64,000 bases of DNA from Lucinisca nassula. Taxonomy: Eukaryota; Mollusca; Bivalvia; Lucinida; Lucinidae. The notes below the pieces were generated by a model. That model did no database searches, was not told the DNA's origin, and saw only the letters and a program-made list of their open reading frames with translations. Where the stretch lies: positions 69,097,659 through 69,161,658 of the forward strand of contig OY757010.1 of the NCBI GenBank assembly GCA_963580285.1, given 5' to 3'. The position numbers were made by a program, and so were the translations under genes. Shown one piece after another: positions 1 through 64,000 of this stretch. The first letter of the stretch is position 1. Every line of letters starts with the position of its first letter.

Positions 1-120
1 TTCAAAATATAGGGGTGTCAGGTTGTGTTTTCTTAAAAACTTACAGGAAAATGGTTGAACCGGGCCTGCACTGTTTGCCAATTACCCATTTTGGGATTTC
101 CAGTACAAAATGGGCTAATT
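1..120 (+). mobile_element. PAL-1 (CTGATCAG-type) element, right part
   Basis: Begins inside the element (AAAATATAGGGGTGTCAGG) and lacks the left arm of the central palindrome; ends CCAGTACAAAATGGGCTAA, the terminal inverted word of this family. Confidence 0.7.
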
Positions 121-195
121 GTAAGTGATATTTGTCCACTAATTATCAACTCATACCAACTATCATTGGAGAGCTTGCCCTTGTGGTTTTTATGG

Positions 196-488
196 TTTGT
201 TTGATTTGAGGCTTAACGTCCCCGTCAACACTGTATAGGTCATTTTGGAGACGTTGCTTCCAATTTTGTGGGACTTTTACCCGAAACTGAGATGAAATGA
301 CATCTCAAGCCCTGTCGCCCAATGAAACCAATAAGGTTTATAAGCATGGGTGGTTGCACTCGCACCGCTTTGCCTAGACAGGCTTAGATGCTCTAAGCCG
401 TTTACCATTACTCGTGTGCGGTCGGTTTCAGCTCTGCGTGGAAGCATCATGCGGCACATCTATTTCTTTAAGCCCCGATGGGTAGGTG
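196..488 (-). mobile_element. SINE-1, near full length
   Basis: SINE-1 is a ~300-bp family. Its + form begins CCCCGCCCATCGGGGCTTGA, passes through CCACGCAGAGCTGAAACCG and TCATTTCATCTCAATGTCGG, and ends GACGGGGACGTTAAACCTCA followed by (CAAA)n. It has no obvious tRNA head but behaves as a retroposon (target duplications, A-rich simple tail). This copy is on the minus strand. Confidence 0.9.
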
Positions 489-743
489 CCTGCCTTTGTG
501 GTCAACTACTTATTGAAACTTTGGACAAATATTTTGCAATATGCATCACCAATATTTTGCACAGTGCACTGCATGAGGCTTGTTTTACACCAATATTTTG
601 CATCATTCATCAAAGCTATATGCTGTTAACTGAACTTCAAACGATTAATTGCCGACATTGAGGCCAATGCCACTTCACATTTAAACCCAGGCTACACAAT
701 ACAACTTTGATCTAAACCTTGTGGACATGTTCTGTTCCTTACA

Positions 744-1041
744 CCCCGCCCATAGGGGCTTGAAGAAATTTATGGGCTGCATGATGCTTCCATGCAGAGC
801 TGAATCCCGCCCGCACACTAGTACAGGTAAACCACTTAGAGGATCTAAGCCTGTTCAGGAACCGCGGTGCGAGGCGTACCGTCCATGCTAATAAACCCTA
901 TTGGTTTCATTGGGCTACAGGGCTTGAGATGTCATTTCATCTCAATGTCGGGTAAAAGTCCCACAAAATTGGAAGTAACGTCTCCAAAATGACCTTTACA
1001 GTGTTGACGGGGACGTTAAACCTCAAATCAACCAACCAAAT
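744..1041 (+). mobile_element. SINE-1, full length
   Basis: All family blocks present from CCCCGCCCATAGGGGCTTGA to AACCTCAAATCAACCAACC. Confidence 0.9.
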
Positions 1042-1149
1042 CTTGATAGAACAACTTTTTCCAAGGCCAGCATCTTTGTAAATGAAAATGCAGGCCTTGG
1101 GGTCATGACTCAGGTTGAAAATAAGATAAGTGGATACATGTATCTTGTT

Positions 1150-1458
1150 GGTTTGTTTGTATTGGAGCTTAATGGCCCAGACAACACTATTTTAGGTCAT
1201 TTTGGGCTGGTCAGTTTGCTTATCTACATTTTTCCTGGGCAGGCTTATACGTTAGCGGTTAACCAGCACAGTGCACATTCTTTCGCTTGAAACTGAAAAC
1301 CGCCCTTCTTGAATCAGCGGAAGGGAGAGAATGACTGTAGAAAAGATTTAATGATAAATCTCCAAGAAAGAATGTTGACGACCCCGGCAAGTATCGAACC
1401 TGCATCCTCCTGATCACCAGTCAGTCACGCAATCCGACTGAGCTACCGAGGCCTGCCT
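1150..1458 (-). mobile_element. SINE-2 (tRNA-headed), full length
   Basis: Read on the minus strand: the tRNA-like head starts GGCCTCGGTAGCTCAGTCGG (box A) and has box B as GGTTCGATAC, then a body with GATTTAATGAT-like and AAGAATGTGCACTG words, and a 3' end ATAGTGTTGTCTGGGCC before a GTTTG-type tail. The 3' end resembles the SINE-1 end. Confidence 0.85.
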
Positions 1459-1516
1459 AGAAACATCGATGTATCAGTCATTCTGCTTTCCAAAGCAAGA
1501 AGTAGCCTTATCCTGT

Positions 1517-1681
1517 TAACCCTTATCCTGTTGAACTTGAAAACACATAATGCCTACCTGATGTAGATCATGTTTAGCTTGTGAATTGAATGAATACATT
1601 TTATCAAATAATTTGGTTGGTAGATAATCAGAATCCGCTGTTATGGTAAATTAATTTATTCAACAGGACAAGTGTAAATTA
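1517..1681 (+). mobile_element. short repeat, TTAACCCTTATCCTG family
   Basis: Starts TTAACCCTTATCCTGTTGAA, holds AAATAATTTGGTTGGTAGAT and ends in a TTATTCAACAGGA-TTAAC complement of the start. The same family occurs at 3463, 12016, 14407 and 49490. Confidence 0.65.
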
Positions 1682-1797
1682 ACAAGTATTTCATCTGCAC
1701 CAGGGGTCTGCATTTTGGCGGTTTTGCAGGATAATAACATGATAAGTGGGATTTATGATAAGGATCTATCAAGCTGTACCATGTAGCTCTGTATGTG

Positions 1798-1834
1798 TTT
1801 GTCTGATTTGAGGTTTATCGTCCCCGTCAACATG
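1798..1834 (-). mobile_element. SINE-1 fragment (3' end only)
   Basis: GATTTGAGGTTTATCGTCCC and CGTCAACA match the family's 3' end. Confidence 0.6.
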
Positions 1835-1898
1835 TAGCCCTGTAAGGTTTATGAAACAAAAGTTAAATACATCTTGTTCTATCATGTAGCCTGGGCTT

Positions 1899-2126
1899 TA
1901 ACCCTTTTTGTACCAAATGGAATCTTCCTTCTTATATATAGCATGAGTCCATGTCAAAATTTATGGGTGTCAGGTTTTGTTTTCTTCAAAATTTCTTAGG
2001 AAAATGTCTGAACTTCTTGCAAACAGTGTAGACCCTGTTCAGACGCCGCGTTCTGTGGCGTCTGATCTGGGCTTGCACTGTTTGCCATGGTACCCGTTTT
2101 GGGTTTTCCAGTACTAAATGGGTTAA
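1899..2126 (+). mobile_element. PAL-1 element, full length (228 bp)
   Basis: Terminal inverted words TTAACCCTTTTTGTAC... and ...GTACTAAATGGGTTAA. The centre is a near-palindrome: GCAAACAGTGTAGACCCTG, CAGACGCCGCG, then TGTGGCGTCTGATCTGGGC and TGCACTGTTTGCC. The family looks like a MITE. Confidence 0.85.
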
Positions 2127-2275
2127 GGATAAGGATCTACACTGTTTACAAAGGGCCAGGATGAATCCTGGTTCAGCCGAACAAAGGGTTAAGTCTTATG
2201 ATGTCTAAATAAAAGTAAGGTGTGTCAGTACTAATTAGAATCACCCCGTTTATTATAGAGTTCATACAACATACA

Positions 2276-2440
2276 ATACTGCAAGATAAAAATGGGAAAA
2301 TGTCCCTAGATTACCGTAAAAATCCTAACAATTCGGACATGTAATTCTCCTAAAAGTTTAACAGATTGGTTTAACAATCCAGCAAGGAGTCCAAGAAGTG
2401 CAGATGGAATGGCAAACAGTGAAGACCCTGATCAGATTCA
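2276..2440 (-). mobile_element. PAL-1-related element
   Basis: TCCAGCAAGGAGTCCAAGAA, GTGCAGATGGAATGGCAAAC and CCCTGATCAGATTC match, inverted, the copies at 8.6 and 20.5 kb. Truncated by a SINE-1 fragment at about 2464. Confidence 0.6.
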
Positions 2441-2463
2441 TACAAAAACTCCCCAAAGCGGAT

Positions 2464-2622
2464 TGAGTCGGACCGTCCATGCTTTGGTTTCAGTGGGCGA
2501 CAGGGCTTGAGATGTCATTTCATCTCAATGTCAGGTATAAGTCCCACAAAATTGGATGCAACGTCTCCAAAATGACCTATACTGTGTTGATGGGAACATT
2601 AAACCTCAAATCAAACAAGAGC
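2464..2622 (+). mobile_element. SINE-1, 5'-truncated
   Basis: Starts at AGTCGGACCGTCCATGC and runs to CCTCAAATCAAACAAG; the first half is missing. Confidence 0.85.
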
Positions 2623-2803
2623 TCCCCAGTTTCTAAACACAGGCTCCTGGTTGCGATCTTCTACCGTAATTTGCCTGCTTAAAAGGTCTAAGCCTTCCCA
2701 GGCAAAGTGATGCGAATATGTTATATAATTGCCAAGAACAACAGAGAACCCTATTTGTCCTGTTCCTTAATTTTTTTAAAGCCAACATGTTTTTTTTTTA
2801 TTT

Positions 2804-2935
2804 TAACCCATTGCAGGCAGGAAAACCCTAAAGAGGAACCTTGCCAAACAGTGCAGGCCCTGATCAGATGTCGCAGAATGCGACGTCTGAACTGGGCCTG
2901 CACTATTTTCTAACAGAATTTTCCATAAAAAATTA
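2804..2935 (+). mobile_element. PAL-1-related element (CCCATTGCA subtype)
   Basis: TTAACCCATTGCAGGCAGG, then a near-perfect palindrome around CCCTGATCAGATGTCGCAGA and ATGCGACGTCTGAACTGGGC. The same subtype is at 13474-13640 (inverted) and 30243-30355. Confidence 0.7.
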
Positions 2936-3184
2936 AATAGAACAAAAACAAAAAATAGGCCTACCGCCCCTTATATGACAAACAGACTTGTCCAACATAT
3001 AGCAATGGAAAAGTCCACTAGAACACAATGTGTTAACCTTTCAAGCACTGCAGAAAATTCTTGAGCAGTTGACAACCATATTTTCTTTTCAATTATTTTT
3101 CAGGGAAAATAAGTCTTGACTTTTCATGTGAAGCCACTCACATTTTGTCCTGAAAAATATCAGTATATTTTGCTGCAAGTTAAC

Positions 3185-3462
3185 TCTTTCAGGAGGATGC
3201 GGGTTCGATACCTGCTGGGGTCGGCAACATTCGTTTGTGGAGATTGATCATGAAATCTGTTCTACGGTCATTCTCTCCCTTCTGCTGATTCAAGATGGGC
3301 AGTTGTCAGTTTCTGTGGGAAAGAATGTGCACTGTACTGGTTAACCGCTTACGTATAAGCTTGCCCAGGAAAAGTGTGGATAGGTAAACTGGCCGGCTCA
3401 AAAATGACCTAAGATAGTGTTGACTGGGCCGTTAAACTCCAATACAAACGAAAAAGCAAGTT
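3185..3462 (+). mobile_element. SINE-2, 5'-truncated
   Basis: Starts in the tRNA part (GAGGATGCGGGTTCGATACC), then GATCATGAAATCTGTTCTAC, AAAGAATGTGCACTGTACTG, and GTGTTGACTGGGCCGTTAAA. Confidence 0.85.
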
Positions 3463-3676
3463 AACTCTTATCTTGCTGTTCACGTCAACCCCTACCTTTG
3501 CAAACACCGAAGACCCAGATTGGACTGCTTCTGAATAAGCTATCTGATCAGGATCTTCACTGTTTGTCGTGCAGTTTGTGAATTGGACCACTATATCAAA
3601 TCAAGTATTTTGATTGGTTGATAATCAACAATGGGAGTGGATAAATTAATTTATGCAGGTGGATAAGGGTTAACAA
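3463..3676 (+). mobile_element. short repeat, TTAACCCTTATCCTG family
   Basis: TTAACTCTTATCTTGCTGT at the left, a CTGATCAGGATCTTCACTG core, TTTTGATTGGTTGATAATC, and GGATAAGGGTTAA as the inverted end. It directly follows SINE-2. Confidence 0.7.
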
Positions 3677-4226
3677 TGTGCTGACTAACAACATGATTGT
3701 TAGTTTTGAACAAGATGGCGCTGATTTCAACAAAATTTCTAATTTTCAATTTTGTAAGAAAGCCATTGGTAGTATTTTATAGGAAAAGAGATAATTGTGC
3801 AATGTTTTACCTTTACAACCCAAGACACTTCACCTCTACAATACTGTCTGGCCAACTATCACACCATTCCCACAACTTCACAGTATGTCAGTGTGTGTGG
3901 TCAACCTGACCCCTGCTTGTAAATCAGAGTCAATTTTCTGCCCTGACCCTTACACTGGCACCTCTGCAAAGGGCAAGCTCTAATAAGGTAGACCATGAAA
4001 TTTATTATCCCCACACAACAAAACTAAGATTGTCCTTTTCATAAAGAACAAATTAAGAACAAAACTATCCATTCAGTTCAGGTCAGACATAATGGAACAG
4101 TTGTGGTTTATAGCTCAGAACTTCATTGCCCACATTGAATCAAGTGTTTTGGTCAAAGAAAAATGTGTGAAAATTTCATAAATTGATGATGAAAGAAATC
4201 GAAGATTTATTACTCACAGACATTAA

Positions 4227-4381
4227 CCATTTTTGTACAAAATGGAATCTTCCTCCTTAAATATAGCAGGAGTTAATTCCAAAGTTAAGGTTATGTCAGG
4301 TTGTTTTTTCTTCAAAATTTATTTGGAAAATGGCTTAACATTTCGCAAACGGTGTAGGCCCTGATCAGACGCCGCGTTCAA
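4227..4381 (+). mobile_element. PAL-1 element, right half missing
   Basis: TTAACCATTTTTGTACAAAA through GCCCTGATCAGACGCCGCG, cut off at the centre of the palindrome where sequence leading into PAL-3 begins. Confidence 0.75.
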
Positions 4382-4442
4382 GAATAAGTGTTTGCTTTTA
4401 TTTCAGAAGTTTGCATTTACTTTGTATGGCTGTTTGAAGCCA

Positions 4443-4859
4443 TTTAAGAAATGAATTTTATTTTTCTGCGGTTCATAGAAGTATGAACGCAGTGGGTCGA
4501 GTGCAAAGTAAATGAACCCCGAATGGGTTCATGTAAACTTTGCTAGCGACTCACTGTCGTTCATACTTTCATGAAAAGCAGAAAAATTAAGTTTATTTTT
4601 TATATTTACATTATTTGCCCCTCATCACTGGGCGAAAAAATGCTTGTAGGGCAAACTAGTGAAGCCGAAAAACATTTACACGCTGTTTTTCTACAAAGAG
4701 CGGAGCAGCGTTGACGTCATCAACGTCCGTAGAGAACAATGGTTTAGAATGACGTCACATAACGTCACTGAGAATCTAGTGATTCGATGCGTTCATGGGA
4801 GTATGAACGCAATTGTTTTCTGCAGGTTTACATTAGACTTTACACTGGAAATGTAAAGA
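4443..4859 (+). mobile_element. PAL-3 hairpin element, tandem copy 1 (417-bp period)
   Basis: Starts TTTAAGAAATGAA and contains a long hairpin: TATGAACGCAGTGGGTCG and GCAAAGT pair with ACTTTGC and CGACTCACTGTCGTTCATA, with a smaller inner hairpin around the ATGAACCCC/GGGTTCAT pair. The right part has GACGTCATCAACG and TGACGTCAC (CRE-like). Copy 2 begins 417 bp later. Confidence 0.85.
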
Positions 4860-5280
4860 TTTAAGAAATGAAATTTATTTTTCTGCAGTTCATGGAAGTA
4901 TGAACGCAGTGGGTCGCGTGCAAAGTAAATGAACCCCGAAGGGGTTCATGTAAATTTTGCTAGCGACCCACTGTCATTCATACTTTCATGAAAGCAGAAA
5001 AAATAAGTTTATTTTTTATATTTACATTATTTGCCCCTCATCATTTGGCGAAAAAATGCTTTTAGGGAAAACGTTTAAAGCTGAAAAACATTTACACACT
5101 GTTTTTCTACAAAGGACGGAGCAGCGTTGACGTCATCAACGCTCGTAGAGAACAATGGTTTAGAATGACGTCACTTAACGTCACTGAAAATCCTGTGATT
5201 CGATGCGTTCATGGAAATATGAACGCAATTGTTTTCTATAGGTTTACATCAGACTTTACACTGGAAATGAAAATATTGTC
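4860..5280 (+). mobile_element. PAL-3 hairpin element, tandem copy 2
   Basis: About 90% like copy 1 by eye, with the same hairpin (4888-4990) and the same TGACGTCATCAACG and GACGTCAC words. It ends at TACACTGGAAATG, the same word that ends copy 1. Confidence 0.85.
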
Positions 5281-6010
5281 AAATGGACCGAAAGCCGTGC
5301 GTAAACAGCAAAAACGATGTTCAAATCATGAAATTCACGTGCTGTTTGAACACGGATTTTGAGCTTTTGATATCACAAGACGGGCCTTGCTTTGTTTACG
5401 TTACGTTGAGAGACGTAACGTCATCGCCCTGAACGTAGCGTTTTACGGTTCTATGATGACGTCAGAAGGTTACTGCGTAACAAAGTCATTGTAAACAACA
5501 TTCTGAACTGGCCGCCATGTTGGTTTGCCGGTCGCATTTGAAGAGTTTATATGGAGATTATATGGACCTTTTGGGCGTTTTCGTAAAACTTTGCGGTCGG
5601 AATCGTAAGTTAAGCAAGAACAACGATCATCCATGGTTATTTCATTGCATTAACATTTGCCGTAACCCTCGGAAAAGATATTTGTGCTTACCGTCAAATC
5701 CTGTGACATATATGTCTAATATTGTGTATTGTACAGATAAGCTCGAGAAGAACCTAACCATTTTCGCGTTTTGTCCGCGGGACATACGCGCATTGCGTGC
5801 GTGTAAAATTTTCGGGTTTCAATACGCGGTTCATTGCGTTCATACGCGATTGCAACGCGTTTAATATCAGCCAATGAAAGTGATTATTCGTAACGCGTTA
5901 GGTTAACTCAATACGCGTTTCTTTGCGCGAGAATTCCAACCAATAAGAATAAGACAGGTAAGCGAAGATAAAAAGCGTGAATGCGAAAGAGCACAGACCA
6001 ATCAAAATCC
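5280..6010. promoter_or_regulatory. CpG-rich segment with CRE and CCAAT motifs
   Basis: CpG density is much higher than in the surrounding AT-rich repeats, with many ACGCG/TACGCG words, TGACGTCA at about 5457 and repeated CCAAT-type motifs (about 5870, 5939, 5998). It follows directly on a tandem pair of PAL-3 elements, which themselves carry TGACGTCA. A promoter is possible; a CpG-rich repeat edge is equally possible. Confidence 0.3.
5517..5604 (+). CDS. speculative first coding exon with strong start context and donor site
   Basis: The ATG at 5517 sits in GCCGCCATGT, an excellent Kozak context. The frame is open to 5864 (115 codons, no recognised domain), but a textbook donor, AATC|GTAAGT, follows at 5605, which would end a 29-codon exon. 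Upstream lie CRE sites (TGACGTCA at about 5457) and downstream several CCAAT-like motifs in CpG-rich sequence. No downstream exon could be identified in the window, so this may be a chance match or a dead promoter. Confidence 0.25.
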
Positions 6011-6324
6011 TCTTAGCTCGTATGTTTGACCAATATTCTTTATTTTATTTTTTTTATTCATTCACAAATTAATGGCGGTATTGGCCTCTCTTATCAGTAG
6101 TGATTTCTTCGGATTAACACACACAATAATATTTACATTTAAAGACATATTTTGGATTGCATAACACCCTAATGTCTGGCAGTTTAGAGATAATAAACAC
6201 TCGGGGTATTCTGGTGCATATGGTGTAGGGAACCAAGAGGGTAAAAGTTTATCCTGGGATATTTGTTTGACAAGTCATGTCTATTTACTTGGTTGTTGGT
6301 GCTCATCAGAACCGCCATTTAACC

Positions 6325-6510
6325 TATACATATTTGACCCCGCTAATCCCCACTTTTAAATAGTATAATTGGAATTTAAGGGCGTATATATTTTTCTTAT
6401 TTCTGCACAAAATATAGATTGTGGGTACTCGTCAGAACCGCCACGCTGAGTCGGTTCTAACGGGTACAACAACCTATATCTTGTGCAGAAATATTTAAAT
6501 AACGGAAAAT
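6325..6510 (+). mobile_element. PAL-2 palindromic element, diverged
   Basis: Contains TTGACCCCGCTAATCCCCAC, a CTTATTTCTGC word, then ATAGATTGTGGGTACTCGTC and AGAACCGCC with its inverted partner around CGGTTCTAACGGGTAC and TGTGCAGAAAT. Confidence 0.65.
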
Positions 6511-6679
6511 GTTCAGTTTTGGTGGTAAAAAAAATCAATAGATTTGTATATTTTTTTATATTTGTATATATTTTTGCAATTAAGTTCCAACAATCTCTGT
6601 TTGGATCAAAGACAAATAAATGAATATATAAGCACATAAATAAAAATAAGATAAAGGTAATACGCTTCTTAAAGTTTAT

Positions 6680-7835
6680 AAAGTCTGGCGCCAAATGGCA
6701 AACAGTGCAAGCCCAGTTCAGACGCAGAAATACTAGACGTCTGATCAGGGGCTACATTGCTTCCAAAAGCTTCAGACATTTTCATTATGTTTTAGAAAAC
6801 AACACAACCTCACTCTATTAATTTTTGAACTTGTCTTGTGCTATTTACAAGGTGGAAGATTCCATTTGGCGCCAAATGGCAAAAAGGGCAAACCCAGATT
6901 AAACGCAACAGAATTAGCGTCTGATCAGGAACTACACTGTTTGCAAAAAGTTCAGGCATTTTTATTTCCAAATTTATTAAATTTTGAAGAAAATGGAAAA
7001 AATGGTAATAGTAAAAATGCCCCAGGTCAGGCGCAGCAGAAGTAGGCGTCTGATCAGGGCCTAGATTATAGAAGATTACGAAATGTTCAGTTATTTCCCA
7101 AATAAATTTAAAAAAAAATGTATGTTAGGTGGAAAATTCCATTTGGTAAAGCAAATGTGTTAATGAACACAAAATAAATGAAAATTACAGCAATAAGTAA
7201 TTAAAGAAATGAGCTGCTTCTGTGAGTGACGGAACATCAATTATTTCGGAAATTTTAAAGAAAAGACAACCTCACACTCTTATATTTCGAAATGGTTTTG
7301 TGCTTTTTACAAAGTGGAAGATGCCATTTGGCGCCAATTAGCAATCTGTGCAGACCAAGATCATACGCAACAGAAATAGGCACCTGATCTGGGCCTACAT
7401 TGTTTAAAAAAAAAGCTTCAGATATTTTCAAAATAAATTTTGAAGAAAACACACCCTCACACTCTTAAATTTTGAAACGACTTGTGCTTATTACAAGGTG
7501 AAAGTTGACACCAAATGGCAAAATAAAGTGCAGATCCAGATCAGACCTAGCAGAAGTAGATGTCTGATCAGGTCCTACTTGGTTTGCCAAAATAAACAAA
7601 GAAAACAAAACTTCATACTCTTTAATTTTGAAATGGACTTGCTCTATAAAAAAGGTGGAAGATTCCATTTGTTGCCAAATGGCAAAAACCATGCAGACCC
7701 AGATCAGACGCAGCAGACGTTGGCCTCTAATCAGGGCATACATTTTATGCAAAAGGTTCAGGCGTTTCCTAATAAATATCGAAGAAAACGCAACTTGATT
7801 CTCCGAGTTAATTAAACAAAATAAATGAAAATTAC
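6680..7835 (-). repeat. run of PAL-1-like units in tandem
   Basis: At least five degenerate units, each with a TTTGGCGCCAAATGGCAAA-like boundary and a CAGATCAGACGCAG core, beginning near 6690, 6868, 7330, 7510 and 7672. The spacing is irregular (about 165-180 bp, with a longer gap at 7050-7320). Likely tandem amplification of one MITE. The short open frames here are by-products. Confidence 0.65.
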
Positions 7836-8024
7836 AAAAATAATTAATTGAAAATTGGGCCGCTTCTGTGAGTCAAAGAACATTGATTATTTCGGACATC
7901 TAAATAAATGACGATAATAAGATGTTGTTTTAAATAGCTATCTTTATAGCCCCCCAGTTGCACCTGGGTGTCATAAAACTTTTGGTCAATAAACATTCTG
8001 CATTTTGACAGTCAACTTCAAACA

Positions 8025-8520
8025 CGACTCAGTACCTGTATTTTACCCTTTACCCCCAGGCAAATGTAAATGGATAATTGACTAGTCCGCCAGATTTGTT
8101 TTGTTTAAACTGAAAAAAAAATCTGGAATAAGGAAAATTTGAAGAAATAGCAAAAAGAAACAAAAAAGAAGGATAAGTGTAAAATAGTTACGCGGTACTG
8201 ATTGGTTGCTTTTGAAACGCGAAGCAGTCTGTGAATGTGCACTATCTGCGTTTTCGACACTCATGTTTGATTGGCTGGTCAACAATCGCGATTTACACGC
8301 AATATCGCGTTATTCATAAAAGCAATTGATTGGCTAAAATGTCATTCGCAAGTGAAACGCGTGAATCACGAGTGCGAATCTCGCGCGTTACAAATGCGAA
8401 ACAAATGCGTGTGCGCTGTAAAGTTCTTCTCAATCTTATCTGTATATGTTTACTGTAAAGTCAAATAAATACAGTTTAAACCAAAAGATATTTGAACTTT
8501 CGGCCTGGCGGCCTCATGTT
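8025..8520. other. unassigned; CpG-rich part with CCAAT boxes
   Basis: At 8190-8420 there are three ATTGGCT/ATTGGTT inverted CCAAT motifs and many CGCG words, reminiscent of the 5.8-6.0 kb segment. No convincing exon. Confidence 0.25.
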
Positions 8521-8619
8521 CAAACAGCTTCCTCGGGACCCGGCAAATGATAATGCATGAAAAACCATGGTTGATCCCTATATATTCAAACCTGATAATT
8601 GACATGCTAAAATACCATC

Positions 8620-8815
8620 ATGATCCGAAGGGCCTTTACAAACAGCGCAGATCCAGATCAGACTGGGAGCAGTCTAATCAGGGTCTAGACTGTTTGCCAT
8701 TCCATCTGCACTTTTTGGACTCCTTGCTGGATCATGAAGCAAATTTGTTCAAATTTTAGGAGAATTACAGCAAGTCCTCAAGGTGTGTAAATTTAGGATT
8801 TTTACAGTACCTCTG
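8620..8815 (+). mobile_element. PAL-1-related element
   Basis: AACAGCGCAGATCCAGATCA, CAGTCTAATCAGGGTCTAGA, then CATTCCATCTGCACTTTTTG and CTCCTTGCTGGATC. Same subtype as the copy at 20.49 kb. Confidence 0.65.
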
Positions 8816-9079
8816 AGGCAGTCAGAGTAGCAGTCCTTAGCATTAATATTCATTATAAACCAAGCTGTTCAAGATAGTAAAGGTTTCCAAAGCCTTTTCA
8901 CGTTCGTCAAGGGCAGATAACTCCAGAACAGTCACAGATAACTCAATAACCAGAATAGCCAGAGTTGGGTCCATGAAAAACAATATACTACCTACATCTG
9001 TTACAGTTCACCTTGCTGTTTCATATAGCAAATGAGCTACAGACTGGTTTTCACATATCAAAGTTACTTGACTCATCAA

Positions 9080-9188
9080 CTAGGGATCATGAGTTTGATT
9101 CCGGGCTTCTCAAGATTTTTGGATGAAGGTCTCCATCTCCATATGGCATAATAATAAGATGTTGGTGGGACGTAAAACTGCAGCATCA
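9080..9188 (+). mobile_element. SINE-4, old copy
   Basis: GATCATGAGTTTGATTCCGG, GCTTCTCAAG and TGTTGGTGGGACGTAAAACT. Confidence 0.7.
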
Positions 9189-9307
9189 AAAAGACAGAAC
9201 TGAAAAATTTGTAAACAGTCCAAAATGATTTAATATCATCAGATGAACTAATTGGATAAATTAGGGTTTTAATTGCTTTGAGAGCTGTGGGGCAACTTGT
9301 TTGATTA

Positions 9308-9612
9308 ATGATGTCACTATTTACCTACAGCTCTAGCAAAAATGAGGTGTCATTATTTACCCACAGCCCCAGAAATGATAAGGTGTCATTATTTACCCAC
9401 AGCTCCAGCAATGATGAGGTGTTATTATTTACCCACAGCCCCAGCAATGATAAGGTGTCATTATTTACCCACAGCTCCAGCAATGATGGGGTGTCATTAT
9501 TTACAGACAGCTCCAGCAATGATGGGGTGTCATTATTTACCCACAGCTCCAGCAATGATGAGGTGTCATTATTTACCCACAGCTCCAGCAATGATGAGGA
9601 GTCATTATTTAC
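9308..9612 (+). repeat. 36-bp minisatellite, about 8.5 copies
   Basis: Unit words GAGGTGTCATTATTTACCCA and CAGCTCCAGCAATGAT. The unit is a multiple of three and free of stops in several frames of both strands, which explains three overlapping ~100-codon frames (two on +, one on -). There is no evidence of a protein. Confidence 0.92.
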
Positions 9613-9683
9613 CAACAACCATCAGGTTAGGTCTCAGTTGTTGGCACTGATCAAAAGCCTCTTGAATAGCATAAATACCTGTT

Positions 9684-9905
9684 CTTAACCCTTTTTGTAC
9701 CAAAATCTTCCACCTTATATAAAGCACAAATCCATTCAAAATTTAGGGGTGTCTGGCTGTGTTTCTTCAAATTTTATTTGGAAAATCGCTGAACTGTTTG
9801 CAAACAGTGTAGGCCCTGACCAGATGCCGCATTCTGTGGCATCTTATCTGGGCCTGCACTGTTTGCCAATTATTCTTTTATGGGTTCCGGTACAAAATGG
9901 GTTGA
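9684..9905 (+). mobile_element. PAL-1 element, full length
   Basis: TTAACCCTTTTTGTACC at the left, central arms CAAACAGTGTAGGCCCTGA and TGGGCCTGCACTGTTTGCC, right end GTACAAAATGGGTTGA. Confidence 0.85.
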
Positions 9906-9959
9906 TTACCGTAATCCTCCTATTTGGCACCCGGGGCATTTATAAAATTGGAAAATGAG

Positions 9960-10520
9960 GGGGGCGCTTATTAGGTAAAGCAACTTTTGTTAGCAAATGT
10001 GCTTCTTTATACAAATCAGAGTGCCATCATTTACCCACTTGCACCATAACCTCTTTATAACTCTGTTTATTAATGTAACACAGTCTGGGACATACTGTTT
10101 GCCCTGTAATTAGTACACACCAACACTTCATGTTGGGATACTATACCAGGTAAAGCAACTTCTTGTTAGCAAATTTGCTTCTTTATACTAATCAGAATGC
10201 CACCATTTACCTAATTACACCATAACCTCTTTTTAACTCTGTTCATTAATATAACACAGTCTGGGACATACTGTTTGCCCTGTAATTAGTACACAGCAAC
10301 ACTTCATGTTTAAAAATAATGTTTGGGACACTATACCAGGTAAAGCAACTTTAGTTAGCAAATTTGCTTCTTGTTGCAGCTACGGTAATTGGATCGTCTT
10401 TACAAATCAGAATGCCACCATTTACCTAATTACACCATCTCTGTTCATTAATATCACACAGTCTTCCCTGTTATTAGCCAACACCAATACTTTTTCAAAA
10501 AGCTTAGTTGACACCTGCGG
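9960..10520 (+). repeat. ~175-190-bp tandem repeat, about 3 copies
   Basis: AGGTAAAGCAACTT words at about 9975, 10149 and 10339, with TTACACCATAACCTCTTT, CAGTCTGGGACATACTG and GTAATTAGTACACA between them. Confidence 0.8.
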
Positions 10521-10638
10521 TCTGATGAAGTCAAAAATTTGCGACAAATTATGTGAAATAGAAGACAAATTACTAACTTGTGTTTATTAAGGAAATTACT
10601 GTATTGTGTTTTAATATTCATTTTCAACCAAACATTCC

Positions 10639-10913
10639 GCTCCCGCCCATCGGGGCTTGGAGAAATAGATTGGGCTGCACGATGTTTCCACGCAGAGCTG
10701 GCAACGTCTAAGCTGCCCAGGAAAATTGCTGCGAGTCGGCGCGTCCATGCTTATAAACCCTATTGGTTTCATTTGGCGGCAGGGATTGAGATGTCATTTC
10801 ATCTCAATGTCGGGTAAAAGACCCACAAAATTGGAAGCAACGTCTCCAAAATGACCTAAATAGTGCTGACGGGGACGTTAAACCTCAAATCAAACAAACA
10901 AACAAACAAACAA
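10639..10913 (+). mobile_element. SINE-1 with internal deletion
   Basis: About 40 bp are missing between GAGCTGG and CTAAGCTGCCC. Tail (CAAA)n. Confidence 0.9.
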
Positions 10914-11520
10914 AAAACATCCAAACATGTCCAAAGAAGGCGTAAGGAGCATACAGTTTTACTTGGCCGTGCACTTAATAGAGCTTGGTTTATTGTCCGT
11001 AAGTGCACTGTGCTACAGTAACACAGATTTAAGATGATATAAAAAATATATAGATTTTACAGGGAAATGAAAATGACAAAAATGGTAAGGATATTACATA
11101 TTTGTTATAACTTTTGGACCCAGCAATCGTGTTAAAAGAGGTTAGTGGGTAGTTGGAGCGGGGGTGTACACGTATTTCTAACATGCTGATCAATTCATCA
11201 AAACAGAGCCAAGTGATGTTTGGAATACTTGATCTGACATGTCCATCTTCCAACATCATTCAAGAATACCCCAGGCCTTGATAGCTCTCTGACAGAATAC
11301 ATATATTTTTGACTGATTTACAGAATCTGAAATAAGCTGTAAAATTTCCCATACATTATCAGTGATATCTAAATTAGTCTGATCCCCCTTGGTTCTAACA
11401 ATCTAGAAACTAGTTACTCTATGATAAAAAAGGGAAACACAGCCATGGGGCCTTGGTTCGCAATATGCACCTCATATGACTAACCCATTTATCACATAGG
11501 AGAACACCAATTACTCAATC

Positions 11521-11810
11521 ACCCCGCCCATCGGGGCTTGGAGACATAAATGGGCTGCATGGTGCTTCCACGCAGAGCTGAAACCGACCGAACTTGAATA
11601 CTGGTATACCGCTTAATTAGGTCTAAGCCTGCCCAGGAAAAGTGATGCAAGTCGGATCGCTCCTTAAACCCGAGCAGTTTGTACGGGTGGTAGAGTTTGA
11701 GATGTTATTTCATCTCAGTGTCGGGTAAAAGTCCAACAAAATTGGAAGCAATGTCTCCAATATGACCTAAATTGTGTTGACGGGGACGTAAAACTTCAGC
11801 TCAAACAAAC
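11521..11810 (+). mobile_element. SINE-1, full length
   Basis: CCCCGCCCATCGGGGCTTGG to TCAAACAAACAAAATC. Confidence 0.9.
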
Positions 11811-12015
11811 AAAATCAATTGCTCAAAGCTGTATTCTGGGTCACCCATTAGGTCCTAATCTCTTAGTTCATCATCCAGCTTCCTTACTCATTCTCACACC
11901 ATCATACCCCAAAAGACTGTGCATGTGCAATAACTACTTGATTTTTGCAATTCAAAGGGAAGAGATATTCCTTAAAGGGAGGCAACTCTTTCAAACAATT
12001 TTCCTGTCTCCCTTT

Positions 12016-12410
12016 AACCCTTATCCTGCTGCATAAATTAAGCAACTCCCACTGCTGACTGTCTTGTTTGTTTGATTTGAGATTTAACGTCCCCGCCAAC
12101 ACTGTAAAGGTCATTTTGGAGACGTTGCTTCCAATTTTGTGGGACTTTTACCCGACATTGAGATGAAATGACATCTCAAGCCCTGCCGCCCAATGAAAAC
12201 AGCATGGACGGGCCGACTCGCACCGCTTTGCCTGGGCAGACTTAGATCCTCTAAGCGGCTTACCAGTACTCGTGTGAGGGTCGGTTTCAGCTATGCGTGG
12301 AAGCATCATGCAGCCCATATATTTCTTCAAGGGGGCTGACTGTCAACCATTTAAATTACTTGATATAATAAATTTGTTCAATTCACAAACTGCATGACAA
12401 CTTTGGTCAA
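12016..12410 (+). mobile_element. short repeat, TTAACCCTTATCCTG family, split by a SINE-1
   Basis: Left part TTTAACCCTTATCCTGCTGC to GCTGACTGTC; right part from GCTGACTGTCAACC through TTAAATTACTTGATA. The intervening SINE-1 is bounded by the 10-bp duplication GCTGACTGTC (12054-12063 and 12335-12344). Confidence 0.75.
12064..12334 (-). mobile_element. SINE-1 with 10-bp target duplication
   Basis: Bounded by GCTGACTGTC at 12054-12063 and 12335-12344; inserted in a TTAACCCTTATCCTG-family repeat. Confidence 0.93.
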
Positions 12411-12423
12411 ATGTCCCATCAGT

Positions 12424-12850
12424 GAGCTGATCTGCAGAACACATAAATAAACCATGCCGACTCAAGGTCAAGGTCACAGTTGAAGGTCACGAGTTTGAAA
12501 CTTTGTATTTTGTGTCCGTTCCATATCTCCTTTACCCCTCTAAGGATTTATATTAAACTTCTCCATATATCCCCTCAATGAGCTGATGTGCAAAGCCCAT
12601 AAATAAACCATGCACTCAAGGTGAAGGTCACAGGTGAAGGTCACAAGGTTGAAACTTTGAATTTTGTGTCCGTTCCATTACCCTTTACCCCTGGAAGGAT
12701 TTTCATTAAACTTTTGTGAATATCTCCCTCAGTTAGCTGATGTGCAGAACCCATTTATAAACCATGCCAACTAAAGGTCAAGGTCACACATGAAGGTCAC
12801 AAGATTGAGCCTTAATACGGCGGGGGATTTGGCTGTCCTTCAGATTGCTT
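12424..12850 (+). repeat. ~155-bp tandem repeat, about 2.7 copies
   Basis: GAGCTGATCTGCAGAAC near 12424, GAGCTGATGTGCAAAGC near 12580 and TAGCTGATGTGCAGAAC near 12735, each followed by an ATAAACCATGC word and AAGGTCACAG-type words. Confidence 0.75.
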
Positions 12851-13149
12851 TCTTGTTTTAAAAGGAAATAAGGGTTGACATTAAATGTGAATCGACCGCT
12901 GCAGCATTTGATTCACATGACATATCACCTTATTTTCTCTGAAAACTAGCACTTCAGACTTAATTCATTAGACTGGCTCCAGTCGTTATTGTTTTATACC
13001 TATTTTGCTCTTTCTCTATATCCATGATCCCCAAGTTACCTCTAGCCAAGGGACTGAAATAAAAAATGTCTATAAGGTATGCAAGATGTGTGTCCCTTCC
13101 GAAAAGAGGCAGAAGAAACAATATATATAGAAAGGGTCTGGGGCCAGAC

Positions 13150-13470
13150 TATTGATTCATATGTAATGATAATCTGTCTTTTTCTCTTAAAAATAACACT
13201 TGATTCTTGTGTAATGATCATCGATCTTTTTTTCTCTTAAAAATAAAACTTGATTCATGTGTAATGACAAATCTTATTTTTCTCTGAAAATTAGCACTTT
13301 AGGCTTTTTACACGACAATCTCATTTTCTTTGAAAAATTGCATTTGGTCATATGTAATGAAAATCTGTTTTTCTCTGAAAAATTACACTTGTTCATGTGT
13401 AATGAGAAAATTTTTATTCTAAGAAAAATAACACTTGTTCATGTGTAATGACAAATCTTACTTTTTCTGA
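13150..13470 (+). repeat. degenerate ~45-60-bp minisatellite
   Basis: Repeated TTGATTCATGTGTAATGA, AATCTTATTTTTCTCTGAAA and AATAACACTTG words, about six copies. A related single unit lies near 12904-12955, just outside the element. Confidence 0.7.
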
Positions 13471-13473
13471 AAA

Positions 13474-13640
13474 ATAAGGGGTGCCAGGCCTGTTTTTTTT
13501 CGAATCTATTCTATTTTTGAAGGAAAATATTCTATTTTTGAAGGAAAATTATGTTATCAAATAGTGCAGGCCCTGATCAGACACTGCGTTCTGAGACGGC
13601 TTTTCTGGACCTGCACTGTTTGCATGCAATGGGTTAATAC
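13474..13640 (-). mobile_element. PAL-1-related element inside the TA-flanked 1.9-kb element
   Basis: GGTGCCAGGCCTG, AATAGTGCAGGCCCTGATCA, CTGGACCTGCACTGTTTGC and the terminal TGCAATGGGTTAA. Confidence 0.65.
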
Positions 13641-14289
13641 TTTCTTAACAAAATTATATACAAAGAACCATATTTCAAAATCATTTGTCATATATCTTAT
13701 ATTTTGATAGCAGCATTTTATTCAATTAGCTAGATGAATCAGCGGAATATATCTTGATTTTATTTATAAACTTAAAATAAAACACTGGCAAAAGATGCAT
13801 TTCGAATTCTTCTAGCTTTTTACCAATATAATAAATTACAATTCAGAACCAAAGATATGTTCTTAAAACCTCATAAAATGTAGGATTTGACATCAAATAG
13901 TGATTTTATGCTGAAAGCTAAAAGCAGATACTGCATTTTCCAGACTTTTATTTAAAATCTAGCAATACTTTTCTTTTATATGTTTTATTATACCAAATCT
14001 TGACCTGCATTAAACATTTTAACCTACAGCCATAAATCCCTGATCTCACGTCAGTCTGTCCATTAACCATGGTCTGAAATCACTGTTGACTTGACCTTTG
14101 TCCTGCACTCTGTGGTCAATCTATTGGTCATGGTGAAGAATGACCAACTGGTCTGAGCCTTGGGCTGCAAAACTAGCCACTTTACTGGTATCTCTCTCTC
14201 CACCTGGGAATCTGTGAAATCCAACTTTTTAAACTTACAGCAATAATAGTAAAATTTTGTAAGTACAGTAATGATCGTAAGTATTGGGA

Positions 14290-14410
14290 CAGACATGCCT
14301 AAGCAAGAAGCGCAGACCTATATCAGACTACTCCCAAAGGAACAGTCTGATTAGGGTCTACAGTGTTCACTTTCTGGATTCCTTGCTCGATCCTTACACA
14401 ATGGGTTAAC
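14290..14410 (+). mobile_element. PAL-1-related fragment
   Basis: AAGCGCAGACCTATATCAGA, CAGTCTGATTAGGGTCTACA and GGATTCCTTGCTCGATCC. Confidence 0.5.
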
Positions 14411-14609
14411 CCTTATCCCACTGAACATGATAAAGCCTTCCTTACAAACAGTGTAAAATACTGTAAATCCAAATGAGCCCTGATCAGGATCTACACTGAC
14501 TGTCATTCAGTTGTGAATTTGAATAAAAACATTGTATCAAGTAATTTGATTGGTTGATAGTCAGAAATGGGAGTGACAAAATTAATTTATTCAGCAGGAA
14601 TAGGGCTAA
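14407..14609 (+). mobile_element. short repeat, TTAACCCTTATCCTG family
   Basis: TTAACCCTTATCCCACTGAA, AGTAATTTGATTGGTTGATA, TTATTCAGCAGGAATAGGGC. It lies within the TA-flanked 1.9-kb element. Confidence 0.65.
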
Positions 14610-15109
14610 ATGGATATTGCGAAGTTTGCAATAATGAACCTTAGGACTTTCAACATCACGCTTTGTGATATGTTCAACATCACACTTTGTGATACTGATA
14701 CTGACCCTTTCTTTTATTTCTTTCTTTATTTTCTTCTATCTATCTCTTTTCTGGAAGCATAGCTTATAGATTTTTATTATTTCGGTCTCTTGGCTAGAAA
14801 GAAATGTTTTTGTTTGGCCAAAGGTAACTTGGAAGTTGGATGGACTATAGAGAAAGAGCAAAATAGGTATAAAACAAAAACGACTGGAGCCAGTCTATCT
14901 CAAGATGTAAAGAAACAATTGTCATGCTATAGTTGTCTAGGTTTTTGGTCATTTGCATAGTTTGTCAATCCACCCAAAGTTATTAAGCATAAAAACTCTT
15001 CAGTGCTAAAGTCCACGTGACTATCACTGATTTGAAGGAAATCCAGGTAACATGTATATAGAAAATAGCAGTGTCAATTTTATCGCAGCGAGGTAAGCAT
15101 GTTGAGTAA

Positions 15110-15280
15110 TTGGCTGGAATCATGGGTTTGGGTTTAGCAAATAATGTAGATCCAGATCAGGCACTGCAGAATGCAGTGTCTGATCAGGGTCTACACTGCT
15201 TACAGTGCAGGAATTTAAAGATTATACGCTGAAAATGCAGTGTCTGATCAAGAGCTACACTTTATGCTTAAAAGCTGAAA
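15110..15280 (+). mobile_element. PAL-1-related palindrome with partial duplication
   Basis: A clear palindrome: GTAGATCCAGATCAGGCACT, GCAGAATGCAGTGTCTGATC and AGGGTCTACACTGC. The right arm (AATGCAGTGTCTGATCA) is repeated about 61 bp further on. Confidence 0.65.
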
Positions 15281-15427
15281 TTTAAGGGACAAATGAAACA
15301 GTTAAAATCTCAGCCCAGGACAATTTTTCCAGATTACACTCAGGGATAATCTACGCACCAGTACTCTCAGAGCTTTGATTATACCAGCATTTAATGTTAC
15401 CATAATTTACCTTGTGACTGTAGGACT

Positions 15428-16180
15428 TTATGGCTGACATTTTGTCTCAGTTGTTGAGCTGCCTTCTCCTTTGTCTCCCTTGCTATTACTGAGACTTGGA
15501 TAAACTTCATCTGGTCTTAAAGCAGAGCTCGATCCAGCACTAAGCTGTCGCAGTGTTGATCCTGAAGTCTGCTGCTCAGACTCTGATTGGGAGCTTGTGT
15601 TTGTTGTCATATAGTCATTTTTAAGAACCTGGAATACTGTTGCCATAGCAGATTCCTGAACAGGAATATTTTCCAGAAATATGCCTGGGCCTTTTGGTAT
15701 TTTTCTACAAAGCATGTTTGTACTTTCCTTTGCAAAGTTACTATTTGAATTAGATTCCAGACATTTTACTTCAGGTTATGAGGTTAAGCCTGGACCACCA
15801 TACTCTTGCAGCATACAAGTTTTAAGATCTTTGACTTTATTTTCTGTCTTTTTCTCAGTAATAACATGTTCTGTTGACTTTATAGAGGATGTAAATCCTG
15901 GGCCGGAGTATTCTATGTATTTGCTCACTTTTTCCTTATCTCTCTTTTCTCTTACAGATTTAGGGTTTGGCAAATGAGCTTCATTTATAAGATATTTGAC
16001 TTTATTCTCAGTAATAACCTGTTCTGTTGACTTTAAAGAGGATGTGAATCCTTGGCCTGAGTATTCTATGTATTCACTCACCTTTAACTTATATCTCTTT
16101 TCTCTTACAGATATGACTTGCCACAGACAGCAACTTCTAACCGGAAAGACTGTGAGCCTGCGATTATCCTCCCTGCCTCA
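15428..16180 (-). pseudogene. unrecognised repeat-containing protein exon with an in-frame stop
   Basis: One minus-strand frame runs from just after a TGA near 16178 to the stop at 15428, broken only by a TAA at 15773-15775. The N-terminal half contains degenerate ~43-residue repeats: SVREKR...EYIEYSGQGFTSSLKST, again SVREKR...YIEYSGPGFTSSIKST, then EYGGPGLTS before the stop, and a last KGPGIFLEN. The C-terminal third is Ser/Thr/Gln rich (TNTSSQSESEQQTSGST). There is no convincing ATG at the 5' end, so it could be a terminal exon with an upstream intron, or a decayed gene. No family recognised. It is the only non-transposon coding candidate I could support, and only weakly. Confidence 0.4.
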
Positions 16181-16334
16181 ACGACAGAATGGCACGTGTA
16201 TCAGCTTTACACAGATACGAGTAACCAGCCTATACTATTTCCAGTTGACCGAGACAACTAAGATTTCCATGCCTTGTTTCAATACATGTTCTAGGCATAA
16301 GGGCAAATTGCACCCTTATCGTGTCATTCACTCA

Positions 16335-16690
16335 TTTAAGAAACGAATTTTATTTTTCTGCTGTTCATAAAAGTATGAACGCAGTGGATTGCGTGCAAAG
16401 TAAATGAACCCGGAAGGCGTCCATGTAAACTTTGCTGGTGAACCGCTGTCGTTCATACTTTCATGAAAAGCAGAAAAATTAAGTTTATTTTTTGTATTAA
16501 CATTCTTTGCTCCTCATCACTGGGCGAAAAAACAATGCTTAAGGGGCAAACTTTTAAAGCTGAAAAATATTTACACGCTGTTTCTTTCTACAAAGAGCGG
16601 AACAGCGTTGACGTCACCAAGCCCAGTAGAGAACCACTGAAAATCATGCGACTCGATGCGTTCATAGAAGTATGAACGACATTATTTTCT
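16335..16690 (+). mobile_element. PAL-3 hairpin element, single copy
   Basis: Begins ATTTAAGAAACGAA, then a TATGAACGCAGTGG hairpin closing with TCGTTCATACTTTCATG. TGACGTCACC near 16609. Followed immediately by a SINE-1 at 16695. Confidence 0.8.
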
Positions 16691-16694
16691 ATTG

Positions 16695-16961
16695 CCCCCC
16701 GCCCATTGGGGCTTGAAGAAATATATGGGCTGCATGATGCTTCCACGCAGAGCTGAATCCGGCCCGCACACTAGTACTAGTAAACCGCTTAGAGGATCTT
16801 TAGAAGCCTGTCCAGGAACCGCGGTGCGAGGCGGACCGTCCATGCTAATAAACCCTATTGGTTTCATTGGGCGACAGGGCTTGAGAAGTCATTTCATCTC
16901 AATGTCGGGTAAAAGTCCCACAAAATTGGAAGCAACGTCTCCAAAATGACCTTTACAGTGT
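16695..16961 (+). mobile_element. SINE-1, 3'-truncated
   Basis: Ends abruptly after GACCTTTACAGTG, next to the mariner relic; PAL-3 lies directly 5'. Confidence 0.88.
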
Positions 16962-17074
16962 TTATAATTTTACATGGTCACTTTAACAGTCCGTTGGGTA
17001 CCAAGTCCCTTAGCGACGTCCAAGTGGCAACCAGAGCATCAGTATGCTGCGCATTGTTGAAGCCGTTTAGGTCA

Positions 17075-17600
17075 AAGGAAGGTGACTGGTCCAGTATTAT
17101 GAGCCAGAGAATAAAACTCAAAGTCGCTAGTGGGTAGGGCCGGGTTCTCCGAGGCCAAAGAAGTTCAAAACGCAGCCCTCTGCTGGCAAGGTGATGACGA
17201 CTGTATTTTGGGACGCACAAGGCATTATTATGTTGGACTTTGTAGCAAAGAAAAGTACAATGACAGTTGCGAATTATGCAAATTTGCTCGACCAACTTAG
17301 AACTGCGATCCGTGAAAAACTCCGAGGTAAACTTTCCTGCGCCTACAGGACAATGCAAGAGTTCACACTTGCAAAATTGAAATGGATTTGCAAAATTGCA
17401 ATGGAAGCTGTTGAGCTGAATGGGTACGAGCTAATACCGCACCCCGCCTGTTCTACGTATATAGCTCCTAGTGACTATTTCCTATTGCCAAACTGGATTA
17501 AAAGGATATCTGTGGATGTCATTTGTGCTCCAACGAAGAAGTCGTGGCGGCAGTTGGGTGCGAGACAAGGACCCTGGCTTCTTCAGTTCTGGGCTGATGG
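17075..17600 (+). pseudogene. mariner-type transposase relic
   Basis: Recognisable in shifting + frames: YYEPENKTQS followed by a TAG stop, then GPGSPRPKKFKTQPSAGK and MTTVFWDAQGIIMLDF, a stretch typical of mariner transposases. Next comes LQDNARVHT (with the second catalytic Asp), which is in a different frame from its surroundings, and then HPACSTYIAPSDYFLLPN, matching the usual HPPYSPDLAPSDYFLF block with the third catalytic Asp. At least two frameshifts and one stop are present, and the N-terminal DNA-binding part was not found. A truncated SINE-1 abuts at 16961. No terminal inverted repeats were found. Confidence 0.85.
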
Positions 17601-17936
17601 AACTGGAACAGAGTTGGTCCAAGTGTATCATTCTAGAGGGCAATGAAGTGATCGATATCACCCAGAAATAAGTTAAGCTGTGTTTTTTACTGACTCACCC
17701 TCGTAGTTGTTCCAGTGCATGGTCAAATTCTATAAAACTTAGAATAACTCTTCAAGAAGATTCGCCCATTTGTGAGAGAGGAGCACAAAAGTGAACTATG
17801 TCCACCGTTAGGAATTGGCATTTTATATATTGACTGATGCTACAAATTTCTGCATAGTTACATGTATCAAAAGCACACTGTTGCACGTCTTGCAGATTAA
17901 CCAATGTCTGATTGGAAAATAACATCCACATTTTGG

Positions 17937-17963
17937 ATATATATATATATATTATATATATAT

Positions 17964-18042
<79 letters not shown>
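17937..18042 (+). repeat. (TA)n microsatellite
   Basis: About 105 bp of TA with a few phase breaks. A nonsense open frame across it is not a gene. Confidence 0.97.
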
Positions 18043-18044
<2 letters not shown>

Positions 18045-18049
18045 GTAAA

Positions 18050-18412
18050 ATCGGTCAAGGTCATCTGAGGGTCATAATTTTAACAAGTTATGATGGGCCC
18101 CAGAGTCCTTAATGCTACATACCAAGTTTCAGGACAATCACCAGCTGGTTCTGGAAAAGAAGATTTGTGAAGGGTTTTTACCTTATTGGCACGACAACCA
18201 TATTGGTCATATCACCTGGACCTCATGAACAAACTTTCGTTCTTCTATCCCATGGATGCTCCACATGAAATTTGACCTCAATTGGCTCAGTGGATTCAGA
18301 GGAGAAGATGTTTGACAGACAACAGACAGACAGACAATGGAGCCTTACGATACTGTAAGCTCACCTGCAGGCTGTGAGCCTTTGGCTGTGGTGAGCTAAA
18401 AAGCCTTGAAAG
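18050..18412 (+). mobile_element. right end of the Helitron-like family
   Basis: GTTTCAGGACAATCACCAGC, TTGGCTCAGTGGATTCAGAG, GAGAAGATGTTTGACAGACA, then a GAGCCTTTGGCT hairpin and GGTGAGCTAAAAA. It matches the 57640-57811 end. The left part is replaced by a TA microsatellite. Confidence 0.6.
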
Positions 18413-18540
18413 ATGTCTTTAACCAATAGAAAGGATACTGTTTTATAAAGATGTATTCTTAAATTAGATCAAAAGGCAGTGACAACGGACAACAATATAA
18501 AGAATAGTAATAAAGTAGGCTGTATCGTGAGACAAGGTGT

Positions 18541-18760
18541 TTAACCCTTTTTTGTACCAAATGGAATCTTCCTCCTCATATATAGCAGGAGTCCATTTCA
18601 AAATTTAGAGGTGTCAGGTTGTGTATTCGTCAAAATGTATTTGGAAAATGGCTGAACTTTTTGCAAACAGTGTAGGCCCTGACGTTCTGCGGCGTCTGAT
18701 CTGGGCCTGCACTGTTTGCCCGGGTATCCGTTTAGGGGTTTCTGGTCCCAAATGGGTTAA
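18541..18760 (+). mobile_element. PAL-1 element, full length
   Basis: TTAACCCTTTTTTGTACC to GTCCCAAATGGGTTAA; centre partly deleted between GGCCCTGACG and TTCTGCGGCGTCTGATC. Confidence 0.85.
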
Positions 18761-18889
18761 GGACATGAATGACTAGTGAAGGTTCTGATCAGACTGCGCA
18801 TACACACAGTCTCTGTCTGCATGGCCCTTCATTAGGTTAACCCTTGAAACGTTGCAAACTTTTATGCCCCATGTCATACTAAAATGACG

Positions 18890-19193
18890 CCCCCCGCCCC
18901 TCGGGGCTTGAAGAAATAGATGGGCTACATGACGCTTCCACGCAGAGCTGAAACCGACCCGCACAAGAGTACTGGTAAACCGCTAAGAGGATCTACTTCT
19001 GCCCATGCAAAGCGGTGCGAGTGCCGGGTCGTCCATGCTTATAAACCCTATTGGTTTCTTTGGGCGGCAGGGCTTGAGATGTCATTTCATCTCAATGTCG
19101 GGTAAAAGTCCGACGAAATTGGAAGCAACATCTCCAAAATGACCTTTACAGTGTTGACGGGGACGTTAAACTTCAAATCAAACAAACAAACAA
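18890..19193 (+). mobile_element. SINE-1, full length
   Basis: CCCCCGCCCCTCGGGGCTTG to (CAAA)n. TCATACT occurs on both sides and may be a short target duplication. Confidence 0.9.
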
Positions 19194-19269
19194 TCATACT
19201 GAATGGGTGTAAAGACTGGGTATATATTTTCGCTAGTAATGGGACCCTACTGAGCCCTTGTCTCGGGGC

Positions 19270-20155
19270 GTAGCTCAAGAAAAATCAAACGCTAAGATTG
19301 ACCAAAGAAAATTTCATGGGTGACCTATTCTTTTCTTGGGCCATCATTATACAATAATAGACAAAATTCCCTACTGATTAGCTGATTATCTCCCCTTACC
19401 GCGACTGGTGACAAATTTTACGACCAGTCTCACCCAGCGACAGCAATTTGAAGAATGCATGCCTCATCATGCTAATTTGTAACATTGAGCTGAATTCTTT
19501 TTGGTGTGAATCTACCGGACACTGTTCTGTTCAATGTGACACAAAATCATAGCGACCAATTCAGAGAAGTCCACCCTGGTAGTCCATAATCTCACACCTT
19601 TATTTTAATGAAAAGCTTAATTTTATTCACACTTGGGATAGAGCAAGACGCTCATGTCACGGGTAGAACACAATTGAGAAGGGCCATACAAAAAGAACCT
19701 TGTTATACCTCAATAACTTTTTTTCGATCTAAAAGAAGTTAGATTTAAATAGTTTCTGATTCTAAATCTCGACAAGATCTTTAAAACGATATATACTATG
19801 CCTATGTGGTTTGATGGCAGACAAAATCATCCTGCAAAATATAGCCAAAAATGTCACTTTTCTATATACCGTAGTTTCATTTCAAAATTGTCTAAATTCC
19901 ACACTTTACCAATTAGACATGTCACTGGTTGCTTAAGAGCATAAGCTATCAGATAGAGAATTATAAAATGTCTCAGACATAAAGTTCAGCTAAAATCTGA
20001 ATGTCAGGTGTAGCATTGAAAATATCATCCGTTCGTTATGCAAATGACATTTCTATACCCCTTGCAATTTTGTTTTAAAAGGTCATTATGTAATCAGATA
20101 ATCTGATTTTCACCTTTTTGAATCTCAACCCAATTTATTGGAACCGCAGCGAAGT
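19270..20155. other. no recognisable feature
   Basis: AT-rich, no long frame, no repeat family recognised. Confidence 0.5.
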
Positions 20156-20159
20156 TATG

Positions 20160-20265
20160 TTGTGGTTGGTTGTGTTGCAGTTTACAAACCTGTCAGCACT
20201 ATTTAGGTCATTTTGGATATGTTGCCTTTGATTTTGTGGGACATTTGCTCGAGCCCTACCACCTA
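20160..20265 (-). mobile_element. old SINE-1 fragment
   Basis: Weak match: GTCAGCACTATTTAGGTCAT, TTTTGGATATGTTGCC, TTTTGTGGGACATTTGC. Confidence 0.5.
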
Positions 20266-20485
20266 AAGGATTTAAGGAAAGGTCTGACTTGCAACTACCA
20301 GGTAATTATGTAATAAATAGTATATGATTATATGACTGGAACACGTAGGAAAAAAGATCTGTCATACTGCTCAGAATGTTCTTGTCATATTTCACTATAC
20401 ATGTACCACATCGTGTACAGTTTTCCAAAAGTATTTCTAGTTTTCAAGGAGACAGCTGTACTGCCATCATAATCCTTAGCATTGG

Positions 20486-20690
20486 GGCATATGGACCTAA
20501 GCAAACACTGTATACCCTGATCAGACTGCTTATGCAGACCCAAGTCAGTCTGCTTCTGAGATCTGATCTTGGTCTGCACTGTTTGTCGTTCCATCTGCAC
20601 CTTTTGGACTCCTTGCTGGCTCATGTATAAATTTTAGTCGAACTACAGCAATTCCACAAGGTGTCCATTTTTGTGGACTATTGGGGCAAG
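20486..20690 (+). mobile_element. PAL-1-related element
   Basis: AACACTGTATACCCTGATCA, two further GTCAGTCTGCTTCTGAG-like arms, GGTCTGCACTGTTTGTCG, CTCCTTGCTGGCTCATG. Confidence 0.65.
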
Positions 20691-20818
20691 TAACTCCCTA
20701 ATATCATAAGCAAGGAACAAACGTTCCTGAAGAGTTCTCTTCCATGAAAATGAACCTGTTCACCAAATGAATAGTGTGAGCATGGCATTCAGTTTCTTTT
20801 CCTTACAATTACTATACA

Positions 20819-20960
20819 CCACGAAAACACATCTATACTATTTTGACCCCGTCGAACCCCAATTTTATATAGTAAAACTGGTTTTACAGGGGTAAATCTT
20901 ATTTTCCTAATTGTGGGTACTCGTTAGAACCGCCTCGATAAGGCGGTTCTAACGAGGGCC
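20819..20960 (+). mobile_element. PAL-2 palindromic element, left half
   Basis: Has CACGAAAACACATCTATA, TTGACCCCGTCGAACCCC, and the perfect central palindrome CGTTAGAACCGCCTCGATAA followed by its complement GGCGGTTCTAACG. A LINE interrupts it; the right half resumes at about 22742. Confidence 0.8.
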
Positions 20961-22740
20961 TACAATACAAGATACAAGATACAAGATACAAGAAACTTTA
21001 TTTTACGTCGGTTATATACAACAGATAACATTAGCTGTAATAGCTATTTTCCGACAGAACAAGTAATAAAAATCAACAAGGGTAAAACAACAGTTATAAA
21101 GCAGCTGTAAAAGGAAAGTAATGCACATTAAGAATTTATTATGTTATATTACACTTAAATTGAAAAATTAAAATTGAGGTAAAAATTAAGACATGCATCA
21201 GCTCCATGAGCACAACTAAGCCCTATAGTAAAACACTTAAATATGAAATAAGAGTTAAAAAAAAAACCAAAAAACTTCTTTTCTTTAAATATAACACAGA
21301 TTACTTTATAGAATCACAGATATGCACAATTGTTATATTTATCACATAATCTTTAAGTGATTTATAATGAGGAGTCAAAAGTCTCTGCAGGGGTAAGACT
21401 CTTGCTGTCATTCATAGATTAAGCCCGTCTCTGGACAGTTACCCTCTACCCGAAAGACGAAAGAAAGGACAAACAGTGGCAACCCACAATGCTGGCTCTT
21501 TAAACCATCAAAGTGTCCCGCCCCTATAGCCCCACGAAAATGGCAGAAGGTCCCCAAATGAGAAAAGGCACTTTTTTGTTTTAGTTTGATAGGTTATAAA
21601 CAGTTTTATGACCTTGACAGTAGTTTTATAAAACATGCACTATAAACTTCAACTAATAAACTAAACTAGAAACAAAACTAAAATAAACTAAAAAGATCAA
21701 ACAAGAAGAGTTAAAATAATCACAGAAAAATTCAAAGAAACTAGTCATTAGACTAACCTTACGAACCACGGCATATGGCACAGCCACACCCCGGACCAGT
21801 CCAGGTGCGGACCAGCCGCTCGAACTCCTTGTACTCAGACACCTTTCTCAGTTCATTCGGGAGGCTGTTCCACACCCTTGAGGCCTCGAACCGGAAAGAT
21901 CGCTGCCCATATGTCGCCGTTCTAACAGTGGGTACCTGCAGTGTATTTTCGTACCTGAAAGAGTAATTAGAGTGTTTGATCATAACCAGGTCTCTAATAT
22001 ATACCGGGGCAATGTTATGTATACATTTAAAAGTTTCAAGAGCTATAAGTCTCAGTCTCCCAAGATGTAAAGTGGGGAGATTTACCCGGTTTAGAAGCTC
22101 CGAGTAAGGTGTATCATACTCGTTAAAAACAATTTTCAGTCCTCTGTGCTGTAATTTCTCTAGTTTTTTCAGTATTTGTTTTGCTGCAGAAATGCCAGAC
22201 AATCGGACAGTAACTAAAATTGGACCTAATAAAAGATTTAAAAACTAGCAGTCTGGTTTCAACTGAGAGGAATTTGCTAATCCTCTGGAGGACGTTTAGT
22301 TGTCGTGCTACCTTCTGACAAATCCTGGAAACTTGTTCATTAAAATTTAGCTGATAGTCCAGTTCAATGCCCAAGAGCTTCACTACCTCCTCACACGGAA
22401 TGGTGTTACCGGCGACAGTGAAGCTCTCAATCTCAGAGTGTGTCTTTTTGCCAACAGCCAGGGCTTGGAACTTTCCAGGATTTGCCTGCATTTGGTTATC
22501 ATGGAACCATTCTATGCAGACTAGACTTTCACCTTCAAGTACATTTGTAAGGGTTTCTAGTTTTTTGTCTGCATGTGATAACGTGTTGTCATCAGCATAA
22601 TTATACATGGATCCTTTGGTTATGAAATAAAAAATGTCATTCAGGAAAATATTAAAGACCAGCGGGCCCATAATAGATCCCTGAGGGACTCCCTTAATAA
22701 TTTGTAGCCAGCTACTGATATGGTTCCCTACTTTCACTCT
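20961..22740 (-). mobile_element. 5'-truncated LINE with ATCTTGT-type tail, inserted in PAL-2
   Basis: On the minus strand it holds reverse transcriptase remains (22737-21759), about 800 bp of 3' sequence and a tail of three ACAAGAT units (as read on +, 20967-20990). Left and right of it lie the two halves of a PAL-2 palindromic element (20819-20960 and 22741-22860), so it inserted into a pre-existing PAL-2 copy close to its centre. The 5' end is truncated in the palm domain. Confidence 0.8.
21759..22737 (-). pseudogene. LINE reverse transcriptase fragment with one frameshift
   Basis: Two overlapping frames make up one product. The first (22737-22123) has GVPQGSIMGPLVFNIFLND (residues 16-34) and NYADD (46-50, catalytic), followed by thumb residues up to SYCPIVWHFCSKT. 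The second (22202-21759) carries the C-terminal part with LEKLQHRGLKIVFNEYDTPY and VWNSLPNELR. They are joined if one base is removed from the T6 run at about 22164-22169, so a single-base slip is the likely break. The first codon is GTG and the N-terminal part is missing. Confidence 0.9.
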
Positions 22741-22860
22741 TCAATCTATATTTTGAGCAGAAATAATACTACTAATAATAAAAAATCACAATTTTTCGTC
22801 TGAAAATTTTCGTGTTTTCGGCGGTAAGGTTTACAATGTATTTGTAAAGACGTGTTTACG
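22741..22860 (+). mobile_element. PAL-2 palindromic element, right half
   Basis: Resumes with CAATCTATATTTTGAGCAGA, CGTCTGAAAATTTTCG and a GGCGGTAAGGTTTACAATG stretch, in the order seen in the uninterrupted copy at 45415-45690. Confidence 0.75.
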
Positions 22861-24398
22861 TAATGAATATTCAGTTAATTAAGGTAATCTCTTTTAAATG
22901 GTCCAGCTTGTCAGAAACTGTTTCAAATATCCTTGGAGGAAATCATTTCTTTGATCCCTAATTTATCAAATAACAATAGATTAACCATAACCAGTCCAGA
23001 AGTTCTTAATGGATTTTAATGGGCATTAAGAACATGAAACATCTTACCAAATAATTAGATTTATGTTAAAATTAGCCAGAACATAGCAACAAGAAATAGC
23101 TTATGGTAGGGTGACAATGGGCCAAAAAGTCTACTATTTCTGGTAGTAACCCATACCCCCCCCCCCCCCCCCCCCGTATAACAAAACATGTCATATACCA
23201 AAATGTTCGTCAGCATCCGTAGTATCTGAAACTGCCGGCATAAATTGGCATAAATGATGGCGAGCTGAGAAATCCAAGATGGCGTCCAAGATGGCCGCCA
23301 TAGCTGTAAATTCCAGTTTTTCGTAAACTATGAATATAAATACCACAAATCATCTTACAAACTTATTTTAATTTATTTTTCTGGTGTAGAAAGAATATTT
23401 GTGCTAGAATATAGATCAATTTTTTAGGTTTGACTTGAAAACCGGTGAAAAAAAATGATATTTTATTGTTTTTGTGTCTAGTTTCATAGGTGGTACATGA
23501 AAGCAATTCTGATGTTTCAAAATTTAAACAGTTTTTTCATATCTATTGTTTTATTTTAACTAAGACACTATTCTAAAATACATTTAACACTATTCTGAAG
23601 TACATTTATGGTTGATTTTGACTTTTTACCATCAATTTAGCCCAAGGATTACCCCACCCACGCAGTTTACCAGTATAATTCATTCACATAATATTGCCAC
23701 AAATCATCTTACAAACTTATTTTAATTTATTTTTCTGGTATAGAAAGACTACTTTTGCTAGAATATTGATCAGCATTTTAGGTTTGACTTGAAAACCGGT
23801 GAAATATAAGACATTTCATCGTTTTTGTGTCTAGTTTCATAGGTGTTACATAAAGGCAATGCTGATGTTTCAAAATGTTAAACAGTTTTTATTTATCGAT
23901 TGTTTTATTTTAACTAAGACACTATTCTAAAATACATTTAACACTATTCCCAAGTACATTCATGGTTTGTTATGACTTTTTTACCATAAATTTAGCCCCA
24001 GGATTACCCCACCCACTCAGTTTACCAGTACAATTCATTCACATAATACTCACACTCAAGGCATTTGCAGGCGAGGATTTCATTTTACACAACAAGTAGA
24101 AGAGGGCATTGAAACTAATGCTTAGTTATGTTTTCATACTATATTATATGATCAGCCATTAGGAAACACCACCTCTTTATAACACTGTTTTCGGGATATG
24201 AGCATTAACCGTCTTAAATAAGCAGTGCTACATCCAAACAAACAGCAAAATAGTGTTTATCAAATTGATCCAAAATGATTTTTATTGTCATTTTTGCTGT
24301 GTAACTGGCTAGGTTTTGGGGGTTATAAAGTGTTATATCCAAAACTATGTTATAAAAATGTGTTATAAAGAGGATGTGCTATACAATTAGGTTATATT

Positions 24399-24619
24399 TT
24401 GTTTGATTTGAGGTACAACGTCCCCGTCAACACTGTATCAGTCATTTTGCATTTTGGAGACATTGCTTCCAATTTTTTTGTGGGACTTTCCCCGACATTG
24501 AGATGAAATGACATCTCAAGCTCCGCCACACATTTAAACCAAAAGGTTTTATATGCAAGGATGGTCCAACTCGCACCACTTTTCCTGGGCATGGTTAGAA
24601 TCTCTAAGCGGTTTACTCT
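24399..24619 (-). mobile_element. SINE-1, truncated, in the left arm of the 6.5-kb element
   Basis: Runs from GTTTGATTTGAGGTACAACG to CTCTAAGCGGTTTACT; the 5' third is missing. It is absent from the other arm. Confidence 0.85.
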
Positions 24620-24662
24620 GTATACCCTAGGTCTACTGGGCTAGGCAAGTTAATCTTAGATT

Positions 24663-25670
24663 TTATAGCTCCCCATCAAATCGGTAGCTGATATGCACAC
24701 CTGTGCACCAAAAAGAAATTGCTGCTGCTTTAACTAGCCCTGAGACATTTGACTCAGTCCCAAGATCTGAAATCTCATGAAGCTGGAAGTCTGGTTTAAG
24801 CAGAACATGAATTACCTTTTTCTTGCCTGTACTATGTAAAGAAGAGCTGGTATCACAACCCATAAGACAATACAGACAGCATCATTGCCCTTTCATCTGG
24901 CTCTACCTTCCTGAAAACAGTGTGAACTGGAATATCAGCATGAATACCTTTTCTGCCTATCACCAGCATAAAGCAGGTTAAGTTGCTAGTTGCAAATCAT
25001 TCTACTATCAGCTTCTTCACGGTTGGAATAAAGTTAATGCTGAACAGGAACAACATCAGCAGAAACTTCAGAGCCTTGTTCTCAAGTCAACCTGCACCAA
25101 CAACAGTAGCATTCTTCTTAAGAAGCTCATGGCAATTTTCGTTAAGTTATCTAGTGTAAAGTTCTTGCTTTTACTGCTTGAAAGTATCTATCAATCACCA
25201 GTTACTATATTTTTCCTCGTAGACACTGGCGCGTGTGAAGAAACATTATTTCCACACTTTTGTTGGGTCTGTGATTTGAGACTGTTTGCCTCATTCCTCT
25301 CAAAACCGACGTGAATGGTGGCTACCCAAAAATGGTAAGAAGACTGTAAGACCAAAACATAGCAGCCATCTGTTGATATGTCAGTTTGAGACATGATGAA
25401 TGCTGCAACATTTAAAGTACAGACATCCCGTCAAATACTATACAACCAGCAAGTCTTTCTAGTTTTTCAAGGAAATCCGACTTTTTGGTAGACATCATAC
25501 ATTCTTCATCTGTAAATAATCTCGCGTGATCATGAGCATTTTTGAAAGACAAGACCTTGAATGAATGAACTGATGTATAGAAAGCATATATCTCTTCACC
25601 GGTGGCAGTCAGTTCCTCAAACTGGTTTCCCCAGACACCTGTGCCATTGACCTGATATCACTCATAGTCT
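24663..25670 (-). pseudogene. decayed element-borne gene with GCDTSS motif (left arm)
   Basis: Read on the minus strand there are three separated open stretches. One, with no start codon, runs from about 25655 to 25430 and includes NQFEELTATGEEIYAF and LEKLERLAGCIVFDG. The second is 25394-25191 (MSQTDISTDGCYV). The third is 24863-24663, with MGCDTSSSLHSTGKKK; just upstream in shifted frames are IHADIPVHTVFRKVEPDE and CLYCL. Stops and frameshifts separate them. The end of this sequence is repeated, inverted, at 26930-27545. I have seen GCDT-S-x-GK motifs in invertebrate element-associated proteins, but cannot name the family. Confidence 0.5.
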
Positions 25671-25676
25671 GGTACC

Positions 25677-25992
25677 GGCCCCGATAGCTCAGTTGGTAGA
25701 GTGTCCGCTCCGGGGAACGAGAGGTCACGGGTTTGATCCCGGGCCGCGACATACCAAAGTCGTTAAAAATGGTACTAGCTGCTCCTCGCTTGGCACTCAG
25801 ATTTACGGGGTAGAGCTAGGACTGGTCGACCCAGTGTCAGGATAATGTGACTGGGTGGGGTATCTTTTAATGTGTCTGGTACATGATACTTCAGTGAGGC
25901 AGCACTATAAAAGTGAGCATTGAGTTCCCTGTCGCAACCAGACACCGTCGTGATATGACTGAAAAATTGTTGAAAGCGACGTTAAACCCAAG

Positions 25993-26066
<74 letters not shown>
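25677..26066 (+). mobile_element. SINE-3 (tRNA-headed, CA-tailed), full length
   Basis: Head GGCCCCGATAGCTCAGTTGG (box A) and CGGGTTTGATCCCGG (box B) in about 75 nt, a body with CTTGGCACTCAG, GGTAGAGCTAGGACTGG and CAGGATAATGTGACTGG, and a 3' end CTGAAAAATTGTTGAAAGCG, ACGTTAAACCC running into (CA)n (25996-26066). The head is not a functional tRNA gene: it continues straight into the SINE body. Confidence 0.92.
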
Positions 26067-26070
<4 letters not shown>

Positions 26071-26255
26071 CTGGAGTTTTGACCCAGGCAAAGGCTCATA
26101 AGATTGTTCTTTGGATGGCCTAACAAGCTATGGGTATGAGCCTTTCCTGCATGAATGACTCAAATGTCTTTTGACCCATTTTATGGCAATTTATCAAACT
26201 CCTCTATCTCTTGAGGAACTTCATCTCCAGTAGCTATATTGTCCAAATGTCTTAG

Positions 26256-26524
26256 GCCCCCCGCCCATCAGGGCTTGAAGAAATAGATGGGCTGCATGAT
26301 GCTTCCACGCAGAGCTGAAACCGACCGCACATGAGTATTGGTAAACCCCTTAGAGGATCTAAGCCTGTCCAGTCAAAGCGGTGCAAGTCGGACCGTCCAT
26401 ACTTATAAGCTGTATTGGTTTCAGTGGGGTAAAAGTCCCACAAAATTGGAAGCAACGTCTCCAAAATGACCTATACAGTGTTAATGGGGACGTTAAACTT
26501 CAAATAAAACAACAAACAAACAAA
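26256..26524 (+). mobile_element. SINE-1 with ~40-bp internal deletion
   Basis: GGTTTCAGTGGGGTAAAAGT joins two separated blocks. Tail (CAAA)n. It lies in the centre of the 6.5-kb element. Confidence 0.9.
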
Positions 26525-26929
26525 ATTGTCCAAATGTCAGGAAAAACGGTCCAATAAATTTTAAACTGTCATTGTGAAATAAATAATAGACTTATTATAA
26601 GCCTGTGTATTGGTATGGTGTTTGTTAAAGCTTGCAACTATGCATGGAATACTTAGCAGTAATGAGTCTTGATAAAAACGATCTTATAAGGGCTTGTTCA
26701 TAACTTAATTGTGGGTGATTCCTATAATATGACTGGATAGCCAGTTTGCAATTTTGTGGGACAGTAACAGTCCTTTTGGCTTTCCTCTGTTGTTGTTTCC
26801 ATTAAGTTCTAGTTACTTCATGTTTGTGTTTCTTTCCCTTTAGAGTCATTGATGGGAGGTGTAAATTAATAGTATCGATTCTTGATCATTGCTTTACTTC
26901 TATTTTGAGAACAAATCTCTGAAAGTATC

Positions 26930-27760
26930 CAGTGAGGTTGTTGCTGCTCAGCATTAACTCAGTTACAACTATGAAGAAGCCGATAGTAGAATGATTTTGC
27001 ACCTGCAGTTTGCAGGTTCTCTGGGAGTCAACACAGCTGTTCTGGTCAGTCCATATACCCATGTTTTCTTTCTACTTCTGCTTCACTTTAACCAGCTTAT
27101 TGTTGATAACATATTCTTCAGGACAGACAGGAAGGGTATTCATGCTGACTGCACCAGGTATTTCAGTTCACACTATTTTCAGAAAGCTACAGCCAGATGA
27201 AAGGGCAATTATGCTGTCTGTATTACTTTACAGGATGTGATACCTGCTCTTCTTTACATAGTATAGGTAAGAAGAATGCCTGAATCAGACTTCAAGCTTC
27301 AAGAGATTTCAGATCTTGGTATTGAGTCAAATGTCTCAGGGCCAGTTAAGGCAGCAGCAATTTTTCTGTAGGCTTGCTGTTCAGACAAACACATTAGACA
27401 ACAATGGTGCTCCAAAAATCCAGAGTTAGACCTAGTCATATACCACCAACTAATAGTTTTTTTGCTCCATTTGTACAGGTGTACATATCAGCTACTGATT
27501 TGATGGGGGAGCTATAAAATATAGATTAATTTGCCTAGCCCTATAGACCTAGGGCATATGGTTGATCCTGAAACTGGGTTATTCAACGCAGACACAAGCA
27601 GCCTCCCTCTATTAACTGATATGTTTGTAAATAGCCTGATCAGTGTAGTGGTGACTGCATTTGCTCATAGAAAGTACAACCATGTACTCAAGCTTGCAAG
27701 TAGTAAAGCATGTTTGAATATGTCTTATATTTGTAAGTACCTAAATGGGGATCAGTAGGA
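26930..27760 (+). pseudogene. decayed element-borne gene, right-arm copy
   Basis: Inverted counterpart of the 24.6-25.06 kb relic. It contains the IHAD region, TIFRKLQPDERA (about 27171-27206) and a CDTCSSLHSIGKK-like stretch broken by a frameshift near 27238. It has about 110 bp near 27010-27125 that the left arm lacks. It runs on into a 75-codon stretch (27531-27758, with VDPETGLFNADTSSLPLLTD), which was lost from the left arm where SINE-1 sits. No function can be assigned. Confidence 0.45.
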
Positions 27761-28016
27761 AGCGGGTTTGATACCTGCCGGGTCGGCAACATTCTTTCGT
27801 TGAGATTGATCATGAAATCTTTTCTACGGTCATTATCTCGCTTCCGCTGATTTAAGAAGGGCAGTTGTCAGTTTATGGCGAAAGAATGTGCACTGTACTG
27901 GTTAATCACGTACGTTTAAGCCTGCCCAGGAAAAGTGTGGATAAGTAAACTGACAAGCTCAAAAATGACCTAAATAGTGTTGACTGGGCGGTTAAACCCC
28001 AATACAAAAAAGCAAA
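27757..28016 (+). mobile_element. SINE-2, 5'-truncated
   Basis: GGAAGCGGGTTTGATACCTG through AGTGTTGACTGGGCGGTTAA; inserted in the right arm of the 6.5-kb element. Confidence 0.85.
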
Positions 28017-28023
28017 CTAATTC

Positions 28024-28338
28024 ACCCCCGCCCATTGGGGCATGGAGAAATAGATTGGGCTGCATGGTGCTTCCACGAAGAGCTGAATCTGACCACACAC
28101 GAGTACTGGTAAACTGCTTTTAAGAAGGACTATGGCTGCCCAGGCAAAGCGGTGTGTGTCAGATCCAATGCATATAAGCCTTCTGGTTTCATTGAGCGAT
28201 AGGGCTTGAGATGTCATTTCATCTCAATGTCGGGTAAAAGTCCCACAAAACTGGAAGCAACGTCTCCAAAATGACCATAATAGTGTCGACAGGGACGTTA
28301 AACCCCAATTCAAACAAACAAACAAACAAACAAACAAA
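28024..28338 (+). mobile_element. SINE-1, full length, long (CAAA)n tail
   Basis: Directly follows SINE-2 in the right arm of the 6.5-kb element. Confidence 0.9.
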
Positions 28339-28739
28339 AACTAACATTTGTAAGAACTTGTTTACAATACTAGCTCATGTTCATACCGAGGACTATGACA
28401 TTTTAAAACATGTACTTGTAGTCTCATATGGCCTATTAGTACAGCACAATCGTTTTATAACACATTTTTTCGAAACACTGTTCAAAGCAAAAACCCCTAA
28501 CTAATTGCATTGAAAAAAATGACAAAAAAACATGTAAAGGAAGTTATTTTACACTATTCTACCTTTTTTTTTTGATATATAACTGTTTAACTAAGAGGTT
28601 TATGCTTGGATTCAGAAAACAGTATTATAAAGAGGTGGTGTTTCAAATGGCTAAATACATAACATTACGAAAACACACATAATTCAAATCCATTGGAAGA
28701 GTTTACTACCACCCCCTCAACCCCCACCCCCCATAAAAA

Positions 28740-28955
28740 TCCAGATAAAAATGAATGATATTTCTGTTCAAAACATAGATTGCGGGGACTCCTTAGAACC
28801 CTCTCAACATGGTGATGCTGTCAAACACCCACAAGCTATGTCCTTAAGCGTAAATTAGAAAAATAATGCTCACCTCTGAAAACCCTAGTTTTTCTATATA
28901 AAAGTGAGTTTCAAGGAGGTCAAAAACATATTGGCATGTTTTCGTGGCGATATAA
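28740..28955 (+). mobile_element. PAL-2 element, strongly diverged, inside the 6.5-kb element
   Basis: ATAGATTGCGGGGACTCC, TTAGAACCCTCTCAACATGG and CATGTTTTCGTGGCG correspond to PAL-2 parts, though the central palindrome is decayed. Confidence 0.5.
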
Positions 28956-29627
28956 AAACAGAACTAAGCATTATTGTGAATGCCCACTACTACTTAATTG
29001 TCTAAAATGAAGCACACGCCTACAAATCCCTTGTGTGTGAGCATTTATGTGACTGCATTTTACTGGTAAACCGAGTGGGTGGGGTAATCCTGGGGCTAAA
29101 TTGATGGTAAAAATGTCATAACCAACCATAAATGTATTTTAGAATAGTGTTAAATGTATTTTAGAATAGTGTCTTAGTTAAAATAAGACAATAGATATGT
29201 AAAAACTGTTTAATTTTTGAAACATCAGAATTGCTTTCATATACCACCTATGAAACTAGACACAAAAACAATAAAATATCATTTTTTTTCACCGGTTTTC
29301 AAGTCAAACCTAAAACATTGATCTATATTCTAGCACAAATCTTCTTTCTACACCAGAAAAATAAATTAAAATAAGTTTGTAAGATGATTTGTGGTATTTG
29401 TATTCATATTTTACGAAAAACTGGAATTTACGGCTATGGCGGCCATCTTGGACGCCATCATGGATTTCTCAGCTCGCCATCATTTATGCCAATTTATGCC
29501 GGCAGTTTCAGATACTACAGATCCTGACGAACATTTTGGTATATGACTTGTCTTGTTATACGGGGGGGGGGGGGGGGGTATGGGTTCCCATTTTTTTGGT
29601 CCAGATTGTCACCCTACCATTAGGAAA

Positions 29628-29930
29628 ACGGTTCCAAATGAGCATGAAAAATCTAAATCTTACCAAATTAGCCAGAAATAACATAGCAACATGAACTATA
29701 CAGGCATGAAAGCTTAAGAAATCAAAGTACTGAAAACTTTGGTGGGTTGATGGCTGGGAAAATGTCCCAAATGAGCATGAAAAATGTTTACCAAATAATT
29801 AGATTTATGTTAAAATTAGCCAGAATAACAAAGCAACATGAACTATACAGGCATGAAGGCTTAAGAAATCAAAGTACTGAAAACATTGGTGGGTTGATGG
29901 CTGGGAAAAAGGTCCTAAATGGAGCATGTT
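29628..29930 (+). repeat. ~133-148-bp tandem repeat flanking the 6.5-kb element
   Basis: AAATGAGCATGAAAAAT at 29636 and 29769, partly again at 29917. A further partial unit (ACCAAATAATTAGATTTATG) lies on the other side of the element at about 23046, so the element inserted into this array. Confidence 0.75.
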
Positions 29931-29938
29931 TCTTTAAT

Positions 29939-30232
29939 TGTTTGATTCAAGGTTTAACGTCCCCGTCAACACTGTAAAGGTCATTTTGGAGACGTTGCTT
30001 CCAATTCTGTGGGACTTTTACCCGGCATTGAGATGAAATGAGATCTCAAACCCTGCCGCCCAATGAAACCAATAGGGTTTATATGCATGGACGGTCCAAC
30101 TCCCACCCCTTTGTATGGGCAGGCTTAGATCCTGTAAGCGGTTTACCAGTACTCGTGTGCGGGTCGGTTTCAGCTCTGCGTGGAAGCATAATGCAGCCCA
30201 TATATTTCTTCAAGCCCCGATGGGTGGGGGCC
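29939..30232 (-). mobile_element. SINE-1, full length
   Basis: TTGATTCAAGGTTTAACGTC to CAAGCCCCGATGGGTGGGG; just outside the 6.5-kb element. Confidence 0.9.
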
Positions 30233-30242
30233 GGGCATGTTA

Positions 30243-30375
30243 CTTTAACCCATTGCATGCGGGGAAACACCTAAAAAGGTACCTTTGCAAACAGTGCAGC
30301 CCCAGATCAGACGATCAGGGCTTGCACTGCTTGCTTACAGAATTTTCCTTCTAAAAAAAAAAAAAAAATAAATAG
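30243..30375 (+). mobile_element. PAL-1-related element (CCCATTGCA subtype) with A-rich end
   Basis: TTAACCCATTGCATGCGGG, CAGTGCAGCCCCAGATCAGA, a shortened centre, AGGGCTTGCACTGCTTGC, then A-rich sequence. Confidence 0.65.
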
Positions 30376-30669
30376 AAAAAAAAAAAAATAAAAACGAAAC
30401 CCTTAGTGATGTTTTTATAAAGAAGAAGACAGTTCATCGACACGCATTTCGCGACAATTTACCAGATTCAGAATTGTTTACTGGTGACACTTCCCACTTC
30501 CCAGCCCAGCTACCCAATTTGTCAATATCATACTGATGTTTCACTGTATCTTCCGAAGTTTTTATTCCACATGTAACAAACACAGTCATGAGCAAAGAGT
30601 CTTATTTCTGAATCAATTTCCTGTCACAGTGAGAGTTTGTTCATTTCTTTCTCATTACGAAACATGCCT

Positions 30670-30845
30670 ATATAAATACATAGTAACCTTTATCGCCGAA
30701 AAAAAATGAAAATTTTAAGATAAAAAAATTGGGATATTGTTCTTATTTCTGCTCAAAATAGAGATGTAGCGGTTCTAACGAGTACCCACAATCGATATTT
30801 TAGAGCAGAAAGAAGAAAAAATAAGGTATACCACTGTAAGCCCCA
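30670..30845 (+). mobile_element. PAL-2 element with deleted hairpin centre, abutting the 97-bp satellite
   Basis: Shows CTTATTTCTGCTCAAAATAG, then only one arm of the palindrome, GCGGTTCTAACGAGTACCC, then TTTTAGAGCAGAAAG. The satellite begins directly at its right edge. Confidence 0.7.
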
Positions 30846-31272
30846 TCTTGGCACATTTATCATCTACAAGTAATGTGCTGGGCTCCTCTGGTGGATACTC
30901 GCACAGTGTTCTTCTGGTGAGTGCGGGGCCTACTCTGGAACATCTTGGCACTTTTATCATCTACCAGTAATATGCTGGGCTCCTCTGGTGGATACTCGCA
31001 CAGTATTCTTCTGGTGAGTGCGGGGCCTACTCTGGAACATCTGGGCATATTTATCATCTACCAGTAATGTGCTGGGCTCCTCTGGTGGATACTCGCACAG
31101 TATTCTTCTGGTGAGTGCGGGGCCTACTCTGGAACATCTTGGCACTTTTATCATCTACCAGTAATGTGCTGGGCTCCTCTGGTGGATACTCGCACAGTGT
31201 TCTTCTGGTGAGTGCGGGGCCTACTTTGGAACGTCTTGGCATATTTATCATCTACCAGTAATGTGCTGGGCT
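30845..31272 (+). repeat. 97-bp satellite, left block (about 4.4 units)
   Basis: Monomers of 97 bp containing CATCTTGGCAC, ATCATCTACCAGTAATRTGC, CTCCTCTGGTGGATACTCGC and GAGTGCGGGGCCTACTC. Since 97 is one more than a multiple of three, the ~65-codon minus-strand frames that recur every unit cross two monomers in different frames. They are by-products of the repeat, not genes. The block ends in mid-monomer at CTGGGCT, and the monomer resumes at 37697. Confidence 0.95.
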
Positions 31273-31453
31273 TGAGTATACGTGAGTATTCTGAGAAATC
31301 GGAAATAAATTATTGGTTTAGACTCATATTCTAGACAGGTTTTTAATTATTTGGACCCCATTTTGATTTATCTCAGTCTTTGAATCGACAGCCTATTCGA
31401 AATTCGCAAAATTGCAGTATGTTTCCTCTGGCTTTCTTTGCCGGATTATTACA

Positions 31454-31499
31454 GGGTCACTGATGAGGCTTTATTAGCCGAAACTACGTAGTATGACCC
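31454..31499 (+). ncRNA. hammerhead ribozyme, array copy 1
   Basis: Seen directly: stem I 5' strand GGGTCA (31454-31459), catalytic core CTGATGA (31460-31466), stem II GGC/GCC closing a 7-nt loop TTTATTA (31467-31479), core GAAA (31480-31483), stem III CTAC/GTAG with no loop (31484-31491), then T-A, then stem I 3' strand TGACCC (31494-31499). Pairing is complete: GGGTCA with TGACCC, GGC with GCC, CTAC with GTAG, and A15.1 with U16.1. The predicted cut is after the GUA triplet, between 31493 and 31494. All invariant hammerhead core residues are present. A 4-bp palindromic stem III without a loop is known from satellite and Penelope-associated hammerheads, which often cleave best as dimers. Activity is inferred and not shown. 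Confidence 0.93.
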
Positions 31500-31836
31500 A
31501 TCTTCTTTCTTATGAATGTTTTCGTTGCTCTTAAAGGAACTCCTTTTTTGATTTTTATTCGCCTTCACTGCAGCTGGTGTTGTGCCGTGTGGCGGCCGTA
31601 AAACGTCTCCCCGTACATCAACCATAGTGCAGTTTATATTTTACTTTTGGTCCTTTGAGATCGGCGTGAGTATTCTGAGAAATCGGAAATAAATTATTGG
31701 TTTAGACTCATATTCTAGACAGGTTTTAATTGTTTGGACCCCATTTTGATTTATCTCAGTCTTTGAATCGACAGCCTATTCGAAATTCGCAAAATTGCAG
31801 TATGTTTCCTCTGGCTTTCTTTGCCGGATTATTACA

Positions 31837-31882
31837 GGGTCACTGATGAGGCTTTATTAGCCGAAACTACGTAGTATGACCC
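31837..31882 (+). ncRNA. hammerhead ribozyme, array copy 2
   Basis: Same 46-base motif as copy 1, with both core segments and all three stems intact. Predicted cut between 31876 and 31877. It lies in a type b unit. Confidence 0.92.
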
Positions 31883-32220
31883 ATCTTCTTTCTTATGAAT
31901 GTTTTCGTTGCTCTTAAAGGAACTCCTTTTTTGATTTTTATTCGCCTTCACTGCAGCTGGTGTTGTGCCGTGTGGCGGCCGTAAAACGTCTCCCCGTACA
32001 TCAACCATGGTGCAGTTTATATTTTACTTTTGGTCCTTTGAGATCGGCGTGAGTATTCTGAGAAATCGGAAATAAATTATTGGTTTAGACTCATATTCTA
32101 GACAGGTTTTTAATTATTTGGACCCCATTTTGATTTATCTCAGTCTTTGAATCGACAGCCTATTCGAAATTCGCAAAATTGCAGTATGTTTCCTCTGGCT
32201 TTCTTTGCCGGATTATTACA

Positions 32221-32266
32221 GGGTCACTGATGAGGCTTTATTAGCCGAAACTACGTAGTATGACCC
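32221..32266 (+). ncRNA. hammerhead ribozyme, array copy 3
   Basis: Identical motif in a type a unit. Predicted cut between 32260 and 32261. Confidence 0.92.
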
Positions 32267-32604
32267 ATCTTCTTTCTTATGAATGTTTTCGTTGCTCTTA
32301 AAGGAACTCCTTTTTTGATTTTTATTCGCCTTCACTGCAGCTGGTGTTGTGCCGTGTGGCGGCCGTAAAACGTCTCCCCGTACATCAACCATAGTGCAGT
32401 TTATATTTTACTTTTGGTCCTTTGAGATCGGCGTGAGTATTCTGAGAAATCGGAAATAAATTATTGGTTTAGAATCATATTCTAGACAGGTTTTTAATTA
32501 TTTGGACCCCATTTTGATTTATCTCAGTCTTTGAATCGACAGCCTATTCGAAATTCGCAAAATTGCAGTATGTTTCCTCTGGCTTTCTTTGCCGGATTAT
32601 TACA

Positions 32605-32650
32605 GGGTCACTGATGAGGCTTTATTAGCCGAAACTACGTAGTATGACCC
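32605..32650 (+). ncRNA. hammerhead ribozyme, array copy 4
   Basis: Identical motif. Its unit has a private C-to-A change near its start (TAGAATCATA). Predicted cut between 32644 and 32645. Confidence 0.92.
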
Positions 32651-32987
32651 ATCTTCTTTCTTATGAATGTTTTCGTTGCTCTTAAAGGAACTCCTTTTTT
32701 GATTTTTATTCGCCTTCACTGCAGCTGGTGTTGTGCCGTGTGGCGGCCGTAAAACGTCTCCCCGTACATCAACCATAGTGCAGTTTATATTTTACTTTTG
32801 GTCCTTTGAGATCGGCGTGAGTATTCTGAGAAATCGGAAATAAATTATTGGTTTAGACTCATATTCTAGACAGGTTTTAATTGTTTGGACCCCATTTTGA
32901 TTTATCTCAGTCTTTGAATCGACAGCCTATTCGAAATTCGCAAAATTGCAGTATGTTTCCTCTGGCTTTCTTTGCCGGATTATTACA

Positions 32988-33033
32988 GGGTCACTGATGA
33001 GGCTTTATTAGCCGAAACTACGTAGTATGACCC
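32988..33033 (+). ncRNA. hammerhead ribozyme, array copy 5
   Basis: Identical motif in a type b unit that opens the first complete higher-order repeat. Predicted cut between 33027 and 33028. Confidence 0.92.
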
Positions 33034-33371
33034 ATCTTCTTTCTTATGAATGTTTTCGTTGCTCTTAAAGGAACTCCTTTTTTGATTTTTATTCGCCTTC
33101 ACTGCAGCTGGTGTTGTGCCGTGTGGCGGCCGTAAAACGTCTCCCCGTACATCAACCATGGTGCAGTTTATATTTTACTTTTGGTCCTTTGAGATCGGCG
33201 TGAGTATTCTGAGAAATCGGAAATAAATTATTGGTTTAGACTCATATTCTAGACAGGTTTTTAATTATTTGGACTCCATTTTGATTTATCGCAGTCTTTG
33301 AATCGACAGCCTATTCGAAATTCGCAAAATTGCAGTATGTTTCCTCTGGCTTTCTTTGCCGGATTATTACA

Positions 33372-33417
33372 GGGTCACTGATGAGGCTTTATTAGCCGAA
33401 ACTACGTAGTATGACCC
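33372..33417 (+). ncRNA. hammerhead ribozyme, array copy 6
   Basis: Identical motif in a type c unit (GGACTCC and TATCGCAG variants upstream). Predicted cut between 33411 and 33412. Confidence 0.92.
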
Positions 33418-33754
33418 ATCTTCTTTCTTATGAATGTTTTCGTTGCTCTTAAAGGAACTCCTTTTTGATTTTTATTCGCCTTCACTGCAGCTGGTGTTGT
33501 GCCGTGTGGCGGCCGTAAAACGTCTCCCCGTACATCAACCATAGTGCAGTTTATATTTTACTTTTGGTCCTTTGAGATCGGCGTGAGTATTCTGAGAAAT
33601 CGGAAATAAATTATTGGTTTAGACTCATATTCTAGACAGGTTTTTAATTATTTGGACCCCATTTTGATTTATCTCAGTCTTTGAATCGACAGCCTATTCG
33701 AAATTCGCAAAATTGCAGTATGTTTCCTCTGGCTTTCTTTGCCGGATTATTACA

Positions 33755-33800
33755 GGGTCACTGATGAGGCTTTATTAGCCGAAACTACGTAGTATGACCC
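33755..33800 (+). ncRNA. hammerhead ribozyme, array copy 7
   Basis: Identical motif in a type a unit. Predicted cut between 33794 and 33795. Confidence 0.92.
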
Positions 33801-34138
33801 ATCTTCTTTCTTATGAATGTTTTCGTTGCTCTTAAAGGAACTCCTTTTTTGATTTTTATTCGCCTTCACTGCAGCTGGTGTTGTGCCGTGTGGCGGCCGT
33901 AAAACGTCTCCCCGTACATCAACCATAGTGCAGTTTATATTTTACTTTTGGTCCTTTGAGATCGGCGTGAGTATTCTGAGAAATCGGAAATAAATTATTG
34001 GTTTAGACTCATATTCTAGACAGGTTTTTAATTATTTGGACCCCATTTTGATTTATCTCAGTCTTTGAATCGACAGCCTATTCGAAATTCGCAAAATTGC
34101 AGTATGTTTCCTCTGGCTTTCTTTGCCGGATTATTACA

Positions 34139-34184
34139 GGGTCACTGATGAGGCTTTATTAGCCGAAACTACGTAGTATGACCC
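34139..34184 (+). ncRNA. hammerhead ribozyme, array copy 8
   Basis: Identical motif in a type a unit. Predicted cut between 34178 and 34179. Confidence 0.92.
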
Positions 34185-34521
34185 ATCTTCTTTCTTATGA
34201 ATGTTTTCGTTGCTCTTAAAGGAACTCCTTTTTTGATTTTTATTCGCCTTCACTGCAGCTGGTGTTGTGCCGTGTGGCGGCCGTAAAACGTCTCCCCGTA
34301 CATCAACCATAGTGCAGTTTATATTTTACTTTTGGTCCTTTGAGATCGGCGTGAGTATTCTGAGAAATCGGAAATAAATTATTGGTTTAGACTCATATTC
34401 TAGACAGGTTTTAATTGTTTGGACCCCATTTTGATTTATCTCAGTCTTTGAATCGACAGCCTATTCGAAATTCGCAAAATTGCAGTATGTTTCCTCTGGC
34501 CTTCTTTGCCGGATTATTACA

Positions 34522-34567
34522 GGGTCACTGATGAGGCTTTATTAGCCGAAACTACGTAGTATGACCC
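34522..34567 (+). ncRNA. hammerhead ribozyme, array copy 9
   Basis: Identical motif in a type b unit that also has GGCCTTC upstream and a private CACTGTAGC downstream. Predicted cut between 34561 and 34562. Confidence 0.92.
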
Positions 34568-34905
34568 ATCTTCTTTCTTATGAATGTTTTCGTTGCTCTT
34601 AAAGGAACTCCTTTTTTGATTTTTATTCGCCTTCACTGTAGCTGGTGTTGTGCCGTGTGGCGGCCGTAAAACGTCTCCCCGTACATCAACCATGGTGCAG
34701 TTTATATTTTACTTTTGGTCCTTTGAGATCGGCGTGAGTATTCTGAGAAATCGGAAATAAATTATTGGTTTAGACTCATATTCTAGACAGGTTTTTAATT
34801 ATTTGGACTCCATTTTGATTTATCGCAGTCTTTGAATCGACAGCCTATTCGAAATTCGCAAAATTGCAGTATGTTTCCTCTGGCTTTCTTTGCCGGATTA
34901 TTACA

Positions 34906-34951
34906 GGGTCACTGATGAGGCTTTATTAGCCGAAACTACGTAGTATGACCC
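34906..34951 (+). ncRNA. hammerhead ribozyme, array copy 10
   Basis: Identical motif in a type c unit. Predicted cut between 34945 and 34946. Confidence 0.92.
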
Positions 34952-35288
34952 ATCTTCTTTCTTATGAATGTTTTCGTTGCTCTTAAAGGAACTCCTTTTT
35001 GATTTTTATTCGCCTTCACTGCAGCTGGTGTTGTGCCGTGTGGCGGCCGTAAAACGTCTCCCCGTACATCAACCATAGTGCAGTTTATATTTTACTTTTG
35101 GTCCTTTGAGATCGGCGTGAGTATTCTGAGAAATCGGAAATAAATTATTGGTTTAGACTCATATTCTAGACAGGTTTTTAATTATTTGGACCCCATTTTG
35201 ATTTATCTCAGTCTTTGAATCGACAGCCTATTCGAAATTCGCAAAATTGCAGTATGTTTCCTCTGGCTTTCTTTGCCGGATTATTACA

Positions 35289-35334
35289 GGGTCACTGATG
35301 AGGCTTTATTAGCCGAAACTACGTAGTATGACCC
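35289..35334 (+). ncRNA. hammerhead ribozyme, array copy 11
   Basis: Identical motif in a type a unit. Predicted cut between 35328 and 35329. Confidence 0.92.
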
Positions 35335-35672
35335 ATCTTCTTTCTTATGAATGTTTTCGTTGCTCTTAAAGGAACTCCTTTTTTGATTTTTATTCGCCTT
35401 CACTGCAGCTGGTGTTGTGCCGTGTGGCGGCCGTAAAACGTCTCCCCGTACATCAACCATAGTGCAGTTTATATTTTACTTTTGGTCCTTTGAGATCGGC
35501 GTGAGTATTCTGAGAAATCGGAAATAAATTATTGGTTTAGACTCATATTCTAGACAGGTTTTTAATTATTTGGACCCCATTTTGATTTATCTCAGTCTTT
35601 GAATCGACAGCCTATTCGAAATTCGCAAAATTGCAGTATGTTTCCTCTGGCTTTCTTTGCCGGATTATTACA

Positions 35673-35718
35673 GGGTCACTGATGAGGCTTTATTAACCGA
35701 AACTACGTAGTATGACCC
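35673..35718 (+). ncRNA. hammerhead ribozyme, array copy 12, stem II variant
   Basis: The only copy with a change inside the motif. The 3' strand of stem II reads ACC instead of GCC, so the loop-closing pair of a 3-bp stem is lost. The catalytic core, stem I and stem III are unchanged. Predicted cut between 35712 and 35713, probably with reduced activity (inference). Confidence 0.88.
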
Positions 35719-36055
35719 ATCTTCTTTCTTATGAATGTTTTCGTTGCTCTTAAAGGAACTCCTTTTTTGATTTTTATTCGCCTTCACTGCAGCTGGTGTT
35801 GTGCCGTGTGGCGGCCGTAAAACGTCTCCCCGTACATCAACCATAGTGCAGTTTATATTTTACTTTTGGTCCTTTGAGATCGGCGTGAGTATTCTGAGAA
35901 ATCGGAAATAAATTATTGGTTTAGACTCATATTCTAGACAGGTTTTAATTGTTTGGACCCCATTTTGATTTATCTCAGTCTTTGAATCGACAGCCTATTC
36001 GAAATTCGCAAAATTGCAGTATGTTTCCTCTGGCCTTCTTTGCCGGATTATTACA

Positions 36056-36101
36056 GGGTCACTGATGAGGCTTTATTAGCCGAAACTACGTAGTATGACC
36101 C
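36056..36101 (+). ncRNA. hammerhead ribozyme, array copy 13
   Basis: Identical motif in a type b unit with GGCCTTC upstream. Predicted cut between 36095 and 36096. Confidence 0.92.
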
Positions 36102-36439
36102 ATCTTCTTTCTTATGAATGTTTTCGTTGCTCTTAAAGGAACTCCTTTTTTGATTTTTATTCGCCTTCACTGCAGCTGGTGTTGTGCCGTGTGGCGGCCG
36201 TAAAACGTCTCCCCGTACATCAACCATGGTGCAGTTTATATTTTACTTTTGGTCCTTTGAGATCGGCGTGAGTATTCTGAGAAATCGGAAATAAATTATT
36301 GGTTTAGACTCATATTCTAGACAGGTTTTTAATTATTTGGACTCCATTTTGATTTATCGCAGTCTTTGAATCGACAGCCTATTCGAAATTCGCAAAATTG
36401 CAGTATGTTTCCTCTGGCTTTCTTTGCCGGATTATTACA

Positions 36440-36485
36440 GGGTCACTGATGAGGCTTTATTAGCCGAAACTACGTAGTATGACCC
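36440..36485 (+). ncRNA. hammerhead ribozyme, array copy 14
   Basis: Identical motif in a type c unit. Predicted cut between 36479 and 36480. Confidence 0.92.
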
Positions 36486-36822
36486 ATCTTCTTTCTTATG
36501 AATGTTTTCGTTGCTCTTAAAGGAACTCCTTTTTGATTTTTATTCGCCTTCACTGCAGCTGGTGTTGTGCCGTGTGGCGGCCGTAAAACGTCTCCCCGTA
36601 CATCAACCATAGTGCAGTTTATATTTTACTTTTGGTCCTTTGAGATCGGCGTGAGTATTCTGAGAAATCGGAAATAAATTATTGGTTTAGACTCATATTC
36701 TAGACAGGTTTTTAATTATTTGGACCCCATTTTGATTTATCTCAGTCTTTGAATCGACAGCCTATTCGAAATTCGCAAAATTGCAGTATGTTTCCTCTGG
36801 CTTTCTTTGCCGGATTATTACA

Positions 36823-36868
36823 GGGTCACTGATGAGGCTTTATTAGCCGAAACTACGTAGTATGACCC
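36823..36868 (+). ncRNA. hammerhead ribozyme, array copy 15
   Basis: Identical motif in a type a unit. Predicted cut between 36862 and 36863. Confidence 0.92.
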
Positions 36869-37206
36869 ATCTTCTTTCTTATGAATGTTTTCGTTGCTCT
36901 TAAAGGAACTCCTTTTTTGATTTTTATTCGCCTTCACTGCAGCTGGTGTTGTGCCGTGTGGCGGCCGTAAAACGTCTCCCCGTACATCAACCATAGTGCA
37001 GTTTATATTTTACTTTTGGTCCTTTGAGATCGGCGTGAGTATTCTGAGAAATCGGAAATAAATTATTGGTTTAGACTCATATTCTAGACAGGTTTTTAAT
37101 TATTTGGACCCCATTTTGATTTATCTCAGTCTTTGAATCGACAGCCTATTCGAAATTCGCAAAATTGCAGTATGTTTCCTCTGGCTTTCTTTGCCGGATT
37201 ATTACA

Positions 37207-37252
37207 GGGTCACTGATGAGGCTTTATTAGCCGAAACTACGTAGTATGACCC
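37207..37252 (+). ncRNA. hammerhead ribozyme, array copy 16
   Basis: Identical motif in a type a unit. Predicted cut between 37246 and 37247. Confidence 0.92.
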
Positions 37253-37590
37253 ATCTTCTTTCTTATGAATGTTTTCGTTGCTCTTAAAGGAACTCCTTTT
37301 TTGATTTTTATTCGCCTTCACTGCAGCTGGTGTTGTGCCGTGTGGCGGCCGTAAAACGTCTCCCCGTACATCAACCATAGTGCAGTTTATATTTTACTTT
37401 TGGTCCTTTGAGATCGGCGTGAGTATTCTGAGAAATCGGAAATAAATTATTGGTTTAGACTCATATTCTAGACAGGTTTTTAATTATTTGGACCCCATTT
37501 TGATTTATCTCAGTCTTTGAATCGACAGCCTATTCGAAATTCGCAAAATTGCAGTATGTTTCCTCTGGCTTTCTTTGCCGGATTATTACA

Positions 37591-37636
37591 GGGTCACTGA
37601 TGAGGCTTTATTAGCCGAAACTACGTAGTATGACCC
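37591..37636 (+). ncRNA. hammerhead ribozyme, array copy 17
   Basis: Identical motif in the final partial unit, which breaks off 60 bp further on where the 97-bp satellite resumes. Predicted cut between 37630 and 37631. Confidence 0.92.
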
Positions 37637-37696
37637 ATCTTCTTTCTTATGAATGTTTTCGTTGCTCTTAAAGGAACTCCTTTTTTGATTTTTATT

Positions 37697-40545
37697 CCTC
37701 TGGTGGATACTCGCACAGTATTCTTCTGGTGAGTGCGGGGCCTACTCTGGAACATCTTGGCATATTTATCATCTACCAGTAATGTGCTGGGCTCCTCTGG
37801 TGGATACTCGCACAGTATTCTTCTGGTGAGTGCGGGGCCTACTCTGGAACATCTTGGCAATTTTTATCATCTACAAGTAATATGCTGGGCTCCTCTGGTG
37901 GATACTCGCACAGTGTTCTTCCGATGAGTACGGGACCTACTCTGGAACATCTTGGCATATTTATCACCTACCAGTAATGTGCTGGGCTCCTCTGGTGGGT
38001 ACTCGCACAGTGTTCTTCCGATGAGTGCGGGGCCTACTCTGGAACATCTTGGCACATTTATCATCTACCAGTAATATGCTGGGCTCCCTCTGGTGGATAC
38101 TCGCACAGTGTTCTTCCGATGAGTACGGGACCTACTCTGGAACATCTTGGCATATTTATCACCTACCAGTAATATGCTGGGCTCCTCTGGTGGATACTCG
38201 CACAGTGTTCTTCCGATGAGTGCGGGGCCTGCTCTGGAGCATCTTGGCATATTTATCACCTACCAGTAATGTGTTGGGCTCCTCTGGTGGATACTCGCAC
38301 AGTATTCTTCTGGTGAGTGCGGGGCCTACTCTGGAACATCTTGGCACTTTTATCATCTACCAGTAATATGATGGGCTCCTCTGGTGGATACTCGCACAGT
38401 ATTCTTCCGATGAGTGCGGGGCCTACTCTGGAACATCTTTGCACATTTATCATCTACCAGCAATGTGCTGGGCTACTCTGGTGGATACTCGCACAGTATT
38501 CTTCTGGTGAGTGCGGGGTTCTACTCTGGAACATCTTGGCACTTTTATCATCTACCAGTAATATGCTGGGCTCCTCTGGTGGATACTCGCACAGTGTTTT
38601 TCCGATGAGTACGGGACCTACTCTGGAAAATCTTGGCATATTTATCACCTACCAGTAATGTGCTGGGCTCCTCTGGTGGATACTCGCCTAGTGTTCTTCC
38701 GATGAGTGCGGGGCCTACTCTGGAACATCTTGGCACATTTATCATCTACCAGTAATATGCTGGGCTCCCTCTGGTGGATACTCGCACAGTGTTCTTCCGA
38801 TGAGTACGGGACCTACTCTGGAACATCTTGGCATATTTATCACCTACCAGTAATGTACTGGGCTCCTCTGGTGGATACTCGCACAGTGTTCTTCCGATGA
38901 GTGCGGGACCTACTCTGGAACATCTTGGCATATTTATCACCTACCAGTAATGTGCTGGGCTCCTCTGGTGGATACTCGCACAGTATTCTTCTGGTGAGTG
39001 CGGGGCCTACTCTGGAACATCTTGGCACTTTTATCATCTACCAGTAATATGCTGGGCTCCTCTGGTGGATACTCGCACAGTATTCTTCCGATGAGTGCGG
39101 GGCCTACTCTGGAACATCTTGGCACATTTATCATCTACCAGTAATATGCTGGGCTCCTCTGGTGGATACTCGCACAGTGTTCTTCTGGTGAGTGCGGGGC
39201 CGACTCTGGGACATCTTGGCACATTTATCATCTACCAGTAATGTGCTGGGCTCCTCTGGTGGATACTCGCACAGTGTTCTTCTGCTGAGTGCGGGGCCTA
39301 CTCTGGAACATATTGGCACTTTTATCATCTACCAGCAATGTGCTGGGCTCCTCTGGTGGATACTCGCACAGTGTTCTTCTGGTGAGTGCGGGGCCTACTC
39401 TGGAACATCTTGGCACATTTATCATCTACCAGTAATGTGCTGGGCTCCTCTGGCGGATACTCGCACAGTGTTCTTCCGATGAGTACGGGGCCTACTCTGG
39501 AACATCTTGGCACATTTATCATCTACACGTAATGTGCTGGGCTCCTCTGGTGGATACTCGCACAGTGTTCTTCTGGTGAGTGCGGGGCCTACTCTGGAAC
39601 ATCTTGGCACTTTTATCATATACCAGTAATATGCTGGGCTCCTCTGGTTGATACTCGCACAGTATTCTTCTGGTGAGTGCGGGGCCTACTCTGGAACATC
39701 TTGGCACTTTTATCATCTACCAGTAATATGCTGGGCTCCTCTGGTGGATACTCGCACAGTATTCTTCTGGTGAGTGCGGGGCCTACTCTGGAACATCTTA
39801 GCACATTTATCATCTACAAGTAATGTGCTGGGCTCCTCTGGTGGATACTCGCACAGTGTTCTTCTGGTGAGTGCGGGGCCTACTTTGGAACATCTTGGCA
39901 TATTTATCATCTACCAGTAATGTGCTGCGCTCCTCTGGTGGATACTCGCACAGTGTTCTTCTGGTGAGTGCGGGGCCTACTCTGGAACATCTTGGCACAT
40001 TTATCATCTACCAGTAATGTGCTGGGCTCCTCTGGTGGATACTCGCACAGTGTTCTTCTGGTGAGTACGGGGCCTACTGTGGAACATATTGGCACTTTTA
40101 TCATCTACCAGTAATATGCTGGGCTCCTCTGGTGGATACTCGCACAGTGTTCTTCTGGTGAGTGCGGGGCCTACTCTGGAACATATTGGCACATTTATCA
40201 TCTACCAGTAATGTGCTGGGCTCCTTTGGTGGATACTCGCACAGTGTTCTTCTGGTGAGTACGGGACCTACTCTGTAACATCTTGGCACTTTTATCATCT
40301 ACCAGTAATATGCTGGGCTCCTCTGGTGGATACTCGCATAGTGTTCTTCCGATGAGTGCGGGGCCTACTCTGGAACATCTTGGCACATTTTTTATATACC
40401 AGCTACCATGTTCACAGTTTCGTCTGCGTGTTCTGCATCTACCAGCAATGTGCTGGGCTCCTCTGGTGGATACTCGCACAGTGTTCTTCTGGTGAGTGCA
40501 GGGCCTACTCTGGAACATCTTGGCACTTATTCATATACAAGGTTC
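37697..40545 (+). repeat. 97-bp satellite, right block (about 29 units)
   Basis: Same 97-bp monomer as at 30.85 kb. Two variants alternate, CTTCTGGTGAG and CTTCCGATGAG. A stretch of seven monomers is duplicated with a 681-bp offset, sharing the rare CTCCCTCTGG insertion at about 38082 and 38763. Near the right end a ~52-bp foreign segment (about 40388-40440) interrupts a monomer. The last recognisable monomer fades out at about 40545. Confidence 0.95.
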
Positions 40546-40599
40546 ATCAACGACAATTTGTACAATGCCTATCAACCCTCCCTTGAAGGTCGCCATGGT

Positions 40600-40690
40600 G
40601 GAGAGTGATAGCTCAGTGATAAGTGCACTTGCCTCTGATGCTAGAACCACCCCCACCCCCGGCTCGATATCCGGCAGTGGTGGAAAAAGT
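40600..40690 (+). other. tRNA-like remnant, probably a SINE-5 head
   Basis: GTGATAGCTCAGTGATAAGT, GCCTCTGATGCTAGAACC and GGCTCGATATCCGG resemble box A and box B regions, with a C-rich insertion. Not a functional tRNA. Confidence 0.4.
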
Positions 40691-40879
40691 TAGGTTTCAG
40701 AAATACTCCATTGGCGTGATTTGCAGCGATTAATGCCCTAAAGTGCTCCATCCTTCGGATATATAAAGCCCATTTAAGTAAACACAAATTTCTCTGTACA
40801 TGTATCTTAGCCATAGTTCAATTGTTGCCTGATTTTTTGTCTGCTGGTAACTTTGAAAGTCTTCTTTTTTGCCATCAGT

Positions 40880-40975
40880 GTTGTTTCAGATCAGACTGAT
40901 CTCCCCTAGGAGCAGTCTGATCAGGGACAACACTCTTTGCCTTTATGCGAAAATATGTTTGAAAAGTTTGCAAGA
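40880..40975 (+). mobile_element. PAL-1-related fragment
   Basis: GATCAGACTGATCTCCCCTA and GGAGCAGTCTGATCAGGGAC form an imperfect palindrome. Confidence 0.5.
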
Positions 40976-41629
40976 AGTGCAGCAGACGACATAAACACAC
41001 ATATTTTCAGATGCTGTTTTTCATGGCATCTTATAAGGGTTGTACATGTATAAAAAAAAAAAAACCCCGAAAATTTCACCAATCATGACAAAACATAACC
41101 AATATGGAGTTAACTGATTTGCCTGAAATCGCCAACAAACATCGTGTCTGAAAGTTTCTATGTTCTTGCAAAAAAAAAACAACAAAACAAACAAACATAT
41201 TTTTGCATAGAGGCTTGAAAGTAACCAGCAGACAACAAAGCAGGCGACAATAGTTGTGATTGGCATCTTAACACTAAATTAGCAAACCTCTAATACAAAC
41301 ATCCAAAGACATGATGGCTGTATGTCACCCACAAATAAAGAAACTTACCAGTTTTCTGTCTGTGAAAGGGGTCACGTGAAGTTAAGTACCAGTTTCTTAA
41401 CTGCTGTAGATAGACACAAAAGATCTAATGTCATTTTCTTATTAACTGGAGATAGAAATTTTCTACCCAGTTTAATATCAATAGATACAGCTGTCATACT
41501 GTTGACATATCCCTTTTGAAATGCCTTTGCTTCAGCAAAGAGAGGATGGTCTAACAGTTGACAGGAATTTTACCCCATCTTATACAGGACCCCCCCCACC
41601 CCGAAATTGTACACTACCAAAAGCAGAGA

Positions 41630-41859
41630 CCTGGCCCCGAGGTTATAAAACTTTTAAAAAATTGCCCTGCTCACAAATCTTAAAATGCCAACAATTGTTG
41701 GCATTTTAAAATTTGTGAGTTGGACAAATAACATACTTTCTCTGCTATCTGAGATAGAAAAAATGCTCAACGGATAAGTGTTTCAATTTTTATGAGCACC
41801 ACAAATTTCATGCTTAGCTGAGTTGAGCATGATAAAAGATTTATAACCTCGGGGCCAGG
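41630..41859. mobile_element. 230-bp MITE with 20-bp terminal inverted repeats and nested palindrome
   Basis: The termini CCTGGCCCCGAGGTTATAAA and its complement (41840-41859) are exact. Inside, 41670-41719 is an almost perfect 50-bp palindrome centred on CAACAATTGTTG. A third inverted pair, ATGCTCAAC / GTTGAGCAT, lies between them and the right end. No coding. Confidence 0.8.
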
Positions 41860-42106
41860 ACTAGAGGCCGTAGAGGCCTGATCAATGCTTTCACTATCTA
41901 CAAAAGTGTTGCATTGTAATCTTCTAAAATAACTCCGCCTGACGCCACACAATCCTGCTATATACTACATGTATATATACATGCATTTATACATGTATGT
42001 ACACATGCACAAATTAAGAACAAAAAGGATTAAATGCCCTCAAACCTACAAACAGTCCTGAAGATTGAAGTTATTTGTCACTTAGATAACATGTACGATG
42101 CCAATC

Positions 42107-42408
42107 CGGCCCCCGGCCATAGGGGCTAGAAGAAATATATGGGCTGCATGATGCTACCACGCAGAGCTGAATCCGGCCCATACACTAGTACTGGTAAACC
42201 GCTTAGAGGATCTAAGCCTGTCCAGGAACCGCGGTGCGGAGCGGACTGTCCATGCTAATAAGCCCTATTGGTTTCATTGGGCGACAGGGCTTGAGATGTC
42301 ATTTCATCTCAATGTCGGGTAAAAGTCCCACAAAATTGGAAGCAACGTCTCCAAAATGACCTTTACAGTGTTGACGGGGGCGTTAAACCTCAAATCAAAC
42401 AAACAAAG
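42107..42408 (+). mobile_element. SINE-1, full length
   Basis: CCCCCGGCCATAGGGGC to TCAAACAAACAAAG. Confidence 0.9.
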
Positions 42409-42568
42409 ATGCCAATCAGTTGTCGTCTGCTTTGTCGTCTGCTGGTCACTTTTTAATAGTCATTGTTGCAGACAGTGTGGACCCAGATCAGACTGCCAGG
42501 AGTACACTGTAATTGCCTTTGTGCAAAAAGTGTTTGAAATGCAGCTGACAACGTTAACATATGAGACC

Positions 42569-42897
42569 GGCCCCGATAGCTCAATTGGTAGAGTGTCCGC
42601 TCCGGGGAACGGGAGGTCGCGGGTTCGATCCCGGGCCGCGACATACCATAGTCGTTAAAAATGGTACTAGCTGCTTCTCGCTTGGCACTCAGACTTACGG
42701 GGTAGAGCTAGGACTGGTCGATCCAGTGTCAGGATAATGTGACTGGGTGTGGTATCATGTGATGTGTCTGGGACATGATACTTCAGTGAGGCAGCACTAT
42801 AAAAGTGAGCATTGAGCTCCCTGTCGCAACCAGACACCGTCGTGATATGACTGAAAAATTGTTGAAAGCGACGTTAAACCCGAATTCACACACACAC
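42569..42897 (+). mobile_element. SINE-3, full length, 15-bp target duplication
   Basis: ACGTTAACATATGAG (42551-42565) against ACGTTAACATACGAG (42898-42912), one mismatch. It sits exactly at the left terminal repeat of a MITE. Confidence 0.93.
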
Positions 42898-42905
42898 ACG
42901 TTAAC

Positions 42906-43157
42906 ATACGAGCCGGAACACAGCATTTCCTACAATTATAATGTGCGCCCAGCGAAGAATCAGATCAGACTGCGTATCTACATAATCTGATCAGAGACAT
43001 GATCTGATCAGTGCCTTCTCTTGCTGCATGAAGCTTAGCTATCCTTAGAGCGCACAACGAAGACTCTGATCAGACTGTACGGATGCGCAGGCTGATCTAA
43101 GTCTTCGCTGGGCGCACATGTAAATTGTAGGAAATGCTGTTCCCCGGCTCATATTCA
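42906..43157. mobile_element. ~250-bp MITE with ~50-bp terminal inverted repeats
   Basis: Left arm from GAGCCGGAACACAGCATTTC through CCAGCGAAGA (to about 42957); right arm TCTTCGCTGGGCGCACATG through GCTGTTCCCCGGCTCATAT (about 43104-43157). Arms match with few differences. The interior repeats GATCAGACTG and CTGATCAG words. A SINE-3 sits exactly at the left border. Confidence 0.85.
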
Positions 43158-43301
43158 GCCTTTTGTTTTTACTCTTATGGAATAAATCATTAGGAAAACA
43201 TGCCTACACAATTCTGAGCCTATCTATCTATCTACCTATCTATCTTCTTATACTGAGTCGGTCATATTTGGCCATTACCTCAGTTGGGTGCGTAGCTAAA
43301 C

Positions 43302-43302
43302 A

Positions 43303-43328
<26 letters not shown>
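43302..43328 (+). repeat. poly(A) run
   Basis: 27 A. Preceded by a (TCTA)-like tract at about 43221-43245. Confidence 0.9.
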
Positions 43329-43333
<5 letters not shown>

Positions 43334-43404
43334 GTCACTGGATGAGTCCTTAAAACTATTTACAATCTGAATAAAAGAGGTATACTAAAACGCATACCTC
43401 TGAG

Positions 43405-45097
43405 TCTCAATCTTACACTGTACGGGCTTTGAACTCATCTGCAGTCTTAGCATTCACCACAGAAGAGGGAAGACTATTCCATAGTCCTAGGAAAAAAAGG
43501 AATTTTTCAGGGCATCACTGTAGGACTGGTACCTATGATACTGCGAGTTGTTTACTTTTGATGCCCTTGTTCGGGTTGAAACTGTCACAGGGGTCAAGTA
43601 TTTGTCTTTATTAACGGCCACTGTACCTGAGTGTATCTTATAGAAGAAGGTTAAAGAGGACTGCTCACGACGGGCTTCTAGGGATGGCCATTCTAGCTCG
43701 TTAAGCATGTCACCGACGCTACTTCTATTGCGCCATCGTCGGCAGGTCCATCGAGCAGCTGTCCTCTGCACCTTCTCCACCTGCTGAATCTGAGTTTTAA
43801 CATAGGGATGCCATATGGGTGATGCATATTCAAGCTAAGTGGGGAACCAATGTTTTATATATATGCAACCTCCTTTGTCTGCCTAGGTGCAAAAGCCAAG
43901 TTTCGTCTAAGAAATCCTAAAGTCCTAGTCGCTTTTGATGTTATTTCTGAAACGTGTTGACCCCAATCAAGATCATAAGTAATGGTGATACCAAGATATT
44001 TGGCGGATTGAACCTGCTCCGAGATTTGCTGGTGTAGTGTATAATTGAATGACATTTGGCCACATTGAACTTCATCTGCCAATCGGCCTCCCACTGTGCT
44101 AGTTGATTCAGGTCATCTTGTAGAATAAGACAGTCAGAAGAAGAATATATATTCCTATAAAGGACACAATCATCAGCAAACAAACGGACAGATGACCTGA
44201 TATTATCTGGGAGATCATTAATTAATACCAACCGCCCCCGCCCATAGGGGCTTGAAGAAATATATGGGCTGCATGATGCTTCCACGCAGAGCTGACTCTG
44301 GCCCGCACACTAGTACTGGTAAACCGCTTGGGGATCTAAGCCTGTCCAGGAACCGCGGTGCGAGGCGGACCGTCCATGCTAATAAACCCTATTGGTTTCA
44401 TTGGGCGACAGGGCTTGAGATGTCATTTCATCTCAATGTCGGGTAAAAGTCCCACAAAATTGGAAGCGACGTCTCCAAAATGACCTTTACAGTGTTGACG
44501 GGGACGTTAGACCTCAAATCAAACAAACAAACAAACAAATAATTAATACCAAGAAAAGGACCGGTCCAAGGACCGAACCTTGGGGGACACCAGATAAAAC
44601 AGGGACTGGATCAGACGCTTGGCCATCAAGTACAACTTGTTGTGAGCGCCCTGAAAGCCATGAGCTAATCCACCTATGTGTGGATCCTCTTATCCCATAG
44701 TAATCCAATTTATACGATAGCCTTCTGTGAGGTACCTTGTCAAAGGCCTAAGCGAAGTCCATGATAATCAAGTCAGTCTGTTTGTGGCCACGGTTTGTGG
44801 CCCCATCCAGATTGCTCACAATGTCATGGTAAAACTGAACTAACTGAGTTTCGCAAGACCTTTGACTTCGGAAACCATGCTGACAGCAAGAATGCTCTCA
44901 AAGGCTAGGTGCTTGTTGATGTTACTAACTATTATATGCTCCAGGGTTTTGCAACAGATGCATGTTAGCGACACTGGTCTATAATTTGCTGCGTCATATT
45001 TTTCTCCTTTTTTATAGACCGGGGTAACATTAGCTTGTCGCCAGTCATCTGGTACAGTGCCCTGGGCAAGTGATTCATTGAAGATAAAGGCCAGCAC
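43405..45097 (-). pseudogene. degraded jockey/CR1-like LINE reverse transcriptase, split by a SINE
   Basis: Pieces in order on the minus strand: 45097-44840 (VPDDWRQANVTPVYKKGEKY, AANYRPVSLT); a middle part with a frameshift near 44850 and a TAG replacing the Lys codon of AKAFD; 44708-44552 (GVPQGSVLGPVLFLVL); the SINE-1 insertion; 44220-43941 (LINDLPDNI, FADDCVLYR, WQMKFNVAKC); a frameshift into 44094-43855 (SAKYLGITITYDLDW); then 43780-43487 and a C-terminal WNSLPSSVV stretch to about 43405 in another frame. It cannot make a functional enzyme. The 5' part, including the endonuclease, is absent. Confidence 0.9.
44232..44539 (+). mobile_element. SINE-1 inserted in the LINE, 13-bp target duplication
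   Basis: Full-length SINE-1 with a (CAAA)n end. The target duplication TAATTAATACCAA is present at 44219-44231 and 44540-44552. Removing the SINE and one copy restores the reading frame between the GVPQGS and FADD parts of the reverse transcriptase. The SINE insertion therefore came after the LINE insertion. Confidence 0.95.
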
Positions 45098-45121
45098 AGG
45101 GGAAATTTCAGCCAGTACAAC

Positions 45122-45400
45122 ATACCATTGAACCCCACTTTTACATGTATAAAACTGGAGTTTACAGGGGTAACCCGTAATATTTATCTTATTTTTGCAC
45201 TAAAATAGATTGGTGGAACTCGTAAAAACCGCCTCGATGAGGCAGTTCTAGCGTCTACCCATAATTCATATTTTGAGCAGAAATTATGAAGAACAATATC
45301 TAATTTTTTCATCTTAAAACTTACGTTTATATTTTTTGGCAGTAAAATTGTGTAAGAACAAAATCTATATTTGGTCCAATATACTCCAGGCAAAGCAAGC
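45122..45400 (+). mobile_element. PAL-2 palindromic element
   Basis: CATTGAACCCCACTTTTACA, GGAGTTTACAGGGGTAA, AAAACCGCCTCGATGAGGCA with an imperfect inverted arm, TATTTTGAGCAGAAATTATG. It lies next to another full copy and just upstream of the degraded LINE. Confidence 0.75.
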
Positions 45401-45414
45401 GTAGCATCTCATCA

Positions 45415-45700
45415 CGAAAACACGCCTATATAATTTTTACCCCATTGAACCCCACTTTTATATAGTAAAATCTGGGGTTTATAGGGTTAAACAATATTTT
45501 CTTATTTCTGCTCTAAAATATAGATTGTAGGTACTCGTTAGAACCGCCTCGATGAGGCGGTTCTAACGAGTACCCACAATCTATATTTCGAGCAGAAATA
45601 AGAAACATATCATAATTTTTTCATCTGAAAATTTTGGTTTTTGCGGCGGTAAAAATTACAATGTATTTGAATAAGCGTAGCATCTCCTCTTTACTGTATC
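45415..45700 (+). mobile_element. PAL-2 palindromic element, best-preserved copy
   Basis: CACGAAAACACGCCTATATA, CATTGAACCCCACTTTTATA, then a near-perfect palindrome spanning about 45500-45605: GGTACTCGTTAGAACCGCC, CTCGATGAGG and the complementary GGCGGTTCTAACGAGTACC, framed by inverted TTATTTCTGCTC / GAGCAGAAATAA words. Confidence 0.85.
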
Positions 45701-45842
45701 TGAATATGTTAGACCTTAGATTACGATAACACGCCAAAACAAATACATTGTAAACTTTACCGCTGAAAAAAAACAACATACACACATACGAAAATTTAAG
45801 ATGAAAAATATACTGGAACGACAATCAGGTACAGTTGTGTAT

Positions 45843-45868
45843 AGTCTCGCAATCATGATTGCGAGACT
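45843..45868. repeat. perfect 26-bp palindrome
   Basis: AGTCTCGCAATCA followed by its exact complement TGATTGCGAGACT. Confidence 0.8.
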
Positions 45869-46055
45869 CTACACTGAAGCTCTTTGGTCTATTAGGACCA
45901 AAATTGCATTCCGGCATTTTGATTACTGGTATGAGGGTTCGGGATGGGGTTCGAACGCCTCTGAGCGATACAGTGCCTCACAATACCCTTGTTGTCAAAT
46001 ACGTGTTTTGTTTGAAACAAAGCTGATGTCCAGTAGGGTGTCCATTTCGATTTAA

Positions 46056-46430
46056 ATTGAAGTGTGAGACGTCAATAAATAGATAAAGACGAGTACAAGC
46101 TTTGCTACCAATTGACTTTTATTGCTTTAAAATTTTCAGGCGGAAAATTAAAATGTCTTTCTAGATTCAGGATATTGCTTTTATGGACAGATTGGTTATT
46201 GTCAAGAGCTAGTTAAGATAAGTTTTTGACAAATTTACTGGTATACAGGGGCGTCTGAGCAGCTTTATCATTTTTATAGGCGAGGTAATCGTCTTGCACG
46301 CGAGTAAAAGCTGCCGTTAAAGGATGCGGGTCAATACGATTGCTATCGGCCCAAAGTTGGCCCGCTTTTTTGTGCTAGAAACTACTTGGATCAAACATGG
46401 GTAACTGGTTTACCATGCCTAATTCGAAGT
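46056..46430. other. no recognisable feature
   Basis: No supported frame or repeat. Confidence 0.5.
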
Positions 46431-46435
46431 CGATC

Positions 46436-46788
46436 TTTATTTGTTTGATTTGAGATTTAACGTACCCGCACGGGCGTCTGACGTTACATCAATGCAATAA
46501 ATCGGCTGATCAGGAGGGCTAAACGCCCTATTTGTGCATATGGCGAGCTATGCTCGCTGACAGGCATTTTGGGTTTAAAGTATTGTTTGTGCTCTGATTG
46601 AAGCCTTGTCGCCCAATGGAACCAAAAAGGTTTATAAGCATGGACGGTCCGATTCACACCGCTTTGCCTAGGCAGGCTAAGATCCTCTAAGCGGTTTACT
46701 AGTACTCGTGTGTGGTCACTTTCAGCTCTGCGTGGAAGCATCATGCAGCCCAATCTATTTCTTCCAGCCCCGATGGTCGGGGGCCGTC
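46436..46788 (-). mobile_element. SINE-1 with a 130-bp replacement
   Basis: The 3' end (TTTGATTTGAGATTTAACGT) and the 5' two thirds (46597-46788) are separated by unrelated DNA with small hairpins (GGGCTAAACGCCC, GCGAGCTATGCTCGC). Confidence 0.75.
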
Positions 46789-46872
46789 GAGGTCGATCTA
46801 AAGTCCTTTGAGAATTCTTCCCATATCTCCAGATATCCATACATTTAGGATACTTTAGGGAGGTTTTTCTTG

Positions 46873-47030
46873 GTTGTTTGTTTTGGCCCAGTCACCACTC
46901 TTTAGGTCATTTTTGAGCCGGCCAGTTTACCTATCCACACGTTTCCTGGGCAGTCTTATACGTAAGCGGTTTATCAATACAGTACACATTCTTTCGCCAG
47001 AAACTGACAACTGTTCTTCTTGAAGCAAGT
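46873..47030 (-). mobile_element. SINE-2, 3' half only
   Basis: TGGCCCAGTCACCACTCTTT, GGTCATTTTTGAGCCGGCC, GTACACATTCTTTCGCC. Confidence 0.8.
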
Positions 47031-47065
47031 TTTTTTTTTGATTTATCTTGAATAGTTTTTGCTTT

Positions 47066-47367
47066 AGCCCCCGCCAATTGGGGCTTGAAGAAATAGATGG
47101 GCTGCATGATGCTTCCACGCAGAGCTGAAACCGACCGCGCACGAGTACTGGTAAACAGCTTAGAGGATCTAAGCCTGCCCAGGTAAAGTGGTGCGACCAC
47201 CACTAATGGACCGTCCATGCTAATAAACCTTATTTTTCATTTGGCGGCAGGGCTTGAGATGTCATTTCATCTCAATGTCGGGTAAAAGTCCCACAAAGTT
47301 GGAAGAAACGTCGCCAAAATGACCTTTAGTGTTGACGGGGACATTAAACCTCAAATCAAACAAATAT
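47066..47367 (+). mobile_element. SINE-1, full length
   Basis: CCCCCGCCAATTGGGGCTTG to TCAAATCAAACAAA. Inserted near the end of a minus-strand SINE-2. Confidence 0.88.
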
Positions 47368-47454
47368 AATTTAGTTCAATTCATTTAATTCCACAGGAAG
47401 GACGATGGGCGGGGGCAAATAAAATTCTGTATAGGTCCTATATTAAGACCACCT

Positions 47455-47513
47455 TTGAGAATGTTCAAAAGTGGTCTTTAAGACCACTTTTGAATATTCC
47501 GAAAGGTGGTCTC
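47455..47513. repeat. imperfect 59-bp palindrome
   Basis: AAGACCACCTTTGAGAATGT, TCAAAAGTGGTCTT and its complement side AAGACCACTTTTGA, ATTCCGAAAGGTGGTCT. AT-rich flanks. Unknown element. Confidence 0.7.
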
Positions 47514-47626
47514 TTATGGGGAGACACTGGCTGTAGAAAAGTCAAAGGAAGTATAACTGAAAGCCTCTCAATAAGCTTTTAAAAGCAGATTTAGTCTTAA
47601 TTTTAGGTGGTCTTAATTCCGGAATA

Positions 47627-47840
47627 AACGATTTAGAGGTTCTAAGCTTGCCCAGGAAGAGTGGTGCGAGTTGAATCGTCAATGCATATAAACCCTATTG
47701 GTTTCATTGGGTGACAGGGCTTGAGATGTCATTTCATCTCAATGTCGGGTAAAAGTCCCACAAAATTGGAAGCAATGCCTCCAAAATGACCTATACCGCG
47801 TTGAAGGGGACGTTAAACCTCAAATCAAACAAAACAAAAC
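47627..47840 (+). mobile_element. SINE-1, 5'-truncated
   Basis: From GATTTAGAGGTTCTAAGC to AAACAAAACAAAAC. Confidence 0.85.
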
Positions 47841-47844
47841 TGTA

Positions 47845-48400
47845 TAGGTAACTTTCGGTCGATTATAAAAATATATTGATTTCCCAAGATCATAAAGTTT
47901 ATCCGCACGACCTTTGAGAGTTAAACGTTCAAGCGTGACAAGACTATTCCATGTTTTGGAGGAAGCAGGTTTCTGTTTTCTTTTTTTCACAGGATTTTAA
48001 AAGTATAAATAAGTTGTTTTTGATAATGCCATTACGTAGAAGTCGTGGCCAAGTGGTTAATATGATGCAGTGCTCAGGAAAACTATATCGCCCAATATAA
48101 AATCCCAACTGGAGGCGATTTACCTAAAACGCGGACTAGTCCAAAATTAAAAGTGCAGTCACGTCTCGCTGCGTTTTGAAAGACTATAGCATAGGAACTA
48201 TAAGTATTAGGACATTGATATTTCAATCATGGATACAGGTATTAAATGATAGTCTATATGCAGCGTGACTGATCAATCTGTCGAGAGTAGAACTAGATAT
48301 GCGCATCGTGATCGATTCGGAAGGACTTTTATGGTGTAACTTTATGCTGAGCCGATTTCGTATGAGCATCTATAAGTTTGAAACAAATTTGTCGCGTTTG
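47845..48400. other. no clear feature; possible tRNA-like scrap
   Basis: GTCGTGGCCAAGTGGTTAAT near 48042 resembles a tRNA box A, but no box B follows. Confidence 0.3.
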
Positions 48401-48401
48401 A

Positions 48402-48560
48402 ATCATCACCATCATCATCATCATCATCATCACCAGCAGCAGCAATAGCAGCATATCATCATCAACATGGCAGCACCACCACTAACATCATCACTTTTAT
48501 CATCACCAACATCATCGTCATCATAATCATCATCATTGCCATCACCACCCTCGTCATCAT
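48402..48560 (+). repeat. (CAT)n-rich microsatellite, interrupted
   Basis: Mostly CATCAT/CACCAT triplets with short GCA runs. Confidence 0.9.
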
Positions 48561-48639
48561 CGCCACACCCATCACGTGCCAACGTCTCAAAAGCTTTAAG
48601 CTGATTTTACTTCTTTTTACCACCACTACCAATAGAACT

Positions 48640-48788
48640 AGAGCTGTCAGTGAAACTGACTAGGGAGGGCCCCGGCAGCGCTATCAGAAATTTGTGGACG
48701 GACAGACGGACAGACAGACAGACAGACAAACGGACGGACAGAGTGATTACTATAGGGCACCCACACTTTCAGTGCGGGGCCCTAATTA
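48640..48788 (+). mobile_element. small Helitron-like or hairpin-ended repeat
   Basis: AACTAGAGCTGTCAGTGAAA at the left, a (GACA/GACG)n core, and a strong 3' hairpin (GGGCACCCACACTTTCAGTG against its complement CACTGAAAGTG...) ending CCCTAATTA. Several molluscan repeats have this layout (recollection). Confidence 0.45.
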
Positions 48789-48914
48789 CGAACCTTTTTT
48801 CATTATCATCATCATCATTAAATGTTATATTCATTATTCTATACCTCATATTACATGATTACATGTACTGAGTGATTTATATAAACTTCAAACTTCGTTT
48901 AAAGACAGAATAAC

Positions 48915-48925
48915 ATCATCATCAT

Positions 48926-48987
<62 letters not shown>

Positions 48988-49004
48988 GCAGAAGCAGCAG
49001 CAGC
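48915..49004 (+). repeat. (CAT)n / (GCA)n compound microsatellite
   Basis: CATCAT followed by a run of AGC triplets with GAAGCA interruptions. Confidence 0.92.
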
Positions 49005-49037
49005 ATTTTAAGACAGCATAACCTATATTGTTTTTAT

Positions 49038-49338
49038 AAGCCCCCTCCCATTAGGGCTTGAAGAAATATATGGGCTGCATGATGCTTCTACGCAGAGCTG
49101 AATCTGGCCCGCACACTAGTACTGGTAAACCGCTTAGAGGATCTAAGCCTGTCCAGGAACCGCGGTGCGAGGCAGACCGTCCATGCTTATAAACCCTATT
49201 GGTTTCATTGGGCGACAGGGCTTGAGATGTCATTTCATCTCGATGTCGGGTAAAAGTCCCACAAAATTGGAAGCAACGTCTCCAAAATGACCTTTACAGT
49301 GTTGACGGGGACGTTAAACCTCATATCAAACAAAACAA
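49038..49338 (+). mobile_element. SINE-1 with 13-bp target duplication
   Basis: ATATTGTTTTTAT at 49025-49037 and 49339-49351. Confidence 0.93.
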
Positions 49339-49484
49339 ATATTGTTTTTATTCTCCACCTCCATCAACTTCAGAGCCACCGCCGTCATCATCACCACCAC
49401 TCTTCCTCGTGTGCGTCATCGTCTTAACGAGGGAGCCGTTTCAAAAACAGTTTTCTCCAGTATCAGTATGATGGGTCTACTCTT

Positions 49485-49970
49485 TAACTATTATCCTGCT
49501 GTTCCTTTGCAAACAGTGTTTGTTTGTTTGATTTGAGGTTTAACGTCCCCGTCAACACTGTAAAGGTCAGTTTGGAGACGTTGCTTCCAATTTTGTGGGA
49601 CTTTTACCCGACATTGAGATGAAATGACATCACAAGCCCTGTCGCCCAATGAAACCAATAGCGTTTATAAGCATGGACGGGCCGACTCGCACCGCATTGC
49701 CTGGGCAGGCTTAGATTCTCTTAGCGGTTTACCAGTACTCGTGTGCGGATCGGTTTCAGCTCTGCGTGGAGGCATCATACAGCCCATCTATTTCTTCAAG
49801 CCCCGATGGGCGGGGTTATTGCAAACAGTGTAGATTCAGATCAGATCAGGATCTACATTGTTAGTCATTCAGTTAGTGGATTTGAACGAACTTATTATAT
49901 CATGCAATCTGATTGGCTGATAGTCAGAAATGGGTGTGGCTGATTTAAATTTTCCGCAGGATAAGGGTTT
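49485..49970 (+). mobile_element. short repeat, TTAACCCTTATCCTG family, split by a SINE-1
   Basis: Begins AACTATTATCCTGCTGTTCC and resumes after the SINE with GTAGATTCAGATCAG, CAATCTGATTGGCTGATAGT and CCGCAGGATAAGGG. The SINE is bounded by a 13-bp duplication. Confidence 0.75.
49520..49818 (-). mobile_element. SINE-1 with 13-bp target duplication
   Basis: TTGCAAACAGTGT at 49507-49519 and 49819-49831; inserted inside a CTGATCAG-type repeat. Confidence 0.93.
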
Positions 49971-50199
49971 AGCAAGGTGCTCCGTTGGACTTGGCAGTAA
50001 ACAAATAAAGTGTCTCACTTGAAAATCAGATGCGTTCATTTTCGTCGATGTCGAATAAACTGTTCTTCTTATGCCCAAATGTTTTTTGTTTTGGATTTAC
50101 GGCCCTCACGCATATCTAGCCAGTCGTTAATCAGAGGTGGGCGAAAAATTAAGTACCTGTAGAAAAAAACACTTGTTCTTCCGCTGCAGAACTTGGCGT

Positions 50200-50285
50200 C
50201 TCACACGTATCCCGAGCCACAGCGGTGAGAGACCTAATGATTAAGAATCAGCGCTCTTATCCACTACTCCTAGGAGCCCCCAAAT
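50200..50285 (-). other. tRNA-like remnant
   Basis: On the minus strand: GTGGATAAGAGCGCTGATTC, TTAATCATTAGGTCTCTCA, GGCTCGGGATACG. Looks like a decayed tRNA or SINE head; no clear fold or body. Confidence 0.3.
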
Positions 50286-50486
50286 TGACCACTGTAATTC
50301 AGCCCTTTTATGAACACTAGGCATAACTGTTTTCACAAAAGAAAATATGAATAAAAGACAAAGAAAGGAAATGATTCATTTTTGTACAAATGTATTTAAA
50401 GCACACATTGTAAAACATATATAATAATATATACTCAGACCTACCTACATCAAATTTAGTGCAATGATTCTTTTCTTGAAAACCAA

Positions 50487-50510
50487 AAAAAAAAAAAAAA
50501 AAAAAAAAAA
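50487..50510 (+). repeat. poly(A) run with (CAA)n
   Basis: About 24 A, then CAACAACAAC. Confidence 0.9.
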
Positions 50511-50621
50511 CAACAACAACAACAAAAATACAAGCCGGTGGGTAAACGGGTAAACCCTCAAAAGCAAAAATTGGTTCTTGGTGCATTGTTGAACGTGAAA
50601 CGAGCCCCGCCGTGTCAAATC

Positions 50622-50902
50622 GCTCCCGCCCATCGGGGCTTGAAGAAATAGATCAGCTGCATGGTGCTTCCACGCAGAGCTGAAATTGACCACACAGGTG
50701 TACTTGTAAACCGCTTAGAAGAGGCAAAGTGGTGTGAGTCAGACTGAAAAATGTACATAAGCCTTTTGGTTTCATTGGGCAACAGGGCTTGAAATGTCAT
50801 TTCATCTCAGTCTCGGGTAAAAGTCCCACTAAAGTGGAAGCAACGTCTCCAAAATGACCTAAATAGTGTTGACGGGGACGTTAAACCTCAATCCAAACAA
50901 AC
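50622..50902 (+). mobile_element. SINE-1, slightly deleted
   Basis: CTCCCGCCCATCGGGGCTTG to CCTCAATCCAAACAAAC. Confidence 0.88.
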
Positions 50903-51490
50903 TCGCCAAGTCACTTCACAAGGATGAAACAAATTTTTGCTCTGGTGGGTCAGGTGTTTGTCCTTCTGTATACTTTCAGTTAACCATTTCATCCTTGAAT
51001 GACATTTTAGGTATCTATGCAAACAATATAGATCCAGATGAGATGGTCTTAAGGGGGCAGATTGTTCCGCCATTTTTCAAAGTGAAACAACTTTTAGGAC
51101 TTCCCGTTCGTTTTTCTATAAACTCTGTCCCTTTGAAAAAAAGAAGGGTCTACTCTTAAAGGAAAGAATATATAATGCCGACGCCGAGCATGCTATAAAC
51201 GGGCTAATCGAGCCTCGCCGAGTCACTTCACTAGGATGAAACAAATTTTTGCTCTGGTGGGTCAGGTGTTTGTCCTTCTGTATACCTTCAGTTAACCATT
51301 TCATCCTTGAATGACATTTTAGGTATCTATGCAAACAGTATAGATCCAGATGAGATGACTCTTGATGGCAATGGATACACCTGGCAGATTGTTCCGCCAT
51401 TTTTCAAAGGGAGACAACTTTTATGACTTCCTGTTCGCGTTTCTATAAACTCTGTCCCTTTGAAAAATGGGGTCTACTCTTAAAGGAAAG
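50903..51490 (+). repeat. direct repeat of ~260-275 bp, 312-bp period
   Basis: AGGATGAAACAAATTTTTGC at 50921 and 51233, followed by the same GTTAACCATTTCATCCTTGA and CTATGCAAACA blocks in each. The second copy ends next to a palindrome (GAATTTGCTCC / GGAGCAAATTC, 51490-51515). Confidence 0.85.
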
Positions 51491-51519
51491 AATTTGCTCC
51501 CCAGGAGCAAATTCTTTCC

Positions 51520-52114
51520 TTGAAGAGTTGACCCCTATTGACATGGGAGACAAAAAATACTTTTGCAGGAGTTGCCTCCCCTGAAGGTGTTCCTATTCCC
51601 CTTAAGAGCCTTTTCATGTGGATATACACTTGTTTACATCCTATAAATGAACTTAACTGAAGCCCCTATTGACAAGAATGGACGTGTCTAAATTTAAAGA
51701 TGGAAGAGCCCACTTCAGGAACTTAGGGGTGAAAGGGTTAAGGAACTGGGCCCAGTCGTTCTTTATATTTAAGACCATCTTAAACAAAGATGCGAACGTA
51801 CCAAGTTGTATTTTACTTTTGACGACATTTTAAACTGAAGCAGATGCGTTGACTGGGATGTATTGGTTTTAAACCCACCCATTCCCCAACCCCAACTAAA
51901 AAGTCGGAAAAAAGTCTAGCCTGATTGTGAAAGCGCTTCCATCTAAAATACCTACGATTTTGCAAAGGCAGCATAAAGCACTCGTTTCATGTATCAAAAC
52001 TCAACGTTTCTCTACATTATTAATGTAATTTAGCTTGGAGATCGTTACATAATCTCTGCGCTCTGAGGAAACTGTGTTCACAGCATATTGCAGCATTTTA
52101 CTTATAAATTTTGA
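51520..52114. other. no recognisable feature
   Basis: No frame or repeat I can support. Confidence 0.5.
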
Positions 52115-52270
52115 AAAAAAATGTGGGTACTCGTTAGAACCCCCTCAAGAGTCGGTTTTACTGAGTACCCATAACCTATGTGTTGGAGCAGAAATAAGAA
52201 AATTAATATAATGTGTTACAGCTGTGAATTCCAGTTTTCTCAATAAAAAGTGGGGTTTACAAAAGTGTCC
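52115..52270 (+). mobile_element. PAL-2 element, partial
   Basis: TGTGGGTACTCGTTAGAACC, a decayed centre, GAGTACCCATAACCTATGTG, GGAGCAGAAATAAGAAAATT and AAAAAGTGGGGTTTACA. Confidence 0.6.
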
Positions 52271-52419
52271 ATTACTCGGACTTGTTAACGTGATGATTAT
52301 TCAGATTTCTATAAATCTCAGGAAAAAATGGCATTTATTTCTTATTTATACATACAACTTTTATATCAAGTTCTTCCTGCTATTTTGAAGGATCCTATAC
52401 AGAGCAAAATAATTAAGAA

Positions 52420-52685
52420 AATGAATTTCATTTTTCTGCTGTTAAACAGTAATTATCTTCAAATATCATAGCCATTATATGGCTGATTAAAGCACTGGTC
52501 CTCCTGTATTTGGTCCTCAAAGTATACCCCTGGTCCTCTAGAGGACTTGGTCCTCAGTCCTCCAGTAAAAGTCCTCAAATTATACCTTCCCACTTTTTAT
52601 ATTCACATTCTTTGCCCTCATCACTGAGCGAAAATAATACTTACAGGGCAAATTTTAAAAGCTGAAAATCATTTATAAAAATTGT
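52420..52685 (+). mobile_element. PAL-3 remnant with internal replacement
   Basis: The left end (GAATTTCATTTTTCTGCTG) and the right part (TTTGCCCTCATCACTGAGCG, AGGGCAAATTTTAAAAGCTG) match PAL-3, but the hairpin is replaced by a TCCTC-rich stretch (about 52496-52585) with its own small palindrome GTCCTCTAGAGGAC. Confidence 0.6.
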
Positions 52686-52689
52686 CATA

Positions 52690-53690
52690 TGAGAGTCATA
52701 ACGTTGGACTGACATTGGTAAGACGTTTTTAAAACAATATCTTTCCTCTAGGCTTCTGTTAGCAAGTCGGCTGAGTGTTCTTTGCCACCACTATCTGACT
52801 ATAATGCTTCTTGCAGTATAAAACCCCATCCATCTGTGCGTATGTGTCTCTCCTGGAAGAGAAATAAAAACATAAAGCATTGACAACACTGGTTGGTCAA
52901 TCCTCTCTGTGTGTAGGCCTGAAAACAACGCTGAACCAGAATAAGAATCAAAGTATTTATAGCACTGGTGGGTCGACTGTCCGCTTGAAAGTGCTTCTGA
53001 AGTTGACACACCCACCAGGCCCACGGAGTATTTTGATGCAATCTGATTAAAATCCGATCTCGCTGCGGCTAGATCTGACATCGACCCGTAGGAGGTCACC
53101 TTCAGTGACCTTTGACTTTAACCAATCGGTGATCAGCTTCCAAAATTCTGGAAGTAAATTCGGATCGACTCGGTCGTTTTCCGTATATCGGTCTAAGCAA
53201 CGGTAAACAATAATAAATATGGCGGCGTGTCAAAATCTATATTTTGCATGATGCTTTTAATATAAGCGGTTTTGTCTGTCACTCAGATTTTTCTTGGCCA
53301 CAAATTAAAAACAACAACTGAATAATAATAATAAATTACGAATAACATCTGAGAGACGCAAGCTTATTGCAAAAGCATCTGGAATCGAAATTAAAATTCG
53401 GCCGAGGGTCAGCACTGGTCAACACGGCTATCGCTAATAGTTGATAACTCGGCACATTCCGAAGCTATTTCAACGTTGAAGAATGACTTGAAATAGATTC
53501 GGAATTTTAGGTTTAAGGTTGAAGAATCACTTAAAATGTCATTGAAGAGATTAGGCGAATCGATTTGAGCTCCAGATGGTTTATTTCCTATCCAAAACCT
53601 GACAACATTGTCAGAGAAGCACCTGCTGTCCGACTCCACCCCTGTGGAAGACCACTATCACAACAACAACAATCTTTCTTTCCTTTCTGG
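52690..53690. other. unassigned, includes a dispersed repeat
   Basis: 53025-53150 matches, inverted, 63600-63720 (TGTCAGATCTAG, GAAGGTGACC, CACCGATTGG words), so the minus-strand frame across it (53099-52791) is probably repeat-derived. A 76-codon minus frame at 53639-53409 has no recognisable domain. Confidence 0.4.
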
Positions 53691-53995
53691 GATCGGTCAC
53701 ATTTGACCATTACTCGCAGGTGTACATTACTTACACTCCAGGTTGCAGGGTTGAAAGCCTACACAGTAATCATGTCATTACAGTAGGGGTCTTTAACCTG
53801 TACATGACATGTCTCTTCCTGCACAGGGGGCCTCCAGTTAACGTCCCGATCCGAAGGACGGTGCACTTTTTGGCATTCATCCCTGCAAATGGAGCATGTT
53901 TGGACACCAAAATAATTACCGCCTCCGGGGATCGAACCGGGGCCCTGTAGCATCAGAGGCAACACCTAAACAAGTAGGCTTGCCAACAGGTCTTT
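53690..53995 (-). mobile_element. SINE-5 (tRNA-headed), near full length
   Basis: On the minus strand the head reads GGCAAGCCTACTTGTTTAGG, TGTTGCCTCTGATGC, then box B-like GGTTCGATCCCCGGAGG; the body ends with CAACCTGGAGTGTA and GGTCAAATGTGACCGATCC. Related copy at 61.06 kb. Confidence 0.75.
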
Positions 53996-54034
53996 ACAAT
54001 GACAGCAAACCAAAGGAAGCTTTAGATTAATTAT

Positions 54035-54285
54035 GGCACTGATTTCTGCTCAAAATAGAGACTATGGGTACTCGATAGAGCCGCCTCATTGAGGCGGAGA
54101 CTGTGGGTAACAGTTAGAACCGCCTCATTGAGGCGGTTTAAGTGAGTACCCACAATCTTTAATTTAGAGCAGAAATAAGAAAACTAAGGTTACCCCTGTA
54201 ACCCAGATTTACTATATAAAATTGGGGTTCCAGGGGGTAAAAACTAAAAAAATACATAGGCATGTTTTCATGATGCAATTATCAA
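54035..54285 (+). mobile_element. PAL-2 element with duplicated centre
   Basis: The GAGCCGCCTCATTGAGGCGG core is followed by a second one, AGAACCGCCTCATTGAGGCG, so the palindrome centre is duplicated. Outer words: TGATTTCTGCTCAAAATAG and TTTAGAGCAGAAATAAG, ending near TAGGCATGTTTTCATGATG. Confidence 0.75.
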
Positions 54286-54582
54286 GAATGGCATATTGTA
54301 AGCTATATTCATATACTGCAGCTACCTTTTGGGAGTATTACGTGCAGTTTAAGCAACTTGGACTTGCCGTTGAACACACAAGGTTAAAATAATGATGTCT
54401 GGACAAATAGGTCAAATTTATATAGGTTTTTGTGATGGTTGCAAATTACTGATGGAAATTTTGCCCATTTAATAATGCCATTAAGACATGCAGTAAAATT
54501 TCAAAATAGAGCCCTAATGAAGTTTCATGTTGGATTACTGAAATAGTAGATTTTATCAAACATGACTGTCACTAACACCACC

Positions 54583-54879
54583 TTAGCCCCTGACCATTTG
54601 GGCTTGAAGAAATAGATGGGCTGCATGATGCTTCCACACAATGCTGAAACCAATCCGCACAGGGGTACTGGTAAACCACTTAGAGGACCTAAGCCTGCTC
54701 AGTCAGTGTGGTGCAAGTCAGCCCATACATGCTTATAAACCCTACTGGTTTCATTGGGCAGCAGGGCTTTAGATGTCATTTCATCTCAATGTCGGGTAAA
54801 ATTCCCACAAAATTGGAAGCAACACCTCCAAAATGACCTTTAAAGTGTTGATGGGGACGTTAAACCTCAAATCAAACCA
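54583..54879 (+). mobile_element. SINE-1, diverged full length
   Basis: GCCCCTGACCATTTGGGC to CCTCAAATCAAACC, with more substitutions than most copies. Confidence 0.85.
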
Positions 54880-55559
54880 CTTACACCACTATATAACTTT
54901 CTAAATCAAATTTGGGATTTCAATGCCCCTGTCATCAGAATTGGTTGTGATTTTACAGTGAAAGCAACATTTCCACTTTGTGTCAAAATTCACATCTTCC
55001 CACGAATAGAAGATAGCAGTGCAGCCTGTTTTCAGGCACCTTTGGCTATAATATAAGCTTATTTATCAAAATAAGAACCAGCTAGTAGCAATCCTTATTG
55101 AATGTTAAGGTTATTTGAGTATGATGAGGTATAGGCAAATAGCTAATTTTTCAACTTTGCACCATAACAGGGGTAGGTCAAAAATATTTTCTGCTCTTCT
55201 ATAATACATGTATATAGCATGTCAACTTTGATGTGTTATCAGCATTAACAGTATGCAATTGTCCAATGACTGAACTACAAGGGAATGACCAAATATAAAA
55301 GGCAAGCAAGAAATCAAAATAATGATGCAAAGTTTATAGGGCTAAATTTTGACATTATCAAACAAGAGGCCCATGGGCCACTATGCTCACCAGAGCTCAG
55401 GTGGGCACGGCCCAATGGCAGCCATGTATTTTAACATGATATCATTTTAATCTACCAAATGAACCCCCATGTCCAAATGAGCACCCATGTGGACTCAGTA
55501 TCTGAAACATTAGGCCTTTTATGAAGTAGAGGGGGTGGGGCATGGAGCCCTGGTTGGTA

Positions 55560-57440
55560 TCACTAAATGCGTCTTATCATAAGGAACAAGAATATATATG
55601 GTTTAGCAGTGGGGATCTGTAGGGCCAATTAAGCGGTGGAGGAGTTGGGGCATGCCCTGTTGATCCCAGGAAAGCCCAAGATTGTTGTCCCTAAATGTGT
55701 GTGTGTGTGAATTCGGGTTTAACGTCGCTTTCAACAATTTTTCAGTCATATCACGACGGTGTCTGGTTGCAACAGGGAGCTCAATGCTCACGTTTATAGT
55801 GCTGCCTCACTGAAGTATCATGTCCCAGACACAGTACATGATACCACACCCAGTCACATTATCCTGACACTGGATCCCTAAATGTGTCTTATCATAAGGA
55901 CCAAGTATATATATGGTTTAGGGGTGGGAATCTGAACGGTTTCTGAGATTTGAGGCCCTTTTATGAAGTGGAAAGGATAGGAATGGCCTCTGCAGACCCC
56001 CCTACAGTAGGTGTGCAAATAATAAGGAACAAGAACATACATGATTATGGGGTGGGGATTTGAATGGTTTCTGAAATATAAAGCCTTTTATGAAGTGGAA
56101 GGGCGGGGCACATTGCCTCAGCACAAAGTGACCCACAGGTTGGTGTGATTGAACGAGTCTTATCATAAGGAACAAGTATATGGTTTAGGGGTGGGGATCT
56201 GAACTATTTCTGAAATATATTGCTTTTAATGAAGTAAAGCGATGGGGCATGGCCTGGGCATGCCCTGGGGACTCCCAAGCTGGTGTCACTGAATGCGTCT
56301 TATCATAAGGAAGATGAATATATATGTATTTAGGGTGGGGCTAAGAACAGTTTCTGAGACATAAGGCCTTTTTTGAAGTGGAAGGGGTGGGGCAAGGCCC
56401 CGGGAGACTCCCAGGTTGGTGTCAATGAATGTGTCTTATCATTAGGAACAAGAATATATATGGTTTAGGGGTAGCCATCTGTAGGGTTTCCCAGATATTG
56501 GGAGATTATGAAATGGAGGGGGTTGGGCATGGCCCCAGCACATCCCTGAGGACCCCCAGGTTGGTGTCACTGAATGCGTCTTATCATAATGAACAAGAAT
56601 ATACATGGTTTAGGGGTGAGGATCTGAACAGTTTCTGAGATATATGGCCTTTTGTGAAGTGAAGGGGTGGGGCAAGGCCCCGGCGCATCCCTGAGGACCC
56701 ACAGGTTGGTGTCAATGAATGTGTCTTATCATAAGGATCAAGAATATATATGGTTTAGGGGTGGGGATCTGTAAGGTTTCCAAGATATTGGGCCTTTTTG
56801 GAAATGGAGGGGGTTGGGCATGGCCCCGGCGCATCCCGGGGACTCCCAGGTTGATGTCACTGAATGGGTCTTATCATAAGGAACAAGAATATATATGGTT
56901 TAGGGGTGGGGATCTGAATGGTTTCCAAGATATTGGGCCTTTTATTAAGTGGAGAGGGTGGGGCATGGCCTCGGCGCATCCCTGAGGACCAACAGGCTGG
57001 TGTCACTGAATGCGTCTTATCAATAGGAACAAGAATATATATGGTTTAGGGGTGGGGATCTGTAAGGTTTCCAAGATATTGGGCCTTTTATGAAATGGAG
57101 GGGGTTGGGCATGGCCCCGGCGCATCCCGGGGACTCCCAGGTTGATGTCACTGAATGGGTTTTATCATAAGGAACAAGAATATATGTGGTTTAGGGGTGG
57201 GGATCTGAATGGTTTCCAAGATATTGGGCCTTTTATTAAGTGGAGGGGGTGGGGCATTGCCTCGGCGCATCCCTGAGGACCCACAGGCTGGTGTCACTGA
57301 ATGCGTATTATCAATAGGAACAAGAATATATATGGTTTAGGGGTGGGGATCTGAATGGTTTCTGTGATATATGGCCTTTTATGAAGTGGAGGGGGTGGGG
57401 CATGGCCCAGGCACAACCTGGGGGACCCTCAGGTTGGCAT
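55560..57440 (+). repeat. ~142-147-bp tandem array, about 12 units
   Basis: Each unit has TGCGTCTTATCATAAGGAAC, AAGAATATATATGGTTTAGG, GGTGGGGATCTG and GGGGTGGGGCATGGCC-type words; starts near 55568, 55880, 56018, 56159, 56300, 56435, 56580, 56727, 56870, 57016, 57161 and 57306. The longer first gap is due to a SINE-3 insertion. Confidence 0.88.
55701..55874 (-). mobile_element. SINE-3, 5'-truncated, 13-bp target duplication
   Basis: Only the 3' half. TCCCTAAATGTGT at 55688-55700 and 55875-55887. It interrupts the ~145-bp array inside the Helitron-like element. Confidence 0.92.
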
Positions 57441-59335
57441 AAACGCATATGGTTGAGAGCAGTTTACTCAAGAAACATTTCTATAGAAGTTTTGTCAAAA
57501 TATCTGCAATGACTTGGCAGTAATTGCCATTTTTCAATTTTCCCCATTATAAGTCTATGGAAACTCTAAGTTGCCATAGCAACCAAACTAATGAGCCAAT
57601 TTTCATAAAAAAAAACACAAACTTTCAATCCCCCAGCCCAAGGATGCTACAGATAAAATTTGGGCTGAATCGGTCCAGTGGCTTCAGAGAAGAAGATGTT
57701 TGAAAGTGTTGACGTCAGACGACGACAGACGACGACGACGACGACGACAACGATGCCGGACAACTGCCTATCCTATAAGCTCCCCCGGAGCCTTCGGCTC
57801 TGGTGAGCTAAAAATCATTGTTTTGGGCTTACTCAAAATTCTGTCAAATGTCCCATGAGCAGAAAATGCTGGTACATACATTTTTCAGACACCTTTGCTA
57901 TAAGGTGTTTTCATCAAATAAATAAGAACCTGCTTGTATCAAACCTTCTATTAGAGTATGAGGTACAGGAAATAACTTTTTTTTTCAATTTATGCACAAT
58001 TTCAAGGGTTGGTCAAAATCTTATTCCACCTTTTTGTAATGTAATAGCATGACTTTGTTGTGTTCAACATCAACAGAAGGCAGTTGTTCAATGATTGAAC
58101 TGCAATTGAAAGATACAATCTAAAAGGCTAGTGAGAAACAAGAATTATGCTACACCATGTATAGGGCTAAATTCTGACATTTCCATAAAATCATTGCTTT
58201 GGCCTTACTGAAATTTCTGTCAAATCACCTCATGGGCAGAATTTGCTTGTACATACATATTTGTAGACATCTTTGGCTATGATGTGATCAATCAAATGAA
58301 TAAGAACCTGCTAGTATCAATCATTTTTTTATGTGAAGATTATTTGAGTAACCATTTTTTCAACTTATGCATCATTTCAAGGGTTGATCAAAAAATCATT
58401 CTGCCCTTCTGTAATGTAAAAGCATGGCTTTGTTGTCTTCAGCATTAACAGAAGGCAGTTGTCCCATAATTGAACTGCAATTGAAAGTCCAAATCTAAAA
58501 GTGTAGCAAGAAACCAGCATTAAGCTACACCATGTATATGGCTAAATTCTTACATTTTCATAAAACCATTGCTTTGGCTTACTTAAAATTCTGAGAAACT
58601 GTCCCATGGGCAGAAATGCTAGTTCACCCAGTTTCTTTAGGCACCTTTGGCAATAAGCTGATTTATCAAATAAAAAAGAACCTGCCGGAAGCAAACCGTT
58701 TTGAATGCCAAGGTTATTGGAATATGTGGTAAAGGCATGATTTTAAGGGGTTGTCAATATTTGTTGTGTCACTCTATAATATAGAAGAATGTTTTTGATG
58801 CCTTCAACATCAGCAGTAGGCAACTGCCCATTATGATTGTAATAAAATAATAAAATTAATTGGTAAGACTAGATTTTAAGGGCTAAGCAAGAAATCAGAA
58901 CTATGCTACAGCATAGGGTGAATATTAGATATTTTCATAAAATCTGTGCTGTTTGCCTTCACTCAAAATTCTGATAGATCTTGCCATGAAATGAAAATAC
59001 TGTTTCTTTGACTTTTAAGGTCTCCTTCATAAACAGACTGATGAATCAAGCAATTAAAAACCTGCTAGTATAAATCCTTCTAGGATGCCTTTAGGCTTTT
59101 CGAATTATTATGCAGTATATAGGCAAATATTGCCATTTTCCAATTTCACACCAGAATTTGGGGTGGTCAGTTAATTTTTTCTCCCCTTTTATGATATAGA
59201 CGCTTCATTTTGGTGCATTCAGGATTAACAGTACTTAATGTTCCAGTGATGGAATTAAAATGGAAAGACTAAATCTAAAGGACTGCTGAATAATTAGCAT
59301 TATCCTACACTATGTATAAGGCTAAATTCTGATAG

Positions 59336-59866
59336 CACAATGTTTGAAGCATATATAAAATTATCCCAATTACAGAAAATTGTCATTCTTGTAGACACAG
59401 TGGATAACATTATCTCACATAAGGGTTTGTAATATGGAAAAAAAAACTTGCCATCAAATCAAATAAGCAAGATCAGATCAACAGCTGGCCTCCATGGATT
59501 GCAATAATGAAAACAGATTTGCTATTGATAGAATAATAACTCCCAAGTATTATTACTCTTGCAAAACTGGAAAAAATACTCTACCTGTTCTTGGGGATAA
59601 TCCACCATTATGAAATTGTAAATGAATACATACAAAATATCATACAATGCCTTTTCCAATAAAATGCAGCAATGCAAAACTGAATGATTTTCTACAACTT
59701 ACAATAGCCGAATATATACCTTCCATTGTCCCCTGCTCATGATGGGGAGGTGGAAGACTGTGCAAGATATTTTACTACATGTACTTGTATGTATTTTAAA
59801 TGAAGTCACTTTTTATTTATATATTTTGAGCAGTCACTACTGGGAACAAAAGATACTTGACTGCCT
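59336..59866. other. no recognisable feature
   Basis: AT-rich, no supported frame. Confidence 0.5.
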
Positions 59867-60250
59867 TAACCCATTTAGTACTAGGTACCCCAAAACGGGT
59901 AATTGGCAAACAGTGCAGGCCCTGATCAGATGCCGGGGCCTACACTGTTTGCAAAACGTTCAGCCAGTTTCCTAGGAGCCTCCGTGGTGCAGTGGTTACG
60001 CTACTCGCCTTGTAAACCAGGGATCGCAGGATCGATCCCGGGCTTCTCCAGACTTTCGGATGAGTCTTTAAACCGAGGTCCCGTCTCCGTATGACCTTAG
60101 CTGTTGGTGGGACGTAAAACTCAAACACTCACTCACTCAGCCAGTTTCCAAATAGATTTTTAAGAAAGCACAACCTGACTCCCCTAAATTTGAAATGGAC
60201 TCCTGCTTTATATTAAGAGGAAGATTCCATTTGGTACAAAATTGGGTTAA
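59867..60250 (-). mobile_element. PAL-1 element carrying a SINE-4 insertion
   Basis: The PAL-1 copy lies at 59867-59972 and 60137-60250: left end TTAACCCATTTAGTAC, GCAAACAGTGCAGGCCCTGA, and right end TTTGGTACAAAATTGGGTTA. It is split by SINE-4, whose target duplication TCAGCCAGTTTCC is at 59960-59972 and 60137-60149. Confidence 0.9.
59973..60136 (+). mobile_element. SINE-4 (tRNA-headed, ACTC-tailed), full length
   Basis: Head GAGCCTCCGTGGTGCAGTGG (box A) and GGATCGATCCCGGGCTTCTC (box B), body GTCTTTAAACCGAGGTCCCG, 3' end TGTTGGTGGGACGTAAAACT and (ACTC)n. 13-bp target duplication; inserted in PAL-1. Confidence 0.93.
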
Positions 60251-60445
60251 GGCTGATCAAATTTACAAATTAAAAATCCCACTGGAAACCAATGATGAAT
60301 GTCATCATTTAACAAGGAGACAACTTTCATGACCTTTTGTTTATCTTTTTCCTTTTTTTTTTCAAATGAGGACCTCTGAAGAGGGTTCTACTCTATTTTT
60401 TGTTTGCATATGCCATTCTGCTATACAGCCCGGGCTTCTCCAGAC

Positions 60446-60474
60446 TAATTGGCCGAAACTAGCTAGTCTGGCCC
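60446..60474 (+). ncRNA. 5'-truncated hammerhead half-motif
   Basis: This holds the stem II loop and 3' strand, GAAA, stem III CTAGCTAG, TC and stem I 3' strand of the ribozyme found 262 bp downstream, but lacks the CTGATGA core. What precedes it is an 18-base match to SINE-4, so the element starts abruptly inside stem II. Confidence 0.85.
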
Positions 60475-60690
60475 AGAAAACATGTACACTTCATATTTTT
60501 CACTTCTGTGGTGTATTCCTTGCTTCCAAAGGATAACCCTTTTATAGAACATATTTAACTTGCACTACAGCTGGTGTGTGGGAATGTGTGGCGGCGGTAA
60601 AACGTCTCCCTGCCCTACATCATAGTGTAGATTATATTTTCTTGTCCTTTGGGATCATTGATTCCATTGTGGAATTTTGAAAATATCTGA

Positions 60691-60736
60691 GGGTCACTGA
60701 TGAGGCCTAATTGGCCGAAACTAGCTAGTCTGGCCC
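60691..60736 (+). ncRNA. divergent hammerhead ribozyme with GUC cleavage site
   Basis: Stem I GGGTCA (60691-60696) pairs with TGGCCC (60731-60736), including one G-U wobble. Core CTGATGA (60697-60703); stem II GGCC/GGCC, four pairs, closing a TAATT loop (60704-60716); core GAAA (60717-60720); stem III CTAG/CTAG with no loop (60721-60728); then T and C17, giving the canonical GUC cut between 60730 and 60731. Stem II and stem III differ from the array at 31-38 kb on both strands yet stay paired, which is covariation and argues for selection on the fold. Confidence 0.93.
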
Positions 60737-61054
60737 AGAAAACATGTACACTTCATATTTTTCACTTCTGTGGTGTATTCCTTGCTTCCAAAGGATAACC
60801 CTTTTATAGAACATATTTTAGTTGAGTCTTTAAACCGAGGCATTAGGAAAAACAATAAAATGATTCAAGGAAATTTAAATGGATTCAGTTCTGGTGTCAT
60901 TGAAGTTTTCAATATTGTTGACAGAAGTGACAGGACTTTAATTATTCTCGAAATGACCTGCTGTGATGACGTCATGTAACTCTTTATTTAAAAAATAATG
61001 CGAGGGAACTTACAGTCACCGAAACAGGTCAGTCACCATTTCTGGGCTTCTGAT

Positions 61055-61305
61055 ACTGTAATCGGGCAAATGTGACCATTGCTCCCATGTGTATCTATCT
61101 ATTTATACTGCAGCAACTAACCTGTAACTATTGTACATTGTATACACTCCAGGTTTGCAGGATGAAAGCCTACACAGTAATCATGTAAAATAGAGCTCTT
61201 TAACCTGTACAAGCGATGGTTCTCCCTTCACAGTTGATGAGGGGGGGGGGGGGGCTACACTAGTAACGTCCCGATCCGATGAACGCCTTACGGTACATTT
61301 TGTGG
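61055..61305 (-). mobile_element. SINE-5, partial
   Basis: CACTCCAGGTTTGCAGGATG, GCCTACACAGTAATCATGTA and AACGTCCCGATCCGATGAAC match the 53.7-kb copy. The tRNA head is missing. A run of 14 G lies at 61240-61253. Confidence 0.7.
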
Positions 61306-61485
61306 CAATCATCTGGGTCTAATTCTCCGTTCAAAGCAATATATAATTGATAAGATAATGATTTCCCGTAACTGTTGAAAGAATGGCAAGACAATCCAAA
61401 TCTTTTTCTGATGGATTTTCGATATTCTTCGATATAAAGCTTCCATCGCCATTTTGTCCTGCTCACCGAGAATGTTTCGTAAAAG

Positions 61486-63575
61486 GAATAGAATAGAATA
61501 GAATAGAATAGAATTTATTGCACTGCTGTACCCACTAGTGGGTTAATGGCAAACAATACATATAATACAATTTGAACAACAATAAGAAACATTATCTTTC
61601 TCTCACATAACACTCTCACAAACATGCAATGAAATCAATGATTTGGAGTGTAACATTCTGGGCATATAAAGTTTTAAATATACTACTTATGTGACTGAAC
61701 AATCTTGAATGAATTTACCAACAGCCTTGAGAATGTTTTTGTTTTGACTGGTCAACAACTCATAGAATAAGGCATCCGGATCAGTGACTGAAATGCAGTT
61801 AGTTCCATAAATACTTTCAAACATTTTTCCCCTTAAACTCTTGTATTTTTGACATTGACATAAGAAATGTACTTCGGTTTCAATTTCATTACACACAGTG
61901 CACAATCTATTTTCTACAGTTTCACCACAATACCTCCCTCGTTCAATTCTGAGTTTGTGTGTACTTATTCTAAGTGAACAGATACATTTTCTTATATCCT
62001 TGTCATATATATCTTCAATGTAAGTTTCACGGCCAAAATTTTGCTTAAGTATCTTATATGTACGCAATTTCCTCATTCCTTCATCACCTGATAAGCGTTT
62101 GTACCAGAAGGATATATAACGTTCTTTCAGCTTATGTTTAATTGAATTAAGAAGGGCAAAAGAATTAAAGGTGCTATGGTTATTCCAAACATGAGAAACT
62201 CCTAAGTCGTGTAAGATATTTTTAATGAATAAAGCCCAACGACTTTTATCCATACTGCTGTTTATTTGCTCCATGTAGGCTTTTGAGAGTAGTGTATCCC
62301 TATTTGACTGTATGATATGCAACCAGAAGTTAAGACAGCTAGTTAATATTGTTATTAAGAGAGGGAATTGACCCAGTTCACTGTATACAGCGAAATTCGA
62401 GGCTTTTGAATGTGTTCCAAGAACAAATTTACAAAAACGTGTATGTACTTTATCAAAATCATTAGTGCTTTTAAATGACAGCTCAAATAATTCGTCAATA
62501 GATTTAGTTTGAAAAGAAGGTTTATAAGCAGACCAAACTTCACAACCATACAGGGCAATAGGTTTAACAAGTGCATCAAAAATATTTAAAATTGCTGAGG
62601 GTTTTAGTGTTTTATTGAAGATACTCTGCTTAATAGAAAATAGAGCCCTACTGGCTTTCAAGCTTAGGTTTTTCTCTGCAACTGAAAACTTGCCCGTGTT
62701 GGAGATATTTACACCAAGATATTTATATTGATTAACATATTCCAGAGCTTCTGCACCAACTACAAACTGTGCACTGTCTCTAGGCAGCCGGCCAGATTTT
62801 GAAAACGTCATAACCTTCGACTTATTAATATTAATTGCCAAACCCCAATTCTTACAGAATTCATATACCTTATCTATATTGCTTTGTAAACCGCTCTCCG
62901 AAGTTGACAATAAGACTAAATCATCTGCATACAATAAATGACTCACTCTAGAATCATCTAAAATTGGTGCATCATCAAAATTCATATTGTTCCCAATATC
63001 ATTAATAAATATATTGAATAACAAGGGACTGAGTACATTACCCTGGTGCACACCTTGAGTTATAGTAATGGGCTCAGTCAGAATATTTTTGCATTTTACA
63101 CGAGATATAGACCCTTGATACATTGATTTTAGTAGCTGAAACACATTTCCATTGATACCAGCTCTCTGCAATTTCAATAATAAACCCTCATGCCAGACAG
63201 TATCAAAGGCCTTCCTAAGATCAATGAAACATGCATAAAGTTTATTTCCTTTGCCATTTCTTTGAATATATTTATCAATTATTGTTTTTAGAATGAAGAT
63301 TTGGTCAGAAGTCCGGAAATGCTTTCTAAATCCTGCCTGTTCTCTGATAATAAATGATTTGTTTTCTAAATAATTGGAGATTCTACTATTTAAAACATGA
63401 CAAAATAATTTTCCAAAGCAACTGTTCAAAGTAATACCACGGTAATTGTTTGGGTCTACACCACTGCCCTGTTTATGAACAGGGACAATAATTCCTTCGG
63501 TCCAAGATGATGGAAATTGTCCTAGTTTTAAAAGTTTATTAAAAACATTAACTAAAAGGTGCACCGATTGGTTCG
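61486..63575 (-). mobile_element. 5'-truncated LINE with (TTCTA)n tail
   Basis: Contains the 625-codon reverse transcriptase frame. Its 3' end lies at the low-coordinate side, where + strand TAGAA units (about 61486-61514) read as a TTCTA tandem tail on the element strand after an AATAAA-like sequence. Short tandem tails instead of poly(A) are known for CR1/L2-type elements. The 5' edge falls near 63570, just inside a dispersed repeat that also occurs inverted at about 53025-53150. Confidence 0.8.
61687..63564 (-). CDS. non-LTR retrotransposon reverse transcriptase, 625 codons, 5'-truncated
   Basis: Reverse transcriptase of a LINE, copying element RNA at a nicked target. Residues: NNYRGITLNS (39-48), FIDLRKAFDTV (113-123, first catalytic Asp), GVHQGNVLSPLLFNIFIND (171-189), LLYADDLVLL (210-219, catalytic YADD), then thumb and connection. 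At the C-terminus, HKLRIERGRY (536-545) precedes a CCHC-like knuckle, CTVC...H...C (555-569), common in animal LINEs. The first codon is GTG and the next in-frame codons upstream soon reach a stop, so the frame is cut at the element's 5' end; the endonuclease domain and about the first third of the polymerase protein are missing. No internal stop or frameshift was seen, so this is a young insertion. Clade (CR1, L2 or similar) not determined. Confidence 0.93.
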   Translation of the reverse strand: MHLLVNVFNKLLKLGQFPSSWTEGIIVPVHKQGSGVDPNNYRGITLNSCFGKLFCHVLNSRISNYLENKSFIIREQAGFRKHFRTSDQIFILKTIIDKYIQRNGKGNKLYACFIDLRKAFDTVWHEGLLLKLQRAGINGNVFQLLKSMYQGSISRVKCKNILTEPITITQGVHQGNVLSPLLFNIFINDIGNNMNFDDAPILDDSRVSHLLYADDLVLLSTSESGLQSNIDKVYEFCKNWGLAININKSKVMTFSKSGRLPRDSAQFVVGAEALEYVNQYKYLGVNISNTGKFSVAEKNLSLKASRALFSIKQSIFNKTLKPSAILNIFDALVKPIALYGCEVWSAYKPSFQTKSIDELFELSFKSTNDFDKVHTRFCKFVLGTHSKASNFAVYSELGQFPLLITILTSCLNFWLHIIQSNRDTLLSKAYMEQINSSMDKSRWALFIKNILHDLGVSHVWNNHSTFNSFALLNSIKHKLKERYISFWYKRLSGDEGMRKLRTYKILKQNFGRETYIEDIYDKDIRKCICSLRISTHKLRIERGRYCGETVENRLCTVCNEIETEVHFLCQCQKYKSLRGKMFESIYGTNCISVTDPDALFYELLTSQNKNILKAVGKFIQDCSVT

Positions 63576-63795
63576 TTTAAAATAGAATAAAACGGAAATT
63601 CCGAGGTCATGGAAGGTGACCTTTTATGGGTCGTTGTCAGATCTAGGCGTACATAGTTCGGCTTAGATCGGGTTTCAATCAGATTGATTTTGATGTGTCA
63701 AGGAAAGAAATCTGATAATACCTTACTAAATTCTACAACCGGATTAGCAAACCTTCTATCGGCAATTAACCGGTCACATTAATTATATGCTTAGC

Positions 63796-63880
63796 ACACT
63801 GGCAAACAGAGTAGACCAAGATCAGATGCCGCAGAATGCAGCGTCTGATCTGGGACTACACTGTTTGCTTAAAGAGCATA
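63796..63880 (+). mobile_element. PAL-1 palindrome core
   Basis: GCAAACAGAGTAGACCAAGA, TCAGATGCCGCAGAATGCAG and GCGTCTGATCTGGGACTACA, then CTGTTTGC: the full core palindrome without clear outer ends. Confidence 0.65.
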
Positions 63881-63965
63881 ATTTATGTAGAACTTGACAC
63901 AAACAAAACAAACCTGACAACCTTGTAATTGGAAATGGACCCCTTGTCATACATGAGTAAAAATA

Positions 63966-64000
63966 TTGTTTTTGAGGTTTTCCATCCCCGTCAAGACTTT
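63966..64000 (-). mobile_element. probable SINE-1, cut by the window end
   Basis: TTTTTGAGGTTTTCCATCCC and CGTCAAGACT resemble the family's inverted 3' end. Confidence 0.45.

Follow-up and report, generated by a model that had tools for sequence, protein, structure and literature searches.

The window, a 64,000-nucleotide stretch of contig OY757010.1 of the bivalve Lucinisca nassula, holds a tandem array of hammerhead-bearing units, here termed family 1, inserted in a 97-bp satellite, together with a short copy of a second family (Table 1). Tandem Repeats Finder called the array at 31281-37697 with a period of 384, 16.7 copies and 99% matches. Counted from the predicted ribozyme cut, its 5′ end lies at unit position 172 and its 3′ end at position 67. 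The G+C content is 0.39 (32001-36000), and no coding frame of at least 110 aa is present inside the array.

Table 1. Positions of the repeats, predicted ribozymes and predicted RNA structures in the window
Feature	Coordinates	Strand	Details
97-bp satellite, left part, insertion host	30844..31272	+	Tandem Repeats Finder
8 bases TGAGTATA between 97-bp satellite and array	31273..31280	+	filler or junction scar
Family 1 retrozyme array	31281..37697	+	16.75 units of 383/384 bp
First type I hammerhead, family 1	31454..31499	+	predicted cut 31493/31494
17 hammerhead cores	31460..37621	+	starts 31460 to 37597, spacing 383/384 bp
Predicted long helix P1, 5′ strand	31523..31541	+	unit positions 30-48, pairs with 31649-31666
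Fixed end point, putative reverse-transcription start	31559..31562	+	unit positions 66-69; 64-72 over 68 insertions
Conserved module with hairpin P2	31565..31662	+	unit positions 72-169; P2 = 74-79 with 135-140
97-bp satellite, right part	37696..40402	+	resumes at the interrupted base
Second retrozyme family, 262-bp unit	60445..60818	+	1.4 units; 3′ end at position 88
Family 2 whole hammerhead core	60697-60721	+	predicted cut 60730/60731

Predicted hammerheads and probable growth of the window array

An earlier, sequence-only reading of this DNA had described tandem hammerheads in units of ~384 bp, with a GTA triplet and a predicted cut at 31493/31494 and equivalent sites, and our analysis recovered both, with 17 type I cores along the array. 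The first of these comprises the core elements CTGATGA and GAAA, stem I GGGTCA/TGACCC, stem II GGCT/AGCC and stem III ACT[ACGT]AGT. The pattern CTGANGAG..CGAAAC gave 18 matches in the window where 0.02 were expected, 17 of them in the array and the other at 60697. A full core with three stems had been claimed for every unit and was found in 16 of the 17, in which the 4-bp stem II is perfect; in the core at 35679, AACC replaces AGCC, so that stem II is broken and the isolated hairpin is lost in the fold. Stem III had been taken for a loop-less 4-bp palindrome and, on that ground, cleavage had been thought perhaps to need a dimer. A loop is possible, however, as ACU[ACGU]AGU can form three pairs with a tetraloop, so that this ground for requiring a dimer was not supported, although a dimer may still take part. 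The catalytic fold lies 0.8 kcal/mol above the optimum of the isolated hammerhead motif.

The covariance-model check gave no support: nothing in the array reached an Rfam gathering score, and the best hammerhead matches in a 1.3-kb piece were weak, at 21.6 of 56.3 bits for RAGATH-1-hammerhead (E 0.84) and 20.3 of 48.5 bits for Hammerhead_3 (E 0.26). The sequence-only reading had named the lack of a hit above threshold among the outcomes that would refute it; we did not take these sub-threshold scores as refuting the hammerheads, in view of the complete core, the three stems and the 17 copies in register.

Variants of the window units recur with a 4-unit period, a higher-order pattern which suggests that the block was lengthened later at the DNA level, presumably by duplication of 4-unit segments. 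The view of the 17 units as one direct concatemer was dropped on account of this recurrence. While the retrozyme interpretation given in the sequence-only reading loses its 17 units as one direct product, its re-copying of circles into DNA is favored by the anatomy of the dispersed insertions described below. The window array is likely one non-LTR retrozyme insertion that was lengthened afterwards in DNA.

Ends, units and joins of dispersed insertions

The exact family 1 core occurs 22,634 times genome-wide. Insertions were sampled by this exact core within the initial 13.3 Mb of a single chromosome, a sample blind to copies shorter than about 100 bp. Most flanks differed; a few insertions had common flanks and resembled segmental duplicates, including at least two pairs (L029/L030, and two within L030), each of which may be one event. 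In 68 of the 75 dispersed insertions read, the 3′ end lay between unit positions 64 and 72, counted from the predicted cut, where chance would place about 2 of 75 (9/383 positions), and this fixed end point lies in a U-rich loop between the predicted helices P1 and P2. The 5′ ends, on the other hand, varied, with lengths running without steps from 100 to 1988 bp (0.26 to 5.2 units); 35 of the 71 insertions counted were longer than one unit, and none of the 71 began less than 4 nt from the predicted cut. The distribution of 5′ ends was not quite uniform (KS p = 0.04), with an excess at positions 48-144 that came mostly from copies of nearly one unit (30/71) and perhaps reflects pausing in the structured module. 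Neither LTR-like ends nor a 3′ tail was seen on the dispersed insertions read.

Copies did not pile up at the predicted ribozyme cut. Among 19,516 exact copies of positions 1-24 genome-wide, 18,244 (93.5%) read through it, that is, they were preceded by the four bases that come before the cut, and the same four-base extension had a median of 92% at 363 control positions of a local sample. At eight diagnostic sites, units within an insertion mismatched in 7 of 299 comparisons (2.3%), and units of different insertions in 24.6% (SD 2.8%, lowest of 500 draws 16.5%). When all 12 sites first chosen were used, mismatches within insertions numbered 59 of 720 (8.2%), against 29.6%. Six of the 33 multi-unit insertions had some diagnostic mismatch; the other 27 had none, and at these sites their units derive from a single monomer. 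In the older copy L012, 14 differences were present in 296 compared bases, with 0 at 10 diagnostic sites. Like units would also be expected from an uncut multimer transcribed off a young source.

The joins were judged from paralogous empty sites of 21 insertions. As aligned, the net change was -9 to +7 bp at 20 of these 21 sites, where eight sites had lost 1-9 bp, two were unchanged and 10 had gained 1-7 bp. The remaining insertion, L031, was the single one with a 25-bp duplication (+25). Accordingly, target-site duplications longer than 7 bp were absent at 20 of the 21 paralogous empty sites. Flank likeness across 54 insertions slightly exceeded that obtained with swapped flanks both at a score of at least 5 (5 vs. 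1.4 expected) and at an alignment score of at least 16 (10 vs. 5.9), with only L031 clearly outside, such that short target-site duplications may be present in a few copies. Judged by the missing 3′ tail and the lack of duplications of ordinary length, the insertions do not fit the LINE or SINE pattern.

A predicted structure shared by three families

The conserved module is common to family 1, to family 2 and to a third family identified elsewhere in the genome. All six uncut family 2 copies end at 87-89 after the predicted cut, the place that matches the end of family 1, while the matching end place was found in only two of three family 3 copies. Family 3 shows no hammerhead, and its stretches in L041 and L054 gave no Rfam ribozyme match. 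Pair probabilities in P1 are near 1 at positions 30-44, except 35, and lower beyond. Paired cells across P1 and P2 amounted to 91.7%, against 33-50% when the alignment was slid, and two pairs were changed on both sides. The shuffle control was mixed: of 500 shuffles, five reached the covariation score, 44 the number of pairs with two-sided change and 468 that of further pair types. A two-helix RNA structure is predicted at the end point of all three families.

Copying models and relation to known elements

We consider it probable that family 1, with its predicted type I hammerhead, is a non-LTR retrozyme whose RNA circle serves a borrowed reverse transcriptase as template from a fixed internal start, and that the array was later lengthened. 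Under this model, tandem units would be transcribed and their hammerheads would cut the RNA into 383/384-nt monomers, which a host ligase would close into circles. The reverse transcriptase of an autonomous element would then dock on the predicted two-helix structure and begin copying in the U-rich loop 64-72 nt past the sealed cut, where the insertions end. It would cross the sealed junction and continue around the circle for between a quarter of a lap and five laps, as the observed lengths and phases suggest; several laps round one circle would make each insertion a read-out of one monomer. The cDNA ends would be joined almost blunt, given that duplications longer than 7 bp are lacking at 20/21 sites, and the window block would finally be enlarged by duplicating 4-unit segments. 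The broader proposal, circle-templated retrotransposition with a fixed start, a nearly blunt join and a docking structure common to at least three families, one of them lacking a recognizable hammerhead, we regard as evenly poised; that family may use a different self-cleaving RNA.

A template of uncut, linear multimeric read-through RNA would keep the internal fixed start and leave the hammerhead with little importance for mobility. In its favor, nearly every copy has an intact junction, and in the Anolis element PAc hammerhead mutants left in vitro insertion unchanged, with unprocessed RNA reported as the dominant substrate (PMC11167929). However, copying of a linear template from the fixed point would cost every daughter some 5′ sequence and so shorten the insertions in each round, yet 35 of the 71 insertions exceed one unit, and one monomer per insertion holds even in the older L012. 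We therefore find this model unlikely. A SINE-like route, in which a LINE copies the 3′ end of a linear unit-length RNA that stops near position 66 at a run rich in T, as at a polymerase III terminator, draws on the family 1 end, TTTTTGATTTTTATTT, and on the near-unit copies behind the 5′-end excess. Yet the matching end of family 2 has a single TTTT about 20 nt before it, and that of family 3 (L041) lacks a run of four T; moreover, 35 of the 71 insertions counted are longer than a unit, there is no single 5′ pile-up, and both the tail and, at 20/21 sites, duplications over 7 bp are missing, which together render this route quite improbable. Most improbable of all is an ordinary satellite that spreads and multiplies solely at the DNA level, through unequal exchange or DNA circles. 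The 4-unit pattern does show DNA-level growth in the window block, and the few insertions with common flanks look like segmental duplicates, but a DNA process gives no reason for 3′ ends shared by 68 of 75 insertions with the other end free, or for the recurrence of the fixed-end rule in family 2 (6/6).

For circle-templated copying, a Penelope-like enzyme is by analogy the first candidate for the borrowed reverse transcriptase, since in vitro the Anolis enzyme also starts internally, away from an RNA end and about as far from its own hammerhead as the fixed point seen here. The absence of any frame of 110 aa or more means that the array has no GIY-YIG reverse transcriptase of its own, so the enzyme could only be borrowed. 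Elsewhere in the genome, long frames that contain a GIY-YIG domain reach 820 aa, and some of them lie 3.8-4.0 kb apart on one strand. The survey gave at least 138 matches among 150 scored of 746 candidates, and the four loci read (L067-L070) appear Penelope-like by eye; L068 and L070 belong to one family, and L070 covers the frames only, without the upstream region. None of the four had a hammerhead pattern or similarity to the module, and L071 had no GIY-YIG frame. The Penelope-associated hammerhead model, Rfam RF03152, had 0 matches genome-wide, and its control likewise matched nowhere. Pfam assigned the reverse-transcriptase frames of the window to RVT_1, and we took these for LINE relics.

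Family 1 fits a known kind of element, the animal non-LTR retrozymes; what is new is how the copies sit. With the 350-390-bp repeats of Mytilus in particular it shares a type I hammerhead, short A+T-rich units in tandem, an occurrence as dimers to multimers in thousands of copies, and the lack of a coding frame (PMC7229834). Its dispersed copies, from partial to multimeric, its unit size within about 150-450 bp and its G+C content below the 45-50% limit are further features by which retrozymes are recognized. Cervera and de la Pena 2020 (PMC7229834) reported circular retrozyme RNAs closed by a host ligase in mussel and axolotl, and one review describes repeats without any motif hinting at the autonomous element used (PMC7761336). 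The sections of PMC7229834 on which we rely report neither a fixed insertion end nor a shared structure, both described here, and mention duplications of more than 4 bp "when present", whereas 20 of our 21 sites lack any longer than 7 bp. Newt and axolotl satellites are similar in their units of about 330-350 bp, weak helix III and very high copy number (126,247 hammerhead motifs in axolotl; PMC7229834). They differ in the unit itself and in helix III, here ACU/AGU around ACGU, which is close to the two-pair stem with a tetraloop that the same source likens to invertebrate hammerheads. Plant LTR retrozymes also have hammerhead-made circles as proposed intermediates, but their hammerheads are type III and lie inside LTRs, of which none was seen here, and they have 4-bp duplications, a primer site and a polypurine tract (PMC7761336).

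Anolis PAc/Poseidon shares a hammerhead, tandem or partial copies and an internal start with family 1 (Frangieh 2024, PMC11167929). In PAc, 85-92 nt separate the hammerhead cut from the start (111-118 minus 26), and RNA downstream of the start is required; here the putative start follows the predicted cut by 64-72 nt in family 1 and by 87-89 nt in family 2. The fixed internal start downstream of a hammerhead, a Penelope-like trait, is seen in families 1 and 2 as insertion ends only, and, unlike PAc, which was found to use uncut RNA as substrate, the element described here is without protein.

How animal retrozymes return into DNA, and by whose enzyme, is a question left by their discoverers (PMC7229834, PMC7761336). 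The fixed end, sealed junction, single monomer per insertion and predicted start structure make this re-entry testable with respect to which enzyme is involved and whether a circle is needed. If circle-templated copying is true, these features would provide a rule for reading genomes that separates circle-copied insertions from ordinary satellites and SINEs.

Hammerheads of the array and their abundance in the genome

The family 1 array carried 17 type I hammerhead cores, in agreement with the sequence-only reading of 17 tandem hammerheads in a ~384-bp satellite, and the GUA cleavage triplet named there was found as GTA. The pattern CTGANGAG..CGAAAC had 18 occurrences in the window, where 0.02 would be expected. 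Stems consisted of GGGTCA/TGACCC (I), GGCT/AGCC (II), and ACT/AGT enclosing ACGT (III), and the complete core with three stems that had been claimed for every unit held generally, apart from one of the 17 cores (35679), which had lost a stem II pair. An Rfam scan of the array, proposed by the same reading as a check, brought no model, hammerhead models included, above its gathering threshold. For the isolated motif, the predicted optimum fold was 0.8 kcal/mol below the catalytic fold; since the latter lies so close to the optimum, the monomer may well be functional, and a dimer, suggested earlier as a possible need for cleavage, would be possible but dispensable.

Throughout the assembly (2.93 Gb, 696 contigs), whose repeats point to an animal and perhaps a mollusc, the exact 25-nt core of the family 1 array was present in 22,634 copies (11,278 forward, 11,356 reverse) and the exact core of family 2 in 19,935. 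Single and double cores predominated among the first 100 listed family 1 places, around which we read 65 loci (L-numbered below) in the first 13.3 Mb of the contig containing the window, leaving out L008, which is contained in L009. BLAST against a tandem family 1 reference returned 81 hits, of which 75 were kept after exclusion of two in the window and four at <88% identity, of which those in L004, L005, and L041 matched the module alone and that in L044 ended at position 71.

Elsewhere in the window, the RVT_1 frames, one of which (43941-44309) scored under the Pfam cut-off, were taken for LINE relics. The tRNA-Thr prediction, barely above threshold, is possibly a decayed copy. By eye, a 145/291-bp repeat (56022-57437) had look-alike text in a distant locus (L071, ~900-1150).

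Coordinates of retrozyme families and other features, in the window or in sampled loci
Feature	Location	Strand	Basis
Family 1 array, 16.75 head-to-tail units of 383/384 bp	window 31281-37697	+	
Family 2 retrozyme, 262-bp unit, GTC cleavage triplet, stem III CTAGCTAG	window 60445-60818		
Family 2, uncut copies	L030, L026, L005, L018, L022 (two pieces), window copy		
Family 3, tandem, shared module	L054 1-335 and 1225-1301; L041 1120-1387; L004 709-1104		
RVT_1-matching frames	window 61687-63576 (629 aa), 22123-22740, 43941-44309	-	Pfam
Partial DDE transposase frame, Transposase_1	window 17131-17646	+	Pfam
tRNA-Thr prediction	window 1379-1453	-	29.7 vs threshold 29 bits

A recurrent 3' end and its predicted structure

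Counted from the predicted hammerhead cut, the 3' ends of family 1 insertions in the sampled loci were placed by BLAST at unit positions 64-72 in 68 of 75 cases, 45 of them at position 66, and the window array ended at position 67. The exceptions were L013 (86), L030 (270), L037 (356, an interrupted copy), L041 (55), L054 (169, the family 3 module), L064 (79), and L066 (truncated by the locus edge). Flanks were unlike one another at most loci; one L029 copy had its 3' flank in common with an L030 copy, a 5' flank was common to two L030 copies, and independent events are therefore slightly fewer than the insertions counted. The 5' ends were scattered, with enrichment at 48-144 (30/71), and lengths ranged from 100 to 1988 bp without unit-length steps, exceeding one unit in 35 of the 71 insertions counted. 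Family 2 ended at 87-89 in all six uncut copies, two further copies truncated by the locus edge being left out; the end of its window copy, 88, was set by comparing its two units, and the BLAST extension to 94 is due to chance. Family 3 ended at the matching place in two of three copies (L054 and L041, not L004).

A module at family 1 positions 72-169 was common to all three families. In family 3 no hammerhead core was seen, and an Rfam scan of L041 and L054 gave no ribozyme match; a different self-cleaving RNA may be present in this family, or none at all. In L054, a family 1 copy was inserted into the family 3 tandem. When the family 1 unit was folded as a circle, positions 30-48 were predicted to pair with 156-173 (probability ~1 at 30-44, with 35 unpaired, and lower beyond) and a hairpin to form at 74-140, placing the end point of insertions in the U-rich loop between the two. 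Across six aligned sequences from the three families, the 16 chosen pairs were 91.7% paired versus 33-50% when slid, and two pairs had changed on both sides; with so few sequences, these measures carry modest weight, and the pair at columns 66/135 failed in four of the six. Among 500 shuffles, the covariation score was reached by 5, the count of two-sided changes by 44, and that of further pair types by 468.

Template, joining, and candidate enzymes

Copying would begin beside position 66, proceed towards position 1, and then pass over the cut, such that a cleaved linear monomer would yield ~66-72 nt at most. Genome-wide, 18,244 (93.5%) of 19,516 exact matches to positions 1-24 also matched the four bases before the cut, and in the local sample the same extension succeeded in 91% (59/65) at the cut, the median for 363 positions being 92%. 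Copies thus do not pile up at the ribozyme cut. At eight diagnostic sites, terminal units differed from other units of their own insertion in 7 of 299 comparisons, versus 24.6% mismatch (SD 2.8%) when the partner unit came from another insertion; mismatch was zero in 27 of the 33 insertions with comparable sites, and 9 of 492 comparisons differed over all unit pairs within insertions. Twelve sites had been chosen originally, at which mismatch was 59/720 (8.2%) within and 29.6% between insertions; sites 50, 51, and 67 (12-26% within-insertion mismatch) were dropped because a T run contains or adjoins them, making slippage a risk and alignment unsafe, and site 49 as a gap in most sequences. An RNA circle explains jointly the intact junction, the origin from a single monomer, and the lengths above one unit. 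If the source were young, an uncut multimer would account for the first two, but extra means would be needed to stop lengths from shrinking.

Joins were compared with paralogous unfilled host-repeat copies found among the loci read; of 72 insertions tried, 21 were usable, the window array among them. As aligned, the modal net change was a loss of 1-9 bp in eight, zero in two, a gain of 1-7 bp in ten, and +25 in a single outlier (L031). Missing target bases were identical to the element's first 2-4 bases in several losses, and added bases to its own end in several gains; this makes the true net change smaller and leaves most joins close to blunt, though some may include short duplications. At the window array, the interrupted host is a 97-bp satellite, with no clear duplication of target bases and an added filler of 8 bases, and no poly(A) or other tail was seen at junctions in the sampled loci. 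By eye, three insertions from two families (L027 ~2203-2572; L030 ~7362-7716 and ~7883-8233) occupied nearly one spot of one host repeat, following ..TTTTACATAG or ..ACGTAGACATA, which may reflect a target preference. The 97-bp satellite (window 30844-31272 and 37696-40402) itself contains CTGGTGAGT..ACTCTGGAAC, which by eye looks like a decayed hammerhead, likely by chance because invariant hammerhead bases differ.

In features, size, and copy habit, family 1 matched animal non-LTR retrozymes as described in excerpts of PMC7229834, a paper that puts forward LINEs or Penelope-like elements as their carriers. For an Anolis Penelope-like protein, excerpts of PMC11167929 place the start of reverse transcription inside the RNA, 111-118 nt into a frame with the hammerhead cut at 26, that is, 85-92 nt after the cut, with RNA beyond the start needed. 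The geometry here is alike (64-72 nt in family 1, 87-89 nt in family 2, and the conserved module following the start), which is resemblance rather than membership. Two findings count against the likeness: uncut RNA was reported as the Anolis substrate, and the hammerhead pattern and module were both absent from the four GIY-YIG loci read, of at least 138 matches, which were called Penelope-like by eye. No earlier report of a fixed retrozyme end was found among the titles and abstract openings listed by searches of the non-subscription literature. Separately, family 1 copies in L014 (2867-3646) and L017 (3312-3971) lay in or beside a repeated open reading frame, containing ..RYLDDLLNID.. in L014, which resembled a reverse transcriptase by eye and had no Pfam match.

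Probable growth of the window block

Within the window array, variants at unit positions 51, 133, 247, and 263 co-occurred in units 6, 10, and 14, that at 133 being additionally present in unit 3, and the variant at 239 was found in units 2, 5, 9, and 13; the variant at 323 was confined to units 9 and 13. From these recurrences, the block was likely lengthened after insertion by repeats of ~1.53 kb. Given this later growth, the number of units in a long array does not equal the number of laps.
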